Source: Petrimonas sp. IBARAKI
GTDB lineage: Bacteria > Bacteroidota > Bacteroidia > Bacteroidales > Dysgonomonadaceae
Reading direction: 5' to 3'
DNA length: 64,000 nt
Assembly (NCBI GenBank): GCA_002356435.2
Contig: AP018040.2
Location: 1,612,001-1,676,000, forward strand
The notes beneath the pieces were generated by a model that searched no databases, was not told the DNA's origin, and saw only the letters and a program-made list of their open reading frames with translations. The translations under genes and the position numbers were made by a program. Position 1 is the first letter of the stretch. Each line of letters opens with the position of its first letter. Below are positions 1 to 64,000 of the stretch, one piece after another.

Positions 1-1
1 A

Positions 2-964
2 GAACGAAGCTTCACAGAGATAAGATCCGGAGGTGCAGCAAGTGAGTATCAGGATATGAAGTCAGCCATAAAGCGAACCATTGAATACTTGACTACGATA
101 CAGGGCAAAAAAGAGCAGGGGGAGGCTGTTACCATCCCTACTGGTCTAAAAGCACTTGACGATCGTCTGAATGGTGGATGGAGCGCACCGGATCTGATCA
201 TACTGGGAGGACGGCCATCGATGGGAAAGACACAGTTTGCACTACATTTTGCCAAAGCAGCATCGGAAGCGGAGAAGCATTGTTTATTCATTTCAATTGA
301 AATGACAACAGAGCAACTAATCATGCGAATGCTTACAGAAGATGAAAGGTTGAATCTCTATGATATGAAAACCGGCCAACTGGGGAGGGATGAGTGGATT
401 TGTATTGACCAAAATATCCGGGAGATTGAAAACAACAAACTTTTCATTGCCGACAGTTACCATATCCGGTACCTTAATAGTATCAAATCGCTTGCAAGAA
501 AATTGCATCGTACCGACCAGCTGGATCTATTGATTATTGACTATTTGCAGCTGATCAAAACAAATCAATCATTTGGTACCAGGGATTTGGAGATAGGTTA
601 CATCACCGGTGAACTTAAAAGCCTGGCAAAAGAACTCAATACCCCTGTTATCCTGCTGGCCCAATTGAGCAGACCTCCAAAGGGAACAAAAATTCAGGTA
701 CCTGTTTTGTCCGATCTGAGAGAATCCGGGAACATTGAACAGGATGCTGACAAAGTTATTTTTCCACACAGGCCATCCTATTATGATCCCGCAGCAACAG
801 AGAGCAATGGCCGGAGCTGGAAGAACAGGGGCGTTCTTATCATCGGTAAGGACCGTGAAGGGGTCAAGGATGAAAAGGTATATTTCCAGACAGATGACCG
901 GTTTAAAAAGATATGGGATGAAAATTACATGCCACAGGAGAAAACAGAAACGCCACCATTTTAA
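2..964 (+). CDS. Replicative DNA helicase, DnaB type, C-terminal part (cut by window edge)
   Basis: The frame is open from the first bases, so the gene starts upstream of the window and only the RecA-like motor is seen. The Walker A motif GRPSMGKT, the Walker B motif LLIIDYLQL and the DnaB-typical stretch DLRESGNIEQDADKV are all present in order. DnaB helicases unwind DNA at the replication fork as hexamers using ATP. The primase-binding N-terminal domain would lie outside the window. Neighbours are phage-like genes on the same strand, so I infer a phage or mobile-element helicase rather than the housekeeping dnaB. It is followed 10 bp later by the ParB-like gene. Confidence 0.9.
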   Translation, partial: ERSFTEIRSGGAASEYQDMKSAIKRTIEYLTTIQGKKEQGEAVTIPTGLKALDDRLNGGWSAPDLIILGGRPSMGKTQFALHFAKAASEAEKHCLFISIEMTTEQLIMRMLTEDERLNLYDMKTGQLGRDEWICIDQNIREIENNKLFIADSYHIRYLNSIKSLARKLHRTDQLDLLIIDYLQLIKTNQSFGTRDLEIGYITGELKSLAKELNTPVILLAQLSRPPKGTKIQVPVLSDLRESGNIEQDADKVIFPHRPSYYDPAATESNGRSWKNRGVLIIGKDREGVKDEKVYFQTDDRFKKIWDENYMPQEKTETPPF

Positions 965-974
965 ATATCAGATT

Positions 975-1583
975 ATGAAGATAATAGAACAAATTAACGA
1001 GCAGATAAATTTAATAGAGAGAGTTGAACGGATTAAAGAAGTATTAAAAAACCCCAACTTTAAAATTAATTGGGAAACCGATATCGAGAAGATGGATTTC
1101 CAAAAACTAAGAACACCTATTAGCTTTGGCAGATTTAAATCAACTATAAGGTTGGAGCGAATAAATCCGTGTGAAGTAAGAAATTCATATGCAGAAGGTA
1201 ACGGGTTATTTTCATACGATTTGCCAAACACTTTAAATCTACTTGAATTAATGGTAAGTGGAGAAAGAATTATTCCGCCAATCTTTTGCGATCCATTTAA
1301 ACTTATCGATGGTGAAAAGATGGCTATTGAAGGCTTTACTATGCTTGATGGTTCTCACCGTTTATGGGTATCGTCGCAACTCAATTTAGAAGAAATTCCT
1401 ATTCTAAGATTTGATAAGGTACAAGACTACTGTTTTACGCCAAACAAATGGAAGTTTGAATGCCCGGAAGAAAGTAGATTAGTCGTTAAATCGATTATAG
1501 GAAACAGTGAGTATGTTTTTGATACAAATAAGATAATTATTCATAGAATGAATCAAAGCCATTTGTGTATAGCAGAACCCTAA
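975..1583 (+). CDS. ParB/sulfiredoxin-fold-like protein
   Basis: A 202-residue protein. I take the ATG at 975, just after the helicase stop; the longer reading frame from 735 overlaps the helicase and is rejected. The middle of the protein reads IIPPIFCDPFKLIDG then LDGSHRLWVSSQL and EEIPIL. This follows the ParB N-terminal pattern, a preferred-value segment followed by DG-HR and a short helix. ParB-like domains in phages occur in DNA-binding or CTPase proteins and in nucleases; no helix-turn-helix is obvious here. The role is unknown, perhaps DNA handling next to the helicase. The family call is by motif only. Confidence 0.55.
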   Translation: MKIIEQINEQINLIERVERIKEVLKNPNFKINWETDIEKMDFQKLRTPISFGRFKSTIRLERINPCEVRNSYAEGNGLFSYDLPNTLNLLELMVSGERIIPPIFCDPFKLIDGEKMAIEGFTMLDGSHRLWVSSQLNLEEIPILRFDKVQDYCFTPNKWKFECPEESRLVVKSIIGNSEYVFDTNKIIIHRMNQSHLCIAEP

Positions 1584-1627
1584 TAGATAGAATCCAGACA
1601 AGCCATTTTAAGGCCGTTTAAGAGGAG

Positions 1628-1705
1628 ATGGTGTTTTTGTGGACAATTGTGCCAGAAAGCATTAAACTCTCTCAAATTGGCGAAGCGGTGAAGCTAGGCG
1701 GGTGA
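1628..1705 (+). CDS. Possible 25-codon leader ORF coupled to the next gene
   Basis: A short frame with ATG at 1628 after a purine-rich AAGAGGAG stretch ends in a TGA that overlaps the GTG start at 1702 of the head morphogenesis gene (GTGA). Such overlap is typical of translational coupling, and it is the main reason to accept both this ORF and the GTG start. No similarity recognised; it could equally be chance. Confidence 0.25.
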   Translation: MVFLWTIVPESIKLSQIGEAVKLGG

Positions 1706-2760
1706 AAAATGAACAATATTACATTACAACAATGGAAAGTGAAAGAGTCAATAATTTTGATAAGCAACATATCAATCGATTGCTATTACAGGAAAAACAG
1801 ATTAATGCCCTATTCAATCAGTTAATTCGATTGGTGGCACCTGAGATGCGAAAATGGAAAGATGCCGGCAATAAAAACAGTGTGTGGATCCGCAACGCTG
1901 GAATTGAAAACAAGATTAACAGAATTCTCAACGATTTCCGTATTGCCCTTGAAAAGTTCATCAAAGAGAACCAGGAAAAGGCCTGGATGTCTGCTATTGA
2001 TAAAAATGATCTGATTGTTGAGCAATATATCAAAGGGATGGCATTGTCTTCTATTGCAAAAGAGGGAATGTTTTTCCGGAACCTGGAGGCATTAAAAGTA
2101 CTCCAAAACAGGATCGATGACGGAATGAACCTTTCAAAAAGAGTGTGGGATATTTCAAAGCAGACAAAAGGCCATATTGAGCTGTTTCTTGAATCTGGGT
2201 TATCAACCGGCCGAAGTGCTGAGGCAATTGGCCGTGATTTCAGACAGCTGCTTTATGATCCAAACAAGCGATTTAGGAGGACCAGAGATGAAGAAGGTAA
2301 TCTGGTCCTTTCTCAGCCAATGAAGGATTATCACCCTGGCTGGGGAGTGTATCGGTCCTCCCGGATGAATGCCCTGAGAGTGGCCAGCACTGAGACGAAT
2401 ATGGGGTACCGTATGAGCGATGCAGAACGATGGAAACAGCTTGATTTTATCCTTGGTTACGAAGTAAAGCGGTCTGCAAATGCTCATCCCTGTGTGATCT
2501 GTGATTCATTGAAAGGTAAATATCCAAAGGGTTTTGTTTTCCCTGGATGGCACCCTTTCTGCATATGTTATGCTGTCCCTATCGTAATGGAGCATGATGA
2601 TTTTGCTGATTTCCTGCTGAAAGGTGCCATCCCGAAAGAAAAGTTTATTAAAGATATTCCGGCAGGTGCAAGAGAATGGGTGTCTGGGTATATGGGTAAG
2701 AATCCGAAGACTGGTGATCCTTATTTTGTGAAGTACAATAAGCCTTTTTTTGTGAAGTGA
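1702..2760 (+). CDS. Phage head morphogenesis protein (Mu F / SPP1 gp7-like)
   Basis: A 352-residue protein with a GTG start; an in-frame ATG at 1732 is the alternative. The N-terminal two thirds are helical. The C-terminal part has the signature of the Mu-F minor head protein domain: ASTETNMGYR, then HPCVICDSLKGKYP, then GWHPFCICYAVPI, a Cys/His set that probably binds metal. Proteins of this family enter phage capsids in low copy and help head assembly. Genes normally next to it (portal, protease, major capsid) are absent, so the surrounding prophage is partial. Confidence 0.75.
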   Translation: MKNEQYYITTMESERVNNFDKQHINRLLLQEKQINALFNQLIRLVAPEMRKWKDAGNKNSVWIRNAGIENKINRILNDFRIALEKFIKENQEKAWMSAIDKNDLIVEQYIKGMALSSIAKEGMFFRNLEALKVLQNRIDDGMNLSKRVWDISKQTKGHIELFLESGLSTGRSAEAIGRDFRQLLYDPNKRFRRTRDEEGNLVLSQPMKDYHPGWGVYRSSRMNALRVASTETNMGYRMSDAERWKQLDFILGYEVKRSANAHPCVICDSLKGKYPKGFVFPGWHPFCICYAVPIVMEHDDFADFLLKGAIPKEKFIKDIPAGAREWVSGYMGKNPKTGDPYFVKYNKPFFVK

Positions 2761-2838
2761 TAAGAGATTCAAGAAACTTTTGAAAAATTTACATTTTATT
2801 ATACAGATAAACGATTTAGAATTTTAAAAAAATGAATT

Positions 2839-3147
2839 ATGACTACAGAAGAATTAAAAACAAAAGCCGTAAGGCTTAAAGGTGAAATTGAAGCTTTAAA
2901 TAGTTTAGTTGAGAAACATCAACATGCTTCTTTAAAAGTAAAGATCCAAGCCATCAAAGCTTATGAAAGTGAAAATCCAGGTGCCAAACTCTCATACAGT
3001 GTCACCCACACTAATACGCCCAGAGGTAGTAAGCCTTTTCCAGTGATAAGTCAACAAGGTGGTGATTTTGTGAAAGAGTTTGAAGTGATGGAACAACTAC
3101 TCTCCGAGTTCGCTGAATTATGCGATGAAATTAATCAGATTCAGTAA
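2839..3147 (+). CDS. Hypothetical protein, coiled-coil ends
   Basis: A 102-residue acidic protein with charged helical segments at residues 1-45 and 75-102 and a Gly/Pro-containing middle (TPRGSKPFP). A clear start (ATGACTACAGAAGAA) follows an A-rich leader. Not recognised. Its place between head and terminase genes suggests a phage accessory protein. Confidence 0.55.
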   Translation: MTTEELKTKAVRLKGEIEALNSLVEKHQHASLKVKIQAIKAYESENPGAKLSYSVTHTNTPRGSKPFPVISQQGGDFVKEFEVMEQLLSEFAELCDEINQIQ

Positions 3148-3159
3148 AATCTTTCAATT

Positions 3160-3318
3160 ATGACAGAAGAAGAAATGGATAAACTCTCAATTGAAGAGTT
3201 GGCCAGAATGATGGATCAAAATGAGAGAGTAAGTTGTGCGGTGGATCTGGACCAAGATTTAGATGATGAGCAATGTGGCAACGGTGAGTTTGGAACAATA
3301 GATTTGTTTAAAGATTAA
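3160..3318 (+). CDS. Small acidic hypothetical protein
   Basis: A 52-residue frame with ATG at 3160, 12 bp after the previous stop. It begins MTEEEMDKLSIEELARM and is strongly acidic. The LSIEEL element recurs in the protein at 4475-4726, so the two may share a short helical domain. Spacing and composition support a real gene; function unknown. Confidence 0.5.
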   Translation: MTEEEMDKLSIEELARMMDQNERVSCAVDLDQDLDDEQCGNGEFGTIDLFKD

Positions 3319-3339
3319 AACATTAAATATTAGAATTAT

Positions 3340-3945
3340 ATGGTAAAAAAAACAATTAAACCTTTATTGGTTGATTTTGAAGAAGTGCACTATCGTAATG
3401 ATCTCCATAAATTGGAAGAGCGGATAATCAAAACACACGGTAAGAAGTTGGAAAAAGCTTTTGAGGCTACCGGCCTGGGGAAACTCAACGATGATTATCT
3501 TCGGGGTATTTTGAAAGGCGATCTATCCGGAATTCGAAAGGCTATTACTGATGTGATCTCAAAAGTTCTAGATCCTGAATATTTGAGCAACGAGATTGCA
3601 AACAATGTGAACGGCAAAATAGCAAGCTTGGAACATGAAACAAGGGATCTTCTTTCAACCATTGAAATGTGTGGTGTCGCCTGCCTGGTGGATTATGTCT
3701 CAGTCAGTGATAGTGGCGTAATTATTGTTTCAAATGAAGCAAAAGAAAGGCTGAAGGATTCCCACAGTATGTTTGTTACCACTGAAGCGGGAATCATCCG
3801 TTATAATCTTCATAAGGCAGCAGCGGAGGCGATAAATGCCTTTTGCAATGAAATGGGTGATCATTTGGGACATGATTATCCTTTAGATGCTTTCAAAATG
3901 GATGATGATGGCAAGGTGATCCCGAAAGTTTATGATTACGAATGA
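3340..3945 (+). CDS. Hypothetical phage-region protein
   Basis: A 201-residue soluble protein with no signal peptide or membrane segment. Helical N-terminal half, mixed C-terminal half ending in acidic residues. ATG at 3340 lies 21 bp after the previous stop, consistent with an operon. No family recognised. Confidence 0.6.
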   Translation: MVKKTIKPLLVDFEEVHYRNDLHKLEERIIKTHGKKLEKAFEATGLGKLNDDYLRGILKGDLSGIRKAITDVISKVLDPEYLSNEIANNVNGKIASLEHETRDLLSTIEMCGVACLVDYVSVSDSGVIIVSNEAKERLKDSHSMFVTTEAGIIRYNLHKAAAEAINAFCNEMGDHLGHDYPLDAFKMDDDGKVIPKVYDYE

Positions 3946-4130
3946 AAATCATCTTTACTTGATGATGCGATTTTTGGGCATCCCATCCCGATCAATAATA
4001 TAAACGAGAAATTAATTAATCATGCCAACAATTGATCCAATTTCGAAAAGTGGACTGATGAAAAGCTCCCAACTTTAGCTGAAGAAGAAATGAATATTCC
4101 GAAATTAAGAAACCCTAGATTACCCACTCA

Positions 4131-4433
4131 ATGAACCGAAATCACATAAATGAACTACTGGAAGAGCTTGCAGCTTCATTGAGGCTAGCATTAAAGAGAA
4201 CAGGCAATCCTGAAACAGTGAAACAGTTTCTTAATGATCCTGTTTCTATTGCAAGCCAAACGGATGGAATGGTTCGGGCAACCGGTGCCTACATTTTTAC
4301 ATTGCATCAAGCAATAAGGATAATGAAATCTAAAGATACTGTTTGCAAAATGAACAGTTCTAATTTAAGATTGGATGAGATCGACAATCCATTTTGGTGC
4401 TTCCCTGATCTGGACCCGTTTGGCCTAAACTAG
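4131..4433 (+). CDS. Hypothetical phage-region protein
   Basis: A 100-residue soluble, mostly helical protein beginning MNRNHINELLEELAASLR. Not recognised. The 185 bp before it (3946-4130) contain only short broken frames, perhaps a degraded small gene. Confidence 0.5.
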   Translation: MNRNHINELLEELAASLRLALKRTGNPETVKQFLNDPVSIASQTDGMVRATGAYIFTLHQAIRIMKSKDTVCKMNSSNLRLDEIDNPFWCFPDLDPFGLN

Positions 4434-4474
4434 AAAAACATCAAAGCAACTATCTTAAAAAGCTATTTTCAAAA

Positions 4475-4726
4475 ATGGATAAAACTACTGAACGTGTTCC
4501 CGGTAGCTCGATAGATGATTTACAGAAATTGTCTATCGAAGAGTTGACAGATGAAGAAATTGTCGCGATCCTACGGGCCCGATTCAAATCAAAATTTGCA
4601 CTTGTAGCATATGAGAGGGATGGTGATTATTTATTCGTTTCAACGTATGCACCCGGTGGACTAAAAATGGTATCAAACCTGCAGAAAGCCTGGAGCGAAA
4701 AGTTTGGACATATTGAAGTACTATGA
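4475..4726 (+). CDS. Small hypothetical protein upstream of terminase
   Basis: An 83-residue protein whose last codons overlap the start of the terminase small subunit gene (ATGA at 4723-4726), indicating translational coupling. It contains LSIEELTDEEI, resembling the small protein at 3160. The rest looks like a small mixed alpha/beta fold. Function unknown. Confidence 0.6.
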   Translation: MDKTTERVPGSSIDDLQKLSIEELTDEEIVAILRARFKSKFALVAYERDGDYLFVSTYAPGGLKMVSNLQKAWSEKFGHIEVL

Positions 4727-5295
4727 ATATGGAAAAGCTCACCCTTAAACAAGAAAACTTTTGTAATTACTATCTGGAATCCGGCAACGCCTCTGAGGCA
4801 TACAGGCGTGCTTATTCGTGTGGTAATATGAAGGATGAAACAGTGACAGAAAGAGCCTCACGGCTATTAAAAGAGTACAAGATTAGTACAAGGGTAAAAC
4901 AATTTCAATTAGCACTTCAAGAACGCTCCGATATTGCCAAAGATGAGGTAGTCAAAGAACTTACTGCAATTGTAAGGGCCCGCATTACTGATGTACTGAA
5001 CATCAAAGGCAGCAAGGTAACAATTAAGAAACTTGAAGATATGCCCGATCATGTTGTTTCCTGTATTGCATCTGTTAAGAAAGCCAAGGACAGCATTGAA
5101 GTGAAGTTTTATGATAAGATTGCAGCCATTGACAGACTTAGTAGAATGCTAGGCTGGAATGAAGCTGATAGGATTGATCTTAAAGGTTCAGTGCCTATTA
5201 ATGCTTGGTTGGAAAAAATGAGCAACGAAGAGTTGGATGAATTTATCAGAAGCGAAATTGATAGACAAGGTTTTATTGAACCACCTAAAGAATAA
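4723..5295 (+). CDS. Phage terminase small subunit
   Basis: A 190-residue protein starting LTLKQENFCNYYLESGNAS, the hallmark N-terminal helix-turn-helix of the Terminase_2 family, which recognises phage DNA for packaging. The segment around residues 60-110 (DIAKDEVVKELTAIVRARI) is also typical. The in-frame ATG at 4729 is a possible second start. The normal partner, the large terminase ATPase-nuclease, is not next to it: only a 67-residue ORF and a terminator follow. The packaging module is therefore incomplete or satellite-like. Confidence 0.85.
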   Translation: MNMEKLTLKQENFCNYYLESGNASEAYRRAYSCGNMKDETVTERASRLLKEYKISTRVKQFQLALQERSDIAKDEVVKELTAIVRARITDVLNIKGSKVTIKKLEDMPDHVVSCIASVKKAKDSIEVKFYDKIAAIDRLSRMLGWNEADRIDLKGSVPINAWLEKMSNEELDEFIRSEIDRQGFIEPPKE

Positions 5296-5301
5296 GACAT
5301 T

Positions 5302-5505
5302 ATGGCTAAAGAAGTAAACAATGAAATCAACAGTGAGATAGAAAGGTTTGAATCAATTACAAAAGCCTACGAAGCCGGTAAACGTGCCGGGATAATAGAA
5401 GGGTATTTGCGTGCCTCAAAGAACATATCAGCTGTTATACCGCTGTTACAGGATAAATTTATAGATAAAATAAACGGAATGTCGGAACTTAATTTAATAG
5501 AGTGA
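5302..5505 (+). CDS. Small hypothetical protein, last gene of the phage operon
   Basis: A 67-residue helical protein 6 bp after the terminase small subunit stop. It is followed about 40 bp later by a strong terminator. Not recognised; position suggests a packaging accessory. Confidence 0.5.
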   Translation: MAKEVNNEINSEIERFESITKAYEAGKRAGIIEGYLRASKNISAVIPLLQDKFIDKINGMSELNLIE

Positions 5506-5545
5506 TTTTTTGATTTCTCATAACTTAATTACTTTTCTTTTTTTG

Positions 5546-5576
5546 AGGATCCTTTTTTATTGAAGGGTCTTTTTTT
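5546..5576 (+). terminator. Rho-independent terminator of the phage operon
   Basis: A nine-pair stem (AGGATCCTT with AAGGGTCT plus wobble pairs) followed by seven T residues, 40 bp after the last phage ORF. Confidence 0.7.
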
Positions 5577-5884
5577 AACAATAAGTAAGTTAATATGATA
5601 AGATATTATGTTAATTTCATCGTTAAGAACCTATAAAATCAGAGTTGGAAAACAAGTTTTTTTAAACATCACGTAATCAGTGGTATATTCTTTAAAGAAT
5701 GTTTTTAACATCCATATAATCTACATTATGTTTAATAGTATACTTACGAACATTACCAGCGCTTATAACATTCTCTTCAGCGTAATTATGCCTGCAAACA
5801 ATATTATTTGAACAGTAGGGTGATTCATCACTTTTAATAGTCAATAATCTAATATAAATTCTTTACATGTTTTTGAAGTTTCAA
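5577..5884. other. AT-rich gap between phage operon and abiH
   Basis: About 300 bp with no large frame. The only coding signal is the short minus-strand ORF at 5692-5844 described separately; the rest shows nothing I can name. Confidence 0.5.
5692..5844 (-). CDS. Possible 50-residue ORF downstream of abiH
   Basis: On the minus strand, about 40 bp after the abiH stop, an open frame with a TTG start (5844) encodes 50 residues containing YCSNNIVC and ending KNIL. The sequence looks protein-like but lacks an ATG, so it is either a small companion of abiH or the tail of a lost gene. Confidence 0.25.
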   Translation of the reverse strand: MTIKSDESPYCSNNIVCRHNYAEENVISAGNVRKYTIKHNVDYMDVKNIL

Positions 5885-7156
5885 TTATTTGGATCCTCTT
5901 AAAGGTTCGCAATATGTCTTATTTACAACTTTGTCCCGAAGCGAAGCCTTATTATTAAAATGGCGAGATATATTTTTAACAATATCGCTATAATTATCGG
6001 TTCCATCTTCTTTTTTATGATAAAAAGGTTTAATTGAAACACAATTTTGATGATTGAAGAGAGTGCTTAAGAGGGTTCTATCTGAAAGTCCACAGGAATG
6101 GCCAAAAATAAATATTTGAAAATAGTCACTATCAATATATTCTAAAAGCCTTTTATAGTTATCTGTTTCATGGTATCTAGTGCTTTTTATATTTTCTAGA
6201 TATCTATTATCATCCAAATTTTCAATTTTGCTATAGTCCTCATCTATTTCATCACCATATCCAAAAATAATAGGGTTATCTGGGTCATTTAATGTACCGT
6301 GAATATTTATTTCTTTAACCTGGTATTTAGGAGAATGTCTAGACACTATTTTATCTACGTATATTGTAGAAGTGTTAGTATAATTGAAGTTTAAAAACAA
6401 AATATTTTTTAGTGACAATTCTTTAATTATACTAGGTGCTTTGCAGGTGTCATTCAAAATCACCTCTAAATCTTTTCGTTTGATTTCCGATACATTTTCG
6501 ATTTTATGGATATTATTAAAATAATAAATAATTGATTTATAAGTTATATCTTCTTTTTCATATTCAAATCTTGGATTAACCTTTTCAAGTAAATCTTTTA
6601 TTAATATATTTTTATATGATTGGCTGAATTCCCTATATCTAAATTGTGACAATATTTCATCTAAAATCTCTTTTTTTGACAACATACTATTAATAAACGC
6701 ATGAGAAATCTCATTTATATAGTTTCTCAATAAAGATTTAATTTTTTCAAAATCTTTATTTAATTCATCAATTTTGACTTGATTTTCATCGTTTAAACAT
6801 TCCTTTAATGCACAGTAAAACTCTTTCTCGATATCTACCCAGTTTTGTAAACCACATCTTGTTGTGATTTCTTTAAGAAACCTATTATTAAATTTAATGT
6901 TTGCATTATTCTCTTTGACAAAACTTTCGAATGTAGTATAATTACAACATTCTGATAGTTCCGGTTTTACATTGCAATTAATCGGCTCCCTATATTTGCT
7001 AGAGAAATCTATGTCTCCTTCTTCATCCTTAAAGAATTGTTTTTCTGTGCAATGTTTGGCTTTACGAGCCCAATAATCATCAATAAAATTTCTGTAGCTA
7101 GTCTTCAAATCATGCGCAAGATCAAATCCGTTGCCAATTAAAATAATACGATTCAT
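5885..7156 (-). CDS. abiH: AbiH-family abortive infection protein
   Basis: A 423-residue protein starting MNRIILIGNGFDLAHDLKTS, the diagnostic N-terminus of the AbiH family, which blocks phage growth by abortive infection. Later motifs fit the family: LFLNFNYTNT, EINIHGTLNDP (a SIR2-like Asn and His-Gly pair) and FIFGHSCGLSD near the C-terminus. The nucleotide-binding glycine motif at residues 7-11 and the NYTNT/HG pair suggest a SIR2-like fold, which is an inference. It is transcribed against the phage genes and is AT-rich, as expected for a defence gene carried by a prophage. Confidence 0.85.
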   Translation of the reverse strand: MNRIILIGNGFDLAHDLKTSYRNFIDDYWARKAKHCTEKQFFKDEEGDIDFSSKYREPINCNVKPELSECCNYTTFESFVKENNANIKFNNRFLKEITTRCGLQNWVDIEKEFYCALKECLNDENQVKIDELNKDFEKIKSLLRNYINEISHAFINSMLSKKEILDEILSQFRYREFSQSYKNILIKDLLEKVNPRFEYEKEDITYKSIIYYFNNIHKIENVSEIKRKDLEVILNDTCKAPSIIKELSLKNILFLNFNYTNTSTIYVDKIVSRHSPKYQVKEINIHGTLNDPDNPIIFGYGDEIDEDYSKIENLDDNRYLENIKSTRYHETDNYKRLLEYIDSDYFQIFIFGHSCGLSDRTLLSTLFNHQNCVSIKPFYHKKEDGTDNYSDIVKNISRHFNNKASLRDKVVNKTYCEPLRGSK

Positions 7157-7451
7157 GAAAATTTATGTAAAGAGTTAAAATGGTAAAAAGTTAATTCACA
7201 AATATACACATTAAAGGTAAAAAGATGCCGAATTTTAAGTAAATCTTCATTTCTTAAATTGCCTCTTTCATACGCTATTTAATCTAAGATTCATTAAATC
7301 ACTCACAGGTTATAAAAAAAGATGGTGGAAATAAGCATGACTATACACCTGACCCATTGACTATACTTGCCGAATATATTGATGATATAGGTTTACGTAA
7401 GTCAATGAACAAGAAAAAATTGATAGGAGGATGGTAGTATAGTGGATTGTT
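7157..7451. other. Gap with a degraded C-terminal coding remnant
   Basis: Most of the gap is AT-rich and empty. On the plus strand, 7297-7437 is an open frame without a start codon encoding about 46 residues (DYTPDPLTILAEYIDDIG near its middle). This reads like the tail of a lost phage or mobile-element gene. No complete gene seen. Confidence 0.3.
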
Positions 7452-7934
7452 TTACTTTGAATATTTATCTATAATCCCTTTTAGGAAATAAACAGTGTAA
7501 ATATTTATTTCATTATCCCCATCAAAATAACCATCACTTATTGCTTCATTCCAATAAACTTTTGCTTCTTCATAATAAGGTATTGTTAACCTCCTTACCA
7601 ATTCCACGTATTCGCTGATATTGACTTTGGCAATATATTTTCCACTAGGATCATGATATCTACCCATATCGATGAACCTCAATAGGAATGCCATCATTCT
7701 ATTAGGATCTAAGCAATGATTTAAGGGTTCGTCCATCCGTCCATTACGGTTTGCGTGTTGGTAACATCCATCATGATTATATTTTTTTCTTGGGGATGAA
7801 CCTCCATGATGAATGATATTGAATTGTGTTTGCATTCCATCATCTGAGTAAACCCATTCAACATATCCATCTTCAGGTTTTTCGATAATTTCCCCACATG
7901 TGTCGCAAATAAACTGTTTTAAAGGTATAAGCAT
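7452..7934 (-). CDS. Hypothetical protein with N-terminal CxxC motif
   Basis: A 160-residue protein. I choose the ATG at 7934 because the longer frame (to 8144) overlaps the next gene out of frame. It starts MLIPLKQFICDTCGEIIEKP, a CxxC knuckle, with more Cys and His residues within the first 70 positions, so a metal site is plausible. No signal peptide. Not assigned to a family. Confidence 0.55.
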   Translation of the reverse strand: MLIPLKQFICDTCGEIIEKPEDGYVEWVYSDDGMQTQFNIIHHGGSSPRKKYNHDGCYQHANRNGRMDEPLNHCLDPNRMMAFLLRFIDMGRYHDPSGKYIAKVNISEYVELVRRLTIPYYEEAKVYWNEAISDGYFDGDNEINIYTVYFLKGIIDKYSK

Positions 7935-7989
7935 GATATTCAAGAATAAATAGTTAATAAAATAGAAAAGACAAATATAGCCAAAATAT

Positions 7990-8280
7990 TCAATCTCTGA
8001 ATATTTTATTCGAGGGAATGATATTTTGAATATCGAACATACGGCTTGCTGTCTCGAGTTCAGTACGTTTGAAATACACTTTGCCGCGTTCTTTATTTCC
8101 TGTCGGGTAACCAACGATCCATCTCTTCCTACGCCATTCATCAATCAATCTTTTTCCGTATTGTTTACGTGCTTGGGATTCTGTTACAACTTCATGGGTA
8201 ATACCAAGCCGGTTAAGTGTGCAATATACGCCTATCTCAACGGCCTTAATAATGATCTGTTCAATTGAGCTATCATCCAT
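7990..8280 (-). CDS. Small HTH-like DNA-binding protein
   Basis: A 96-residue basic protein. Residues 35-75 (ARKQYGKRLIDEWRRKRWI followed by KVYFKRTELE) resemble the small winged/MerR-like DNA-binding modules of Bacteroidota phages and conjugative elements, where the final segment recalls a helix-turn-helix 'excisionase-like' protein. It is encoded between a hypothetical gene and a phage-type repressor on the same strand. Family call tentative. Confidence 0.45.
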   Translation of the reverse strand: MDDSSIEQIIIKAVEIGVYCTLNRLGITHEVVTESQARKQYGKRLIDEWRRKRWIVGYPTGNKERGKVYFKRTELETASRMFDIQNIIPSNKIFRD

Positions 8281-8390
8281 AACGGTTAGAGTTTAATTAT
8301 TTAGCGAGTTGGGTTTTTAATTTCTATTACTAGCCAACGCTTTGGCCAGGTTGTTAAAGTGATTCCTCAATCAAATAAATCATTATTAGT

Positions 8391-8678
8391 TCATGAGTTC
8401 AATTGAGGTCTGTGGTCTTCACAGATGCGCACCAGTTGATCAAAAGTTTTAATCTGATGAGTAACACCATCTATAATAATAATGCCGGAAATCGGATCCT
8501 TTTCAAACAGTTCAGTGATATGAACATCTAAGGCATCAGCAATATTATTCAATGTTTCAAGGGTAGGATTACCATTTATAGCTCTTGAAAGTGACTCTCT
8601 CGCAATACCCAAATTCTCTGATAATTCACCCAGTGTAATACCCTTTTGTTTTACAATTTCTTTGATTCTTAATTTCAT
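8391..8678 (-). CDS. XRE/Cro-type helix-turn-helix repressor
   Basis: A 95-residue protein with an N-terminal HTH at residues 5-60 (KQKGITLGELSENLGIARE then LSRAINGNPTLETLNNIA). The C-terminal 35 residues are unlike the second repressor at 10308 and may mediate dimerisation. It is transcribed divergently from the small genes at 8802 onward, a phage-switch arrangement. A matching promoter lies at 8708-8740. Confidence 0.8.
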   Translation of the reverse strand: MKLRIKEIVKQKGITLGELSENLGIARESLSRAINGNPTLETLNNIADALDVHITELFEKDPISGIIIIDGVTHQIKTFDQLVRICEDHRPQLNS

Positions 8679-8707
8679 AGATTACCGTCTTTAAAGATTT
8701 ATTTCTG

Positions 8708-8740
8708 CAAAAGTAATGATATTTGATTCAAAACATCAAA
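8708..8740 (-). promoter_or_regulatory. Bacteroidota promoter for the XRE gene
   Basis: Read on the minus strand: TTTG at 8740-8737, a 21-bp spacer, then TACTTTTG (TAnnTTTG) at 8715-8708, ending 29 bp before the start codon at 8678. This fits the -33/-7 pattern of Bacteroidota housekeeping promoters. Confidence 0.6.
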
Positions 8741-8780
8741 TGTATTTCAATAAATAACATAAGGCGTCACAAAAAGTTTG

Positions 8781-8788
8781 TAATTTTG
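8781..8788 (+). promoter_or_regulatory. Candidate -7 element for the divergent small genes
   Basis: TAATTTTG fits TAnnTTTG and lies 13 bp before the ATG at 8802. No clear -33 TTTG at proper spacing, so support is partial. Confidence 0.35.
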
Positions 8789-8801
8789 TTTTGTAAACAG
8801 T

Positions 8802-9001
8802 ATGAATGCATTAAAATTTACACCAGAACAGATGAGAAACGTAAAGTTAAGTTAAGTGATGAAACAAAAGAGTATTTGGTAGCGTACAAAGTAGCAGAAG
8901 AAGCAACAACTATTGTCATTGACCAGGTAAATGGGACCTGGGGAAAAACTCGAGAAGATGAACAAGGTGCGGGAGATAATAGAAGGATTAAATTTATCTG
9001 A
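8802..9001 (+). pseudogene. Small phage-control gene broken by a 5-bp duplication
   Basis: Starting at ATG 8802 the frame reads 17 residues (MNALKFTPEQMRNVKLS) and then a stop. The adjoining frame continues exactly where it stops (DETKEYLVAYKVAEEAT and on to 9001). At 8847-8856 the pentamer TTAAG occurs twice in tandem; removing one copy restores a single frame of 64 residues. I therefore read it as one gene interrupted by a tandem duplication. Function unknown; it sits opposite the repressor in the cro-like position. Confidence 0.45.
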
Positions 9002-9152
9002 TTATGTGAAAAAGGTATTCTTGTGGAGAATGAGCGGTGAAGGATGGGAGGATTGGCTAGGTGATGAAACCAACAAGGAACTGTTTGATGTTTTTTACAA
9101 AATCCGTGACATGGTCTGCGAGAAATTAAACGGGAAAACGATTTTTTTTTGA
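8958..9152 (+). CDS. Small hypothetical protein
   Basis: A 64-residue protein from ATG 8958 (MNKVREIIEGLNLSDYV), overlapping the end of the disrupted gene before it. It is mostly helical and has a Trp-rich middle (WRMSGEGWEDWLG). An in-frame ATG at 8931 would add nine residues. Not recognised. Confidence 0.4.
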   Translation: MNKVREIIEGLNLSDYVKKVFLWRMSGEGWEDWLGDETNKELFDVFYKIRDMVCEKLNGKTIFF

Positions 9153-9159
9153 AAAATGG

Positions 9160-9741
9160 CTAATCAAAATTGGTATAATTATCAGAGAAGTAAGTTGAAA
9201 TCTCATCAATAAGATTTGCATTTTTCTCTAATTCTGTAATCCTTACTAACATATAAGAGCTTGTGTCTTCGTTGTATATGTGCTCAAATGTTGTTTCTTT
9301 GAAGAATGTAAGCATTATACGTTTATAGACGCAGTATCGTTTTGTTTTACATTTAGGTTCATTTTCTGATTGAAAGTATTCCTGTTTATTATTATCCACT
9401 TTTCTTGACAATGTAGTATTGGATCCTATAAAACCAAAAGAAGCGCAATTATCATATGCATCAATTTCTGTCATGATATTGATACATGTAAATATAACTG
9501 GCCTTGCTTCATTATAATTAGTTTGAATGTTATATTTATTAGGATTTTTCTTATGGTCTCTCAAATGGAATTTAACACCGTAAAAATGATTCGGATATAT
9601 TTCAACATGAACACAATAGGTTTTATGTGTTTTGCTAGAAGTAAACGTATATAATAATTCAGGCACGTTTTGATTTGTGCCTGAATTAATTTTTGTGATA
9701 AACTTATGCTTATAACAATTAGAGGATATATTCGTATGCAT
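9160..9741 (-). CDS. Hypothetical protein
   Basis: A 193-residue soluble protein rich in Asn, Lys and Tyr, with scattered Cys and no signal peptide. Its start overlaps the end of the 53-residue ORF upstream (9719-9880) by 23 bp, suggesting a two-gene unit. The AT-rich composition resembles the abiH region. No family recognised; a defence or regulatory role is only a guess from position. Confidence 0.5.
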   Translation of the reverse strand: MHTNISSNCYKHKFITKINSGTNQNVPELLYTFTSSKTHKTYCVHVEIYPNHFYGVKFHLRDHKKNPNKYNIQTNYNEARPVIFTCINIMTEIDAYDNCASFGFIGSNTTLSRKVDNNKQEYFQSENEPKCKTKRYCVYKRIMLTFFKETTFEHIYNEDTSSYMLVRITELEKNANLIDEISTYFSDNYTNFD

Positions 9742-9880
9742 CTATCCTTAATCTTTTACGCTCTTCATCAGAAACCTTTTTAAACTCAATTAACCGATTT
9801 CCTTTAGGTGTAAACTTAATATTCATATCTGTCTTGGCAACATTTTTGAGTGAGTCTTTGCCATCTTTTAAAGTTCCCAT
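9719..9880 (-). CDS. Small basic hypothetical protein
   Basis: A 53-residue lysine-rich protein (MGTLKDGKDSLKNVAKTDM and so on) encoded just upstream of, and overlapping, the 193-residue gene. Its size and charge fit a small DNA- or partner-binding protein, such as an antitoxin, but no family motif is seen. Confidence 0.4.
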   Translation of the reverse strand: MGTLKDGKDSLKNVAKTDMNIKFTPKGNRLIEFKKVSDEERKRLRIDAYEYIL

Positions 9881-10307
9881 AATGTCATCTTTTTATAAAT
9901 TCAAATACAGATAATGATAAATCATTCAATCAACTATAAAATATAAATAGATAAAATGATTAAAGATCAGCGTTTAGAGAGCATTGTAAAACAGATAGTT
10001 GAGGATATTCATATTCTGTTTTCTTTTATTTGTATTTTGTTTATAGTCTTACAATGTCACTCCAAGAAGTACCTAATTACGTTGCAAAAGTACAATAAAT
10101 TTGTAATAATACAATTATATAACACGCTTTTTGTTGTTTTGTTCTTTATATTGTTAGTTTATATCATTCAGATATTCTTAATATTGCTAATATTCTTTAT
10201 GTTTTAGAACATATAACGTTTCATATAACTAATATTTTAAGTCTTGCCAATAAGGGTCTGTTCATTATACTATCAATATGACTACAAATTAAGAAAAAGT
10301 TTAATTT

Positions 10308-10553
10308 TTATTGAGAGTTAACACTAAGGCTTATTTTAGTTCCGCAGTTAGGACAATTGATAGTGGTTTGTTTTTGCTCAAAGAGTTCCGAAACATCAAT
10401 CTCAAGTAGGTTTGCCCACTTTTCAAGAGTTTCAATCGTTGGATTACCGTTTATTTGTGAAGATAAACTAACTCGATTAATTTCTAACATATCTGCAAAT
10501 TCGTTAATGCTGATATTTTTTTTCTTTAATACATCTTTAATAATTAATCCCAT
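10308..10553 (-). CDS. XRE-type repressor with C-terminal zinc knuckle
   Basis: An 81-residue protein with an N-terminal HTH (residues 5-60: LKKKNISINEFADMLEIN, LSSQINGNPTIETLEKWA) clearly related to the repressor at 8391. It ends with CPNCGTKI, a CxxC knuckle that could bind zinc with a partner subunit. It is transcribed away from the operon at 10725, whose upstream region carries three operator-like repeats. Confidence 0.8.
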   Translation of the reverse strand: MGLIIKDVLKKKNISINEFADMLEINRVSLSSQINGNPTIETLEKWANLLEIDVSELFEQKQTTINCPNCGTKISLSVNSQ

Positions 10554-10582
10554 AATTTATTTGTGATATTATAAGTTTTACG

Positions 10583-10590
10583 CAAAAATA
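10583..10590 (-). promoter_or_regulatory. Candidate -7 element for the second XRE gene
   Basis: On the minus strand this reads TATTTTTG, fitting TAnnTTTG, 29 bp before the start codon at 10553. No obvious -33 element. Confidence 0.35.
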
Positions 10591-10612
10591 CAGCTTTTTT
10601 TTGGATGTAGTG

Positions 10613-10692
10613 TTAAAGGCATACATTTTATAGTTAAAGTAGTTTAAAGCCTTACATTTAATTTGCTAATGTAATGTTTAAGTACTACATTT
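10613..10692. repeat. Three operator-like 16-bp direct repeats
   Basis: TTAAAGGCATACATTT (10613), TTAAAGCCTTACATTT (10644) and TTTAAGTACTACATTT (10677) are spaced 31 and 33 bp apart, about three helical turns, between the divergent XRE gene and the operon at 10725. The third repeat overlaps the promoter -7 element. This is the layout of a repressor operator set; the XRE protein at 10308 is the obvious candidate binder. Confidence 0.5.
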
Positions 10693-10693
10693 G
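10662..10693 (+). promoter_or_regulatory. Bacteroidota promoter for the 10725 operon
   Basis: TTTG at 10662-10665, a 20-bp spacer and TACATTTG at 10686-10693 give a full match to the TTTG / TAnnTTTG promoter pattern, 31 bp before the start codon. The -7 box lies inside an operator-like repeat. Confidence 0.65.
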
Positions 10694-10724
10694 TATTAGT
10701 TAATAATAACAAAACACTACAGAA

Positions 10725-11033
10725 ATGAAAACTAAAGTAAACAAATCAGACGTATTCAAAAGAGCTTGGAGAATGTTCAAAGACGTAACCCGTCCCGCAT
10801 TTCTTAACGCTTACGGAAGCTACTACTCATTGAAAGACTTTTCAGGATGCTTGGCGGCAGCTTGGGGTTTGGAAAAAGGAATTGCCGCTTTCAAGGAGCA
10901 AGAAAGGATTGAAGCCGAAAAAAAAGCCGAACAAGAGCGCATTCGACAAACTTGGAAAAGAGTAAACTTCACACCTAACTACGAATCAATGAACGCTTTT
11001 TATAGCCGTTCGGGTGCATACCACGGAGGTTAA
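10725..11033 (+). CDS. Hypothetical phage early protein
   Basis: A 102-residue protein with a charged helical middle (about residues 55-85, rich in Glu, Lys and Ala) and an aromatic, Gly-rich C-terminus. It is the first gene after a repressed-type promoter, so probably an early phage or element protein. No family recognised. Confidence 0.6.
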   Translation: MKTKVNKSDVFKRAWRMFKDVTRPAFLNAYGSYYSLKDFSGCLAAAWGLEKGIAAFKEQERIEAEKKAEQERIRQTWKRVNFTPNYESMNAFYSRSGAYHGG

Positions 11034-11054
11034 TCAACTTAAAAACTTATAACC

Positions 11055-11279
11055 ATGAACGAAAGAATGATCGCCATAATGGAAATGATGCAGAAGCAGA
11101 TTGTCCGCATCGACGCGCAGCAAGCGAACTACCAGCGTTATAAAGCTCGCTCGGTGTTCTACCGTGGAAAGAAAGATGATGACCGCCATAGCCACGAAAT
11201 GCAGATTAAGAAAATGGCTCTTTCGAGACTTGGAGCAGCTTACAACAAATGTCTAACCCAAATAAATAATCAGATATGA
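11055..11279 (+). CDS. Small hypothetical phage protein
   Basis: A 74-residue basic helical protein (MNERMIAIMEMMQKQIVRI at the start). Its stop overlaps the next start (ATGA, 11276-11279), so the two are translationally coupled. Not recognised. Confidence 0.55.
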   Translation: MNERMIAIMEMMQKQIVRIDAQQANYQRYKARSVFYRGKKDDDRHSHEMQIKKMALSRLGAAYNKCLTQINNQI

Positions 11280-11515
11280 AAGAAAAACTAATCAGCTTTC
11301 TGTCTCAATTAAGCGAAATGAACGATTATATTCAATCCTGTGAAGATGCAATGGTTCTGGTAGACCCGATCATCGAGAATAACATTCAGGAAGCAATGGG
11401 GAGCCTGAGCGATGCGGCCCACGCTATTTCCATCATTATCGGGCGCGAGACACTTAATGTTGGGTATTATGGAATGCCGACGTTTAACTTTGAGAAGAAA
11501 GGAGGCAAGTCATAA
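11276..11515 (+). CDS. Small hypothetical phage protein
   Basis: A 79-residue protein, helical in its first 60 residues, coupled to the previous gene by a 4-bp overlap and followed by a strong terminator. Not recognised. Confidence 0.55.
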   Translation: MKEKLISFLSQLSEMNDYIQSCEDAMVLVDPIIENNIQEAMGSLSDAAHAISIIIGRETLNVGYYGMPTFNFEKKGGKS

Positions 11516-11548
11516 ATGACTATATAAAAGTGTACGGCAAAATTTCTT

Positions 11549-11579
11549 AAAGGGGGTCACTTTGGGGAACCCCCTTTTT
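11549..11579 (+). terminator. Rho-independent terminator
   Basis: AAAGGGGG pairs with CCCCCTTT across a 13-nt loop, followed by a T run, 35 bp after the third small gene. Confidence 0.8.
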
Positions 11580-11687
11580 GTGTCTATATCATTATCCTGA
11601 AGAAATTTCAAGTTGAGTATATTTTTAAAATAGACCAATCCTCATGAGGAAAAAAACTATTTAAAATATCAACAAACTACTTGAATT

Positions 11688-12299
11688 ATGGGCATTAAAG
11701 AAGTTAAAAACTACATTACAAAGCGATATGATAGGTGGTTGGATTATTCCAAGTATTATTGTGTAATGCAAGGGATGGCCGGTGAAGAGGTAGACCTGTT
11801 AAATGAAGTGATGATAAGTCTATTGGAAAAGCCGGAAGAGAAGCTTTTAGAGCTTTACAACAAAAAACATAAACAATACCGTGAGCTGGATTACTTTGTT
11901 TTGAGAATGATCAAGATGAATGCCACATCAGATACGGCCCCATACCGGCATAAATATAAACCAATCCCGGTTGATGCTAATATCAATTATTCCCAGCTCG
12001 AGATCGAGGACCTTGCAGATGATGAAGAGGATAGGGCAGGGGAGATCTTGCGGAAAACGAGAATTATCCATGAAGCGATTGAAGATATAGAGCCTTATAC
12101 TGATCCGCTCGATATCGAAGCTTTTTGCTTTCGTTACTTTGATGGAGAACCCGGGGATAACTGGAAAGAGAGCGATATGAGCAGAAAGATATGTTATAAT
12201 CGTTCCCACCGGGCAAGAAGTTCAATAAAAACATTCGTGGAAAATTATGATACCAGGAGATTAAAGGTGAAATCGATTTGGTATAATTTTGCTGGATGA
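11688..12299 (+). CDS. Hypothetical phage protein, possible sigma-like/late regulator
   Basis: A 203-residue protein with an acidic middle (IEDLADDEEDRAGEI) and a C-terminal segment SDMSRKICYNRSHRARSSIK that looks like a helix-turn-helix recognition region. The length and C-terminal HTH recall sigma-70-like phage regulators of Bacteroidota, but no region 2 motif is clear. It has its own transcription unit between two terminators. Confidence 0.45.
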   Translation: MGIKEVKNYITKRYDRWLDYSKYYCVMQGMAGEEVDLLNEVMISLLEKPEEKLLELYNKKHKQYRELDYFVLRMIKMNATSDTAPYRHKYKPIPVDANINYSQLEIEDLADDEEDRAGEILRKTRIIHEAIEDIEPYTDPLDIEAFCFRYFDGEPGDNWKESDMSRKICYNRSHRARSSIKTFVENYDTRRLKVKSIWYNFAG

Positions 12300-12443
12300 T
12301 TAGTTAATTTAAATTCATAAGGATATCCACAAATAATTAATTTAATAAAGTTATGATCATGGCAAGGGCTAGGGTAGGAAACAAGATAATGGGTAGACAG
12401 TTTTAATTCTAATTTATTTTATCATGTTGATTTTATGGTTTGC

Positions 12444-12470
12444 CCCTCGTTCGTGTAGCGAGGGTTTTTT
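12444..12470 (+). terminator. Rho-independent terminator
   Basis: CCCTCG pairs with CGAGGG, loop TTCGTGTAG, followed by six T residues. Confidence 0.8.
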
Positions 12471-12576
12471 ATTGAATCCTTAAATGAGATTGATAATATG
12501 CAAATCTTTAATTTATGGACGAAAGAGACAGCAAATAGATATGTTTTATAACATATCTGAATTAAATATTAATTTA

Positions 12577-12584
12577 TAACTTTG
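12577..12584 (+). promoter_or_regulatory. Candidate -7 element of the ATPase/DUF4325 pair
   Basis: TAACTTTG fits TAnnTTTG, 20 bp before the TTG start at 12605. No clear -33 box. Confidence 0.4.
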
Positions 12585-12604
12585 TAGTCACAAATATAAT
12601 TGAT

Positions 12605-13453
12605 TTGGATATAATAATAAATAGACTAGGAGACTACAGCCATTTATTTGATTTATGTCATATTGAGTATATTGATGATGAGCAATTAGATATACATTTA
12701 AATTTGTCTTTTATAAATCCCCACGATGTTTTATTGCTAGCTCAATTGTCCATTTTCATAAAAAAGAAACATTTGCACATAAAGCGCATAAACATTCACG
12801 GGAGCGTTATTACAATTGATTATTTAAAGGATATCGGACTTATATCTTTTTTAAGAGCAAATTACCAGCAGCCTAGAACAATAAGTTTCATTAATAAACG
12901 GACTGCGATGCCCATCAGACGAGTAGAGCAATCATCGCTTGAGGAGTACGTTTATGAGACGTTGAAGTATATAGGCAATATATGTAGGGGAAAAGAACTT
13001 ACGATGTTATCCGTTGGTATTAAAGAATCTATAAATAACGTATACGATCATGCGGAATCAGAAATTGGTGCATATGTTTTTTGCCAGTATTATCCTAAAT
13101 TAAACGTTATAAGAGTTTGTGTGTCGGATTATGGTCAAGGTATACCAACTGTTGTGAGACGTAAATATCCTGATTTCTCTGATGGAGAGTGTTTACGATG
13201 GGCATTAACAGAGCACAATACCACTAAATCACTCCCAAGCAATGCGGGTATGGGTTTGTCTATAATTCGAAATTTTTCGAAAACAACCAGTGGTGAACTA
13301 ACAATTTGGACAGGTAATTGTTGTTATTTATGTAGGAGTGGTGGACAAGAAAGAATTATTAAAAATATCAGCGGATTTAAAGGTACTTTAATTGAGTTAG
13401 ATATACATGTAGATAGCTTAAATGACGAAGAGGATATTTCTGACACATTTTGA
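12605..13453 (+). CDS. GHKL-type ATPase with N-terminal STAS-like region
   Basis: A 282-residue protein with a TTG start; no upstream ATG is available. The N-terminal 90 residues have an alternating pattern (HDVLLLAQLSIFIKKK, YLKDIGLISFL) like STAS folds. The C-terminal half carries the GHKL ATP site: N box with Glu141 and Asn145 (KESINNVYDHA), G1 box at about 175 (DYGQGIP) and G2 box NAGMGLSIIR. There is no dimerisation/phosphoacceptor His domain, so it is not a sensor kinase; it resembles anti-sigma-type kinases. It is followed 28 bp later by a DUF4325-like partner. Confidence 0.7.
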   Translation: MDIIINRLGDYSHLFDLCHIEYIDDEQLDIHLNLSFINPHDVLLLAQLSIFIKKKHLHIKRINIHGSVITIDYLKDIGLISFLRANYQQPRTISFINKRTAMPIRRVEQSSLEEYVYETLKYIGNICRGKELTMLSVGIKESINNVYDHAESEIGAYVFCQYYPKLNVIRVCVSDYGQGIPTVVRRKYPDFSDGECLRWALTEHNTTKSLPSNAGMGLSIIRNFSKTTSGELTIWTGNCCYLCRSGGQERIIKNISGFKGTLIELDIHVDSLNDEEDISDTF

Positions 13454-13481
13454 AATTAAATTAATAAAGAAAGGTTTTACA

Positions 13482-13775
13482 ATGAATACGATTCAAATAA
13501 AAGCACATGTAGGGGGAACAAGTACCAATGACGAAGGATGCACTTTGAAATATTTATTGTTCCCTTATTTTAGAGATAATGTACCAGTAATGGTTTCGTT
13601 TAAGGGCACAACACCTATGTCATCTTCGTTTTTCAATTCTTCTTTTGGTGAATTAATTGATGAATTTGGCTATGATACCTTTAAAAGTGTAGTACTACCA
13701 AGAGATATAACTGCGTCTCACCTTAACTTAATAAAAATGTATATTAAGATGCATCAGCAAAATGAAACTGCTTAA
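13482..13775 (+). CDS. STAS-like DUF4325 domain protein
   Basis: A 97-residue protein. I take the ATG at 13482 with AAAGAAAGG upstream; the frame from 13422 would overlap the ATPase. The segment PVMVSFKGTTPMSSSFFNSS followed by FGELIDEFG and FKSVV matches the DUF4325/STAS-like pattern with its Ser-rich loop where anti-anti-sigma proteins are phosphorylated. Together with the preceding ATPase it may form a partner-switching pair; the target is unknown. Confidence 0.6.
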   Translation: MNTIQIKAHVGGTSTNDEGCTLKYLLFPYFRDNVPVMVSFKGTTPMSSSFFNSSFGELIDEFGYDTFKSVVLPRDITASHLNLIKMYIKMHQQNETA

Positions 13776-14109
13776 TGTTTAATTCATTATGCACTTCATG
13801 CGTGATTATCATGGCCAGGAGGTTGATTATGGCGGGCATTGCTTTAAGGTAATGTCCGTTTTTAATGGTAATAGAGAGATTAATGGAGGGTTGATGTCAT
13901 ATTTTGACTTAGCTTTTTTGCGCATGTTTTTTGAGAAATAGCTATCCTGAAAAGGAAAATCTGTAAAAACAGCGACAAGAGAGAGCAGTTCGAAAGGAAT
14001 ACTTTTTTGTTTCCAGAAAATAGATTGTCCATTATTTAGCGAATGACGCTACGGATGAATTTATAAACGCCTTAATTACAGAGGAAAATTTAGATAGGGA
14101 GAATTACCC
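13776..14109. other. Gap with degraded coding traces
   Basis: On the plus strand, 14024-14137 is open without a start codon and encodes about 37 protein-like residues (ANDATDEFINALITEENL), probably a gene tail. The rest contains no gene I can support. Confidence 0.35.
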
Positions 14110-14328
14110 CTATGTAAAATCAAGAGCGACATCTTGATGAAACCACGTACCAACCCCATTAATTGTTTTGATAAATTCCGACCTGTGGGATTTCCCCATA
14201 GCTTCCGACCTGTCAGATTTTCTGATAGCTAACAGAGTGTCAATAAATTGTGATGTACTTGGGAATCTTAACCATTCCGCCGGCTTCTTTCCAAATGTTT
14301 TTGCCATCTGAGTGGCATTAACCATCAC
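14110..14328 (-). pseudogene. Truncated KilA-N domain protein
   Basis: 72 residues starting MMVNATQMAKTFGKKPAEWL, with GTWFHQDVALDF near the end; both are diagnostic of KilA-N, a phage DNA-binding domain. The reading frame upstream continues the domain (TYEGSNITFWKGNNV) but has no start codon and runs into a stop. Downstream it ends right after the HQDVALDF motif instead of continuing to the usual 250 or more residues. Both ends are therefore missing. Confidence 0.7.
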
Positions 14329-14385
14329 ATTATTCCCTTTCCAGAAAGTAATATTAGATCCTTCATAGGTTAAAACAAATACTTC

Positions 14386-14545
14386 TTCATTTCCTCAATC
14401 GCTTCTTTCACACTTCGAACAATCACATACTTACTTCCGCAATTCTCAGCTTGTTTCTGGAACTCTTTTTATGTTTTATTTTTGCCGGATGAGATAATTA
14501 AATATGCCTATCTTTGGATCATAGAAAAGCCCGCAAAAGTATATT
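14386..14545 (-). pseudogene. VRR-NUC nuclease remnant
   Basis: Just upstream of the KilA-N fragment on the same strand, short frames broken by shifts read KEFQKQAENCGSKYVIVRSV then KEAIEEMKKYLF. This is typical of the C-terminus of VRR-NUC endonucleases found in phages. The catalytic part is missing or scrambled. Confidence 0.45.
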
Positions 14546-14565
14546 ATTTTTGTATTGTGTTACCA

Positions 14566-14630
14566 GTTTGTTGCCCGATCACCTAACAAACGGAGTTTTT
14601 ATTATGTATGTCAACTGGTTATGCCAGTTG
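14566..14630 (+). other. Two small hairpins after a TAnnTTTG box
   Basis: After TATTTTTG at 14545-14552 there are two stems: GTTTGTT/AACAAAC at 14566-14590, followed by GGAGTTTTT, and CAACTGG/CCAGTTG at 14612-14630. This could be a short transcript with terminator, but no -33 box is seen and the region is full of gene remnants. Confidence 0.25.
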
Positions 14631-14729
14631 TTTCACATTCTGTATCGGAAAGTAACTGTTAGTTGGTAAATAGTTAAAATAAATAGGACACAATTAATAC
14701 AGCACTTTTTAAGGTTATCATTAGAAGCA

Positions 14730-14737
14730 TAACTTTG
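14730..14737 (+). promoter_or_regulatory. Candidate -7 element of a short transcript
   Basis: TAACTTTG, 36 bp before a strong terminator. Any transcript would be about 65 nt long and non-coding. Confidence 0.4.
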
Positions 14738-14773
14738 CCATTTGCATAAATTGTTAACTTTCCATATAAGGAG

Positions 14774-14811
14774 AAACAGGGAAAAATAAAATCACATTTC
14801 CCTGTTTTTTT
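14774..14811 (+). terminator. Rho-independent terminator
   Basis: AAACAGGGAAA pairs with TTTCCCTGTTT and is followed by T residues; an 11-bp stem. Confidence 0.8.
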
Positions 14812-14834
14812 GCTTTATTATAACATTTTTTTTA

Positions 14835-14842
14835 TAATTTTG
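14835..14842 (+). promoter_or_regulatory. Candidate -7 element for the MACPF gene
   Basis: TAATTTTG, about 175 bp before the start codon, upstream of an internal terminator at 14926-14954. Confidence 0.4.
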
Positions 14843-14874
14843 AACCGACTTGAAACAAACTAACTGCTTTTGAA

Positions 14875-14919
14875 ATGGCTGATATAATGGAAGTTATTGA
14901 AAAAGAATGTGTTAATTGA
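14875..14919 (+). CDS. Possible 14-residue leader peptide
   Basis: ATG at 14875, stop at 14917-14919, ending 6 bp before the terminator stem. Its position between promoter and internal terminator suggests a leader peptide, but it may be chance. Confidence 0.2.
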   Translation: MADIMEVIEKECVN

Positions 14920-14925
14920 ATCTGG

Positions 14926-14954
14926 TTTGCCGAAAAAATCGGCAATCTTTTTTT
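14926..14954 (+). terminator. Terminator/attenuator in the MACPF leader
   Basis: TTGCCGA pairs with TCGGCAA around an A-rich loop, followed by TCTTTTTTT. It lies between the candidate promoter and the gene, so read-through would be needed to express the MACPF protein unless a promoter lies further downstream. Confidence 0.65.
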
Positions 14955-15016
14955 GTGCAAGATCTTTAAAGCTTTACAATACGCGTAATTTTCTTTAACA
15001 TATACAAATAACAACC

Positions 15017-17305
15017 ATGACACGATTATTTAAAATTTTAGCTTTGATTGTAGGTGTTTTTTTTATTTCCTGTACAGACGATGAGCATATTTGGATAAAA
15101 CCCGAATTGCCTCAGGACACAGATGTCACTTTGCTTGACATGTGGGCTTCCGAAGTTTCCTTTCAGGTGCAGAGCAACGGTGAATGGACGATAGAAACTC
15201 AAGGCGATTGGTTCTATGTTTTCCCAACAAGTGGCAGCGGCAATGTGGCCGTGCAAATTTGTGTGCTTGAGAATGACACACAGGAACGCCAGACGGGAAA
15301 AGTAACTCTTATCTCTACGACCGATCCATCTGCTGTGCAAACTTTCGAAATCGGCCAGAAATGTGCTGATGACTATGGAGTGACTGGTATTCTTGACGAT
15401 CAGCCTTCAATTAAAAAATATGCAGTGGGGTATGGTTATAACACTCTAAGTGAGTATGCCTCTCCTAATTCTGTTACCAAACAGATTGTTCGCTGGAGTG
15501 AGATGGATGCCGAGGGATTAATTCAGTTTAACGCTTCAAGTGCCAGGTTCTATGAGAGAACGGTAAATGGTTCCAGTCTTGAAGAGTTAGCTGAAAACCT
15601 GAGTGCTGCCGTGAGTTTTAAGGGTAAGTATTGTGGATTTAAAGGTGAAGTTGGTGCCACTTTTAACACAGGTTCTACCAGTAGTGAATTTAACGAATAT
15701 GCAATCTCGTATATTGAATATAAGGTGACAGATATCAGTCTTATCACAGATATAGCTAATATAAGGGAAAATTGGCTGACAGATGCTGCGAAGAAAGCTA
15801 TTGATGGTGAAATAGAAGATTTCAGGGGTACGGAAGGGGTAAAGAGACTTCTCAGAGAATATGGTACTCATCTGATTACAAAAGCCGATCTGGGAGGTAG
15901 ATTGAGGTATAACCTGACAGTAGATGTATCTAAGGTGACCGGTTATTATGATATTAATGCTTACATGAAAGCTTCCTATTCAAATGCATTTGTTAATTCG
16001 GAGGCTTCATTAGATAAAGACATTAAAGAATCTTACGAAAAGAATAAAGAGCAAACTACGCTATCATTTACAGCAATTGGTGGCGACTCTGCGCCGCTTA
16101 CTAAAATTTCGGATAAAAGTGCTATCGATAATTGGAAACAATCGGTAGCCGGTTACGATAAAGTGGAGACTAACAAAACAGCTCTGATTGGTTTTGGTTC
16201 AGATATGGAAGGTCTGATACCTCTGTATGAACTGGCATCCGACCCTCAACGTCAGAAGGATATTAAAGCTGTGATGGATGGTGATGGTTTTGTTACCATT
16301 GAGTATGAGGATAAAAATAATTATCAGATTGAAATTCCAACTTTTAGTGAAGAGGTGAATGCTACCTTGGTTAAGGATATTAAGGATAGCAACAACAGAG
16401 TAGTAGCTACCGTTTGCAATGAGTTTATACCTGAAATCAATCCCGAAAAGCGTGTGAATGTTATTTACCCGATGGCAAGCGGTAAAATATTGATGCATGC
16501 AGGTTTCTTCCCGGGATATGAGGGTCGTCGTCCTGCAAGAATATCATGGAATGGATCCAATCTTAAAATTGTGGATTATGATAATCTTGAAGAGAAGGAA
16601 TATAAAAATATTTATATTGGAGGAGCAACAGCAAGAACTAAATTAAATGAAGATCAGACTCCTAAGGAAACTACAATTCATGATTCTTACCTGAATGCTG
16701 TTCACTACACTCAGTCGTATTATAACTATCCATTGGTGAAAATATTTGGTGATATATGGACCCGGGAGGATTATAAAGCAAACAAATTTGGGAATGGAAA
16801 CTCAATGGTCTGGAAAGAAAATTTACAATTGGTTAAAGACATTTATGGTTATTATGGCAATTTCCAGTTCAATACGCAGGCTTGTAATTATGGTACGAGT
16901 TTATGGTATAAACGTTCTGTTGTTACTGATAAAGGTTTTGCACCTTCGGGTTGGGCGGTTCCATCTTCTACCCATTATAAGGAAATTCAAGCCATGCTCA
17001 CCAAATATAATTTAAATCTGGGACTTTCGGTCCGCAGTAAAGCTGGCAGCCCCGGTCATAGTCCATTAGGTTTTGAAGCTCCCACAACTGATAAAGATGG
17101 TTGGTTAATCATTTCAAACTTTCATGGCACAATCAATATGGATGTAAGAGTTAATGGTACTGGAACGGAGAATATGTACTGGACAAACGATGGTTACTAT
17201 ATGAAAGTGAACGACAGCGGATATGCAGTTGAGAAGATAGAAAATCATGTTGGCTATAATGATCCTAACTACTTTATGTCGGTTAGATTGATAAAGAAGA
17301 ATTAA
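15017..17305 (+). CDS. BACON-MACPF lipoprotein (BSAP-like pore-forming protein)
   Basis: A 762-residue protein. Residues 1-19 form a lipoprotein signal with lipobox FFISC, so it is likely surface-anchored. Residues about 36-116 look like a BACON domain (DMWASEVSFQVQSNGEWTI). Residues about 120-430 contain the MACPF fold, with the signature YGTHLITKADLGG beginning at Tyr282. The C-terminal 180 residues (GFAPSGWAVPSS, ending FMSVRLIKKN) resemble the FISUMP-type carbohydrate-protein module. MACPF proteins make membrane pores; in Bacteroidales several (the BSAP group) are secreted and kill related strains. No immunity-type gene is adjacent. Antibacterial use here is inferred from the family. Confidence 0.75.
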   Translation: MTRLFKILALIVGVFFISCTDDEHIWIKPELPQDTDVTLLDMWASEVSFQVQSNGEWTIETQGDWFYVFPTSGSGNVAVQICVLENDTQERQTGKVTLISTTDPSAVQTFEIGQKCADDYGVTGILDDQPSIKKYAVGYGYNTLSEYASPNSVTKQIVRWSEMDAEGLIQFNASSARFYERTVNGSSLEELAENLSAAVSFKGKYCGFKGEVGATFNTGSTSSEFNEYAISYIEYKVTDISLITDIANIRENWLTDAAKKAIDGEIEDFRGTEGVKRLLREYGTHLITKADLGGRLRYNLTVDVSKVTGYYDINAYMKASYSNAFVNSEASLDKDIKESYEKNKEQTTLSFTAIGGDSAPLTKISDKSAIDNWKQSVAGYDKVETNKTALIGFGSDMEGLIPLYELASDPQRQKDIKAVMDGDGFVTIEYEDKNNYQIEIPTFSEEVNATLVKDIKDSNNRVVATVCNEFIPEINPEKRVNVIYPMASGKILMHAGFFPGYEGRRPARISWNGSNLKIVDYDNLEEKEYKNIYIGGATARTKLNEDQTPKETTIHDSYLNAVHYTQSYYNYPLVKIFGDIWTREDYKANKFGNGNSMVWKENLQLVKDIYGYYGNFQFNTQACNYGTSLWYKRSVVTDKGFAPSGWAVPSSTHYKEIQAMLTKYNLNLGLSVRSKAGSPGHSPLGFEAPTTDKDGWLIISNFHGTINMDVRVNGTGTENMYWTNDGYYMKVNDSGYAVEKIENHVGYNDPNYFMSVRLIKKN

Positions 17306-17459
17306 CAGCGTTTTAACAAATACATACAGCTTGGTTGAGAAGCCTTTATACAGTTGAATTTCCAGGTACCTGTGAGGAGATAAATAACCCCGATTTTAAA
17401 GTGGTCGAATTTGACTACTTTAAAATCGGCTGAATTGCCAAGTTTTGTATTAAGCGTCT
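17306..17459. other. Gap between MACPF gene and IS91 copy 1
   Basis: Holds the long inverted repeat at 17390-17429 and nothing else I can name. Confidence 0.5.
17390..17429. repeat. Long inverted repeat after the MACPF gene
   Basis: CCGATTTTAAAGT at 17390 is exactly repeated in inverse at 17417-17429, and GTC/GAC extends the stem past one mismatch. There is no T run. It may be a bidirectional terminator or a target/relic of a mobile element, about 30 bp outside the left end of IS91 copy 1. Confidence 0.6.
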
Positions 17460-17654
17460 TGTTTCACCATTATTTTATCCGGATTAAGCGAACATTCGTA
17501 TACACCCACACAATTGAGGGTGTTTACGAATGTTATAAATCAGGTATTTACGAAAGTTGTATGTTTTTTGCGTAAATAATACGTTGAACTAAACCTGTCG
17601 GTAAATTAGAATAGTGATAATTTTGAAGCGTAATAACTTCAATTAATTATCATT

Positions 17655-18506
17655 ATGAATCTAAACAAAACATTCGAGAGTTTGCAGATCAAGGAGATGC
17701 AAATTCGCAATTACAGTCCCCGTACAATTAAGACGTATTGCAGCCTGCTCATAAAACTTGAAAAAGACTTGGGTAAATCGCTGTATGAGGTTACCACCGA
17801 AGACTTTAAAAACTGGTTACATTACCTGATTACCAAAAAAGGAATTTCCGTTTCCACGGTAAACCAGCTTATAAGTGCTTTCAAGATTTTTCATGTAGAC
17901 GTCTGCCATCGCAAATGGGAAGAGTTCCATGTAAGACGGCCTCGCAAGGAGAAAAAACTCCCCATAGTTTTGTCATTGCAGGAAGTGCAACGCATGATCA
18001 CGGTAACAAACAACATAAAGCACAGAGCCATTCTAATGCTTACTTATTCTGCGGGACTTCGCAGGATGGAAGTATTACAAATCAAACCACGCGACATTGA
18101 TTCACAGCGTATGCAAGTACGTATCGTGCAAGGAAAGGGGAAGAAGGACAGATATACCATTCTTTCGTGGAAAACACTCGAAGTGCTGCGAATGTATTAT
18201 AAATTGGAACGACCAAGCACTTATCTATTCGAACCGATGGGGCGTAAAGGACAACCCTTGTCGGAAAGAACTGTAGAGTATATTGTGAAAAACAGTGCTA
18301 AAAATGCCGGAATAAAAAAAGAGGTATCGTTTCATACATTGCGTCATTGTTTTGCCACCCATTTATTGGAAGCCGGTGTAAACCTGAGACAGATACAGCA
18401 GTTCATGGGTCATACTTCATTGAAGACCACAGCTGTTTACCTGCATGTAGCCCATATCAAAACCAGCGAGTTTACTTCTCCATTGGATGATATAACACTT
18501 TTCTGA
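17655..18506 (+). CDS. Tyrosine recombinase of IS91-like element (copy 1)
   Basis: A 283-residue XerC/D-like recombinase: N-terminal SAM-like core-binding domain (residues 1-85) and a catalytic domain with Arg in AGLRRMEVL, HTLRHCFATH (His-x-x-Arg), GHTSLKTT and the final nucleophile Tyr in VYLHVAH. No insertion typical of integron integrases is apparent between the second and third conserved patches. A TAATTTTG box at 17618-17625 precedes it. Integrase-like genes upstream of the transposase are known in several IS91 subgroups; its exact job is unclear. Confidence 0.85.
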   Translation: MNLNKTFESLQIKEMQIRNYSPRTIKTYCSLLIKLEKDLGKSLYEVTTEDFKNWLHYLITKKGISVSTVNQLISAFKIFHVDVCHRKWEEFHVRRPRKEKKLPIVLSLQEVQRMITVTNNIKHRAILMLTYSAGLRRMEVLQIKPRDIDSQRMQVRIVQGKGKKDRYTILSWKTLEVLRMYYKLERPSTYLFEPMGRKGQPLSERTVEYIVKNSAKNAGIKKEVSFHTLRHCFATHLLEAGVNLRQIQQFMGHTSLKTTAVYLHVAHIKTSEFTSPLDDITLF

Positions 18507-18515
18507 TCTATCATT

Positions 18516-19676
18516 ATGGAGAATAAAAAGCAAATCATAGAGATTGCTGACATTTTCCGGGATAAGAGACACGATTTCCTGACCGAGAACACACTTTGTG
18601 CCGTACAGCAAAAAGCAATGGAAGATATTATTGCCTGTCGTACTTCAGAACTTGGCGGGCATACATTGAGTTGCAATCATTGCGGTCACAAGGTTCAATC
18701 CTATAACTCGTGTCGTAATCGCAATTGTCCCAAATGCCAGTACATAAAACGGATGCAATGGGTGGATAAACTTGCGGCTGATCTCCCCCCGGTAAAACAT
18801 TTTCACATTGTTTTCACAATACCCGCGTGTCTGCACAAACTGTTTTATATCAATCAGAGGATTGCTTATTCCTTGCTCTTCAAAGCAGCCGGACAAACAC
18901 TGATGCAATGTGCCAGAAACACGCATTATTTAGGCGCAGAGGCCGGAGCTGTTGCCCTGTTACACACCTGGGGTCAAACAATGACCTATCACCCGCATAT
19001 TCATACCATTGTTCCTGCCGGAGGAGTATCCGATGATGGAATGGAATGGGTACCAAGTGCTAAAAAGTTTTTTGTCCCGGTAAAAGTGCTCAGCACCGTT
19101 TTCAGGGGTATTTTATGTCGGCTACTGCAGGAGTCAGTATTCAGGAAGGAGATCAAACTTCCGGATGATACACCCGATTTTCAGACCATAAAAGCAAAAT
19201 GCTACGCTAAAAAATGGGTGGTTTATGCAGAAAAACCGTTTGCTTCACCCGATAACCTGGTCCGTTATCTGGGCAACTACACACACCGTGTGGCAATTAG
19301 CAACCACCGTATGGTAGGTTACAAAGATGATAAGGTTACTTTCAGCTATAGGGATAACAAGGCAGGAGGTGCAAGAAAAACAATGACCCTGGAAACTATG
19401 GAGTTTATACGGCGATTCATGCAGCATGTCCTTCCATGTGGATTTAGCAAAATACGTTACTTCGGATTCATGGCTATCTGCAAAAGGAAAACAAAGCTCA
19501 ATTTATGCTATTCACTGTTGCCCACCCCAACCTATTTTTCAAGACTTACAGGACTGCTTGCAATGGAAGTTTTACAAATAATATCCGGTAAGGACCCGAT
19601 TATTTGCGCAAAGTGCAAAAAAGGGAAATTAATGGTAAGCCCGGCATGCAATGTTTTACACATGGAACCAGGATAA
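18516..19676 (+). CDS. IS91-family Y1 HUH transposase (copy 1)
   Basis: A 386-residue protein. An N-terminal zinc-finger region (HTLSCNHCGHKVQSYNSCRN, then CPKCQ) is followed by the HUH motif HPHIH at residues 159-163 and a single catalytic Tyr at about 255 in GNYTHRVAISNHR. The protein nicks and joins single DNA strands at oriIS/terIS to drive rolling-circle transposition. It starts 9 bp after the recombinase stop, so the two are co-transcribed. Identical to the gene at 34819. Confidence 0.92.
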   Translation: MENKKQIIEIADIFRDKRHDFLTENTLCAVQQKAMEDIIACRTSELGGHTLSCNHCGHKVQSYNSCRNRNCPKCQYIKRMQWVDKLAADLPPVKHFHIVFTIPACLHKLFYINQRIAYSLLFKAAGQTLMQCARNTHYLGAEAGAVALLHTWGQTMTYHPHIHTIVPAGGVSDDGMEWVPSAKKFFVPVKVLSTVFRGILCRLLQESVFRKEIKLPDDTPDFQTIKAKCYAKKWVVYAEKPFASPDNLVRYLGNYTHRVAISNHRMVGYKDDKVTFSYRDNKAGGARKTMTLETMEFIRRFMQHVLPCGFSKIRYFGFMAICKRKTKLNLCYSLLPTPTYFSRLTGLLAMEVLQIISGKDPIICAKCKKGKLMVSPACNVLHMEPG

Positions 19677-19948
19677 TTCTGATAATTAACAAAAGCGTTC
19701 TTTCCATTTAATGACAAAACCCGTATAGATGATGAGCAAAATCATACAGGGAGAATTATGCATTTACGTGGACGATCTAAGATTAAAAAACAATCATGTA
19801 CTTGAAAAAGAGCTTTTATAGGAACTTATTAACCCAAATCAAGCAAAAACGCCAACCTCCCATAAATACTTTTCCCATAGCAATAGGTTCCGTTCAACTA
19901 GTTTTATTTGCCATTATTGATATCATATTAAATTAATCTTTGTGAAAA

Positions 19949-19979
19949 TTTGTGAATCAACTTCTTTTCAATAACTTTG
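19949..19979 (+). promoter_or_regulatory. Outward promoter at the right end of IS91 copy 1
   Basis: TTTG at 19949-19952, a 19-bp spacer and TAACTTTG at 19972-19979: a full match to the Bacteroidota promoter. It lies 35 bp inside the element and points out toward the SIR2-pAgo module. The same sequence faces the NYN/NACHT pair in copy 2. Confidence 0.65.
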
Positions 19980-20014
19980 GTGGGCTATAACGGCGAATAA
20001 AACACTAAGATGTT

Positions 20015-20324
20015 GGCAACAAGTGTAAAAAGACAGACAAGCAGACAGATACGATAGTGATAAATAATAAAGAAAGGATTTAGCTTTTTGACAGGACAGT
20101 GCAAATTTGATGGAAATTTATTTTGTTTTTTTCTCCTCCCCGCAAAAGAAGAAAGAAACCCCACCCACATTGCAGCACATTTGCAAGCCCCACGAGCCAA
20201 CGCTCAAAACCAAAGCTTGCAAAAGAGCTGCAATTTCGCTTACGCACCCGTGCTAAATTGTTACTTTTGAGTTTTAACTGATTTTTTAATAGACAAAAAG
20301 AGATTATTGGAAGAAGAATAAACT
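20015..20324. other. Leader of the defence module
   Basis: Carries the palindromic repeat A (20169-20234) and a TACTTTTG box at 20262-20269 that could be the module's own -7 element. No gene. Confidence 0.5.
20169..20234. repeat. Palindromic boundary repeat A
   Basis: The 20-nt arms 20169-20188 and 20215-20234 (ATTGCAGC....TTGCAAGC) are inverse copies with two mismatches around a 26-nt centre. Positions 20174-20229 recur, with a few changes, as direct repeat B at 27196-27252 on the far side of the defence genes. Confidence 0.7.
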
Positions 20325-20720
20325 ATGGCTGAAATACAATCAAATAGCACAGGACTTTCAGGCGAATATTTTGTAGCCGCAGAACTTTTAAGAAGAGGTT
20401 ATAGTGTGGGTATTACAATGGGAAATGCAAAAGCCATAGATATTTTAGCAGAGAAAGACGGGAATCAATTTATCATACAGGTAAAAGCTATTTTCAAAAA
20501 GAAAAATGTGGGTTGGCCAATGATGACAGATAAAGTGATAGAAAATATCTTTTATGTATTTGTTAACCTAAACGGGGATAAGATGACAGAGCCCGATTTT
20601 TTTATTGCTACAGGAAAAGAAGCCAAGCCTAAAGTGAAACAGTACACGACAAGGGGTATAATAGATTTATCCACACTCAATAATGATGATTTTAAAAATA
20701 GGTGGGATAAAATTCATTAA
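20325..20720 (+). CDS. PD-(D/E)XK-like small nuclease-fold protein
   Basis: A 131-residue protein with GLSGEYFVAAELLRRGY at its start (Glu14), AIDILAEKDG (Asp at about 39) and FIIQVKAIF. This Glu / Asp / Gln-x-Lys order is the pattern of restriction-endonuclease-like folds. It ends 14 bp before the SIR2-pAgo start, so the two are probably co-translated. It may act on nucleic acid in the same defence system or be a structural helper. Family call by motif only. Confidence 0.55.
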   Translation: MAEIQSNSTGLSGEYFVAAELLRRGYSVGITMGNAKAIDILAEKDGNQFIIQVKAIFKKKNVGWPMMTDKVIENIFYVFVNLNGDKMTEPDFFIATGKEAKPKVKQYTTRGIIDLSTLNNDDFKNRWDKIH

Positions 20721-20734
20721 TAAAATTTGATAGA

Positions 20735-23700
20735 ATGAGAAGAATAGACAAAGACACCTTTCTGCGAAGTTTCAAAGTGCTTTCAAATCAATCTTTTGAT
20801 TTGTTTCTTGGAGCAGGTGCGTCTATTTCTTCGGGCATACATTCAGGAAGTGATTTAGTTTGGCTTTTCAAACGTGAGTTGCTAAGTGTAAGCGGAAAAA
20901 TAAACGGCAAGAAGTTTCAAGACTTAAAAGTTGAAGCCAATAAGAAAATTATTCAAAGTTACTTTGTAGGAGAAGATGCAAAGGCAATAAATCCGTATTC
21001 GTACTATTTTGAAAAGTGCTACCCTGACCCCTTGGTAAGACAAGAGTTTTTAACCAGTTTAGTAAGAGATAAAAAACCATCTATTGGCTTTATGTGTCTT
21101 TCAGCATTGGTTGGGCAACAAAAATTAAACACCGTTTGGACAACCAATTTTGACGATTTGATTGAAAGAGCCATCAACAAATTGGATATAAGTTGCCAAG
21201 TGGTTTCACCCGAAAATGCAAAGTCTGTTCAAAATTTCAGAAATGATATTCCTACTGTTGTGAAACTTCACGGAGATTTCCGATATGATTCTTTACAAAA
21301 TACAGATGAAGAATTGCAGAAATTGGAGGATAACTTACATCACTATTTTATAGATGCTTCTGCACAAAGAGGCTTATTAGTAGTAGGTTATTCGGGTAGT
21401 GATGAATCTGTATTACAAACGCTTGAAAAAGCTTTAGAGAATCCGAACGCATTTCCCAAAGGTTTGATTTGGTGCATTCCCAAAGAGATTACTCCAAGCG
21501 AAAGATTATCCAATTTAATTGAGAAAGCCAATAATCAAAATCAGCGTTCTGGCTTTATGGTAATTGATAGTTTTGATTACTTCTTACACGAACTTTATAT
21601 AGTTTGCGAGTTAAGAAACGAACTAATCGATTCCATTGCCAAAGAAAGATTTGAGCAAAAACAAATTTTTAGGCTTACACAAAATCATTCAAATACTACA
21701 CCAATACTACTGAACTCCATTAAGGCAACTCATTTTCCTAAAACCATTTTCTCCACCAAAACCACAATAAACGGAGAAGGCAAATGGAAAAAGTTAAGAG
21801 ATGTTTTGCAAGCCTCAAACATAGTTGCTGCTTTCAGCAAAGGAGAAATGCTTTCACTTATTGGAGATGAGAACGAAATAAAAGCGGTATTCAAAGAATA
21901 TCTAACGGAAGATTTAAAACTTATTGACATACCTGAGCACCTTTTCCACCAACCCGACTCCTTCTATATCGGTATGTTGTATGAGCTAATTGAAAAATCG
22001 TTAATGAATGATTACGGGTTGGCAATTTTCAGCAGAGGAAGACAAATCAGAAAGGTATTTTCTTTAAATCACCCATTAAGTCAAGAAGAAATTGAAAGTA
22101 TTCCAAAATGGTTAAATCTTCAGATTCCAAAAGGTTATCAGGTCTTCGAAGCGTTTGAGTTTAAAGTTGAATTTGTAAATAAAGACTTGTTTTTACTAAT
22201 ATGTCCAACCATTCATATACAAACGATAACAAGCGAACAACCCAACAAATTAATTGTACAGAATATCACCAACATCATCACTTCAAATCGATGGAACAAG
22301 AAGTATGGCGATAAAGTAAACTTTTGGTTTAAAGAATTACAACGTAGAAAACCCGATTTGACTTTTCGCTTAGGTGACTTTGAAATTAAACTTTCAGCCT
22401 ATTACGCAACAGCAGCTCAAAAGATGGGTAATTTCTTTTGTTTCGAAAATTATTCAAAAGCAAATGAACCACTTATTTATTTTCATCATCAAGACGAAAC
22501 CAAACATTCAATTCACCCAATAAACGGATTGAAACTATTAGGTCCATTAGAAGAAAGTTTCGGCGTCAATGGTGTTGCTTCAAAAATTCAATTGGCGATA
22601 ATTGCACCTGATACAGGTTTTCAAAAGCTAAAATCACATTTAGAATCACTGTTAAATCCTGTAAGCCCAACAACTGAAAAAGAATACTTAAAAGATTATC
22701 CTGGTTTTGATGCAGTTTTTAAGAAACATTTGGTGATTCCTAAAACCATTCAAAGTGAATTTGTTGTTGCTATTAACAGTCAGGAAATTAGGCAGTATTC
22801 AGCCATTCAGTTTTACGAACATATAAAAAGCAAAATTGACCATCTTTCTATAAAGCGAAATGAGATTGACTGTGTTATAATTTACATACCAAACGCTTGG
22901 AAAACATTTCGAGAATTAAAAAACGAACAAACTTACTTCGACCTTCACGATTCTCTTAAATTGTATGCTGTTAAGAAAGGTTTGCGACTTCAATTCATAG
23001 AAGATAAATCAATAAACTATAGCGACCAAGCAAAAGTAAAATGGTGGCTGTCCTTAGGTATTTATGTCAAATCAAACGGCACACCTTGGAAAGTAAAAAC
23101 TGATACCACAGAAACCGCTTTTGTTGGTTTGGGTTATGCCATCCGACAAAATGCAAGGAACAAAGTGGTTTTAGGAAGCAGTCAGATTTTTGATGGAAAT
23201 GGTAACGGTTTACGCTTTTTACTTCAACCCATTGAGAAACCAGTTATGATTGGCAAAAATCCATTTATGAGCAAGGATGATGCTTTTCGTTTAGTGACGA
23301 ATATCCGAAACACCTATCATAAAATTGACCCAGTTATTGGACTTAAAAAATTGGTACTGCATAAAACAACTCATTACACGCGAGATGAGATTGACGGAAT
23401 ATGTAATGCGCTTGAAGGCATTGACAATATTGAACTTTTACAAATTCAACAGTTTAGTAATTGGAGAGCAATAAAACTTAAAAAGAATCAATCGACAGGA
23501 AAACACGAATTTGACGGTTTCCCTATCGACAGAGGAACAATCATTCAGTTAGACGAATTTAGTTTTTTATTGTGGACACATGGTTTAGTCCAAAGCAATG
23601 AATTATTAAAACCTTACTATCAAGGAAAACGAGGAATCCCAACTCCTTTACTGATTAAGCGATTCAGAGGAACTGACCCGATAGAAACAGTTGCAAACGA

Positions 23701-23851
23701 TATTTTGAAACTAACAAAAATGAATTGGAACGGAGCAGAACTTTACAAGGCAATGCCAGTAACGATAGACTTTTCAAAAAGACTTTCGGTAATGGGAAAA
23801 CAATTAGAAGAACTTGGAAATAAAGCATATGATTTTAGATACTTCATATAG
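20735..23851 (+). CDS. Fused SIR2-APAZ-pAgo defence protein
   Basis: A 1038-residue protein. Residues 1-290 form a SIR2 domain: LFLGAGAS at 23-30, TTNFDD at 136-141, KLHGD with catalytic-type His179 and VVGYSGSD further on. The middle (about 300-600) is in the place of the APAZ/PAZ-like region. The last 400 residues read as MID (LHDSLKLYAVKKGLRLQFIE) and PIWI, ending in the typical PVTIDFSKRLSVMG segment. The first catalytic Asp of PIWI is replaced (FVGLGYA, Gly at about 800), as in inactive short pAgos. Known SIR2-pAgo systems sense invader nucleic acid through a guide and then deplete NAD+. Fused forms have been described; the neighbours are the unusual part. Confidence 0.85.
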   Translation: MRRIDKDTFLRSFKVLSNQSFDLFLGAGASISSGIHSGSDLVWLFKRELLSVSGKINGKKFQDLKVEANKKIIQSYFVGEDAKAINPYSYYFEKCYPDPLVRQEFLTSLVRDKKPSIGFMCLSALVGQQKLNTVWTTNFDDLIERAINKLDISCQVVSPENAKSVQNFRNDIPTVVKLHGDFRYDSLQNTDEELQKLEDNLHHYFIDASAQRGLLVVGYSGSDESVLQTLEKALENPNAFPKGLIWCIPKEITPSERLSNLIEKANNQNQRSGFMVIDSFDYFLHELYIVCELRNELIDSIAKERFEQKQIFRLTQNHSNTTPILLNSIKATHFPKTIFSTKTTINGEGKWKKLRDVLQASNIVAAFSKGEMLSLIGDENEIKAVFKEYLTEDLKLIDIPEHLFHQPDSFYIGMLYELIEKSLMNDYGLAIFSRGRQIRKVFSLNHPLSQEEIESIPKWLNLQIPKGYQVFEAFEFKVEFVNKDLFLLICPTIHIQTITSEQPNKLIVQNITNIITSNRWNKKYGDKVNFWFKELQRRKPDLTFRLGDFEIKLSAYYATAAQKMGNFFCFENYSKANEPLIYFHHQDETKHSIHPINGLKLLGPLEESFGVNGVASKIQLAIIAPDTGFQKLKSHLESLLNPVSPTTEKEYLKDYPGFDAVFKKHLVIPKTIQSEFVVAINSQEIRQYSAIQFYEHIKSKIDHLSIKRNEIDCVIIYIPNAWKTFRELKNEQTYFDLHDSLKLYAVKKGLRLQFIEDKSINYSDQAKVKWWLSLGIYVKSNGTPWKVKTDTTETAFVGLGYAIRQNARNKVVLGSSQIFDGNGNGLRFLLQPIEKPVMIGKNPFMSKDDAFRLVTNIRNTYHKIDPVIGLKKLVLHKTTHYTRDEIDGICNALEGIDNIELLQIQQFSNWRAIKLKKNQSTGKHEFDGFPIDRGTIIQLDEFSFLLWTHGLVQSNELLKPYYQGKRGIPTPLLIKRFRGTDPIETVANDILKLTKMNWNGAELYKAMPVTIDFSKRLSVMGKQLEELGNKAYDFRYFI

Positions 23852-23897
23852 GCTACACAAATTGCATAAGCGCATGAAATAAAAAACTCCAATACGA

Positions 23898-26800
23898 ATG
23901 ACAAAAATATCAAAAGAAGAAATTAAAGAAGCTTACATTAAGCTCAAATCATATATCTACTATGATACAACCGAATTATTTCAACGAAGGAAACTAGCAG
24001 AATTTGAAACTGGTTTGTTGGATGACGATTATCTTTTCGGTCACAAGAAAACGCCATATTCAAATGGCATTTTTAATATGAATGTCAAACTTGAAGAAAA
24101 GTTTGATAAAATAGTAGAATGGATAAATAAGCACAAAAAGGAAAATACATTTGAACAATTTCTTGCCGAAATAAATCTAATATATCTCCCTAAAAAATTC
24201 AATAAAGCTGATGATGGAGATAATTTCTTGAGTAATCAAAGAATTTCAGATAAATATGAAATTGAAAAAGTCACCGTATTTGCTGATATACCAATAGAAT
24301 TGCATCTTGTAACAATTCTTTGGCTTACCCAATATGGATATTTATTAGACACAAAACTTGACGAAAGTTGTGTTGGAAATAGACTTGTTTTAAATAAATC
24401 AAAAGATAGCATAGTAAAAGGCAGTGGCTTATTTAAGCCATATTTTAGTCAATATCAAAAATGGAGAGACCAATCAGTTGATGAAGCACAACGAAAATTA
24501 CAAAATGGAAGCAAAGTGGCTTTCATTAATCTTGATTTAAAGGATTACTTTTATTCTGTTCGAATCAACTTTGATGAAATTGAAAAAATAATTTTTGGAG
24601 AAAATGGTTATAAAGGGGGTTCTAATGTTCACGATATTTTTAAGGAATTTCATATTCGTTTTACAGAATTACTAGCACAGAAGAAATACCCGAATAAATT
24701 CATTGAAAACATTCCCGAAGGAAATGTTGTACTTCCAATTGGAATTGCTTCATCATATGTTCTTGCAAATTTCTATTTAAATGATTTGGATAACCGAATT
24801 AAAAAGCTAATTCCGCAAGTCTATTATAGTCGTTATGTAGATGACATTTTAATTGTCATTGAAAATCCTGATTTCAATTTTCATAAAAGTGAAAAATGTG
24901 AAAATGTGAAGTTTAGTTTTGAAAAGTATGCAATAAAAGAAAAAATTACATTTGTTAAAACAGAGAAAGAATATTACGATAATGTTTCAAAAACAGAACG
25001 TTTCATTTTAGAAACGCTAAATCCAATAGTCAAGCTTATTGATTATCCTGCTGAGCTGAAATCCAATCGACCAAATGTAAAAAATGAAGATTGTATATTT
25101 AAAATAACTTGCCTTGAAGGAGCATATTTTCAAGGTGAAAAAACATTGTTATACTATTTTGATAACGAAGAATCAACTGCCGTTATTGATAAATTAAAGC
25201 AAGAACTTGAAGAACGTACTAGTGAATTTAGAGACTTCCCTGAAGATGGTATGGGTGAATCTTCTTTTGATGAACAAGCATATCATTTGGTTTTTGATGG
25301 CACCGAAGGAAAAATTAGAACTCTAAAAGACTACAAGGAAAATCGTTATGGGTTAAGCGTTTTTTTAGCTAATCGAATTTTTGCCGCTTTAAGACGGTCA
25401 AAAAAAGTTGATAAGAAAGAAACAGATAAACTGCTTAAATTATTTAAAGGTTTAAATAATTTAGAACACTTCAGACTATGGGAAAAAGTGTTTACGTTTT
25501 TTCTTGTAAATGATAATCAAGAGGGTTTCATATCATTCTACAAACATACTCTTTTGCAAATTCAGAAACTAAATAGTAAAACAAAAATACAGAACTCCGA
25601 AATCTCTTATAATGATGTAGCAAGCTCATTAATGAAATATTTTGATATTTCGATAGAAATGCCTTTGGCTTTGCATCCAGAATTCATTAAAAAAGATACG
25701 AAGCCATATAAAGACCTTGAAATATTTCATAATACTTACAAAGACGAAGTAGACTTTTGGAACAACATAACATTAACAAAACCTGGTTCATTTTATATTT
25801 ATAAGTTCCGTGTTTGTAATTTAATTAGACATCATTATGTTGCTCACCCATTATTGAATTACACAAAAGCTTCTGGCTGGTCTACATTAAATTTGGTTGA
25901 TAGAAACTTACCAAATGCTCAAAAAACAATTGAAAAACTGGATTTTTCTGATGAGAAAAAAGAACTTTCTCCTCGATTAGTTAAGTTTTGGGAGTGTTGT
26001 ATTGCGGTAACAACAAATAAGCTATTAAAAGATTCCCATAATTATATTATTGATGGGGATGAGCGATACCAATATACTAGCATTTTGAATGACAGTAAAA
26101 AAGATGAAGATTTTATTTTGAATGAAGCCTTCAAACTATATTCTGAAATTAATTCTTTACATTTTACTACAGATTCTCCAAATGTAAATGATTTTTTTAG
26201 ACGTATTCATAAGAGAATCACCCCAGCTAATGGTGAAAGAGAAGTTGAAATTAATGAACTGCATATCAATAGTAATGAACGTTTTGAAGAAAGTCCGTCT
26301 ATTTCAATTGCGAATACGCAGGTTAAATTATCAAACATTGAAACTAGTGTTAAAGGAAAACCCAATTTAAGTAATCAACGATATTTGACATTTGCAAAAC
26401 TTCTAAGAGAGTCAAGACAAGAAGGTGCAAATATTTTTGTGCTTCCTGAATTTTCAGTTCCGTATGAATTTGTTTCAAGTCTTGCAAAATATAGTGAGAA
26501 GAACCAAATGGCAATTGTTGCAGGATTAGAACATTGGAAAGTAAATGATATTTGTTACAACTTTATCGTTTCAATAATTCCAGTAAAAGTTAATGAGGTT
26601 AATGATGCAATTGTTTTGTATAGATTAAAAAATCACTACGCACATGTTGAAGAATTAATTGTTAGAGGTTATGGATATAAGGTTCCAAAACCCAAACCAT
26701 ATCGTTATGACCTAATAAATTGGCGTAATTTATATTTTACTTCTTACTATTGTTTTGAATTGGCGGATACGTTTCACAGAAGCATCTTCCGTTCAAAAAT

Positions 26801-27179
26801 CGATTTACTTATAGCATCTGAATGGAATAAAGACACACCTTATTTTTCAAACATTGTAGAAGCTCTTTCAAGAGATTTACATTGCTATATAGCACAAGTA
26901 AATACAAGCCAGTTTGGTGATTCTCGTCTGACACAGCCATCAGAATCCGCTCGTAAAGACTTATTGAAATTGAAGGGTGGTAAAAACGACACAGTTTTAG
27001 TTGAAGACCTAAATATTAATATGCTTAGAGAATTTCAATTAAAATATTTTGAAAGAATCAAAGCGGATAGAGATGAATCTTTTAAACCAGTACCGCCAGA
27101 TTGGAATAGGAAAGATGTCAATAACCGAATTGAAAATAAAAATATATTTGAGAAGGACATAGATGAAGATGATTTTTAG
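23898..27179 (+). CDS. Reverse transcriptase-nitrilase fusion (UG1/DRT1-like)
   Basis: A 1093-residue protein. The RT palm carries FINLDLKDYFYSV (Asp213) and the catalytic YVDD at 313-316. A helical linker of some 450 residues follows. The C-terminal domain is a nitrilase with Glu851 in FVLPEFSVP, Lys911 in YRLKNHYAH and Cys952 in SYYCFELAD, the full catalytic triad. This architecture defines the UG1 class of defence-associated reverse transcriptases (DRT type 1). It starts 46 bp after the SIR2-pAgo gene on the same strand. No adjacent structured RNA was recognised. The two are probably co-expressed; whether they work together is unknown. Confidence 0.88.
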   Translation: MTKISKEEIKEAYIKLKSYIYYDTTELFQRRKLAEFETGLLDDDYLFGHKKTPYSNGIFNMNVKLEEKFDKIVEWINKHKKENTFEQFLAEINLIYLPKKFNKADDGDNFLSNQRISDKYEIEKVTVFADIPIELHLVTILWLTQYGYLLDTKLDESCVGNRLVLNKSKDSIVKGSGLFKPYFSQYQKWRDQSVDEAQRKLQNGSKVAFINLDLKDYFYSVRINFDEIEKIIFGENGYKGGSNVHDIFKEFHIRFTELLAQKKYPNKFIENIPEGNVVLPIGIASSYVLANFYLNDLDNRIKKLIPQVYYSRYVDDILIVIENPDFNFHKSEKCENVKFSFEKYAIKEKITFVKTEKEYYDNVSKTERFILETLNPIVKLIDYPAELKSNRPNVKNEDCIFKITCLEGAYFQGEKTLLYYFDNEESTAVIDKLKQELEERTSEFRDFPEDGMGESSFDEQAYHLVFDGTEGKIRTLKDYKENRYGLSVFLANRIFAALRRSKKVDKKETDKLLKLFKGLNNLEHFRLWEKVFTFFLVNDNQEGFISFYKHTLLQIQKLNSKTKIQNSEISYNDVASSLMKYFDISIEMPLALHPEFIKKDTKPYKDLEIFHNTYKDEVDFWNNITLTKPGSFYIYKFRVCNLIRHHYVAHPLLNYTKASGWSTLNLVDRNLPNAQKTIEKLDFSDEKKELSPRLVKFWECCIAVTTNKLLKDSHNYIIDGDERYQYTSILNDSKKDEDFILNEAFKLYSEINSLHFTTDSPNVNDFFRRIHKRITPANGEREVEINELHINSNERFEESPSISIANTQVKLSNIETSVKGKPNLSNQRYLTFAKLLRESRQEGANIFVLPEFSVPYEFVSSLAKYSEKNQMAIVAGLEHWKVNDICYNFIVSIIPVKVNEVNDAIVLYRLKNHYAHVEELIVRGYGYKVPKPKPYRYDLINWRNLYFTSYYCFELADTFHRSIFRSKIDLLIASEWNKDTPYFSNIVEALSRDLHCYIAQVNTSQFGDSRLTQPSESARKDLLKLKGGKNDTVLVEDLNINMLREFQLKYFERIKADRDESFKPVPPDWNRKDVNNRIENKNIFEKDIDEDDF

Positions 27180-27195
27180 CCAACACACAGTCGTA

Positions 27196-27252
27196 AGCAC
27201 ATTTGCAAACCCGCACAAGCCAACGCTCAAACCAAAGGCTTGCAAAAGAGCT
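27196..27252. repeat. Boundary repeat B
   Basis: A near copy of 20174-20229 in the same orientation, starting 17 bp after the RT-nitrilase stop. Shared blocks include AGCACATTTGCAA, GCCAACGCTCAAA and GCTTGCAAAAGAGCT. With repeat A it brackets exactly the three defence genes. Confidence 0.7.
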
Positions 27253-27420
27253 TCCGTCTCTCCAGCCCAAGTAACCGCCTTTCAGGACGGTTTTAGGATT
27301 GCCCTCGCTCAAAAAAACAAAATAAATTTGTGCTTCGTGGATAGGTTGGTGCAGTTTGAAAATGATAAGAATATAAAAGCTAAATAAATGACAAACAGAC
27401 GGATATGAATGAACACCAGT

Positions 27421-27552
27421 TGCCAACATGCGGTATAGTTAATTGCCGGTGCAGTGGGTATTCGAGCGGCACAGCTCGCATCAAAAGTAGTTGTAACTTG
27501 ATAGGAAAGTGCTTCGAAATCGGCAACTAACCATACCGCCATCCGTTATGGC
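27421..27552. repeat. attC-like palindrome IR1
   Basis: Left arm GCGGTATAGTTAATTGCCG and right arm CGGCAACTAACCATACCGC pair over 19 positions, leaving two A:C mismatches. The outer edges are GCCAACA on the left and CCGTTATGGC on the right, and the centre is about 70 nt. It precedes the DUF1648 gene. The layout resembles integron attC sites. Confidence 0.55.
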
Positions 27553-27594
27553 CAATGTTAACAGACGGCTGTAAAGTGATAATTTAAGACAAAA

Positions 27595-28083
27595 ATGGAA
27601 AGACGACCAAAAATAAATATTGAGATGACAACAACCGACAAAATAGTTGAGATTATCGGTTGGCTTGCATTGTTGACAGTCTGGGCTCTGACAATTACAA
27701 ATTATTCAGACTTGCCAGACACAATACCGACACATTACAACGGAGCAGGAGAAATTGATGGATTTGGGAGTAAAGTTAATATTCTGATTTTACCTTTAAT
27801 TGCGACATTTTTTTTCGTTGGAATAACAATACTTAATAAGTTTCCCCACATCTTTAATTATCCGAAAAAAATTAACAAGGACAATGCACTGAGACAGTAT
27901 ACAAATATGACAAAAATGAATCGATACTTAAAGCTTGTTTTTGTCATAGTTTTTGGACTTTTAGCCTATAAGACGATACAAAACACTGGTGGACTTGGCT
28001 CATGGTTTTTACCTTTAACAATGGGACTGTTTGTTATTCCCATGACATATTTTGTAGTCAAATCATTTATGACAAAATCATAA
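27595..28083 (+). CDS. DUF1648 membrane protein (SdpI-like N-terminal domain)
   Basis: A 162-residue protein. After a hydrophobic segment at about 20-37 comes YSDLPDTIPTHYNGAGEIDG, the diagnostic DUF1648 motif. Three further membrane segments follow at about 58-78, 108-125 and 132-154. DUF1648 occurs alone or in SdpI, an immunity protein against a killing factor, but function is unproven here. It is the only gene between palindromes IR1 and IR2, so it looks like a single-gene cassette. The ATG at 27625 is an alternative start. Confidence 0.75.
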   Translation: MERRPKINIEMTTTDKIVEIIGWLALLTVWALTITNYSDLPDTIPTHYNGAGEIDGFGSKVNILILPLIATFFFVGITILNKFPHIFNYPKKINKDNALRQYTNMTKMNRYLKLVFVIVFGLLAYKTIQNTGGLGSWFLPLTMGLFVIPMTYFVVKSFMTKS

Positions 28084-28100
28084 TAAACGCAAGAAACACA

Positions 28101-28240
28101 GGCCATAACATAAACTATATGTCAATTGCCGTTTCCGTGCTGACAACACGCCGTTTAGCCCGCAAAAGCAGCGGTGCGGCTCGACAGAAAAGAAGCCCGC
28201 AGTCGGCAACTGCATATAGTTCCGACCGTTACTACCAATG
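28101..28240. repeat. attC-like palindrome IR2
   Basis: The arms AACTATATGTCAATTGCCG and CGGCAACTGCATATAGTT pair over 18 bp with one extra T in the left arm and an A:C mismatch. The edges are CCATAACA (left) and ACCGTTACT (right). It begins 18 bp after the DUF1648 stop codon. Confidence 0.55.
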
Positions 28241-28521
28241 CTAAAAAGTCAAACACCAGCAGGTAATAAACAGTTTGGTATCGGTATATGATGAAAGCTT
28301 TAAACTTCTGAAGAAATTATCGGCAAACAAGTTATTGTAGTTGTATGTTAAAAGACGGTTGCAGAAAATCCTACTCCACCGGGGTAATCCAATGATTTTC
28401 ATTGCTTTATTTGTGTAGTTGAGATTAGACGGGTATTTACGGGCAATAGTATGTCGTTATTCTTACCCCCAGGCTCCGTAAGAGCCTTATTGCTAAGAGC
28501 CTTTCATTCCTTGACCTCCTG
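28241..28521. other. Gap between IR2 and IS21
   Basis: No gene. A small hairpin GGCTC/GAGCC lies near 28471. The last 6 bp, CTCCTG (28516-28521), are the target duplication of IS21. Confidence 0.5.
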
Positions 28522-28647
28522 TGTAAACAGGAATTAAAAATACAGTGAAAATGGGAAAATCCTGTACAGTGTTTTTGGGAACATTACCTACAGTATTTTC
28601 GGGAACAGGAATACAGTAAATTCTGAGCAAAAATAAAGATATTTTCG

Positions 28648-29409
28648 TTAGTTTTTTTCATTTTCAAAAATTGTTTTTCTGTTTTGCATACGATAGCTTT
28701 TTCCTTTTAGTTGTATTAGTTGACATTTATACAGGAAACGGTCTAATAATGCGGTAGCCAGAGTTTCATCATCAAGCGATCTGGCCCACTCGGCGGGTGA
28801 TTTGTTGGTTGTGATAATAAACGAGGTGGTTTCATATACCTGATTGATAAATACAAAGAACCGGTTACCATCTTCGCGGTTTACCGGAAGTGTCATCACG
28901 TCATCAATAATGATCAACTGGGCCTCCGCTAATCGTTTGAACTCTTTGGCTGCATTTTGAGATACATCCTTTAAGCGTAAGGTTGACAGAATATCACTGA
29001 TATTTCTAAAATATGCCTTGTAACCACGCTGTACGGCATCAAAGCCCAAGCCCGCCGAGATATAGGTCTTTCCTGTTCCCGAAGGTCCGGTTAGCATGAT
29101 GTTGTAACATTGATCCAACCAGTTCAATTCACGCAACTGATTGAGCTGAGTGGGATTCAGGCCACTGGTAAAAGAGTGGTCGTACTGTTCCAGATCGTGG
29201 TTGACGGGCAGTCTGGCTAATTTCATTCGTAGCAGCTGCTGTTTGGCTTCGCGCTCCTTGACTTCGTGGGAAAACAGCTTGAACACAAACTCGTCGTAGC
29301 TGGGGGCGTCGTTCTGTGCCTCAAGTAGCAAGTTGGTGATATTACTACCGATACCCGACAGGCGCAGACGTGTGGCATGCTTCTTAATTTGTGGTATGTA
29401 CTGGCTCAT
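28648..29409 (-). CDS. istB: IS21 helper ATPase IstB
   Basis: A 253-residue AAA+ protein with Walker A TGPSGTGKTY, Walker B LIIIDDVMTLP and sensor segment SFIITTNKSPAEWA. IstB helps IstA select and use target DNA. Its start overlaps the end of istA by 26 bp, as usual in the family. Confidence 0.92.
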   Translation of the reverse strand: MSQYIPQIKKHATRLRLSGIGSNITNLLLEAQNDAPSYDEFVFKLFSHEVKEREAKQQLLRMKLARLPVNHDLEQYDHSFTSGLNPTQLNQLRELNWLDQCYNIMLTGPSGTGKTYISAGLGFDAVQRGYKAYFRNISDILSTLRLKDVSQNAAKEFKRLAEAQLIIIDDVMTLPVNREDGNRFFVFINQVYETTSFIITTNKSPAEWARSLDDETLATALLDRFLYKCQLIQLKGKSYRMQNRKTIFENEKN

Positions 29410-31006
29410 GGCTGCTGATGTTCTGGTTAAAGATTAATTCATATTCGCTGATCCTTGACTTGTCAGGCTCCATGTTTGCCAGTAGTTGAGTTTGCGTCCC
29501 TCCAAGTGGTTTAAAGGTGGCCTTTTCAGGTGTCTTTTTTACTTTATTGGTACTTTCTAACAGAGATTTGAAATCATTGGCACTAAACAATTCGTTGCGA
29601 ACACAAAAGTCCAGGGCTTTTTCGGATGCTGCGGCTCCATAACTTTCAGCCAATGCCAACAAGGTGCAGAGTTGATCCCGCACATAACGGGGATAACGTT
29701 GATCAATACGATCTACAAAACAAAGAATGGCCGAACTGTGCATAAAAAAGTCCTTTACCCTGGAACGTAACTGGTCCAGCTTGATAGATGTGTCCCGGCG
29801 ATGATTGCTGTTGATGACATTGTTTCCAACCCCGGCTGGCACCTGATGCCTGGCAATGGTTTGTCCGCCTTGGTCCGAGATGATTAACAGGGAACCATCT
29901 TCCTTGAGATGTACACGGGTTTCATCGTTCCTGTAGGTTCCAAAGGGTACGGAATAGCTGTTGCCACGATATTTAACCGTATTGGTCTTTAAAACCCGGT
30001 GGCCTTCTTCTCTTGTCTGTGGAAATAACGGATACCATGTCATAAGGTAGGGTTGTTCCCTTGTCCATAGCTCCCGGGGAATCCGTCTGGTAGTGTTATG
30101 TACCATTGCATTGCCGGTACGCTCCAGCCAGTTCAGAACCTCGGTATTCAGGTGATTAACGTCAACAAAGGTGCGATGGAACAAAAAATTATTCTTTACA
30201 TACCTTACCGTATTCTCGACTTTACCTTTACTCTGGGGATCTGCCGCACGACAGAACACAACCCGGAAGGGACGGGAGGACTGGTAGCTATTGAAGGTTT
30301 CCGTCATTACATAATCACCCAGATTCTCACGATGCAAAAATACGCTGTCCTGATCATAAACAATCTCCTGAGGGATCCCTTTAAAGTAGGAGAAAGCCAG
30401 TTCGTGTGCCATTGCGGCACTATCGGATGTAAACGCAGAATCACGAAACAGTACAAACTTTTGCCGGCTATAACAAAGCAACATAATGAAAAAATATACT
30501 TTCACCCATTCACCATTACTTGTACGTAACTTCTTCTCTCCAAAATCGACCTGCGCCTGTTCGCCCGGTGCAAGATCAGGTACCGGCGAGTATTGACGCT
30601 CACTGGCTGTAACCTTTGGGATGTTCAGCTGCCTGCGCAGATGCATTACGTAATTGTACACGGTTTTGGGGTCAACAGTTGGAAACAAGGGAAAATGCTC
30701 TTTTATACGATCGTGAACTACGGATGCAGGAGCATCTTCAAACTGTTTCAGGTAACGAATGATAAATTCTTTATAAGGGTCTAACAGACAGGGTTTGGAA
30801 AACTTCTTATCCATAAAATTGTCGAACTCTTCCTCGCTCATGGTGAGCAGCTTCCTTGCTGTGCGGAAATTAATCTGAAGATAATCGGCAATCCGCTGAA
30901 TGGAAAAGCCCTCGTTTTTGCGAAGTGAATGAATCTGGTGATACATAATAATAAGTCCTTTCTTTTTTGCGTCCATGGCTGTAACCTTTTTAGTTTTGAC
31001 TGCCAA
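29384..31006 (-). CDS. istA: IS21-family transposase IstA
   Basis: A 540-residue DDE transposase with an N-terminal helix-turn-helix (GFSIQRIADYLQINFRTARK), the catalytic core starting GEQAQVDFGEK, second Asp in IVYDQDSVF and Glu in SKGKVENTVRYVK. Full length for the family; no disruption. Confidence 0.92.
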   Translation of the reverse strand: MAVKTKKVTAMDAKKKGLIIMYHQIHSLRKNEGFSIQRIADYLQINFRTARKLLTMSEEEFDNFMDKKFSKPCLLDPYKEFIIRYLKQFEDAPASVVHDRIKEHFPLFPTVDPKTVYNYVMHLRRQLNIPKVTASERQYSPVPDLAPGEQAQVDFGEKKLRTSNGEWVKVYFFIMLLCYSRQKFVLFRDSAFTSDSAAMAHELAFSYFKGIPQEIVYDQDSVFLHRENLGDYVMTETFNSYQSSRPFRVVFCRAADPQSKGKVENTVRYVKNNFLFHRTFVDVNHLNTEVLNWLERTGNAMVHNTTRRIPRELWTREQPYLMTWYPLFPQTREEGHRVLKTNTVKYRGNSYSVPFGTYRNDETRVHLKEDGSLLIISDQGGQTIARHQVPAGVGNNVINSNHRRDTSIKLDQLRSRVKDFFMHSSAILCFVDRIDQRYPRYVRDQLCTLLALAESYGAAASEKALDFCVRNELFSANDFKSLLESTNKVKKTPEKATFKPLGGTQTQLLANMEPDKSRISEYELIFNQNISSHEPVHTTN

Positions 31007-31328
31007 GATACGCTGGTTAATAAAATTAATACAACTTATTACTGTACTTTTGTTCCCATTTTCACTGTATAATTGTTCCCGTTTTTACTGTAGTCGGATT
31101 CCCATTTTCACTGTATTTTTGATTCCTGTTTACACTCCTGATTTGAATTTTGCGGATTTGTCGTGAAGATCAAAAAAAAGCGCTATAGTGTTTCGTGCCC
31201 GTTAAATTCTGTTATGTATCCATAGGTCTTAGTTTTTAAAATTTGACATTTATTTGCTCATGGGTCAAAGAAAACGAAATATAACCGAACATATACAAAG
31301 AACACCATTGTTAATTATCATTTTTGCA

Positions 31329-31342
31329 TTGATAGTTATCAA
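31329..31342. promoter_or_regulatory. Palindromic operator candidate
   Basis: TTGATA GT TATCAA, a perfect 6-bp inverted repeat 19 bp upstream of the -7 box, placed where the -33 element would be. Suits autoregulation by the downstream XRE protein. Confidence 0.45.
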
Positions 31343-31360
31343 TACCTCCGCTTTTTTGTC

Positions 31361-31368
31361 TATATTTG
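31361..31368 (+). promoter_or_regulatory. -7 element of the XRE gene
   Basis: TATATTTG (TAnnTTTG) 29 bp before the ATG at 31398. Confidence 0.45.
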
Positions 31369-31397
31369 TGGTAATAAAATAATATCCAGACAGATAT

Positions 31398-31829
31398 ATG
31401 GAAACCAAAGAACAAAAATTAAAAAACACCCATCACGGGCACGCTATCAAGCGTTTCCGCCATACACTGGGCATAAAGCAGGAAGCCCTCGCCTCGGAGA
31501 TGGGACTTAGCCAGGCACTGATTTCCACCTACGAACAGAGAAAGGTCCTTAACGACGAGGTAATCGAACGTTTTGCCAAAGCATTGAACGTGGCTCCCGA
31601 ACTGATCAAGGATTTGGAAGAAGATCCAGTAACGGTGATTATTGAGAATAACACATTTGAAAAGGGGAACAATAATGTCGGTTACGTTACAGACAATACA
31701 ATAACCAACGATCCCATTGAACAGATTCTCGAACTGAACAAAGAGAAAACTGCCCTCTACGAACGGATGCTCGAACTGGAGAAAGAAAAGAGTGCTCTTC
31801 TGGAGAAGTTATTGGAGGACAGGAAATAA
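31398..31829 (+). CDS. XRE-family regulator with C-terminal coiled coil
   Basis: A 143-residue protein. The HTH at residues 16-72 includes RHTLGIKQEALASEMGLSQ and LISTYEQRKVL. A short linker is followed by a leucine/glutamate-rich coiled coil at about 110-143, probably for oligomerisation. Such regulators are common as stand-alone genes in Bacteroidota mobile regions. It precedes a RhuM remnant. Confidence 0.75.
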   Translation: METKEQKLKNTHHGHAIKRFRHTLGIKQEALASEMGLSQALISTYEQRKVLNDEVIERFAKALNVAPELIKDLEEDPVTVIIENNTFEKGNNNVGYVTDNTITNDPIEQILELNKEKTALYERMLELEKEKSALLEKLLEDRK

Positions 31830-31970
31830 GATTCCGATTTTTACCTATCCAAGCACTGGGAGAGCTCCATAAAGAGTATCCATCATATCAAATCAATTTG
31901 TAAAGGATACGACACCATGATTTTGAGCCATATATATAACCTCGAATACAATCTAAGCCAATATTTTATT

Positions 31971-32297
31971 ATGCTGAATATGGAACAACACGGAGAAATA
32001 ATACTTTATCAACCGGACGAAACGGCAAAACTTGAAGTGCGCCTGGAAGATGAGACGGTTTAGCTTACGCAGGCACAAATGAGTGAACTTTTTCAGCGTG
32101 AAAGAACTGTCATCACCAAACACATCAATAAAATATACTCATGGAAGAAAACTCATAACTTTTTAACAATATCATTGTTTTATCCAAATAATCGTTATAT
32201 TTCCTCTATAAATCCATTTGTTTCCCTGCATAATAAACTCATTGAAGCTGGTTTGCTATATTTTAGACACATAGATTTACTGACGAAAGAAGAATGA
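31971..32297 (+). pseudogene. RhuM-like virulence protein remnant with in-frame stop
   Basis: The frame from ATG 31971 reads GEIILYQPDETAKLEVRLED then ETV, stop (TAG at 32061), LTQAQMSELFQRERTVITKH. This is the N-terminus of RhuM-family proteins, in which the stop replaces the conserved Trp of VWLTQ. After HINKI the similarity is lost and the frame ends at 32297, far short of the usual 300 or more residues. Confidence 0.65.
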
Positions 32298-32469
32298 ACT
32301 TTCGTCAATGTAAATTAATTTCCTCTTCGAACTCTTACGGTTCTTGATCGGCGTTCAATACGGATTGTCTGCCACGGTCAGTTTGCGAACCGGGGTATAA
32401 AATCCACCACAAATATAAAGGCCTTACAAACAATCCGACTGCTCCGGAAAAGCGGAACAGGAGTCCGCC
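32298..32469. other. Non-coding flank downstream of the IS110 transposase
   Basis: About 170 bp without a gene. It contains GGGGTATAAAATCC, resembling GGCGTATAAAATTC in the other flank (near 33694), perhaps related to the element ends or core. Confidence 0.35.
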
Positions 32470-33612
32470 CTACGAAGCAGTTTTTTTCTTCAGATGATAC
32501 GTTTCATCAAAATTCTCATGTCTGGAAAGCAGTTTCCAGATAACGGCAAGCATCTCCCGGGCAACGGCTACGATAATGGCGTTATGGTGTTTCTTCATGC
32601 CTTTTAAATGCCAAAAACGGCAGTAAAACACGGATCCTCTTGTTCGGGCGGCACTCCATGCACATTCTATCAAAGCTTTTCTCAGATACTTGTTCCCGTG
32701 TGTTATTTGGCGGCTCTTAATTTTTCCTGCGCTTTCATCGTTACGCGGTCTGAGTCCTGCCCATGACACAAGGGCTGCTGCGGTAGCAAAAAGTTCCATA
32801 TTGTCGCCTATTTCAGAAATGATGATAGCTGCCGAGAGCTCCTTCACACCCGGAATACCGAGCAGAAACAAAAATGCTTCCCGATAAAGGTTCATACACA
32901 TTTGAACCATCGCCTCGTGGCATTGCTGTTTTTGTGATTGATACATGTCAAGCATCTGCGTGTATTGCCCAAGCAAATCCCTGTCGCTTTCAACGATGCA
33001 GCCCTCCAACGCATCATGCACCGCCGATTTTCCGTGTCGGTTAACCGTGCGCCCGTGGATAAGCCGGATAAGTTCATCCACGGATGTCTCACCCCTTATC
33101 AGGGAATCCACCACTTTGCGGTAGCTCCTGCTTCTGGTGCGCGAGACATAATTGCTCAAACGCACGTTGCAGCGCTGAAGAAGCATGTCGATACGCTGTT
33201 CACAACGAACCGTGTCCTTGTTTATCTCGTTGATGCGCCGTCCGTATTGGCGCAGGCGTTGAATGTTGCCGTCAGGAACAAAGCTGTCCCTGACTAATTC
33301 CTTGAGCAGGGCCGTGGCAATCCACTGCGCGTCTTTCACATCGCTCTTGCGACCGGGCAATTGTTTAAGAAACTGGGGGTTGACCAGATGAAGCTTGAAA
33401 TCTGATTCCAATAAACGCCAGAGGGGAATCCAATAAATGCCCGTACTCTCCATACATACATCACTCACAAAACGGGAGTGCATTACAACGGCCATCCGCT
33501 TTATTTCGCGAGTGGTAACTCCGAATTTTTCTTCTGTTTTTTTGCCTTGCTCGTCCAGGATGCACATAAATATGCTATCTTTGTGAACGTCGAGGCCGCT
33601 AACTGTTCTCAT
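32470..33612 (-). CDS. IS110-family (DEDD) transposase
   Basis: A 380-residue protein. The N-terminal RuvC-like DEDD domain shows GLDVHKDSI, VCMESTGIYW and GRKSDVKDAQWIA. The C-terminal domain shows LLGIPGVKELSAAIII and WAGLRPRNDESAGKIKSRQI, typical of the transposase_20 domain with its Ser nucleophile. Full length. IS110 enzymes use a bridge RNA made from the element's non-coding end. Ends could not be fixed. Confidence 0.92.
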   Translation of the reverse strand: MRTVSGLDVHKDSIFMCILDEQGKKTEEKFGVTTREIKRMAVVMHSRFVSDVCMESTGIYWIPLWRLLESDFKLHLVNPQFLKQLPGRKSDVKDAQWIATALLKELVRDSFVPDGNIQRLRQYGRRINEINKDTVRCEQRIDMLLQRCNVRLSNYVSRTRSRSYRKVVDSLIRGETSVDELIRLIHGRTVNRHGKSAVHDALEGCIVESDRDLLGQYTQMLDMYQSQKQQCHEAMVQMCMNLYREAFLFLLGIPGVKELSAAIIISEIGDNMELFATAAALVSWAGLRPRNDESAGKIKSRQITHGNKYLRKALIECAWSAARTRGSVFYCRFWHLKGMKKHHNAIIVAVAREMLAVIWKLLSRHENFDETYHLKKKTAS

Positions 33613-33762
33613 AATGATAATTTTAAATTATACTTTGTGTCTTAGAACACGTTAATTACAAGTAGAACAGTTACGGCCCCGATTTTTATCGGGCGGCGTA
33701 TAAAATTCAAACTTTTTTATATAAGTTTGCGATTCAAAATACTGATACTTATGCAACACACC
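33613..33762 (-). ncRNA. Candidate IS110 bridge-RNA region
   Basis: The 150-bp non-coding flank upstream of the transposase start is where IS110-group elements encode the bridge RNA. It includes a clear hairpin (CCCGAT TTTT ATCGGG near 33679). The identity of the RNA and its loops cannot be confirmed by eye. Confidence 0.3.
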
Positions 33763-33957
33763 TGTTTCCACCATTATTTATCCAGATTCAACAAACTTTC
33801 GTAAACACCCCCGATTACATGGGGATATACGAATGTTATAAATCGGATATTTACGAAAGTTGTATATATATTGCGTAAATAATACGTTGAACTAAACCTG
33901 TCGGTAAATTAGAATAGTGATAATTTTGAAGCGTAATAACTTCAATTAATTATCATT

Positions 33958-34809
33958 ATGAATCTAAACAAAACATTCGAGAGTTTGCAGATCAAGGAGA
34001 TGCAAATTCGCAATTACAGTCCCCGTACAATTAAGACGTATTGCAGCCTGCTCATAAAACTTGAAAAAGACTTGGGTAAATCGCTGTATGAGGTTACCAC
34101 CGAAGACTTTAAAAACTGGTTACATTACCTGATTACCAAAAAAGGAATTTCCGTTTCCACGGTAAACCAGCTTATAAGTGCTTTCAAGATTTTTCATGTA
34201 GACGTCTGCCATCGCAAATGGGAAGAGTTCCATGTAAGACGGCCTCGCAAGGAGAAAAAACTCCCCATAGTTTTGTCATTGCAGGAAGTGCAACGCATGA
34301 TCACGGTAACAAACAACATAAAGCACAGAGCCATTCTAATGCTTACTTATTCTGCGGGACTTCGCAGGATGGAAGTATTACAAATCAAACCACGCGACAT
34401 TGATTCACAGCGTATGCAAGTACGTATCGTGCAAGGAAAGGGGAAGAAGGACAGATATACCATTCTTTCGTGGAAAACACTCGAAGTGCTGCGAATGTAT
34501 TATAAATTGGAACGACCAAGCACTTATCTATTCGAACCGATGGGGCGTAAAGGACAACCCTTGTCGGAAAGAACTGTAGAGTATATTGTGAAAAACAGTG
34601 CTAAAAATGCCGGAATAAAAAAAGAGGTATCGTTTCATACATTGCGTCATTGTTTTGCCACCCATTTATTGGAAGCCGGTGTAAACCTGAGACAGATACA
34701 GCAGTTCATGGGTCATACTTCATTGAAGACCACAGCTGTTTACCTGCATGTAGCCCATATCAAAACCAGCGAGTTTACTTCTCCATTGGATGATATAACA
34801 CTTTTCTGA
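33958..34809 (+). CDS. Tyrosine recombinase of IS91-like element (copy 2)
   Basis: Identical to the protein at 17655-18506: N-terminal core-binding domain, then the Arg/His-x-x-Arg/Tyr catalytic set. A TAATTTTG box at 33921-33928 precedes it. Confidence 0.85.
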   Translation: MNLNKTFESLQIKEMQIRNYSPRTIKTYCSLLIKLEKDLGKSLYEVTTEDFKNWLHYLITKKGISVSTVNQLISAFKIFHVDVCHRKWEEFHVRRPRKEKKLPIVLSLQEVQRMITVTNNIKHRAILMLTYSAGLRRMEVLQIKPRDIDSQRMQVRIVQGKGKKDRYTILSWKTLEVLRMYYKLERPSTYLFEPMGRKGQPLSERTVEYIVKNSAKNAGIKKEVSFHTLRHCFATHLLEAGVNLRQIQQFMGHTSLKTTAVYLHVAHIKTSEFTSPLDDITLF

Positions 34810-34818
34810 TCTATCATT

Positions 34819-35979
34819 ATGGAGAATAAAAAGCAAATCATAGAGATTGCTGACATTTTCCGGGATAAGAGACACGATTTCCTGACCGAGAACACACTTT
34901 GTGCCGTACAGCAAAAAGCAATGGAAGATATTATTGCCTGTCGTACTTCAGAACTTGGCGGGCATACATTGAGTTGCAATCATTGCGGTCACAAGGTTCA
35001 ATCCTATAACTCGTGTCGTAATCGCAATTGTCCCAAATGCCAGTACATAAAACGGATGCAATGGGTGGATAAACTTGCGGCTGATCTCCCCCCGGTAAAA
35101 CATTTTCACATTGTTTTCACAATACCCGCGTGTCTGCACAAACTGTTTTATATCAATCAGAGGATTGCTTATTCCTTGCTCTTCAAAGCAGCCGGACAAA
35201 CACTGATGCAATGTGCCAGAAACACGCATTATTTAGGCGCAGAGGCCGGAGCTGTTGCCCTGTTACACACCTGGGGTCAAACAATGACCTATCACCCGCA
35301 TATTCATACCATTGTTCCTGCCGGAGGAGTATCCGATGATGGAATGGAATGGGTACCAAGTGCTAAAAAGTTTTTTGTCCCGGTAAAAGTGCTCAGCACC
35401 GTTTTCAGGGGTATTTTATGTCGGCTACTGCAGGAGTCAGTATTCAGGAAGGAGATCAAACTTCCGGATGATACACCCGATTTTCAGACCATAAAAGCAA
35501 AATGCTACGCTAAAAAATGGGTGGTTTATGCAGAAAAACCGTTTGCTTCACCCGATAACCTGGTCCGTTATCTGGGCAACTACACACACCGTGTGGCAAT
35601 TAGCAACCACCGTATGGTAGGTTACAAAGATGATAAGGTTACTTTCAGCTATAGGGATAACAAGGCAGGAGGTGCAAGAAAAACAATGACCCTGGAAACT
35701 ATGGAGTTTATACGGCGATTCATGCAGCATGTCCTTCCATGTGGATTTAGCAAAATACGTTACTTCGGATTCATGGCTATCTGCAAAAGGAAAACAAAGC
35801 TCAATTTATGCTATTCACTGTTGCCCACCCCAACCTATTTTTCAAGACTTACAGGACTGCTTGCAATGGAAGTTTTACAAATAATATCCGGTAAGGACCC
35901 GATTATTTGCGCAAAGTGCAAAAAAGGGAAATTAATGGTAAGCCCGGCATGCAATGTTTTACACATGGAACCAGGATAA
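34819..35979 (+). CDS. IS91-family Y1 HUH transposase (copy 2)
   Basis: Identical to the protein at 18516-19676, with intact zinc finger, HPHIH motif and catalytic Tyr. Both copies therefore appear functional. Confidence 0.92.
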   Translation: MENKKQIIEIADIFRDKRHDFLTENTLCAVQQKAMEDIIACRTSELGGHTLSCNHCGHKVQSYNSCRNRNCPKCQYIKRMQWVDKLAADLPPVKHFHIVFTIPACLHKLFYINQRIAYSLLFKAAGQTLMQCARNTHYLGAEAGAVALLHTWGQTMTYHPHIHTIVPAGGVSDDGMEWVPSAKKFFVPVKVLSTVFRGILCRLLQESVFRKEIKLPDDTPDFQTIKAKCYAKKWVVYAEKPFASPDNLVRYLGNYTHRVAISNHRMVGYKDDKVTFSYRDNKAGGARKTMTLETMEFIRRFMQHVLPCGFSKIRYFGFMAICKRKTKLNLCYSLLPTPTYFSRLTGLLAMEVLQIISGKDPIICAKCKKGKLMVSPACNVLHMEPG

Positions 35980-36251
35980 TTCTGATAATTAACAAAAGCG
36001 TTCTTTCCATTTAATGACAAAACCCGTATAGATGATGAGCAAAATCATACAGGGAGAATTATGCATTTACGTGGACGATCTAAGATTAAAAAACAATCAT
36101 GTACTTGAAAAAGAGCTTTTATAGGAACTTATTAACCCAAATCAAGCAAAAACGCCAACCTCCCATAAATACTTTTCCCATAGCAATAGGTTCCGTTCAA
36201 CTAGTTTTATTTGCCATTATTGATATCATATTAAATTAATCTTTGTGAAAA

Positions 36252-36282
36252 TTTGTGAATCAACTTCTTTTCAATAACTTTG
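36252..36282 (+). promoter_or_regulatory. Outward promoter at the right end of IS91 copy 2
   Basis: TTTG (36252-36255), 19-bp spacer, TAACTTTG (36275-36282). The start site would lie inside the element and give a leader of roughly 70 nt before the NYN gene at 36359. Confidence 0.65.
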
Positions 36283-36358
36283 GTGGGCTATAACGGCGAA
36301 TAAAACACTAAGATGTTATCAGCTATTCTATGACAACATAAACTTTAATTGAAATACG

Positions 36359-37054
36359 ATGATTATCCTTGTTGACTACGATAATATTGAATACAACATC
36401 CTACGACTTGGTATATCTTATGTTGTAAATAGAATTGTCTCAAAAATTGACCCTTCAGAAGTTGATAGCAACCGACGTATTACCATACGATTATATGGTG
36501 GTTGGTATGAACAAAATAGATTTACACAGAAAGCACAAAACTTAAGTGCAGATGTTGCAGCAAATTACCCTAATACTGCTCTCCTATCAGACAACTCAAC
36601 AAGTGTTATCGTAAACTGCGAAATGGCATATAGCATACTAGCTGACCCAACAAATCATTTATTTAGCACTTTCAGACCAAGAGGAATTCCCTCGGGATTA
36701 AATGCTAAACATCCAGCAAGTTGTGGATGTACAACACCTAATTGTCCTATAGTTGCGATACACAATTTTATCAGAAACAATAGTTGCCCATTGTGTAACA
36801 CAATTAGACCCGAAGATATTTTTTATAGAGGAGAACAGAAACTTGTTGACACAATGTTAACCTCAGATTTAATTTTCTCTTCAAATCAGTCAGTAAATCT
36901 TGGAGTTGTTTCATCTGATGATGACTTTTGGCCTGGAATTAAAACTACATTAGCAAACGGTAAGACGGTTATTCAACTTCATACCCGAACCAGAAACACA
37001 CCAAGTGCATATACAAAAACTACTTCAAGTAATTATATTCAAAAGCTACTCTAA
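36359..37054 (+). CDS. NYN-domain (PIN-like) nuclease with zinc-binding insert
   Basis: A 231-residue protein. It starts MIILVDYDNIEYN (Asp6, Asp8), later has KLVDTMLTSDLIF, and SSDDDFWPGI with Asp187-189. These are the spaced acidic residues of the NYN/LabA-like nuclease fold, which usually cuts RNA. Residues about 118-150 insert several Cys (CGC, then C, then CPLC) that probably bind zinc. It is followed 10 bp later by a NACHT-like NTPase, so a sensor-effector pair is likely. No family name for the pair is known to me. Confidence 0.7.
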   Translation: MIILVDYDNIEYNILRLGISYVVNRIVSKIDPSEVDSNRRITIRLYGGWYEQNRFTQKAQNLSADVAANYPNTALLSDNSTSVIVNCEMAYSILADPTNHLFSTFRPRGIPSGLNAKHPASCGCTTPNCPIVAIHNFIRNNSCPLCNTIRPEDIFYRGEQKLVDTMLTSDLIFSSNQSVNLGVVSSDDDFWPGIKTTLANGKTVIQLHTRTRNTPSAYTKTTSSNYIQKLL

Positions 37055-37064
37055 ATCAAAAATT

Positions 37065-39317
37065 ATGAATATCACCGACTTTAAAAGAATAATTACATCG
37101 TTTGCTGATAGACCCACAGACCTAGAGTTTGATAAAGGATTGCTATTAACTGAAATTCGTGGTGAACTTATTCAGGCTAAAATTATTAGCAAAGAGGGCG
37201 TTCTGTTTGTACAAGAAAATAACATTGAAGACAGTGCCTCAAATTGGATAAAAAACAGAATTGCCTGTTTACCACAATTAGCTGATAGAATTATTGATTA
37301 CATCCCATGTGATATTTCGTTTGTAGATCCTTGTGGTAGATTACTTGATGAATTAGAGTATGATCCCGAAGAAAACGAACAAAATATATCAAATGCAACT
37401 GATAAACTAAGTGAAATTTTAAGTCGAAAGATTCCAGGAACATCAAGTATTGTTTATTTGACCTCTGATGCAGGAGAAGGTAAAACAACAGTTATTAATC
37501 AATTAGCAAACCAACAAGCAAAAAGATTTAAGCAAAAGAAATCCGATTGGTTGCTTATCCCAATTCCATTAGGTGGAAGGCCTTTTTTAAGATTTGACGA
37601 CATTGTAATTGCATCAATAGTAAATAATCTTCGTTTTAGATATTTATATTATGATGCATTTATAGAACTTGTTCGCTTGGGGTTTATAGTTCCTGCATTC
37701 GATGGGTTTGAAGAGATGTTCATGCAAAGCTCTACTGGAGAAGCACTAACAGCAACAGGAGGTCTTATAAATAAATTAAATTCTTCTGGTTCAATTCTGA
37801 TTGCAGCACGAAAAGCATATTTTGAGTATAAAAGTTTTAATTCTCAAGCTAAACTCCTTGATACAATAAATAGTTCAGTTTCATTCGCAAGACTAGCGAT
37901 TAATAGGTGGAACAAAGAACAATTTATTGAATATATAGAGAAGAAAGGAGTTAAGAACTCAGAAGCTATATACAATTTAGTGAGTGAAAAACTACAAGAC
38001 CCAAATCACCCAATTTTAACTCGCCCTGTTCTGATAAAGCAATTAGTAGATGTATTCATGAACGTTGGTGACGTTCGCGAATTATTATTAAAATTCGAAT
38101 CTGTAAACAATTACTTTCCTGCATTTGTAAATGCAATAATAGAAAGAGAAGCAAATCAAAAATGGATTGATGCATCAGGTGAAATTTTCAAGCCTATTTT
38201 ATCAGTAGAACAACATTATGAATTACTATCATTACTTGCTGAAGAAATGTGGGTCAATAGTTCTGACAGTTTGAGAGATTCTGTGCTTGATATAATTTCA
38301 GAAATGTATTCAGAACAAAAAGGTTTTGACATTCAAACAAGTCGGCAAATAAAGGAACGAATTAAGCAACATGCTCTAATTGTACAAACAAGCCCAAACG
38401 AACCAAATTATCGATTTGATCATGAAGAATTTTTTGAATTCTTTTTAGGAATTTCTATAGCAAATAATATTTTAATTAATAAAATCCAAAACGCAAAAGC
38501 ACTATTAAAGAAAGCACCACTTCCATTTCAAACGACTGATTCAATTGTAAATAAAATTAAATCTTCAACAAATAATTACCTTGAAATAATTTCAATTTTT
38601 GATTCGATAATCAAGGGAGAAAATCAATTTTCCTATGTTAAAGAAAATGCAGGTAATATTGTAATAAGAATTTTGAGCAATGAGAAAATGCCTAATGTTC
38701 ATATAAAGAATTACGAACTTCCAAATAATTCATTACTTACCATTGCTCTTGAAGGAATCATCTTTGAAGAATGTCATTTTCAAAATACTTCTCTTGCTTC
38801 TTCAAAAATATCAAACTGCAGTTTCAACAAGTGCCTGTTTGACCGTTTAGAAATAAACCATTCGGCAACTTTCAATTCAGTTAAGCTAATTGATTGTGAA
38901 ATTTCCACTGCATTCGATATTTCAAAAGACAAAGGTTTTTATGAAAAGCACTCTATTGAACTTTTCTTAAAAAATAAAGGTCTTAGTATTGAGAATACAC
39001 AAAATGAGCCTGTTGCTAAGCCTGTCGCAGTTATTGATGATGAAGATCTTGAACTGACAGAAAAAGCCCTAAGGAAATTTATACGATCTAATATTCCAAT
39101 TAATGACAATATCTTCAAGTTACGACTTGGCAACAAATCAGATTATTTTTTCAAAGAAATATTACCAGACTTAATTAAACACAATATTTTGATCGAGTTA
39201 GACTATATTGGTAGCGGTCAAAAAAGGAGATTTAAATTAGGTGTGACATTTGGACAAATTGAGTCTGCACTAATTAATAGTTTAGGTAGCTATGAGAATT
39301 TTATTAAACAATTCTAA
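37065..39317 (+). CDS. NACHT/STAND-type NTPase with pentapeptide-like C-terminal region
   Basis: A 750-residue protein from ATG 37065; the frame from 37005 would overlap the NYN gene. Walker A is SDAGEGKTTV with Lys140, and Walker B is VPAFDGFEEMF with Asp213, followed by SILIAARKAYF, the arrangement of NACHT NTPases. A helical region follows to about 560. Residues about 565-625 (FEECHFQNTSLASSKISNCS then FNKCLF) form pentapeptide-like repeats. The last 100 residues look like a winged helix. STAND NTPases act as switches for sensing invaders. Co-located with a nuclease, this is a plausible two-gene defence system. Confidence 0.7.
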   Translation: MNITDFKRIITSFADRPTDLEFDKGLLLTEIRGELIQAKIISKEGVLFVQENNIEDSASNWIKNRIACLPQLADRIIDYIPCDISFVDPCGRLLDELEYDPEENEQNISNATDKLSEILSRKIPGTSSIVYLTSDAGEGKTTVINQLANQQAKRFKQKKSDWLLIPIPLGGRPFLRFDDIVIASIVNNLRFRYLYYDAFIELVRLGFIVPAFDGFEEMFMQSSTGEALTATGGLINKLNSSGSILIAARKAYFEYKSFNSQAKLLDTINSSVSFARLAINRWNKEQFIEYIEKKGVKNSEAIYNLVSEKLQDPNHPILTRPVLIKQLVDVFMNVGDVRELLLKFESVNNYFPAFVNAIIEREANQKWIDASGEIFKPILSVEQHYELLSLLAEEMWVNSSDSLRDSVLDIISEMYSEQKGFDIQTSRQIKERIKQHALIVQTSPNEPNYRFDHEEFFEFFLGISIANNILINKIQNAKALLKKAPLPFQTTDSIVNKIKSSTNNYLEIISIFDSIIKGENQFSYVKENAGNIVIRILSNEKMPNVHIKNYELPNNSLLTIALEGIIFEECHFQNTSLASSKISNCSFNKCLFDRLEINHSATFNSVKLIDCEISTAFDISKDKGFYEKHSIELFLKNKGLSIENTQNEPVAKPVAVIDDEDLELTEKALRKFIRSNIPINDNIFKLRLGNKSDYFFKEILPDLIKHNILIELDYIGSGQKRRFKLGVTFGQIESALINSLGSYENFIKQF

Positions 39318-39360
39318 TACATATTTAAATCTACAAGGTTTTGAAAAGGAAGAAGAACAG

Positions 39361-39493
39361 CCGATAACACGCAATATAGCCAATGGCGGGTGCAGTGGTA
39401 GCTTGAAAGGATTTGCCCCGCATCAAGTTGTCTAACGTTGGACAATGACGAAACCCGCAAACCGCCACTGGCCATATTGCCAAACGTTAGCGG
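39361..39493. repeat. attC-like palindrome IR3
   Basis: The arms GCAATATAGCCAATGGCGG and CCGCCACTGGCCATATTGC pair over 19 positions except for two A:C mismatches. The edges are GATAACA on the left and ACGTTAGC on the right. It stands between the NACHT gene and the DUF2225-like gene, with an 80-nt centre. Confidence 0.6.
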
Positions 39494-39519
39494 TCATTGT
39501 AAAACAAAAAACGGCAATT

Positions 39520-40269
39520 ATGAAAAGAATAAGTTTAATACTAGGAGTCATTTTCTTATTGACATTTAATGTAAATGCTACTACTTGGTTTCCAGCAGAA
39601 CATACTTGTCCTATTTGTAAACATAAACACGAATACAAGGAAATTGAGAGTTATGGTGGATATATTTATAATTGGCCTTCCAAGTATCAATATGTGTATT
39701 GGCCATTGACCGATCTTCCATCAGTGTATTGTTGCCCAAAATGTCATTTTACTACTTATATGTGGGACTTTGATAGTGTCCCAGAAAATAGAGTGGATAC
39801 CTTAACAAAGTTTTTATCCACAGTTAAACTTGAAAAAAAGTATAAAGACTATATTGACATTCCAATGACAACTCGACTTGAAATTGCAGAAAATGTCTAT
39901 AAAATACTTGGACGAGACAATGAATTTTGGTGTAAATTCTATCGTGTACAGGGATATCATTATGACCAGGAAAAAAATAAAGAAAAGGCGAAAGAATCTC
40001 GACTAAAATCATTAGACCTTGCAAGGTTAATGCTTTCAGATTCAGTTTATTCTGGACAAGAAAAAGAAATTCTTTTCATAATTGCAGCAATGAATAATTT
40101 TATAGGACAAAAAGACAGTGCATTGATTTATCTTGACAAGGCAAGCTTATTAACTTACGAAAACAAGAAATGGAAAGAAGAAAATGTAAAAGGACTTGAC
40201 AGATATTTGACTGATTTGATTAAGCAATACAAAGAATTTATTCGTAAAGAAAAAGAAGATGAAGGATAG
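39520..40269 (+). CDS. DUF2225-like exported zinc-ribbon protein
   Basis: A 249-residue protein from ATG 39520, chosen because it gives a clean signal peptide (MKRISLILGVIFLLTFNVNA); the frame from 39445 runs through palindrome IR3. After the signal come CPICKHKHEYK and CCPKCHFTTYMWDF, two Cys pairs forming a zinc ribbon, as in DUF2225 proteins. The C-terminal half is helical and TPR-like. It begins 27 bp after the palindrome and looks like the gene of a single-gene cassette. Function unknown. Confidence 0.6.
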   Translation: MKRISLILGVIFLLTFNVNATTWFPAEHTCPICKHKHEYKEIESYGGYIYNWPSKYQYVYWPLTDLPSVYCCPKCHFTTYMWDFDSVPENRVDTLTKFLSTVKLEKKYKDYIDIPMTTRLEIAENVYKILGRDNEFWCKFYRVQGYHYDQEKNKEKAKESRLKSLDLARLMLSDSVYSGQEKEILFIIAAMNNFIGQKDSALIYLDKASLLTYENKKWKEENVKGLDRYLTDLIKQYKEFIRKEKEDEG

Positions 40270-40344
40270 ATAAGATTCCATTCGACAAGCCGGAGGCATT
40301 CTTTATGGAACATTTACTGTGATGTTGGTGTCAGGAAGCTTGGG

Positions 40345-40815
40345 TCAAAAACGGAGCCTCATCAAGATTGTATCGTCGGTAACCTCTTTCTCCGTTTCGA
40401 AGCCGAACCGGCTACATAACCTGTAAGTCCTCTTATTCTCTTTCAGGGTGATGCAGTACAGAGATTCCAGGTTGCGGGATTTTGCGTAATCGATTATATC
40501 CTGCATCATTTGTATGGCAGCCGTTTTACCCCACAACTCCTTTTCGCCGATATACCCGAAAACCTCGCCGTCGGTACCGGTAATGTGCTTCAGGCCGTAA
40601 ACGGCGATCGGTGCCCCGTTATACCAACCGGCCTTCAGGTGATAGTCGGTCCGGGTCTTTAAGCTCTCGAACCATTTCTCCTGAGACTCCTGGTCGAAGT
40701 CGGGAGTCATTGTCAGGCTTTTTAATTGCGGGTCGTTCAGCCATTTCCATGACTTCTCCAGTGCTTCACGGTCGAACTCCCTGAATTCGACTTCCATCAG
40801 TTTTCTGTATTCCAT
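40345..40815 (-). CDS. GNAT-family acetyltransferase at the end of the capsule operon
   Basis: A 156-residue single-domain GNAT protein. The acetyl-CoA region is around residues 85-125 (GEVFGYIGEKELWGKTAA), with NKRTYRLCSRFGFE near the end. It is the last gene of the minus-strand capsule operon, 18 bp after fcl, so it probably acetylates a sugar or sugar nucleotide. Confidence 0.7.
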   Translation of the reverse strand: MEYRKLMEVEFREFDREALEKSWKWLNDPQLKSLTMTPDFDQESQEKWFESLKTRTDYHLKAGWYNGAPIAVYGLKHITGTDGEVFGYIGEKELWGKTAAIQMMQDIIDYAKSRNLESLYCITLKENKRTYRLCSRFGFETEKEVTDDTILMRLRF

Positions 40816-40833
40816 AAAAAGTTGTTTTTTTGT

Positions 40834-41910
40834 TTATTTCTGGTCGGCTATATACCAATTGTACATCCGGTCTATGCCTTCCCCGATCTCAACGTTGTAT
40901 TGCCAGCCCAGCGATGTTAGTTTTGAAACATCGGTCAGTTTTCGCATCGTCCCGTCGGGCTTTGACGCATCGAACCGGATCTCTCCCTTATAACCAATAA
41001 TTTTTCTTATGGTCTCTGCAAGGTTCTTTATGCTGATCTCCTTGCCCGTGCCGATATTGATGTGGCAGTTGCGGATTTCTTTCCTGTCTTGTTTCAGATC
41101 GTCGAAATCCACGTTCTCCATAATAAAAACACAGGCATCGGCCATATCTTCGCTCCACAGGAACTCCCGCATGGGCCGCCCTGTTCCCCAGAGCTCTATG
41201 TGTGTGGAAAAGATGCCGTGTTTGCTCAATGCGTTTACGATATCGTCCGTCGTGCTTATATCGTTGATGTTGTCCAACGGCCTTCTTCTGAGGTCTTTTC
41301 TTACGGACTCCCAGTCGCCTTCGTGCAGGCATTTGCCCAGGTGCATTTTTCGCATCATGGCCGGAAGCACGTGGCTGTTTTCCAGGTGAAAGTTGTCGTT
41401 CAGCCCGTAAAGGTTGGTGGGCATTACCGCGATATAGTTTGTCCCGTACTGGATGTTGAAGCTTTCACACATCTTCAGCCCGGCAATTTTAGCTATGGCA
41501 TAGGGTTCATTTGTATATTCGAGGGGCGACGAGAGGAGGTAATCCTCTTTCATCGGCTGCGGGGACTCCTTGGGATAGATGCAGGTGCTACCCAGGAACA
41601 GCAGTTTCTTCACGTTGTTCCGGAAGCTTTCGTAGATAACATTGTTCTGGATCTGGAGGTTCTTGTGGATAAAGTCGGCCCGGTAGGTATTGTTGGCAAC
41701 GATCCCGCCCACGTAGGCGGCAGCAAGAAATACATATTCGGGTTTTTCTTTTTCGAAAAACGCTTTTACGGCAGCACCATCCAACAGATCCAGTTCCCCG
41801 TGAGAACGGCCGATGAGGTTTGTATAGCCTTTTTCCAGCAGGTTCTTCCGGATGGCGGAACCGACCAACCCGTTGTGGCCGGCAATGTATATTTTGCTCC
41901 CTTTATTCAT
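40834..41910 (-). CDS. fcl: GDP-L-fucose synthase
   Basis: A 358-residue short-chain dehydrogenase/reductase. NAD(P) motif GHNGLVG is at residues 11-17, [11 protein letters not shown] holds the catalytic Ser, and [12 protein letters not shown] holds Tyr-x-x-x-Lys. It converts the 4-keto product of GMD into GDP-L-fucose by epimerisation and reduction. Its start overlaps the gmd stop by 8 bp. It is about 40 residues longer than the classical enzyme, with an extra segment around residues 200-230. Confidence 0.92.
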
Positions 41911-42988
41911 TGTCTATTTCGTCTTTGACTTTCAGCTTTCTCACAAACTTCATGTCGTGCTTTACCATTAATTTCACCAGTTCCCCGAAGGAAGTTTTCC
42001 GGGGATTCCAACCGAGAAGGGTTTTCGCCTTGGTGGGGTCTCCCATAAGCTGTTCCACTTCGGCCGGGCGGAAGTATTTGGGATCCACTTCCACCAAGGT
42101 TTTCCCCGTAGAGATGTCTATTCCCTTTTCGTTAATCCCTTTACCTTCCCACCGTAGTTGAATGCCGGCTTCAGCAAAGGCGAGCGCGCAAAAATCACGA
42201 ACGCTGTGCATCTCGCCTGTGGCGATGACAAAATCCTCCGGAGTGTTGTGCTGGAGCATCAGCCACATGCATTCCACGTAATCTTTTGCATACCCCCAGT
42301 CGCGCAAGGCATCCAGGTTCCCGAGGTAAAGTTTGTCCTGCATCTGTTGGGCAATCCGGGCAACGGCAATTGTTATTTTCCGGGTGACAAAGGTCTCTCC
42401 GCGCCGTTCACTCTCGTGATTGAAAAGAATGCCGTTCACGGCAAACATCCCGTATGATTCACGGTAGTTCTTCGTAATCCAGTAACCGTAGAGTTTAGCT
42501 ACGCCGTATGGGCTGCGTGGATAAAAGGGCGTAGTCTCCTTCTGGGGTACCTCCTGCACCAGGCCGTAAAGCTCGGAGGTGGAGGCCTGGTAGATCCTCG
42601 TTTTCTTCTCCAGTCCGAGAATCCGGACTGCTTCCAGCAAGCGGAGCGTACCAACAGCGTCGGTTTCGGCTGTGTATTCGGGTACGTCGAAACTCACCTT
42701 GACGTGGCTTTGGGCAGCCAGGTTGTAGATCTCACCGGGTTGCACGGTCTGTATGACCCGAATCAGTGAGCTGGAGTCGGTCATGTCGGCATAGTGAAGG
42801 TTCACCAGCCTTTTTCGGTGCATGTCCCTTACCCATTCGTCCAGGTACAGGTGTTCGATGCGGCCCGTATTGAATGATGATGAGCGGCGTAATAACCCGT
42901 GGACTTCGTATCCCTTGTCTATTAGAAATTCAGCCAGGTAGGATCCGTCTTGTCCCGTTATACCTGTAATTAATGCTACTTTTGTCAT
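41903..42988 (-). CDS. gmd: GDP-mannose 4,6-dehydratase
   Basis: A 361-residue enzyme. I take the ATG at 42988, giving [20 protein letters not shown]; the longer frame to 43036 adds a poor leader overlapping wcaJ. GITGQDG binds NADP, and [12 protein letters not shown] gives the Tyr-x-x-x-Lys pair. It makes GDP-4-keto-6-deoxymannose, the precursor used by Fcl. Confidence 0.93.
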
Positions 42989-43032
42989 GATTTTATCTGT
43001 TGTAATTAAAATGCAAATATATCGTAAATTTT

Positions 43033-44478
43033 TCACATGGCGTTTTTATACGCGTTCTTACCGATCAGGGTCATCACAATAATCTTGATATCCCATAGGA
43101 AGTTCCAATTTTCCAGGTATTCCATGTCGTATTCTACTCTTTTTTGCATTTTCCAAAGCTCGTCGGTGAGTCCCCTGTAGCCATTTACCTGTGCCCAGCC
43201 GGTAATGCCCGGCTTCACGAAATGGCGCACCTTGTAATATTCAATCAAAGCGGAATACTGTTCGGTATGCTTGAGCATGTGCGGACGCGGCCCGACCACA
43301 GACATATTCCCCACGAGAACATTAAAGAACTGAGGCAGTTCGTCGATATTGTACTTGCGTAAAAAATTCCCGATGGAGGTTATCCGGTTGTCATTTTTCA
43401 CGGCCTGTTTCGTATCTGCTTCATGGTTCACCTTCATGGTCCGGAACTTGATACAGTTGAATGTCTTGTTGTTTATTCCCGTCCGTTGCTGAACGAAAAA
43501 CACAGGCCCTTTTGAGTTTAGCTTGATAATGATGCTTAGCAGGGGAAGCAACCAGCTGAAGATAAACAGAATGACTGCCGATGAAAAGACGACGTCGAAT
43601 GCCCTTTTTTTCAGGCGCAACGTCAGGTCGTCCAGAGGGATCTGCTGGGGGTTGAACATCTCGAAGAAACGGGCGGACTCTACCTTTCGGTACATGCACT
43701 TGTTCCAGTACCCGTTCATGAGGATATACCGCACTCTCAGTCCGGTTTTATTGCACAAGGCAAGAAGCTCTTTCGTGTTTTTCAGGGTAAAGTACTTGGG
43801 GTTGGTCACGAAGATCATGTTTATTTTGTGATCCTTCGCTAAAGCGGGTAGCTCCGTCAGCCCTCCCAGAAGGTCCTCTCCAGCACCGTTCCCTTTGTCA
43901 GAAATATAACCCACCAGCTTGAAACCCAACGTAGGGTTGTTATTGAGTATTTTTCCAACTACCCGACTCGAGTTGTTTGTACCCAATATAACCACCCTGT
44001 TGAATGAATATCCCTTCGCGTAGCGATATCGATGGAGCTGATAAATGAAATAAAACACTACTACCTTGAACAGGAAAAAGAATGCTACATACTCCAATAA
44101 AAACACCCGGTGATACCCTTTGGGAAGGAAGATCTCTCCCAGCGCAAAAAGGGTGATGATCAAAACAAGGAAACGTATGCTGATAATTCTCAACCGGTAC
44201 CTGTATTTGTCAGTGAAGAAGAAATTTCTTTTACCGTACAAGGTATAGGCAATGATTTCCGAGATATTCGCGTGTAGATAATACAGGTTTCTTCGGGGTA
44301 CGTCCATATAATCGTGAACCGGGCTAAACTGAAAAACAATAAAGACCGCTAAGTTCAAAAGAAACAAGTCTATTAAAAGATAAAAGAACCTTATTCCCGG
44401 GTGATCTGTTTCCATAACTGCGAAATAATAAAATAGAATACGTTGTACATGCTTTGTTGCGTTTATGCTGAAAAACAA
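43033..44478 (-). CDS. Undecaprenyl-phosphate sugar-1-phosphate transferase (WcaJ-type)
   Basis: Up to 481 residues; the internal ATG at 44415 ([18 protein letters not shown]) may be the true start. Four to five N-terminal membrane segments, a CoA-binding-like domain ([15 protein letters not shown]), another membrane segment, then the catalytic domain starting [13 protein letters not shown] with [20 protein letters not shown] and [19 protein letters not shown]. It starts the repeat unit by moving a hexose-1-phosphate to the lipid carrier; the exact sugar is not visible. Confidence 0.9.
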
Positions 44479-44500
44479 GGATGCCTTGTCTTTTAGCCTT

Positions 44501-45256
44501 TTAGAGTAAATCGCGAAATACTACACGGGGCCGAGTGTTTTTATAATGATAGAGTGCCACCAGTTTTTCCTTCAGGATATGCTTGATGAATAATGTATTC
44601 CCGATGAGGTACCTGCGCCACATGCGCTTAGGTTCTTTGACCAATCGGTAAAACCATTCCATACCGATGGATATCATCCAGCCGGGAGCTCTCTTCACGG
44701 TTCCGGCATAGAAGTCGAATACGGCACCGATGCAACAGATGTGGCCCGCTTTCAACTGAGGGTAATACTTGAAGGCCCATTTTTCTTGCTTGGGCGCCGT
44801 CATGCCGATAAAGAGGACGTCGGGTTCGATTTCATTGACTGCGTCTACCATCCTTTGGCTCTCTTCATCGCTGAATTCCGGTTTGTAAGGCGGAGAGTAG
44901 CTGTAGATCTCAACATTGGGATATTCATTCTCCGCTCTCTCCCGAATGAGGTTCAACGTCTTTTCCGAACTTCCCAGAAAGAAACATTTCCCTTTCGTTG
45001 AGTGGATCCGATCCATTTCGTACCGGAACAGATCCGCTCCGGCAATCTTTTTTAATTTTTCGCCGATTAACAGGCGAAGCGCCCAGACGATACTTATTCC
45101 GTCGGGTAGCAGCATGTCGCTCGACTTCAGGGCTTCCCGGAAATAAATGTCTTTATGTAGTGTATTAAACGAGTGGGCATTGAGTGTGGTGATCAGTTTT
45201 TTTGACGGATTGATCTCTTGTAAAGACCCGTTGAACAAGTTAAATTCGTGTAACAT
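44501..45256 (-). CDS. WecG/TagA/CpsF-family glycosyltransferase
   Basis: 251 residues, the normal length of GT26. Typical motifs are TTLNAHSFNTL near the start, LLPDGISIVWAL, CFFLGSSEKTLN and DVLFIGMTAPKQEKWA. Family members add the second sugar onto the lipid-linked primer, so it probably follows WcaJ in the pathway. Confidence 0.9.
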   Translation of the reverse strand: MLHEFNLFNGSLQEINPSKKLITTLNAHSFNTLHKDIYFREALKSSDMLLPDGISIVWALRLLIGEKLKKIAGADLFRYEMDRIHSTKGKCFFLGSSEKTLNLIRERAENEYPNVEIYSYSPPYKPEFSDEESQRMVDAVNEIEPDVLFIGMTAPKQEKWAFKYYPQLKAGHICCIGAVFDFYAGTVKRAPGWMISIGMEWFYRLVKEPKRMWRRYLIGNTLFIKHILKEKLVALYHYKNTRPRVVFRDLL

Positions 45257-45261
45257 ATTGC

Positions 45262-46221
45262 TTATTTTTTAGGGTTAATTTGAAATGATTGATTGTTGTC
45301 AGGGCTCCACCAAAAGGTGAACCTGAGTGATGTCTCACAGTTGTGGATTTCTTTAAACCGGATTAATCCGACGTTAGGATCTCCGCACATGCTGGATATT
45401 CCCAGATCGATGTAATCGAAGTCCATCTTTTTATAGTGTTCGTAGATATTCATGACCAGGAAGTCTATTATCCCCAGCGATCTTTTTTCCATGTCGTCGC
45501 CCAGGAAAATGCCCTGAACGATCTTGCTGTGTCCCCTATAAAAAATTCCTGCTCCGATATTGCATCCATCGCTATCTTTTACCAGGAAGAAATCGACCGG
45601 CAGGATTTCATTCACTTTCAGTATGTCCTCGAGAGTCATGTGTATTTCCCGTTCTTGCTCGACACGATTCCGGAAAATCACGTCATAAGCGTCTTTCCTA
45701 GATGCTTCGTCTGTAACAATGCTGCAGGAGAGCTGATGTTTTATTGCTCTTCTGCAATTCTGGCCCACCGTGTTTTTTGTCCAGTTCCCGTCGAATTTCT
45801 TCAGGTTCACACAGTTCTGTATATCGGGGGTAGCCATAGTGAATCCCAACCTGACAAACGCATTTATGAATTTCGCGTTCATGTTGTTCTGATAGGGGTT
45901 GGGCGGTAAGGTGATGACTACCCGCTTGAATCCCTGTTCGTTCACAAATAATTTTAAGTCAGAGAGGTAATTGAATATAACACTGTACGATACATGTTCG
46001 TGTGTATAGTGAAAGCCGCCAAAAGGAGCTGAAAAAGGTGAACAGAGAATATCGTCCTTCAAGCCAAGAATTAATCCGATAGACTTTTCCTCTTCGTCCA
46101 TCAGCCTGATCAGCCGTTCTGTCTTATTCTCAACCAGCCCGAGAAATGCTTCTGATATAAACGGACTTGGGTCGGTGTCAAAATACCTTCTGTACAGTGT
46201 TTTTGTAATGTCTGTAAGCAT
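45262..46221 (-). CDS. FemAB/GNAT-fold transferase in the capsule locus
   Basis: 319 residues. The layout of two linked GNAT-like halves, and the C-terminal stretch FDYIDLGISSMCGDPN after FYRGHSKIVQGIFLG, resemble FemAB-type or BioF2-like acyltransferases. Those proteins usually attach amino acids or acyl groups; here it may decorate a sugar of the repeat unit. It sits 5 bp upstream of the WecG gene. The substrate is unknown. Confidence 0.6.
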   Translation of the reverse strand: MLTDITKTLYRRYFDTDPSPFISEAFLGLVENKTERLIRLMDEEEKSIGLILGLKDDILCSPFSAPFGGFHYTHEHVSYSVIFNYLSDLKLFVNEQGFKRVVITLPPNPYQNNMNAKFINAFVRLGFTMATPDIQNCVNLKKFDGNWTKNTVGQNCRRAIKHQLSCSIVTDEASRKDAYDVIFRNRVEQEREIHMTLEDILKVNEILPVDFFLVKDSDGCNIGAGIFYRGHSKIVQGIFLGDDMEKRSLGIIDFLVMNIYEHYKKMDFDYIDLGISSMCGDPNVGLIRFKEIHNCETSLRFTFWWSPDNNQSFQINPKK

Positions 46222-46238
46222 TTTCTAGCAAATAAGGG

Positions 46239-47351
46239 TTATTTAATCGCATCTTGTAAAATGGAAAGTAACTTGTGTTCAAAAATACTGAGGGTGAAAT
46301 TATTTTCGTATTTCATCCTTCCGTCCTTTCCCATCTGCTTTCGCAACAGCGGGTACCGCACCAGCAACTCCAACCTTTCTGCCAGGGCAATGACGTTACG
46401 TTGCGGAATCAGGAAACCGTTGATTCCGTCTTTTACCATATCGGGAATGCCTCCCTCAAAGGTGGAAATAACGGGTAGGCTGTGCTGCATGGCTTCCAGA
46501 ATAACCAACGGGAAGCATTCGTTCGGATAATAGGTGGGTAGCACAAAAACATCAGCCTGTTCGTAAGCCATTTCTTTCAGTTTCCCAAACCTTTTTCCAA
46601 GATACTTTACCTGGTTCGTCAGTTTTTTTTGTTTTACGTAATCGTTGAACTGTTGTTCGTTCACGTCTCCTTCCCCGCCTATGAAATCGCATGTAAACCG
46701 GTATCCTTTCTCTTTTAAGAGTGAACAAGCTTCAATCAGGTCAAAAACTCCTTTCGTTGTAAAGAGATTGGATAAGAAAAGGATCTTTAACGTCTTGTCT
46801 TCTTGAAGGGACAAAAGTTCTGTTTCCACCTGGTAGTCTTTGATCCCGTTGGGACAATAATAAACTTTCCAGGGTAAAACATACCTTTCTACATCCAGGT
46901 ATAGCTGCTCCGACAGGAGGATGACGCTGGTGTTTTTAAAAACAAACCGGTAGAGCAGGTCGTTTACCTTTTTGTGCTGGTTATGCCGGATTCCTTTGTT
47001 GTGAAGGTGGTATATTGTTTTTACGCGAAAAATGCGTAGTAATCCTACCAGAAAACAGTCTTTGTAAAAGGCGGCACCGGTGGTTGAAAGGGCATAATAA
47101 CAGAGGTCTGGCCTGCGGTGAATAAGTTTCCCGAAGAGTTCGATCCAGATTGCAATGAATCGGAACAGTTTGATAAAACTAGTTTTACCGGTCTCGTTTA
47201 CTGAACGGGACATGAGCAAGTTAATATACCTGCCGTGAAAGGAGTTGTTGATCAACGGGCTTTCTTTAACAAATTCACCAACAATGGAAGATCCGTGCAC
47301 CGGTGGTGGTAGATGAAGCAGGTAGAGTATGTCCTTTTGTTTGTTGCGCAT
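46239..47351 (-). CDS. Glycosyltransferase family 4
   Basis: 370 residues of GT-B fold. The C-terminal nucleotide-sugar site shows ILFLSNLFTTKGVFDLIEA and FPLVILEAMQHSLPVIST (the E-x7-E motif), then GINGFLIP. Retaining glycosyltransferase, specificity unknown. Confidence 0.85.
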   Translation of the reverse strand: MRNKQKDILYLLHLPPPVHGSSIVGEFVKESPLINNSFHGRYINLLMSRSVNETGKTSFIKLFRFIAIWIELFGKLIHRRPDLCYYALSTTGAAFYKDCFLVGLLRIFRVKTIYHLHNKGIRHNQHKKVNDLLYRFVFKNTSVILLSEQLYLDVERYVLPWKVYYCPNGIKDYQVETELLSLQEDKTLKILFLSNLFTTKGVFDLIEACSLLKEKGYRFTCDFIGGEGDVNEQQFNDYVKQKKLTNQVKYLGKRFGKLKEMAYEQADVFVLPTYYPNECFPLVILEAMQHSLPVISTFEGGIPDMVKDGINGFLIPQRNVIALAERLELLVRYPLLRKQMGKDGRMKYENNFTLSIFEHKLLSILQDAIK

Positions 47352-47381
47352 AGTTTTTTATGTGTATCTAAGTCGAATCCG

Positions 47382-48515
47382 TCAGGTCAGTTTTTCCCAT
47401 TCTTTATTGAACTGCAATTGGTAATTCCCCATTAATGAAGGCCTTTCTGCCAAGCGTACCTCTTTTACGGATTGAATCATTTCCAGAAAACGTTCCGTTT
47501 TCTCCAAGGTGTCGTTTCTGTTCTTTGGATCAAACAGGATTCCTCGTTCAGGAGTTATCAAACTTGCTGCTCCGGCATATTGAGAACACAGTACCGGCAT
47601 CCCGAAAATCAATGCTTCGTTCACAACGGCTCCAAAAGGTTCGAACAAGCTCGGCAAGACTAATCCTGACCCGCACGCATACCAGGCATGGAGTTCCTCT
47701 CCCTCTAGTCTCCCTGCAAACATAACTTTTCCACGCAATTGCTGATCTTCCATTATTTCTTGTAAGGAGGAGAGCTCTCTTCCTTCCCCGACGATGACGA
47801 ACTTCAGGTTATCAGCTTCGAGCAACAGGAAGGATAGAGTACTCAAAAAAACGGAAAGCCCTTTTTCGGGGATTAGCCTTCCCACAAACAACAGTGTCTT
47901 TTTACCTTCGAGGTCGTATTCCCGAACATATTGTTGTGCGATCTCCTCCAATTTCCGGGCGTTTTCCCTCAATCTTTCCGGTTTTTGCAATATGGGTGAG
48001 ACGATAAGCTGATGCTCTTTCAAGTTGAACTTGTTTTTGTAAAACTCCGATACCTCTGCAGACATGACCACCCAAAAATCCAAATGTTTTACAGACCGTT
48101 TTCGGGCCAAATTTCGTAATTTCGATTGCATGTGGTGGCACATGTCTATACTGTCGTCCAGGGTAGTCCCTATTTTTTGAGTGATGATGCCTAGCTGTTT
48201 CCAGAGAATCAGCAACTGGGTCGTCAGAGAATATTCAAACCCCATAATTATGTCGGGTTGTATCTTCCGGATCATCCTGTACATGCCAAAACGGAAGAAT
48301 ACTTTCCCTTTCCGGCGTGGTCCTTTCAGTAAGTAGAGAACCTTAAATCTGCAATGGCCCAGGAGTTTACTCTGATCCATCTTATTGTTCCAGATGTTGT
48401 CGAAAAGAAAAACCACCGTCAGATCGAACAGCTCGTTCAGCGAATTAAACTGATCAAGTCTGTAGGGTGCAAGGGACGGGTGAAACATCAGTATTTTCTT
48501 TCTTTGCCTGTTCAT
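47382..48515 (-). CDS. Glycosyltransferase family 4
   Basis: 377 residues, GT-B fold, with LLFVGRLIPEKGLSVFL and FEPFGAVVNEALIFGMPVL as the donor-binding motifs. Part of the minus-strand capsule operon; sugar specificity not readable. Confidence 0.88.
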   Translation of the reverse strand: MNRQRKKILMFHPSLAPYRLDQFNSLNELFDLTVVFLFDNIWNNKMDQSKLLGHCRFKVLYLLKGPRRKGKVFFRFGMYRMIRKIQPDIIMGFEYSLTTQLLILWKQLGIITQKIGTTLDDSIDMCHHMQSKLRNLARKRSVKHLDFWVVMSAEVSEFYKNKFNLKEHQLIVSPILQKPERLRENARKLEEIAQQYVREYDLEGKKTLLFVGRLIPEKGLSVFLSTLSFLLLEADNLKFVIVGEGRELSSLQEIMEDQQLRGKVMFAGRLEGEELHAWYACGSGLVLPSLFEPFGAVVNEALIFGMPVLCSQYAGAASLITPERGILFDPKNRNDTLEKTERFLEMIQSVKEVRLAERPSLMGNYQLQFNKEWEKLT

Positions 48516-48543
48516 ACTTCTTTACTTTTTTTACGATACATCT

Positions 48544-49407
48544 TTAGTTCTTGAACCTGTCCCACAAAAACGGGAAAAACGTCTTCATCCACAACATCAC
48601 GAAAGAGTAGGGGAGAAACATCGGAAAATGCCTCTTTACGTAAAACAAATACTCATTATACGCCAATCCTTTAGGACTCTTCAAGTACGCAATCCGGTCC
48701 CTTAACGGTAGATTTCCTCTTTTCCAGCTTTTCCCGTGATCATCCGGACACACTCCGCATACGTTAGGTGCCACGTAAACCGGAACATCTCTTTTGCGGG
48801 CCCGCAGTGAATAGTCGTAGTCTGCAATACCGTGCGTGAAGCGATCATCGAGAATACCCACCTGGTCTACTGCTTCTCTGCTGACCCACAGTATGTTGGC
48901 ATTTGCAATCTGGCATTCCTGCGGTTGGGCCTGTGGGGAGAGCAGTTGACTTTTCACGATAACGTGGTTGGTTTTGATCCGGGAGCCGCCGTAGGTTACT
49001 TTTCCGGTTTTTCCGTCTATCGTTGTGCCGCAGTAAATTCCCGTCTTGCCTGTTTGCCGGAGTGAATGCTCTTCGGCTTTCATCAGATTCATGATAAAGT
49101 CATGCTTTAACTTTACATCGTCATTTATCAGTAAATAAGCATTGTATGATTTCCTTTGAGTGGCTGTTCTCCAAGCCAGGCGCATTCCGCCTGCCCAGAA
49201 CAAAGTACCTCCGCCTTTTAGGACGGTAACCTGCGGGTACAGTTCTTTTACCGCCTCTTCCGTCCCGTCCGTTGAGCCGTCATCTGTTAAAAAGACATCC
49301 AGTTTAACACCCGGTGGAAGTTCTGCTTCAAACAGAGATGCCAGACACGTGAGTGTTTGGGCTTTTCTGTTGTGGCACGTGAGTAAAACAGCTATTTCTT
49401 TTCCCAT
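48544..49407 (-). CDS. Glycosyltransferase family 2
   Basis: 287 residues. GT-A fold with LLTCHNRKAQTLTCLASL, LTDDGSTDGTEEA and LLINDDVKL (DxD-like). Resembles rhamnosyl- or related transferases of O-antigen loci. Its start overlaps the wzy stop by 16 bp. Confidence 0.88.
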   Translation of the reverse strand: MGKEIAVLLTCHNRKAQTLTCLASLFEAELPPGVKLDVFLTDDGSTDGTEEAVKELYPQVTVLKGGGTLFWAGGMRLAWRTATQRKSYNAYLLINDDVKLKHDFIMNLMKAEEHSLRQTGKTGIYCGTTIDGKTGKVTYGGSRIKTNHVIVKSQLLSPQAQPQECQIANANILWVSREAVDQVGILDDRFTHGIADYDYSLRARKRDVPVYVAPNVCGVCPDDHGKSWKRGNLPLRDRIAYLKSPKGLAYNEYLFYVKRHFPMFLPYSFVMLWMKTFFPFLWDRFKN

Positions 49408-50714
49408 TGTTTTTCTTTTTTAATCAAATGATTTTGCAGGCGGATATAGCGGACATCAAAAATGCCGCGCACCCACACGGCAACTTCTTTGTTGGTCATC
49501 TCCCGGAAAGTATATGAAAAACACAATCCAATCATCACCCATAGCATGAAGTAGTTGAGGGAGAAGTTATTGACATCTTCTACCCAGGCGTACAGCCACC
49601 GGAAGGCAATGTAAATACCCAGCATTTTAGCGTATATGTTTGCTGATCTGTTTACGGCTAAATAGGAAGCCCTGAAAAAGATCAACGTATAAAGGATTAC
49701 ACCCGCTATACCTGTCCAGGTAAACACGTTGGCCAATCCAATTTCATTGGCTAATCGCTCGCTTCTTCGGGTCAGCTCGTATGCTCTTTCTCCGAATATT
49801 TCAGAATCGTTTCCCCGGGCCGGTGTGCGTCCCAACAGCCAGTAGTTGTTGTTTATCGCCGATTGAAGCACTTCGGAATAGATGAAAGTACGTGTATCTG
49901 TGGTAACGTTTATTTCCACACGGTTACCAAATTCATCCGTTCCTACGGTGGTGTAATCTCCTTTCACGTAATCGTCCATTTTAAAAACGTTGAAGATCTC
50001 GCTGACCCCCAGCAGAAACAATACTACGGGTATGACAAACAAGGAGAGCCGGACTGCTTCCATAACCTTCACAGTAATCATGCTCCGCAAGTAATAAAAA
50101 CCCAGTATGAGTAAAGGAACGCCAAATTTTATGACATTGCTACGTGCTCCCAGGTCCGCGGTTATTACCACCAACGTTACGGTTATTACCAGGATTTTCT
50201 GACGCAGGGTAAGTGCCGGTAAGAACAACAGCAAGAAACTCATCGGAATCAGGTAAAATCCATATGCGTCTGCACGCAGGATAAGTGCGAAGATTAAAAA
50301 GAGAGGTAGCACGTACCTTACGTAATACGAAAGCATATATTGCACAACCTTCTTGTTGGTTGCCGAATAAGCCACAATGGGAAGCAGAAGTGCCATTGCG
50401 TTACTTATCAATCCTTTCCAGTCCCAGTATATTTCAGCAACAAGCATCCCTCTTACGATGCAGACAATGTTCCAAAGCAAATATATCCAGACAATCCTAA
50501 GGTTTTGTTCGTTTTTCCTGTCGAAGAAAGAATACCTTGCCAGGAAGAATACAGCTAAAATAATTATTGACAATACCCAGACAATCGTGGTGTTGTTTAG
50601 AACGGAAGTGATGGAGCGCCACCGTTTGGCAAAAGACAACACGGAGTAAACGGTGAGCACCAGAATGGTCACCGGAATGGCTTGGCTTATTATCTGTTTG
50701 TTAACGGTATTCAT
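49392..50714 (-). CDS. O-antigen/capsule polymerase (Wzy-like)
   Basis: 440 residues with about ten to eleven hydrophobic segments and one long periplasmic loop around residues 240-315 (rich in Thr and Arg, TPARGNDSEIFGERAYEL). No sequence motif defines Wzy, but topology and position between glycosyltransferases support polymerisation of repeat units in the periplasm. Confidence 0.7.
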   Translation of the reverse strand: MNTVNKQIISQAIPVTILVLTVYSVLSFAKRWRSITSVLNNTTIVWVLSIIILAVFFLARYSFFDRKNEQNLRIVWIYLLWNIVCIVRGMLVAEIYWDWKGLISNAMALLLPIVAYSATNKKVVQYMLSYYVRYVLPLFLIFALILRADAYGFYLIPMSFLLLFLPALTLRQKILVITVTLVVITADLGARSNVIKFGVPLLILGFYYLRSMITVKVMEAVRLSLFVIPVVLFLLGVSEIFNVFKMDDYVKGDYTTVGTDEFGNRVEINVTTDTRTFIYSEVLQSAINNNYWLLGRTPARGNDSEIFGERAYELTRRSERLANEIGLANVFTWTGIAGVILYTLIFFRASYLAVNRSANIYAKMLGIYIAFRWLYAWVEDVNNFSLNYFMLWVMIGLCFSYTFREMTNKEVAVWVRGIFDVRYIRLQNHLIKKEKQWEKK

Positions 50715-50723
50715 CTGTTCTCA

Positions 50724-51830
50724 TTACGAATAAAGTTGGTATATCTCTTCTGCATTTTTTTTCAAATGATACGTCTCGTTCACCATTTTCTTTGCACGGG
50801 CGGAAAGTCTGGTTGAAATCTCGGGATGTGTGTGCAGGTAGATTATTTTTTCCGCCAGGATGGTATGGTCTTCGGGAATAAGCAGGCTGTTTTCCCCTGT
50901 CTGGTTGAAATCCCTCAGTCCAGTTACGTTGTAGAGTATTGCGGGGATTCCGCAAGCCATCGCCTCGATGGTCGTGATGGAGATCCCTTCGTGTTTACTC
51001 GTCATCAGGTATATGTCAGATGCTACCAGGTACCTGCGGATATCCGTCTGGTTGCCGAAGAACCGGACGCATTTGTCTACACCCAGTTCTACGGCCAGCT
51101 CCCTTTCTCCTTTTTCTGCTTCTCCCTTCCCTAAATGCAAGTACTGCAGGTTGGGATAATGCTTCGTAATGAGCGGCAGCGCCTTGATAATTTCTTCGTG
51201 CCTTTTGATGGAACTACAGCCACCGATGGAGATTATTACCAGAGCATCTGCGGGAATCCCCAACTCCTCCCTGTTTTTAATTTTCTCTCCATTCGAAGCT
51301 GGAAAGAACCGGTTTTCTCCGTACCAGTTGTATACCTTTTTCGTTTTGTTGCGGTAATGTTTCAATTCGTGCTCATAAACCGAATGGCTGATGCTCTGGA
51401 ACCGGCACCTGAATATTCTTTTGGCCGACCATCGTTGCAACACATGATAGGGATAACTGTAAAAGTGAGAAACAAAAATACTGTGAAAGGTATACACGGA
51501 TCGTTTGCCGGCCAGCCACGCACAAAGTGCCATCTCCCACATGATCGCATGGCTGTGGATATGGACCACATCGTAGTTTTCCCTTGTCAGAAACTCTGTA
51601 AACCAGATCCAGTACCGGATGCGTGCAATTATATTCCATCTGCCGGGATAGGGCCTGTGAACAACCTTGTAGCCTGCTTGCTCAAAATGCCGGGAATACT
51701 CGCCCTGGTCAGGAGCAGTGGCCATAACGGTCAGTTCACATCCCTTGTGTTGAAAATAGGAGGATGCGTCAACGTACATTATTTCCGCTCCTGAAAATTT
51801 AAGCTCGTGAAGAATCTGTACTACTTTCAT
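50724..51830 (-). CDS. Glycosyltransferase family 4
   Basis: 368 residues. N-terminal HELKFSGAEIMYVDAS is typical of GT4, and the C-terminal SKHEGISITTIEAMACGIPA is the E-x7-E motif. Its start overlaps the previous gene's stop by 32 bp, so tight coupling. Confidence 0.9.
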   Translation of the reverse strand: MKVVQILHELKFSGAEIMYVDASSYFQHKGCELTVMATAPDQGEYSRHFEQAGYKVVHRPYPGRWNIIARIRYWIWFTEFLTRENYDVVHIHSHAIMWEMALCAWLAGKRSVYTFHSIFVSHFYSYPYHVLQRWSAKRIFRCRFQSISHSVYEHELKHYRNKTKKVYNWYGENRFFPASNGEKIKNREELGIPADALVIISIGGCSSIKRHEEIIKALPLITKHYPNLQYLHLGKGEAEKGERELAVELGVDKCVRFFGNQTDIRRYLVASDIYLMTSKHEGISITTIEAMACGIPAILYNVTGLRDFNQTGENSLLIPEDHTILAEKIIYLHTHPEISTRLSARAKKMVNETYHLKKNAEEIYQLYS

Positions 51831-53100
51831 GGTGTTGTTTTATAATTTCGGAATAAATCTGGTAATATTGCCGGGAGGTTTGCGTGATGTTGTGCCGTCT
51901 GAGGGCAATCTCCCTGGCGTTTGCACTAATCTTCAATGCCAGTTCATCATCGGAAAAAATCCGGGCTATCTGATAAGCCAGGAACACATAGTCTCCCGGT
52001 GAGAACAGGAGTGAACTTTCATTATCCTTTACAATGGACGTTACCCCGCCAACAGACGAAGCTACGCAAGGCGTTCCCGTCATCATGCTTTCTCCCAGTG
52101 AATTGGGGCTGTTCTCCAGGAATGAGGGCAGAACAAACAGGTGCGCCTTGCTGTATTCAGCGGCCATTTCGTCGGCCGACAACCTTTTGCGCAGAATAAT
52201 GTTTTCCGTTAATTTCAATTTCCTGATTTCGCTTTTCAGGTAATTGGAATAATCTTCTCCAATGAATACATCTTTTATCTTGGAGGATTTCAGTGTAAAG
52301 GAAGACAAGGGTGCGACTATTTTTACCTCGGGAAATTGCCTTTTCAGAATTGCAGCGGCCTGCAGTAAGGTGTGAAATCCTTTTAACGGATATTCGGCCG
52401 AGGGGACAAATATCCGGTGACGTTCGCATTCATCGATCTTCCACACATGTTGGTAAAAGGCAGGGCGTAACAGCTCTTCTCCGTGGAAGTAAGAGGCCCC
52501 TGCATTCATAGCTGCCAGCTGCGCTTTGTCCCAGGCCGTTCTTCCGATAAAATACCGGTTGATCCTGTATACCTCTTTTTCAATGTCACTGTATTTTCTC
52601 CATTTCCGCAACGTGGAGTTCACTCCACCGCGCCCGACTCTGTTTTTGACGGACCGGTGTTTTTTTAACCCGGCATTGGCCACGCTGTATTTCAGGTAAT
52701 CCAGGCAGGAAGATACGATGCCCTGTATGGAGCAGACAATTGGAATTTTTGTATCCACGTACTTACGCAGGAGGGCGAAATTCTTTTCGGTGCCGTGAAT
52801 GTGGATAATATCAGGCTGAAAATCGTTTATTACGGACAAGTATCTGTTCGCCAGATTGGCGCTCATTACTGACGCGTTTTCGTTCTTGCTGATGCGTATG
52901 GAATAATACACAACGCCATCTATTTCCTGCTTCTGTTCGTTTCCATTTATCACGGGAGTGACGGATGCAAGCGTTATGCCGGGTTGTTGGAGGATATTGT
53001 AAAACAGAGGGGCAACCCAGGACCCGCCTTTTGTGGGCTGGCCCTTGACGTAGGGGAAGAAAACCTCAAACACATCGTGTGTTATCCAAAAAACGCGCAT
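51799..53100 (-). CDS. Glycosyltransferase family 4
   Basis: 433 residues, the longest GT of the locus, with HIHGTEKNFALLRKYV in the acceptor domain and SFLENSPNSLGESMMTGTPC in the donor site. Specificity unknown. Confidence 0.88.
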   Translation of the reverse strand: MRVFWITHDVFEVFFPYVKGQPTKGGSWVAPLFYNILQQPGITLASVTPVINGNEQKQEIDGVVYYSIRISKNENASVMSANLANRYLSVINDFQPDIIHIHGTEKNFALLRKYVDTKIPIVCSIQGIVSSCLDYLKYSVANAGLKKHRSVKNRVGRGGVNSTLRKWRKYSDIEKEVYRINRYFIGRTAWDKAQLAAMNAGASYFHGEELLRPAFYQHVWKIDECERHRIFVPSAEYPLKGFHTLLQAAAILKRQFPEVKIVAPLSSFTLKSSKIKDVFIGEDYSNYLKSEIRKLKLTENIILRKRLSADEMAAEYSKAHLFVLPSFLENSPNSLGESMMTGTPCVASSVGGVTSIVKDNESSLLFSPGDYVFLAYQIARIFSDDELALKISANAREIALRRHNITQTSRQYYQIYSEIIKQHHESSTDSSRA

Positions 53101-53124
53101 ATCTTTCTTTATTTAAACATTGTA

Positions 53125-54042
53125 TCAGTATGACCTTACTCCGTTGAATTTCAAGTACCAGTAGAACAGGCTGAATTTCAACAGGAGGGGGACACCTTTG
53201 TGCCCCTTGAACCCTTTGTATTTATACCGCAGCCAGTTTTCGTAATAGATCGATAAATCAATGGGATTGAATATATTCAAATTCTGTTTCCTGTATTTGT
53301 TGAAAATTTTCAGGGCCTCTTTTTTTCTCAGGTTTTCCACAGAATCGTTTCTGGAGAGTGAGTTTTTGTGAATCCTGTACTTGACCGTCGGTTTATTCAT
53401 GTAATGTATTTTAATGCCTTTGCCGATAATTCTAAATACCATGGACATGTCTTCGTAGATTTTGAATTCCTCGTCGCAAAACCCAATGCTGTTGATCAGT
53501 TCCTTCTTGTAGAAAAAAGTTGGCGTATTCAGAAACACGGGCCAGCGCGCATAGGCCTTTAGCTGCTCCTTGACGGATGAGCGGCTGGCAAAATAGATCA
53601 ATCCCTCATTGATGGTTTCCTTTTTTGCCGGCACGCTGTTTTCATCCATTTCCTGCACTTCCGATATAATGAAGGAGGCTTTGGGAAAGCGGCCTGCGTA
53701 CGCAAGGTTATCGGTAACACAGTTGTCGAGTAAGGCGTCGTCGCCGGCAATCAGCTTAACCCATTCTCCTGTGGTTGCCTGTATTCCACGGTTACAATTT
53801 GCGGCTATTCCCGTGTTTTTTTCTACCGTAATAATTTTTGATTCGTAAAATCGCTGCCGATTTTTTTCGATCCAATCCGTACAGAGCTGGACTGTGTCGT
53901 CCTTAGACGCGTCGTCACTCACGATCAGCTGAATATTGTCCCACGTCTGGGCTTTCACACTTTCCAGCGTCTCCAGCACGTATCTTGAGCTGTTGTACGT
54001 GATGATGATGATCGAGACTAAAGGTGTACCTGTATTATTCAT
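53125..54042 (-). CDS. Glycosyltransferase family 2
   Basis: 305 residues. SIIIITYNSSRYVLETLESV, VSDDASKDDTVQLC and LIAGDDALLDN (DxD) define a GT-A inverting enzyme. Six bp after the wzx stop codon region on the same strand. Confidence 0.9.
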   Translation of the reverse strand: MNNTGTPLVSIIIITYNSSRYVLETLESVKAQTWDNIQLIVSDDASKDDTVQLCTDWIEKNRQRFYESKIITVEKNTGIAANCNRGIQATTGEWVKLIAGDDALLDNCVTDNLAYAGRFPKASFIISEVQEMDENSVPAKKETINEGLIYFASRSSVKEQLKAYARWPVFLNTPTFFYKKELINSIGFCDEEFKIYEDMSMVFRIIGKGIKIHYMNKPTVKYRIHKNSLSRNDSVENLRKKEALKIFNKYRKQNLNIFNPIDLSIYYENWLRYKYKGFKGHKGVPLLLKFSLFYWYLKFNGVRSY

Positions 54043-54048
54043 AAATCA

Positions 54049-55539
54049 TTATTTATTTCTGTATTTTTGTAGAAAACCCCGGATAATCTCTTTTAATCCG
54101 ATTCTGCTCTCCAGTTCCAGGTAGGAATACCAGCAGGAGACTCCGATGAGCAATGTTCCGATAACGTATGTATAGGGTTTTTCTATTAGGTTTACTATGG
54201 CAAAACTCATCAATGCCAACGAGAATTGGACGGCAAAAATCTTTAAGAAGGAGGAGGTGAACGAAAAGTGGTACTTTACTTTTGCAATGACATATACCTG
54301 TATGAGGTAGATCATGTAAACCATCAGGAACGAAACCCCCAACCCCGTTAATCCCCCAAAATGGTATCCCAGCAGGCTAAAGCCTAGTGTATAGGTGTTC
54401 CCGGTTAACTCGTTCCAGAAAAACAGCCTGCTTGCTCCTTTTGCCAGAAAAACAAAGGCGATTGCCCAGCTTACAGCTTTGAAAAATATGCCCAGGGATG
54501 CCCAGTATATCATTCCCGTTATGGCTAAAAATTGTGTGGAGTATAAGAGGATAATGGCCCAATGAATAAAAACAAGGAATCCGATCAGCACGGGAGCCAG
54601 TATCAGCAGCGCAATTTCAGACTGCTGATTGACGTTCCGGGCACACTGTTCGTTGCTGTTTGCCACGGCTGATAGCCTGGGGTAGTAATCAGTTCCCATT
54701 GCCGTAAAAATCATGCCCACGTAGGTATTGATGATGGCGAATCCCGCATTGTACAAACCAACATCTGCCATGTTCCCCGTGCGGTTGATGAATATCCGGA
54801 GCAAGTATGCAGCGGCAATCGATATCAGTCCGCTGAGGCTTATCATAAAGCCCATAACCAGCATGCTTTTGCCTTCGGCGACGGTGATTGCCCGGTTAAG
54901 CGTTGTCTTTCTGATCTTTGTCTTTTTTGCGAAGTGCCAGGAGAAAAACAGGGTGATCAATGCCGTGAGGATAATAACAGGCACAATTCCCTCAACTCCG
55001 AATCTGTAATAGAGCGGAACAGTAATCAGAAGTCCAGCGATGCTGCCGTAGACGTTGGCCTTTGCTAAATCTTGTAACTTACGAAGCCCCTGCAGCAACA
55101 CCAGTTCCCCCGTACTCAATTGGCTGAAAAGTAGTGTGGCGGAAATCCAGGCAAAGGAAGCCGTATATTCTTTATTGCCAAACGTGAACTGGCTTAACCA
55201 GGGTGAGAAGAGAAGCGTCACAACGGCTCCGAGGATGCCTGTGATCCAGACCAACCGGCGCATAACGGAGATTACCGTCGATATACGTTGCTCATCTCCT
55301 GTGGCATTTGCTTCGGAAATATTTTTGATGGCACTTGTGCCCAGACCGAAGTTAGTTAGGCCAGCTACCAAGCCGGTGGTGGAGGTCAGCAGTCCCACAA
55401 TACCCATACCAGCCGGCCCGAGGAGGAGTGCTACAAATTTCGAGCGCACGATGGAGATGACGATTTGAAAGACCTGAACTCCGCCAAAAAGAGAAGTCGC
55501 TTTCATGATCTGCCGATATGAGGATTGATGCTTGTTCAT
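54049..55539 (-). CDS. Repeat-unit flippase (Wzx, MATE/PST-like)
   Basis: 496 residues with 12-14 membrane segments evenly spread, starting with [14 protein letters not shown] after a short N-terminus. This is the polysaccharide transport type that flips lipid-linked repeat units to the periplasm. Overlaps the transaminase gene by 4 bp. Confidence 0.85.
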
Positions 55540-56660
55540 GTTGTTCTTTTCGAATTGTTCGGATGAAAGGAATTCACTGTTTTTGTCACGGTTTCAACTT
55601 CTTCATCGGAGAGTACCTGGCTTATAGGCAGGCTCAGGACTTCGTTGTGAATTTTATCGGTGACCGGCAAAGGCAGGTCGCTCCACTCTTTGTATGCCTT
55701 CTGTTTGTGGGGTGGAACTGGATAGTGGATAAGTGCCTGAATCCCGTTTCCGTTGAGATGGTGAAGCAACGCATCGCGATGCCCCGAGCGAATCACAAAC
55801 AGGTGAAACACGTGTGCATCCCAGTCGTTTACTTCAGGCAGTACGATATCCGGATGATGGATATGGGTCAGGTAATAGCGGGCCACTTCTTTTCGTCGTT
55901 GGTTGTCTTTGTCGAGGTACTTCAGTTTTACATCCAGAATAGCTGCCTGGAACTCATCCAGCCTGCTGTTAAGCCCCTGGTAATCGAATATGTATTTGGT
56001 GTTGGAACCGTAATTGGCCAATGCCCGTGCCGTTTCCTCCAGTTTTTTGTCGTCGGTAGTAATGGCACCGCCATCGCCAAAAGCCCCCAGGTTCTTGCCG
56101 GGATAAAAACTGTGGCCGGCCGCGTCTCCCAAAGAGCCTGTCGTCTTTCCGTTAAACTTGCATCCGCTTGCCTGGGCATTATCTTCAATAAGTTTTAAAT
56201 CGTGTTTTTTACAGATCTCTCCGATTCTGTCGGTGTACGCGCATTGCCCGTAAAGGTGGACGATCATGATCCCCCTTGTCCTGGGGGAGATGGCCGCTTC
56301 AATTTTGGTGTCGTCCAGCTGATACGTACGGATATCTGGTTCGACCAACACCGGAACTAGCCGGTTGTCGGTAATGGCGAGGATAGAAGCAATGAACGTG
56401 TTTGCGGGTACAATAATTTCGTCTCCCTCGCTCATGATGCCTAATTCCATGTATGCCTTGAGGATTATCCGCAAGGCATCCAGACCGTTGGCAACGCCCA
56501 CGCAATAACGGGTGCCGATAAATCCGGCGTAGTTGTTCTCGAATCGTTTATTTTCTTCGCCAAGCAGGTACCAACCCGAATCGATTACCCGGGATGCGGC
56601 CTGATGGATTTCCCCGGTGTATTTCTGTGTAATTTTCTGTATGTCGAGAAATTTAATCAT
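55536..56660 (-). CDS. dTDP-3-oxo-hexose aminotransferase (FdtB/QdtB-like, DegT family)
   Basis: 374 residues, PLP-dependent. The start [20 protein letters not shown] and [17 protein letters not shown] with the PLP Lys match sugar-3-aminotransferases. With the neighbouring cupin isomerases and acyltransferase it should make a dTDP-3-acylamino-3,6-dideoxyhexose. The 3- versus 4-amino position is inferred from the neighbours. Confidence 0.88.
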
Positions 56661-57195
56661 CTGTGTCGATCTTTAATATATGCTTTACTCCATTCTTGTC
56701 TCTTTTGTCCATATCCAGTAAAATACCCTCTTCGGTTATGTACCCTTTTTGAGTAGCCGGATTTCCATACCAAAACGAATAATCGGGAATGTCCTTCGTG
56801 ATGATGCTTCCGGCGCCGATAAAGGAATATTCTCCAATCACGAGTCCGGGAAGTATCGTTGCGTTTGCGCCAATGGACGCTCCTTTTTTCACCAGGGTGG
56901 GTTTAAATTTTGAGGTGTCGTGCGCTTTTGACCGCGGAATCAGCTCGTTGGTGAATGTCACGTTGGGCCCGATAAATACGTTGTCTTCAATGGTTATCCC
57001 GTCCCACAACTGTACCCCGCTTTTGATGGTCACGTTGTTACCGATCACAACCTTGTTTTCGATGAATACATGCGCGCAAATATTGCAGTTGCTTCCGATC
57101 TGTGCGTCGGGCAATATCACGCAAAATTGCCAGATTGTTGTGTCTTCGCCTATGTTTTGGGAAAGAACGTCCGTTCGCGGATGGATATATCTCAT
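56653..57195 (-). CDS. Hexapeptide-repeat sugar N-acyltransferase (FdtC-like)
   Basis: 180 residues of left-handed beta-helix: repeated triplets such as [16 protein letters not shown] and [16 protein letters not shown]. Follows the isomerase and overlaps the transaminase by 8 bp. Predicted to acetylate the 3-amino group made by the transaminase. Confidence 0.85.
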
Positions 57196-57605
57196 TTTTT
57201 GTATTCTTTAAATTCGTTGTAATCTCTTATATAATCATCGGCAGAATATTCCGAAGAGGCTAAAACTAGGCAAACTGATCCGGAAGAAAAATTGTCCAGC
57301 TCCCTCCAGATGCCAGGAACAACAAGTAATCCGCGATAGGGACGATTAATGGTGAATGTCCTTTTCAATTCGCCATCATCCAGTGTTACATCGAAACTGC
57401 CGCTGGCTGCTACGATGAATTGCTGCAACTCTTTGTGTGCGTGGCCACCCCGTGACTCTCCCCCTGGCACATCGTAGAGGTAATACACACGCTTTACATG
57501 AAAAGGAACCGTTTTGCCGTTTTCCACTACACTGATGTTTCCTTTCTCGTGATGGTGCTTGTCTATTTCTATTATAGAACAATCATAGATGTTCGTTTTT
57601 TTCAT
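57192..57605 (-). CDS. dTDP-4-oxo-6-deoxyhexose 3,4-isomerase, cupin (FdtA/QdtA-like), paralog 2
   Basis: 137 residues from ATG 57605, chosen for the compact [18 protein letters not shown] start. The cupin loop reads [15 protein letters not shown] with two His, as in active FdtA/QdtA. It moves the keto group from C4 to C3 before transamination. Overlaps the upstream paralog by 23 bp. Confidence 0.85.
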
Positions 57606-58005
57606 TTGCCATTTGTTTAAACAATTCGTAGTCATATACATAGTCGGCTACATCGAACCTGATGGATGCCAAAATAAGTGCCAGGGAGTTGGTGGAGAAA
57701 TTCTGCATTTGTCTCCATATCCCTTTAGGAACATACAGCCCATAATAAGACCGGTTCAAAGAAAATATCTGTCGCTCCTTTCCGTTGTCAAGGATCACAT
57801 CGAAACTGCCCGAAAGGGCAACAATAAATTCCTGATTCCGTTTGTATGCGTGGCCTCCCCTGACTTCCCCACCGGGTACATCGTAAATCCAGTAGGCCCT
57901 TTTTATTTTGAAAGGGATGTTTTTAAGTTCTTCTATCACGGATAAATTTCCTCTTCTGTCCAAATTTTTCGGAAGGTCAATTATTTTCGCACCATTGAGT
58001 TTCAT
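57583..58005 (-). CDS. FdtA/QdtA-like cupin, paralog 1
   Basis: 140 residues. The same fold and length as the next gene, but the loop reads GGEVRGGHAYKRNQE, with Tyr in the place of the second His. It may therefore be a variant isomerase, act with the other paralog, or have another role. Tandem duplication with divergence. Confidence 0.8.
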   Translation of the reverse strand: MKLNGAKIIDLPKNLDRRGNLSVIEELKNIPFKIKRAYWIYDVPGGEVRGGHAYKRNQEFIVALSGSFDVILDNGKERQIFSLNRSYYGLYVPKGIWRQMQNFSTNSLALILASIRFDVADYVYDYELFKQMANEKNEHL

Positions 58006-58077
58006 TGTTCTGCGTTTTTTAATTCATTTGTCTGTCTTTTTTGTTTTAAGTCAATGTTTTATGCTGGTATTTCTGCT

Positions 58078-60465
58078 TTACGCGTATCCGTATCCGTATT
58101 TTTTGCCATATCCGTAACGGTAGGCGATGGCATTCATGTTTACTGAGTTCAGGACGAAATACATTCGGGTAAGCTTGTCCTCTTTGTAATATCTTGCCGC
58201 GTCTTCAATGAATTTCTTGGGCGTATAGTCCGCTCGAATAACATAAAGATTCACATCGGCAAGACGATTCAGTAGAAAACTGTCGGAAACCACTCCTACT
58301 GGCGCCGTATCAATAATTATAAAATCAAAATCTCTTCGCAGATCGCTTATCAGTTCATCCAACAGAGGTTTCGCTAATAATTCGTTGGGATTAGGCGGGA
58401 TGGACCCGGCGGTAATGACCGACAGATTGGGATGAACTCCTGAGGGTTTCACCAGTTCTTCTTTGTTCAGGTTTCCCGACAAATAGAGGGTAATCCCCTT
58501 TTTATTGTCTATTCCCAGGTAATCTGACAGCTTGGGCTTACGAATATCCAGCTCAACGATCAACACTTTTTTATCGAGCAGGGCTAAGCTCATGGCCATA
58601 TTGATGGTAACGAATGTTTTCCCGTCTCCACTGATGCTCGACAGCATATTGATTACCTTTTTTTCTTTACTGTCGATAACGAATAATAGGTTGGCTCTTA
58701 GTAGCCTCATCATTTCGCTGAAATTATCATTGTTGTTTTCCCGGATGACAATATGTTCACTGTGAGAAACCTGGGGAATTTCACCCAGGATAGGAACCGG
58801 AGTCAGTTCTTCCAGTTCTTCCTTGTCGCTAACCTGATATCGCAACAGGTCCTTTATTTTAATGCAGGCAACAGGTATAACCAATCCCAGGGCGAAAAAC
58901 AACAATCCGATCATTCTTCGGTTTGGTGATACGGCACCCAGGAGGCGAATATTATCCACCAGTTTGGTGTTGGGCTCGACCGAAGCCATATTCATGTATT
59001 TTTCCTCTTTTTTTTGAAGAAGATACAAAAACAATTCTTCCTTGATGTTCTGCTGGCGTTTTATGTCGGAGTAAACCCTTTCCTGGCGGGGGATAGCCCG
59101 TATCCGGGCGTTATTCCGGTAATACATGGCGGAAATGTCGCGTTGCTGAATTTCCAGGTTGTTCTTCTCGTTTTGCAAGCCAGATTTCACGGAATTGAAA
59201 GTGGATTCTATCCGGTTATTCAAGTCGATCATGGACTGGTTACTGCTCGAAGCAATGCGCGAGAGCCTGTTTCGCTCCAAAACCAAATCATTGTAGGCAT
59301 TGATCTGAGCTGTCAAGGCTTCACTGTTTATCCCGGAGTTTGCGGGGATAAGTTGATCGTGGTCTCTTTTTCCTTGAACATAATTATTCAGGCTTGAAAC
59401 AATCGAATATTGAGTCTCTGCCTCCACTTTCATTTGTCCCACACTGGCAGATTGCGTGTTGTAGACATCTGCCTGAGAGGCAATATCGGTCAGTCCTTGC
59501 GACTGCTTGTAGTCTTGTACCTGCGTCTCCACAGAACTGAGTTCCTCGCTTAATTTAGAGAGATGGTCATCGATAAGTTGGGATGTTTTGTCGGCTAGCT
59601 CAATCTGATCCCTTATGCCTTCTTCGTTATATGTATTGATGTATTCTTCCAAAAAATCCTTTCCCAGCATTCCATTCGGGCAAGTCAACGCCAAGTTTGC
59701 CACTGAAGAATTTTTGGAAGTCAGTTCTATTTCCAGGGAATTCAGGTAACGGGCTGCAACGTTCACGGGATGTTCAATTTTTACCCTTACGAACTTGCTT
59801 TCTACGGGACCTGGGTTACGCTTAACCAATTTTAAACTGCCAAACGGGAAAGCCACTATACTGTCGGACGATGAAGCTTTTACACGGTACTTTTTATCGT
59901 TGTAATCGCCAAAGAATTCATAATCGCCGGTGGGCGTTATCCATACGTCAAAAACGATGTTTTTTTCCAGGTTATTGAGTGTGTTTTCAGCTATGTTAAT
60001 AAGAACAGGGGTCTCATCCCCGTATAGAATTCTCATTTTTCGTTTTGGAAAATCCGGGAGGAATTTGTCCAGTCCCGTCAGTTGAATAATCTTAAACGGT
60101 TTTATTTCTGTGTATGAGGCGTAAACCCCGAGCTTCCTCACTACGCGCTCAACGATCAATGATTTCTTTAAGATTTCAATCTCATTATCCACGTTGTTCT
60201 TTTGCCGGATGACTCCCATTTCCTTAAACACATTCATTTCAGAAGCTCCCCCTCCCCGTTGATCGTCTTTGAACAGAATTGAAGTTTCTACCTTGTATTG
60301 CGGCAACGTGTAAAAAAGATAGACAGCGGCAACAACCAGACAGAGGAACAGGGAAATTAAAAACCATTTCCAGTAAGAGAGGTATTTCATCAGTATACCC
60401 ACGACATCAATTGGTTTTTCAGCCAGCATACCGTATTCTTCTTCAACTGTGGAGTAGTTCTTCAT
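58078..60465 (-). CDS. Capsule co-polymerase/tyrosine kinase (Wzc-like)
   Basis: 795 residues. Membrane segments near 33-53 and 505-525 border a Wzz-type periplasmic part with coiled coil (about 270-470). The cytoplasmic kinase has Walker A SSISGDGKTFVTI, Walker A' VLIVELDIRKPK and Walker B FDFIIIDTAPVG. The C-terminus YRYGYGKKYGYGYA is the Tyr-rich tail where autophosphorylation occurs in BY-kinases. It controls chain length and export together with Wza. Confidence 0.92.
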   Translation of the reverse strand: MKNYSTVEEEYGMLAEKPIDVVGILMKYLSYWKWFLISLFLCLVVAAVYLFYTLPQYKVETSILFKDDQRGGGASEMNVFKEMGVIRQKNNVDNEIEILKKSLIVERVVRKLGVYASYTEIKPFKIIQLTGLDKFLPDFPKRKMRILYGDETPVLINIAENTLNNLEKNIVFDVWITPTGDYEFFGDYNDKKYRVKASSSDSIVAFPFGSLKLVKRNPGPVESKFVRVKIEHPVNVAARYLNSLEIELTSKNSSVANLALTCPNGMLGKDFLEEYINTYNEEGIRDQIELADKTSQLIDDHLSKLSEELSSVETQVQDYKQSQGLTDIASQADVYNTQSASVGQMKVEAETQYSIVSSLNNYVQGKRDHDQLIPANSGINSEALTAQINAYNDLVLERNRLSRIASSSNQSMIDLNNRIESTFNSVKSGLQNEKNNLEIQQRDISAMYYRNNARIRAIPRQERVYSDIKRQQNIKEELFLYLLQKKEEKYMNMASVEPNTKLVDNIRLLGAVSPNRRMIGLLFFALGLVIPVACIKIKDLLRYQVSDKEELEELTPVPILGEIPQVSHSEHIVIRENNNDNFSEMMRLLRANLLFVIDSKEKKVINMLSSISGDGKTFVTINMAMSLALLDKKVLIVELDIRKPKLSDYLGIDNKKGITLYLSGNLNKEELVKPSGVHPNLSVITAGSIPPNPNELLAKPLLDELISDLRRDFDFIIIDTAPVGVVSDSFLLNRLADVNLYVIRADYTPKKFIEDAARYYKEDKLTRMYFVLNSVNMNAIAYRYGYGKKYGYGYA

Positions 60466-60511
60466 TGTTTATGTTTTGTTTATAAAGTCTTTATACCGGT
60501 AAGGCCTTTCA

Positions 60512-61309
60512 TTACCGGGTGATGCTGTAGATTGTGGCTGCCATAGTGGCTAACGAGATCAGGACAGACAACGTTGAAATCCGGTAAGTTTCCGCCGCGC
60601 CAAATCGGGAAGAGTTTGCCCGGGACTGATTAGGCTCTACATATACCACATCGTTTTGTTCGAGGAAATAAGCGGGAGAATCGAAAACATTTTTATCGTT
60701 GAGGTTTACGGTGTAAATTTTCCTTTCCCCGTTCATTCCCTCGCGCAATACTTTTACATTATCACGCTTGCCGTAAATAGTCATATCGCCTGCCAAAGCC
60801 AATCCTTCAAAAATAGTTATCCGTTCGTTAGCGGTTACAAATTTTCCCGGACGAAGGACCTCACCCAAAACGTTTATCGAATAATTTAAAATGCGAATGG
60901 TTATAATGGGCATTTCTCCCGTAAAAAACGGGGTTAACCGCTTCTCAATGAGGGATTCCAGTTCCTTCGTGTTTAATCCTTTCACATTCAGGATTCCCAG
61001 TATGGGAAGTTCTATATTCCCTTCGTTATCAACTAGGTAGCTTTGAATGGTGGGTTGTGAATTCAGCGAGTTGGTAAGGTCCTGTGCTTGGGGAGTAAAA
61101 AGATTGTATCTTCGCGAAGCTTCAGGCTCACTGCTGACTACGGTAATTGAGAGTAAATCTTTGGGCTTTATGCGGGCATCGTACAACGATTCATTGACGG
61201 TAGTTATTTCTCTCTGGAATTGAGGGAAATAGGCTATGTCTTTTACCGGCGAGCAGGAAGAGATAGTTAACCCCGCTATGAGGATAAGCAAGAAACTGTT
61301 TTTTTTCAT
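60512..61309 (-). CDS. Polysaccharide export lipoprotein (Wza-like)
   Basis: 265 residues. Lipobox TISSC with Cys19; then the export domain IKPKDLLSITVVSSEPE and an SLBB-like part with NVLGEVLRPGKFV. A C-terminal membrane helix closes the protein. It forms the outer-membrane exit channel with Wzc. First gene of the minus-strand capsule operon. Confidence 0.9.
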   Translation of the reverse strand: MKKNSFLLILIAGLTISSCSPVKDIAYFPQFQREITTVNESLYDARIKPKDLLSITVVSSEPEASRRYNLFTPQAQDLTNSLNSQPTIQSYLVDNEGNIELPILGILNVKGLNTKELESLIEKRLTPFFTGEMPIITIRILNYSINVLGEVLRPGKFVTANERITIFEGLALAGDMTIYGKRDNVKVLREGMNGERKIYTVNLNDKNVFDSPAYFLEQNDVVYVEPNQSRANSSRFGAAETYRISTLSVLISLATMAATIYSITR

Positions 61310-62225
61310 ACTGTGATTTTTAATTGAGCTGTATCGTCTCTGTTGGCATCATTAAGCAGATTCCTACCGTTTTGTAGTTATCCGACGTAATTTTTCTAAG
61401 ATTTTCAGAACGACTTTCTGCTTTAAGCAGACCTTTTTATGCTAAACATTAAGTTTGTGCAACAATTTTGTGACAACTTGTTTACACTGCTGACAAAATT
61501 AAGAAAGAAAGGAAGGGGTATGTTAGGACTATATGAACATTTTTTTGTATTTCCGGATTAATTTTATTGTTAAATTATAACTACACGGGCATATTGAATT
61601 TACAATCCATTAAGAATGAGATTTATATTTTTAAAAAAGCTTTTACCCGCCAAATTTAAAAAACAGGAAAGAGAGAACCGAGGAACACGCTGCGTGAAAA
61701 ATTTATAATTATAGGATAAAATACATATAATCAATTATATATATATTCAACAACCTGAATTCATCATTTGCCATCCATTTTTCTGAAGCCGTACCTTTTT
61801 TATCTAATTTAGTTAATTGTCGGGCAGCTTCATGCCGTAATTGTCCTAATTCGTTTCATTTTTGTCTACAAGAAAATTCGTTGAAACCGGAAATTTACCT
61901 TCAAAACGCCACCAGAAAACCATCCCTCAAAAAAGTGTTTATACCGATTCTAAACAGGTAAAAATAATTGGTAAAATATGCGCATTGTTAATTAAGGGCA
62001 ACAGCTTTTAATTTTGCCTAAATAGTGTTATTTGGTTGTAATTTAGTACTATAATAAGAAATTTGTACGTAATTTTGCAGCGTAATAAATCATTTGATAC
62101 AATTCTTTGTTCTTCATGCATATATTTTCCTATTTTAAAGATACAACAATCCATTCTTTTTGTAAATTGCACAGGAAAAGCAGGCTGCCTCAGTGAATTG
62201 TATGAATAAAATCAAAAAGCATTCA
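61310..62225. other. Divergent intergenic region of the capsule operon
   Basis: About 900 bp without a gene. On the minus side a CAAAATTA box (61494-61501, reading TAATTTTG) could start the capsule mRNA, leaving a leader of about 180 nt. A perfect hairpin TCTGCTT/AAGCAGA lies in it at 61417-61431. On the plus side TAATTTTG boxes at 62009-62016 and 62070-62077 could serve the beta-helix gene. No antitermination gene of the UpxY type was seen. Confidence 0.45.
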
Positions 62226-63491
62226 ATGAAAAAAAATCTACTCATCGTACTGAATATACTGTTCGTATGCTTTACCGTTCATTCGTCTTATGGACAAGGT
62301 TCCAGGTATACCGGTTCTTACATTAAATCCTCCACGATACAGCACGTAGGGAAAAGCAATTTTGTAATAGAGGGATTGGAATTCACAAGCAACGATAGGG
62401 ACCTTATTGTTTTGTACAGTTGCGAAAATGTGGTAATTAAAAACAATAGTTTTGTGGCATCTCCCGCAAAGAGAGGTATATACCTGGATAACTGTAAGAA
62501 CATTACAATTATTGACAACACCTTTGATAACGTGCATACCGGATTAGTAGCACACAATTCCCGCGGAATAAAATTTGAATACAACGACGTGAAAAATGTT
62601 GGCGGCCCTATGAAAGAAGAGGACAAAAACAACGGGTTTGTCGCGTTGTTCGATAAGGTAAACGGCGAAGGGAATAGTATAAGTTACAATGTATCGGAGA
62701 ATATTTTCGGGCAAAGTTCGCCCGGTGACCTTATTAACCTGAATCAGTCAAACGGTACGGCGCAGAGCCCGATTGTAGTGAAAGGGAACTGGATCAGGGG
62801 GGGCGGCCCGTCTCCATCGGGAGGAGGTATTATTTTAGGCGATATTGGCGGTTCTTATCAGGTGGCTGAAGACAATATTGTTGTGGACGGAGGACAGTAC
62901 GGAATCTCTATTGCAGGCGGCCACGATATAGCTTTAAGAAACAACAAGATATACGGCAGCAAAAATTACTTCACGAACGTAGGACTTTATGCCTGTAACT
63001 GGTATGAAGAAAATTTAGGCAAGTCATATAACATCACCGTAGCAGGTAATGTTGTCAATTACAGGAACAAAGAAGGCAACATAAGTAATTGGTGGTATGC
63101 TTCCAACGTGGAGCCGGTAAGCGGTAAGGAAACCAACAGGTATGACCCCGCCCTATCTCCGTCGATACTCCCCGAACAGATCATCGGACGGGCAAGGATG
63201 TCGGTAGAACCGCAGCCGGAACCAGATCCGGATGAAAAGCCCGATGACATAGTGTTGGATCCTTCGATAAGTATTTATAAAGATACATTTGACCGTATTT
63301 GCGCCAATTGTAAAGGCTCTATATCTTCTTCTGCATCACTATCGGTCTTAAACCAAAACGGACAAAAAATACTCAGCATACCTATAATCGGTTATCACAC
63401 TACTATTGACAACCCAATCCCCTCGGGAACGTATACCGTGATGGTTGAAAACGATGCCCGCTTGCAAATCAAAAAAATTGTGATTAACTAA
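62226..63491 (+). CDS. Secreted right-handed beta-helix protein with T9SS-like tail
   Basis: About 421 residues from ATG 62226, which gives a clean signal peptide ending before QGSRYTG; in-frame starts at 62193 (GTG) and 62202 (ATG) are possible. Repeated CKNITIIDNTFDNV-type rungs over residues 40-290 form a beta helix as in polysaccharide lyases. A Pro/Asp/Glu linker (EPQPEPDPDEKPDD) follows. The last 55 residues (ILSIPIIGYHTTIDNP then GTYTVMV and KKIVIN) resemble a type IX secretion sorting domain. Likely secreted and carbohydrate-acting; catalytic residues not identified. Confidence 0.65.
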   Translation: MKKNLLIVLNILFVCFTVHSSYGQGSRYTGSYIKSSTIQHVGKSNFVIEGLEFTSNDRDLIVLYSCENVVIKNNSFVASPAKRGIYLDNCKNITIIDNTFDNVHTGLVAHNSRGIKFEYNDVKNVGGPMKEEDKNNGFVALFDKVNGEGNSISYNVSENIFGQSSPGDLINLNQSNGTAQSPIVVKGNWIRGGGPSPSGGGIILGDIGGSYQVAEDNIVVDGGQYGISIAGGHDIALRNNKIYGSKNYFTNVGLYACNWYEENLGKSYNITVAGNVVNYRNKEGNISNWWYASNVEPVSGKETNRYDPALSPSILPEQIIGRARMSVEPQPEPDPDEKPDDIVLDPSISIYKDTFDRICANCKGSISSSASLSVLNQNGQKILSIPIIGYHTTIDNPIPSGTYTVMVENDARLQIKKIVIN

Positions 63492-63513
63492 TTTAGCTAG
63501 AGAACGAGAGAAA

Positions 63514-63954
63514 ATGAATAAAACAATATATATTATTTTACTGCTAGTAGCGTTTGTTGTCGTATCCTGTGAACGGAACGAAGAAAAAATAGAATTAACC
63601 AGTGCCTTAAACGGAGAGTGGGAGGTCGTGGCTTACCTGGGTGATACTCCTATCCACGATGGAGCGTTTCCGTTAATTATTTCCAGTGACTTTCCATTGA
63701 AAACGGATTCTATCACGATTAACGATACATCAAAATATTTTTGGAATTTTCAGGTTAAGGTTTCAGCTGATCACGAGAACGGAACCTTTGAAACGCAAAA
63801 ATCTATTTGTGAACACTGCAGCTACGGGATTGGTATAAAGGTATTTAACGGAAAAATAATTGATTCTGACAGCATTTATCTGGAGATACAGTTTGAAGAC
63901 GATGAAACACCTTATGGCAATACATACCAGCTAAAAGGGTACAGGGTAAACTAA
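63514..63954 (+). CDS. Lipoprotein, lipid-binding/hydrolase-like fold
   Basis: 146 residues. Lipobox VVVSC places Cys at about 19. The rest is a beta-rich, lipocalin-like domain beginning LNGEWEVVAYLGD and ending YQLKGYRVN, similar to small Bacteroidota lipoproteins annotated as lipid-binding. Follows the beta-helix gene by 22 bp. Confidence 0.6.
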   Translation: MNKTIYIILLLVAFVVVSCERNEEKIELTSALNGEWEVVAYLGDTPIHDGAFPLIISSDFPLKTDSITINDTSKYFWNFQVKVSADHENGTFETQKSICEHCSYGIGIKVFNGKIIDSDSIYLEIQFEDDETPYGNTYQLKGYRVN

Positions 63955-63966
63955 GTCAGCCGGAAA

Positions 63967-64000
63967 ATGGAAAAGCTAAAAGTACTCATTAATGCTTACG
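63967..64000 (+). CDS. Start of a probable glycosyltransferase, cut by window edge
   Basis: Only MEKLKVLINAY is visible. LINAY near the start is common in GT4 enzymes, but eleven residues are too few to be sure. Confidence 0.35.
   Translation, partial: MEKLKVLINAY

What the first reader, a model, noticed from the sequence alone, without database searches (positions are those of the whole stretch)
20325..27179. Fused SIR2-pAgo and RT-nitrilase in one defence cluster with a nuclease-fold gene
Three genes on one strand, 14 and 46 bp apart: a PD-(D/E)XK-like protein, a 1038-residue SIR2-APAZ-pAgo fusion and a 1093-residue UG1-type RT-nitrilase. Each large protein alone belongs to a known defence class: SIR2-pAgo (NAD+ depletion on guided detection) and DRT1. 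Their joint operon is not a combination I know. One idea is that the RT makes nucleic acid that the pAgo uses as guide or target; a simpler view is two independent systems stacked on one promoter. Seen: motifs, spacing, strand. Inferred: cooperation.
Basis: partly seen in the sequence, partly recalled or inferred. Interest (0 to 1): 0.9.

Follow-up and report, generated by a model that had tools for sequence, protein, structure and literature searches.

The report
Two stacked phage-defence modules, one cassette
A bacterium carries two known kinds of anti-phage suicide genes (an Argonaute fused to an NAD-destroying enzyme, and a reverse transcriptase fused to a nitrilase) side by side on what looks like one mobile gene cassette; relatives suggest they are independent modules stacked together rather than one new joint machine.

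Summary
The three ORFs are real, on one strand, at the stated coordinates. The large genes are a one-chain SPARSA-type SIR2-APAZ-pAgo and an RT-nitrilase of group UG5 (777 bits), not UG1/DRT1 (94 bits). The small gene is a weak PD-(D/E)xK-like match. A dedicated joint system is not supported: a pAgo lies beside 2 of 35 RT loci (window and L093, whose PIWI is only 23% identical), and none of 8 fused-pAgo relatives has a clear RT relative within 6.6-10 kb. Instead 15 of those 35 RTs start within 65 bp of an upstream same-strand gene, 13 of them a type I R-M, PglX-region, Wadjet, AbiE, helicase or pAgo gene; the fused pAgo itself sits in type I R-M operons in L038 and L040. The cluster is bounded by integron-like sites (20012; 27419-27553), so it probably moves as one 7.5-kb cassette. 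Best reading: two self-contained abortive-infection modules sharing transcription and a cassette (0.60). Guard or back-up (0.20) and guide/target hand-over (0.07) stay open.

The parts
20012..20020 (+). integron-like core site GTTGGCAAC (R'-like), left border of the cassette; homology between copies of the int-IS91 unit ends here (G^TT)
20325..20720 (+). 131-aa PD-(D/E)xK-like protein (weak match), possible nuclease, role unknown
20735..23851 (+). one-chain SPARSA-type protein: SIR2 NADase + APAZ + MID-PIWI; N138/H179 conserved
23898..27179 (+). UG5 reverse transcriptase fused to nitrilase; YVDD, E851-K911-C952
27419..27553 (+). attC-like palindromic site: R''-like GTTGCCAAC 27419-27427 (9/9 complementary to 20012-20020), long inner arms, next R'-like GTTATGGCC 27545-27553; right border of the cassette
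27595..28083 (+). next cassette: DUF1648 protein, ending in GGCCATAAC 28101-28109 (9/9 complementary to 27545-27553)
17655..18506 (+). XerA-like tyrosine recombinase upstream of the cassette (one of several copies in the genome)
18516..19676 (+). IS91-family transposase of the same unit
33958..35979 (+). second copy of the recombinase-IS91 unit, conserved to 36315 (G^TT), followed by another cassette (36316 to about 39482)

Best explanation
A mobile, integron-like gene cassette (about 20013-27545) carrying a co-directional stack of self-contained defence modules. Module 1, the one-chain SPARSA: a guide-loaded, presumably nuclease-dead PIWI recognises invading DNA and releases the SIR2 NADase, which drains NAD+ (inferred from the homologous two-chain SPARSA). 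[quoted passage not shown] the substrate of DRT1's nitrilase is left open in the paper). S442, the only Ser/Thr/Tyr kept in all 17 aligned rows between the RT motif and the nitrilase, lies in a low-confidence loop and is my candidate priming residue. The modules share transcription and mobility but not nucleic acids. The 131-aa nuclease-like protein may add a third activity.
For: pAgo and RT are rarely together: 2 of 35 RT loci have a pAgo; 0 of 8 fused-pAgo relatives show a clear RT relative in 20 kb; 0 of 19 PDLC02385-type pAgo loci show the RT within 1.5 kb or to the contig end. The RT occurs without a tight partner, e.g. E. coli plasmid L229 and S. meliloti L230, so it need not have a pAgo. 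The fused pAgo sits in type I R-M operons without the RT: L038 (81% identity; HsdM-HsdS-DUF4263-like-HsdR-AIG2-pAgo) and L040 (44%; HsdM-HsdS-AlbA-pAgo-HsdR). 13 of 35 RTs start 46 bp or less after, or overlapping, a same-strand ORF, which leaves little room for an upstream template RNA, in line with template-free synthesis. Homology to DRT1 structure 9YFD at 5.5e-31 and to SPARSA chains of 8in8 at 1.9e-97 (Ago) and 4.9e-71 (SIR2-APAZ). Cassette borders.
Against: The RT starts 46 bp after the pAgo, and L093 shows a second pAgo-RT pair 11 bp apart with an unrelated pAgo, which two chance events explain less comfortably than a preference. No activity was measured. Co-transcription is inferred from spacing only; a Bacteroidota-type -7 box (TACTTTTG at 20262, consensus recalled) has no clear -33 partner.
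Confidence: 0.6

Rival explanations
1. Guard or back-up: the UG5 RT-nitrilase (and perhaps the fused pAgo) is a portable second-line effector that installs itself in operons of DNA-recognising systems and fires when the host system is inhibited or overrun, as PrrC does inside EcoprrI. In the window it guards, or is guarded by, the pAgo.
For: 15 of 31 RT loci start within 65 bp of an upstream same-strand gene; 13 of those are named: HsdS, HsdR or HsdM in L047, L089, L094, L098, L102, L106; AbiEii with HsdS-HsdR after the RT in L208; PDC-S02 between two PglX-like halves in L209; JetD in L104; a helicase-type gene (PbeA match; ResIII in L046) in L046 and L107; pAgo in the window and L093. R-M genes within 1.5 kb, own-locus queries left out: RT 7 of 31 against 4 of 65 other pAgo/SIR2 loci, Fisher p 0.035. 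Precedent PrrC: passage read in PMC12707154.
Against: The other half of the RT loci show no tight partner, and 0 of 4 viral-contig RTs (L122-L125) do; with them the R-M comparison is 7 of 35, p 0.047. Defence genes cluster anyway; the control is small and mixed. Among the 12 window proteins scanned none is an Hsd protein; the genome's one HSDR_N match is about 1.29 Mb away. The L104 and L106 RTs are broken, and HsdR of L089 is in two ORFs.
Confidence: 0.2
2. True cooperation: single-stranded DNA made by the RT becomes guide or target of the pAgo, or amplifies its trigger.
For: Adjacency in the window and in L093. SPARSA is set off by guide RNA plus target ssDNA (PMC10474274, PMC10781750, passages), and class 3 DRTs make DNA without template (PMC13275509).
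Against: 0 of 8 fused-pAgo relatives show a clear RT relative and 33 of 35 RT loci show no pAgo; DRT1 DNA is covalently bound and semirandom, a poor sequence-specific guide; L093's pAgo is of another class (PDLC02385 model, 674 positions).
Confidence: 0.07
3. Neutral neighbours: an accidental junction of two genes in a variable defence locus, with no selection on the pair.
For: RT and small gene not found in 100 of 101 family genomes searched, including one of the same species; window 17329-40353 is replaced by about 2.1 kb in sister genome G439.
Against: Shared cassette borders and a second pair in L093.
Confidence: 0.13

Closest known systems
SPARSA (GsSir2-APAZ/pAgo; PDB 8in8)
   Same: SIR2 with N/H dyad, APAZ, MID-PIWI; both subunits match by profile
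   Different: one 1038-aa chain instead of two proteins; followed by an RT-nitrilase
UG5 RT-nitrilase (PADLOC PDLC03780, 'DRT')
   Same: full-length match, 777 bits; catalytic residues kept
   Different: placed directly behind a pAgo
DRT1 (UG1; PDB 9YFD, PMC13275509)
   Same: RT plus C-terminal nitrilase, detectable homology (5.5e-31)
   Different: different RT group (94 bits to Drt1a); the paper says S402 is not conserved in other class 3 DRTs
Integron cassette arrays
   Same: R''/R' complementarity, G^TT break point, palindromic sites, variable cargo (features of integrons recalled)
   Different: nearby recombinase is XerA-like and below the integron-integrase cut-off; linked IS91 transposase
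PrrC in EcoprrI
   Same: effector gene embedded in the operon of a DNA-recognising system (seen in RT and pAgo relatives)
   Different: no R-M genes seen beside the cluster; no evidence of sensing

Membership tests
SPARSA / SIR2-APAZ short pAgo | SIR2 NADase with Asn-His dyad | tested here: met
   N138 and H179 8 of 8; dyad role from PMC10781750
SPARSA / SIR2-APAZ short pAgo | APAZ and MID-PIWI homologous to SPARSA | tested here: met
   profile hits to 8in8 chains B (profile 15-531) and C (566-1033)
SPARSA / SIR2-APAZ short pAgo | two proteins from one operon | tested here: not met
   single ORF of 1038 aa; this is the fused subclass that PADLOC already models
SPARSA / SIR2-APAZ short pAgo | PIWI without catalytic tetrad | tested here: inconclusive
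   by eye the usual Asp positions read VGLGYA and VLHKTT; motif positions recalled
SPARSA / SIR2-APAZ short pAgo | target-triggered NAD+ loss | not testable with these tools
   needs biochemistry
DRT1 (UG1) | UG1/Drt1a RT | tested here: not met
   Drt1a 93.6 bits against UG5-nitrilase 777 bits
UG5 RT-nitrilase | full-length match with RT and nitrilase catalytic residues | tested here: met
   residues 2-1077; YVDD 17/17, E and K 17/17, C 16/17; 9 of 9 relatives scanned also score best with UG5-nitrilase
UG5 RT-nitrilase | template-free protein-primed synthesis | not testable with these tools
   shown for DRT1, DRT5S and DRT5L in PMC13275509
Integron gene cassette | attC-like sites with R'' complementary to the cassette's own R' | tested here: met
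   4 cassettes with inner arms and a following GTT: 9/9, 9/9, 8/9, 9/9; a fifth (L073) 8/9 but without clear arms. No pair for L063; only 7- or 8-mers elsewhere for L064 and L072 copy 1; L068 holds too little sequence
Integron gene cassette | IntI-type integrase | tested here: not met
   no match in the genome over the TIGR02249 cut-off; the best matches skip profile positions about 180-236
PrrC-like R-M guard | gene inside an R-M operon | tested here: not met
   no Hsd protein among the 12 window proteins scanned; met in several relatives

The most novel reading that the evidence does not exclude
UG5 RT-nitrilases are portable second-line effectors that repeatedly install themselves, within a few bases, in operons of very different DNA-recognising defence systems (type I R-M, BREX-like, Wadjet, AbiE, two unrelated pAgo classes), where they sense failure or engagement of the host system; the window is the pAgo version, packed into one integron-like cassette.
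Probability: 0.22. Interest if true: 0.75.

Novelty: new variant of a known kind. Interest (0 to 1): 0.48.

Why it matters
It makes the RT-nitrilase family's recurrent lodging in operons of DNA-recognising systems visible, which suggests a direct test of guard versus stand-alone action. It also shows a fused Argonaute-NADase and an RT effector travelling as one cassette. If the cassette reading is right, an integron-like system with a Xer-like recombinase in this lineage stocks multi-gene defence loci.

Tried and rejected
UG1/DRT1 label: rejected on profile scores. Two of the viral scans, with single proteins, gave nothing. Rfam at gathering threshold: no match in the window. The pAgo model was poor (pLDDT 64, pTM 0.38) and was not used. 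The 50 Foldseek rows shown, of 445, do not include 9YFD; the library ends in April 2026 and I do not know 9YFD's release date. Promoter-like sites were near shuffle level (35 against 30.1), terminator-like sites 7 against 3.9 with none in the 46-bp gap. DNA folds of the attC-like sites are only moderately better than shuffles (z -2.0 to -3.0). A first R-M control counted self-hits and was replaced.

Rows dropped or added: 34 of 395 class genomes matched the pAgo family; I followed the 8 longest matches outside the window in 20-kb stretches, and most others only as loci with up to 1.5 kb of flank. The L097 row failed in the script and was read (nearest upstream gene 636 bp away). G725 (L206) was taken as the same record as L097 from its equal contig length and not counted twice. 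Of 5 plasmid records with RT matches two were counted (L229, L230). Of 39 viral-contig loci, four RT-nitrilases (L122-L125) are counted in '35'; L126 and the shorter matches are not. Of 45 viral pAgo/SIR2 loci 25 served as control.

Literature: in the listings I saw no paper that names this pairing, RT-nitrilases embedded in R-M operons, or this integron-like unit; most papers I saw only as a listing with the start of the abstract. The UG/Abi survey (10.1093/nar/gkac467, recalled) is not held, so it may already note the R-M neighbourhood of UG5. Read: PMC13275509 abstract, sections 5, 7, 10 and passages; passages only of PMC8934634, PMC12707154, PMC10781750, PMC10474274.
Full report
Observation. 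The three ORFs are present exactly as described, on one strand with 14- and 46-bp gaps. The middle protein matches the PADLOC fused SIR2-pAgo model along its whole length (1602 bits), and a profile of it and seven relatives matches both chains of the solved SPARSA complex. The third protein matches RT_UG5-nitrilase (777 bits) far better than Drt1a of UG1 (94 bits), so it is a UG5 and not a DRT1 protein, although the family profile matches the DRT1 structure 9YFD (5.5e-31). Catalytic residues are kept in both. AlphaFold2 gives pLDDT 78 and pTM 0.82 for the RT-nitrilase, and Foldseek lists nitrilase-superfamily enzymes first and AbiA, DRT9, DRT4 and retron RTs after them. The 131-aa protein is just below the PDDEXK_5 gathering score. 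It has two distant plasmid homologues (31% identity) that keep D39 and QVK; their 14-kb stretches show no pAgo or RT relative.

Is the trio a conserved system? Not in what I searched. In 395 class genomes 34 matched the fused-pAgo family; the eight longest matches outside the window are L002-L009 (29-81% identity for the seven aligned; L009 carries one stop). Their 20-kb stretches, re-fetched as L038-L045 with 6.6-10.2 kb on each side, contain no clear relative of the RT (one 115-residue match at E 0.003 in L045) and none of the small protein. The RT was found in 4 of 395 class genomes, own included, and in 1 of 101 family genomes, own only, with a same-species genome lacking it. With phylum hits and two plasmid loci I compared 31 RT loci (the window included, some contigs short); four RT-nitrilases from viral contigs make 35. 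A pAgo is next to the RT in two: the window and L093, a 4.3-kb contig whose 280-aa PIWI C-terminus ends 11 bp before an RT-nitrilase 40% identical to the window's. That PIWI is 23% identical to the window's and matches another PADLOC model best (PDLC02385). None of the 19 loci of that model from the phylum scan has the RT within the 1.5 kb, or less at contig ends, held. L093's organism label (Bifidobacterium breve MAG) looks doubtful.

What recurs instead. In 15 of the 31 loci an upstream same-strand ORF ends within 65 bp of the RT start or overlaps it (L092 has almost no upstream sequence); in the four viral-contig loci the gaps are 91 to 529 bp, so 15 of 35. Annotation: HsdS, HsdR or HsdM in six (L047, L089 with HsdR in two ORFs, L094, L098, L102, L106); AbiEii, with HsdS and HsdR after the RT, in L208; PDC-S02 between two PglX-like halves in L209; JetD in L104; a PbeA-matching gene in L046 (also ResIII; MksE and MukB matches downstream) and in L107 (same gene lengths downstream, not annotated); pAgo in the window and L093; unassigned in L088 (ThsB-TIR in the same run) and L108. 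A leave-own-out search for R-M genes within 1.5 kb gives 7 of 31 RT loci against 3 of 40 other pAgo/SIR2 loci and 1 of 25 viral-contig loci (Fisher p 0.035), and 7 of 35 with the viral RTs (p 0.047): a modest signal. The fused pAgo behaves alike: in its closest relative L038 (81%) it closes an HsdM-HsdS-DUF4263-like-HsdR-AIG2 run with 14- and 11-bp gaps at its end; in L040 (44%) it lies between an AlbA-domain gene and HsdR of a type I operon with touching genes; in L039 (59%) HsdR and a gene with weak Orf5/HEC-06/SspE matches lie upstream with larger gaps. The other five relatives show no such clear arrangement (L045 has one weak HsdM match within 6 kb; their neighbours were only partly annotated).

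Mobility. Homology between copies of a recombinase-IS91 unit stops at G^TT: window 20012/20013 and 36315/36316, two copies in L072, one each in L073, L068, L063 and L064 (L068 and L072 copy 1 look like the same junction in two genomes). The nine bases at the window's break, GTTGGCAAC, reappear as reverse complement at 27419, at the foot of a palindromic site that ends the cluster. The following DUF1648 cassette (9/9, read), the 36316 cassette (8/9) and L072 copy 2 (9/9) show the same relation with inner arms and a following GTT; L073 has an 8/9 candidate without clear arms. L063 gave none, and L064 and L072 copy 1 only shorter matches; L068 holds too little sequence. A random GTT-started 9-mer finds its reverse complement somewhere in the stretch in 105 of 2000 trials, so the exact position matters more than the match. 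In sister genome G439 window 14691-17328 and 40354-43156 are separated by only about 2.1 kb with a 613-aa ORF, and G442 homology starts at 39483, at the R' of the next cassette. The recombinase is XerA-like and below the integron-integrase cut-off; which enzyme moves the cassettes is not shown.

Mechanism. From homologous systems: SPARSA uses guide RNA and target DNA to release SIR2 NADase (PMC10474274, PMC10781750, passages). DRT1 makes template-free protein-primed DNA that activates and also restrains its nitrilase until phage factors release it (PMC13275509). Shown here: homology, residues, spacing, borders. Inferred: activities, co-transcription, independence. Because 13 of 35 RTs start 46 bp or less after, or overlapping, a same-strand ORF, an upstream template RNA is unlikely. 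S442 is the only Ser/Thr/Tyr kept in 17 of 17 rows between the RT motif and the nitrilase (T469 is Ser or Thr in all), and lies in a loop with pLDDT under 50; it is a candidate priming residue only.

Verdict. The best reading is stacked, self-contained abortive-infection modules in one mobile cassette. The specific pairing is rare. The broader habit of UG5 RT-nitrilases, and of this fused pAgo, to sit inside operons of DNA-recognising systems is the more interesting lead and allows a guard function, which is not shown.

Noticed in passing
17518-20014 and 33821-36317, with copies elsewhere in the genome (L072, L073): Multi-copy unit of XerA-like recombinase plus IS91 transposase whose right end is fixed at G^TT and followed by different cassettes: looks like a mobile integron-like platform.
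   Followed up: partly
36316-39482: Another cassette with two overlapping ORFs (231 and 770 aa) and no PADLOC match at 1e-6, between the second platform and a third attC-like site (about 39360-39490).
   Followed up: partly
20185-20229 and 27208-27252; L063 9548-9602: 45-nt hairpin repeat (TTTGCAAGC...GCTTGCAAA) at both ends of the defence cassette and in another array; possible cassette leader element.
   Followed up: no
15017-17305: MACPF-domain protein with weaker BACON_2 and Fib_succ_major matches, immediately left of the variable locus.
   Followed up: no
L209 4665-12379: UG5 RT and PDC-S02 lie between two ORFs that match the N- and C-terminal halves of PglX.
   Followed up: partly
L046 8835-12166, L107 9986-13320, L099, L100, L101, L208: RT and nitrilase as two adjacent or overlapping genes instead of one fused protein.
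   Followed up: partly
L093 (CALPIE020000179.1): Contig labelled Bifidobacterium breve MAG carries genes whose relatives found here are mostly Bacteroidota; likely misbinned.
   Followed up: no
28648-31006: IS21 element (IstA, IstB) with near-identical copies elsewhere in the genome and in G435 and G442.
   Followed up: no
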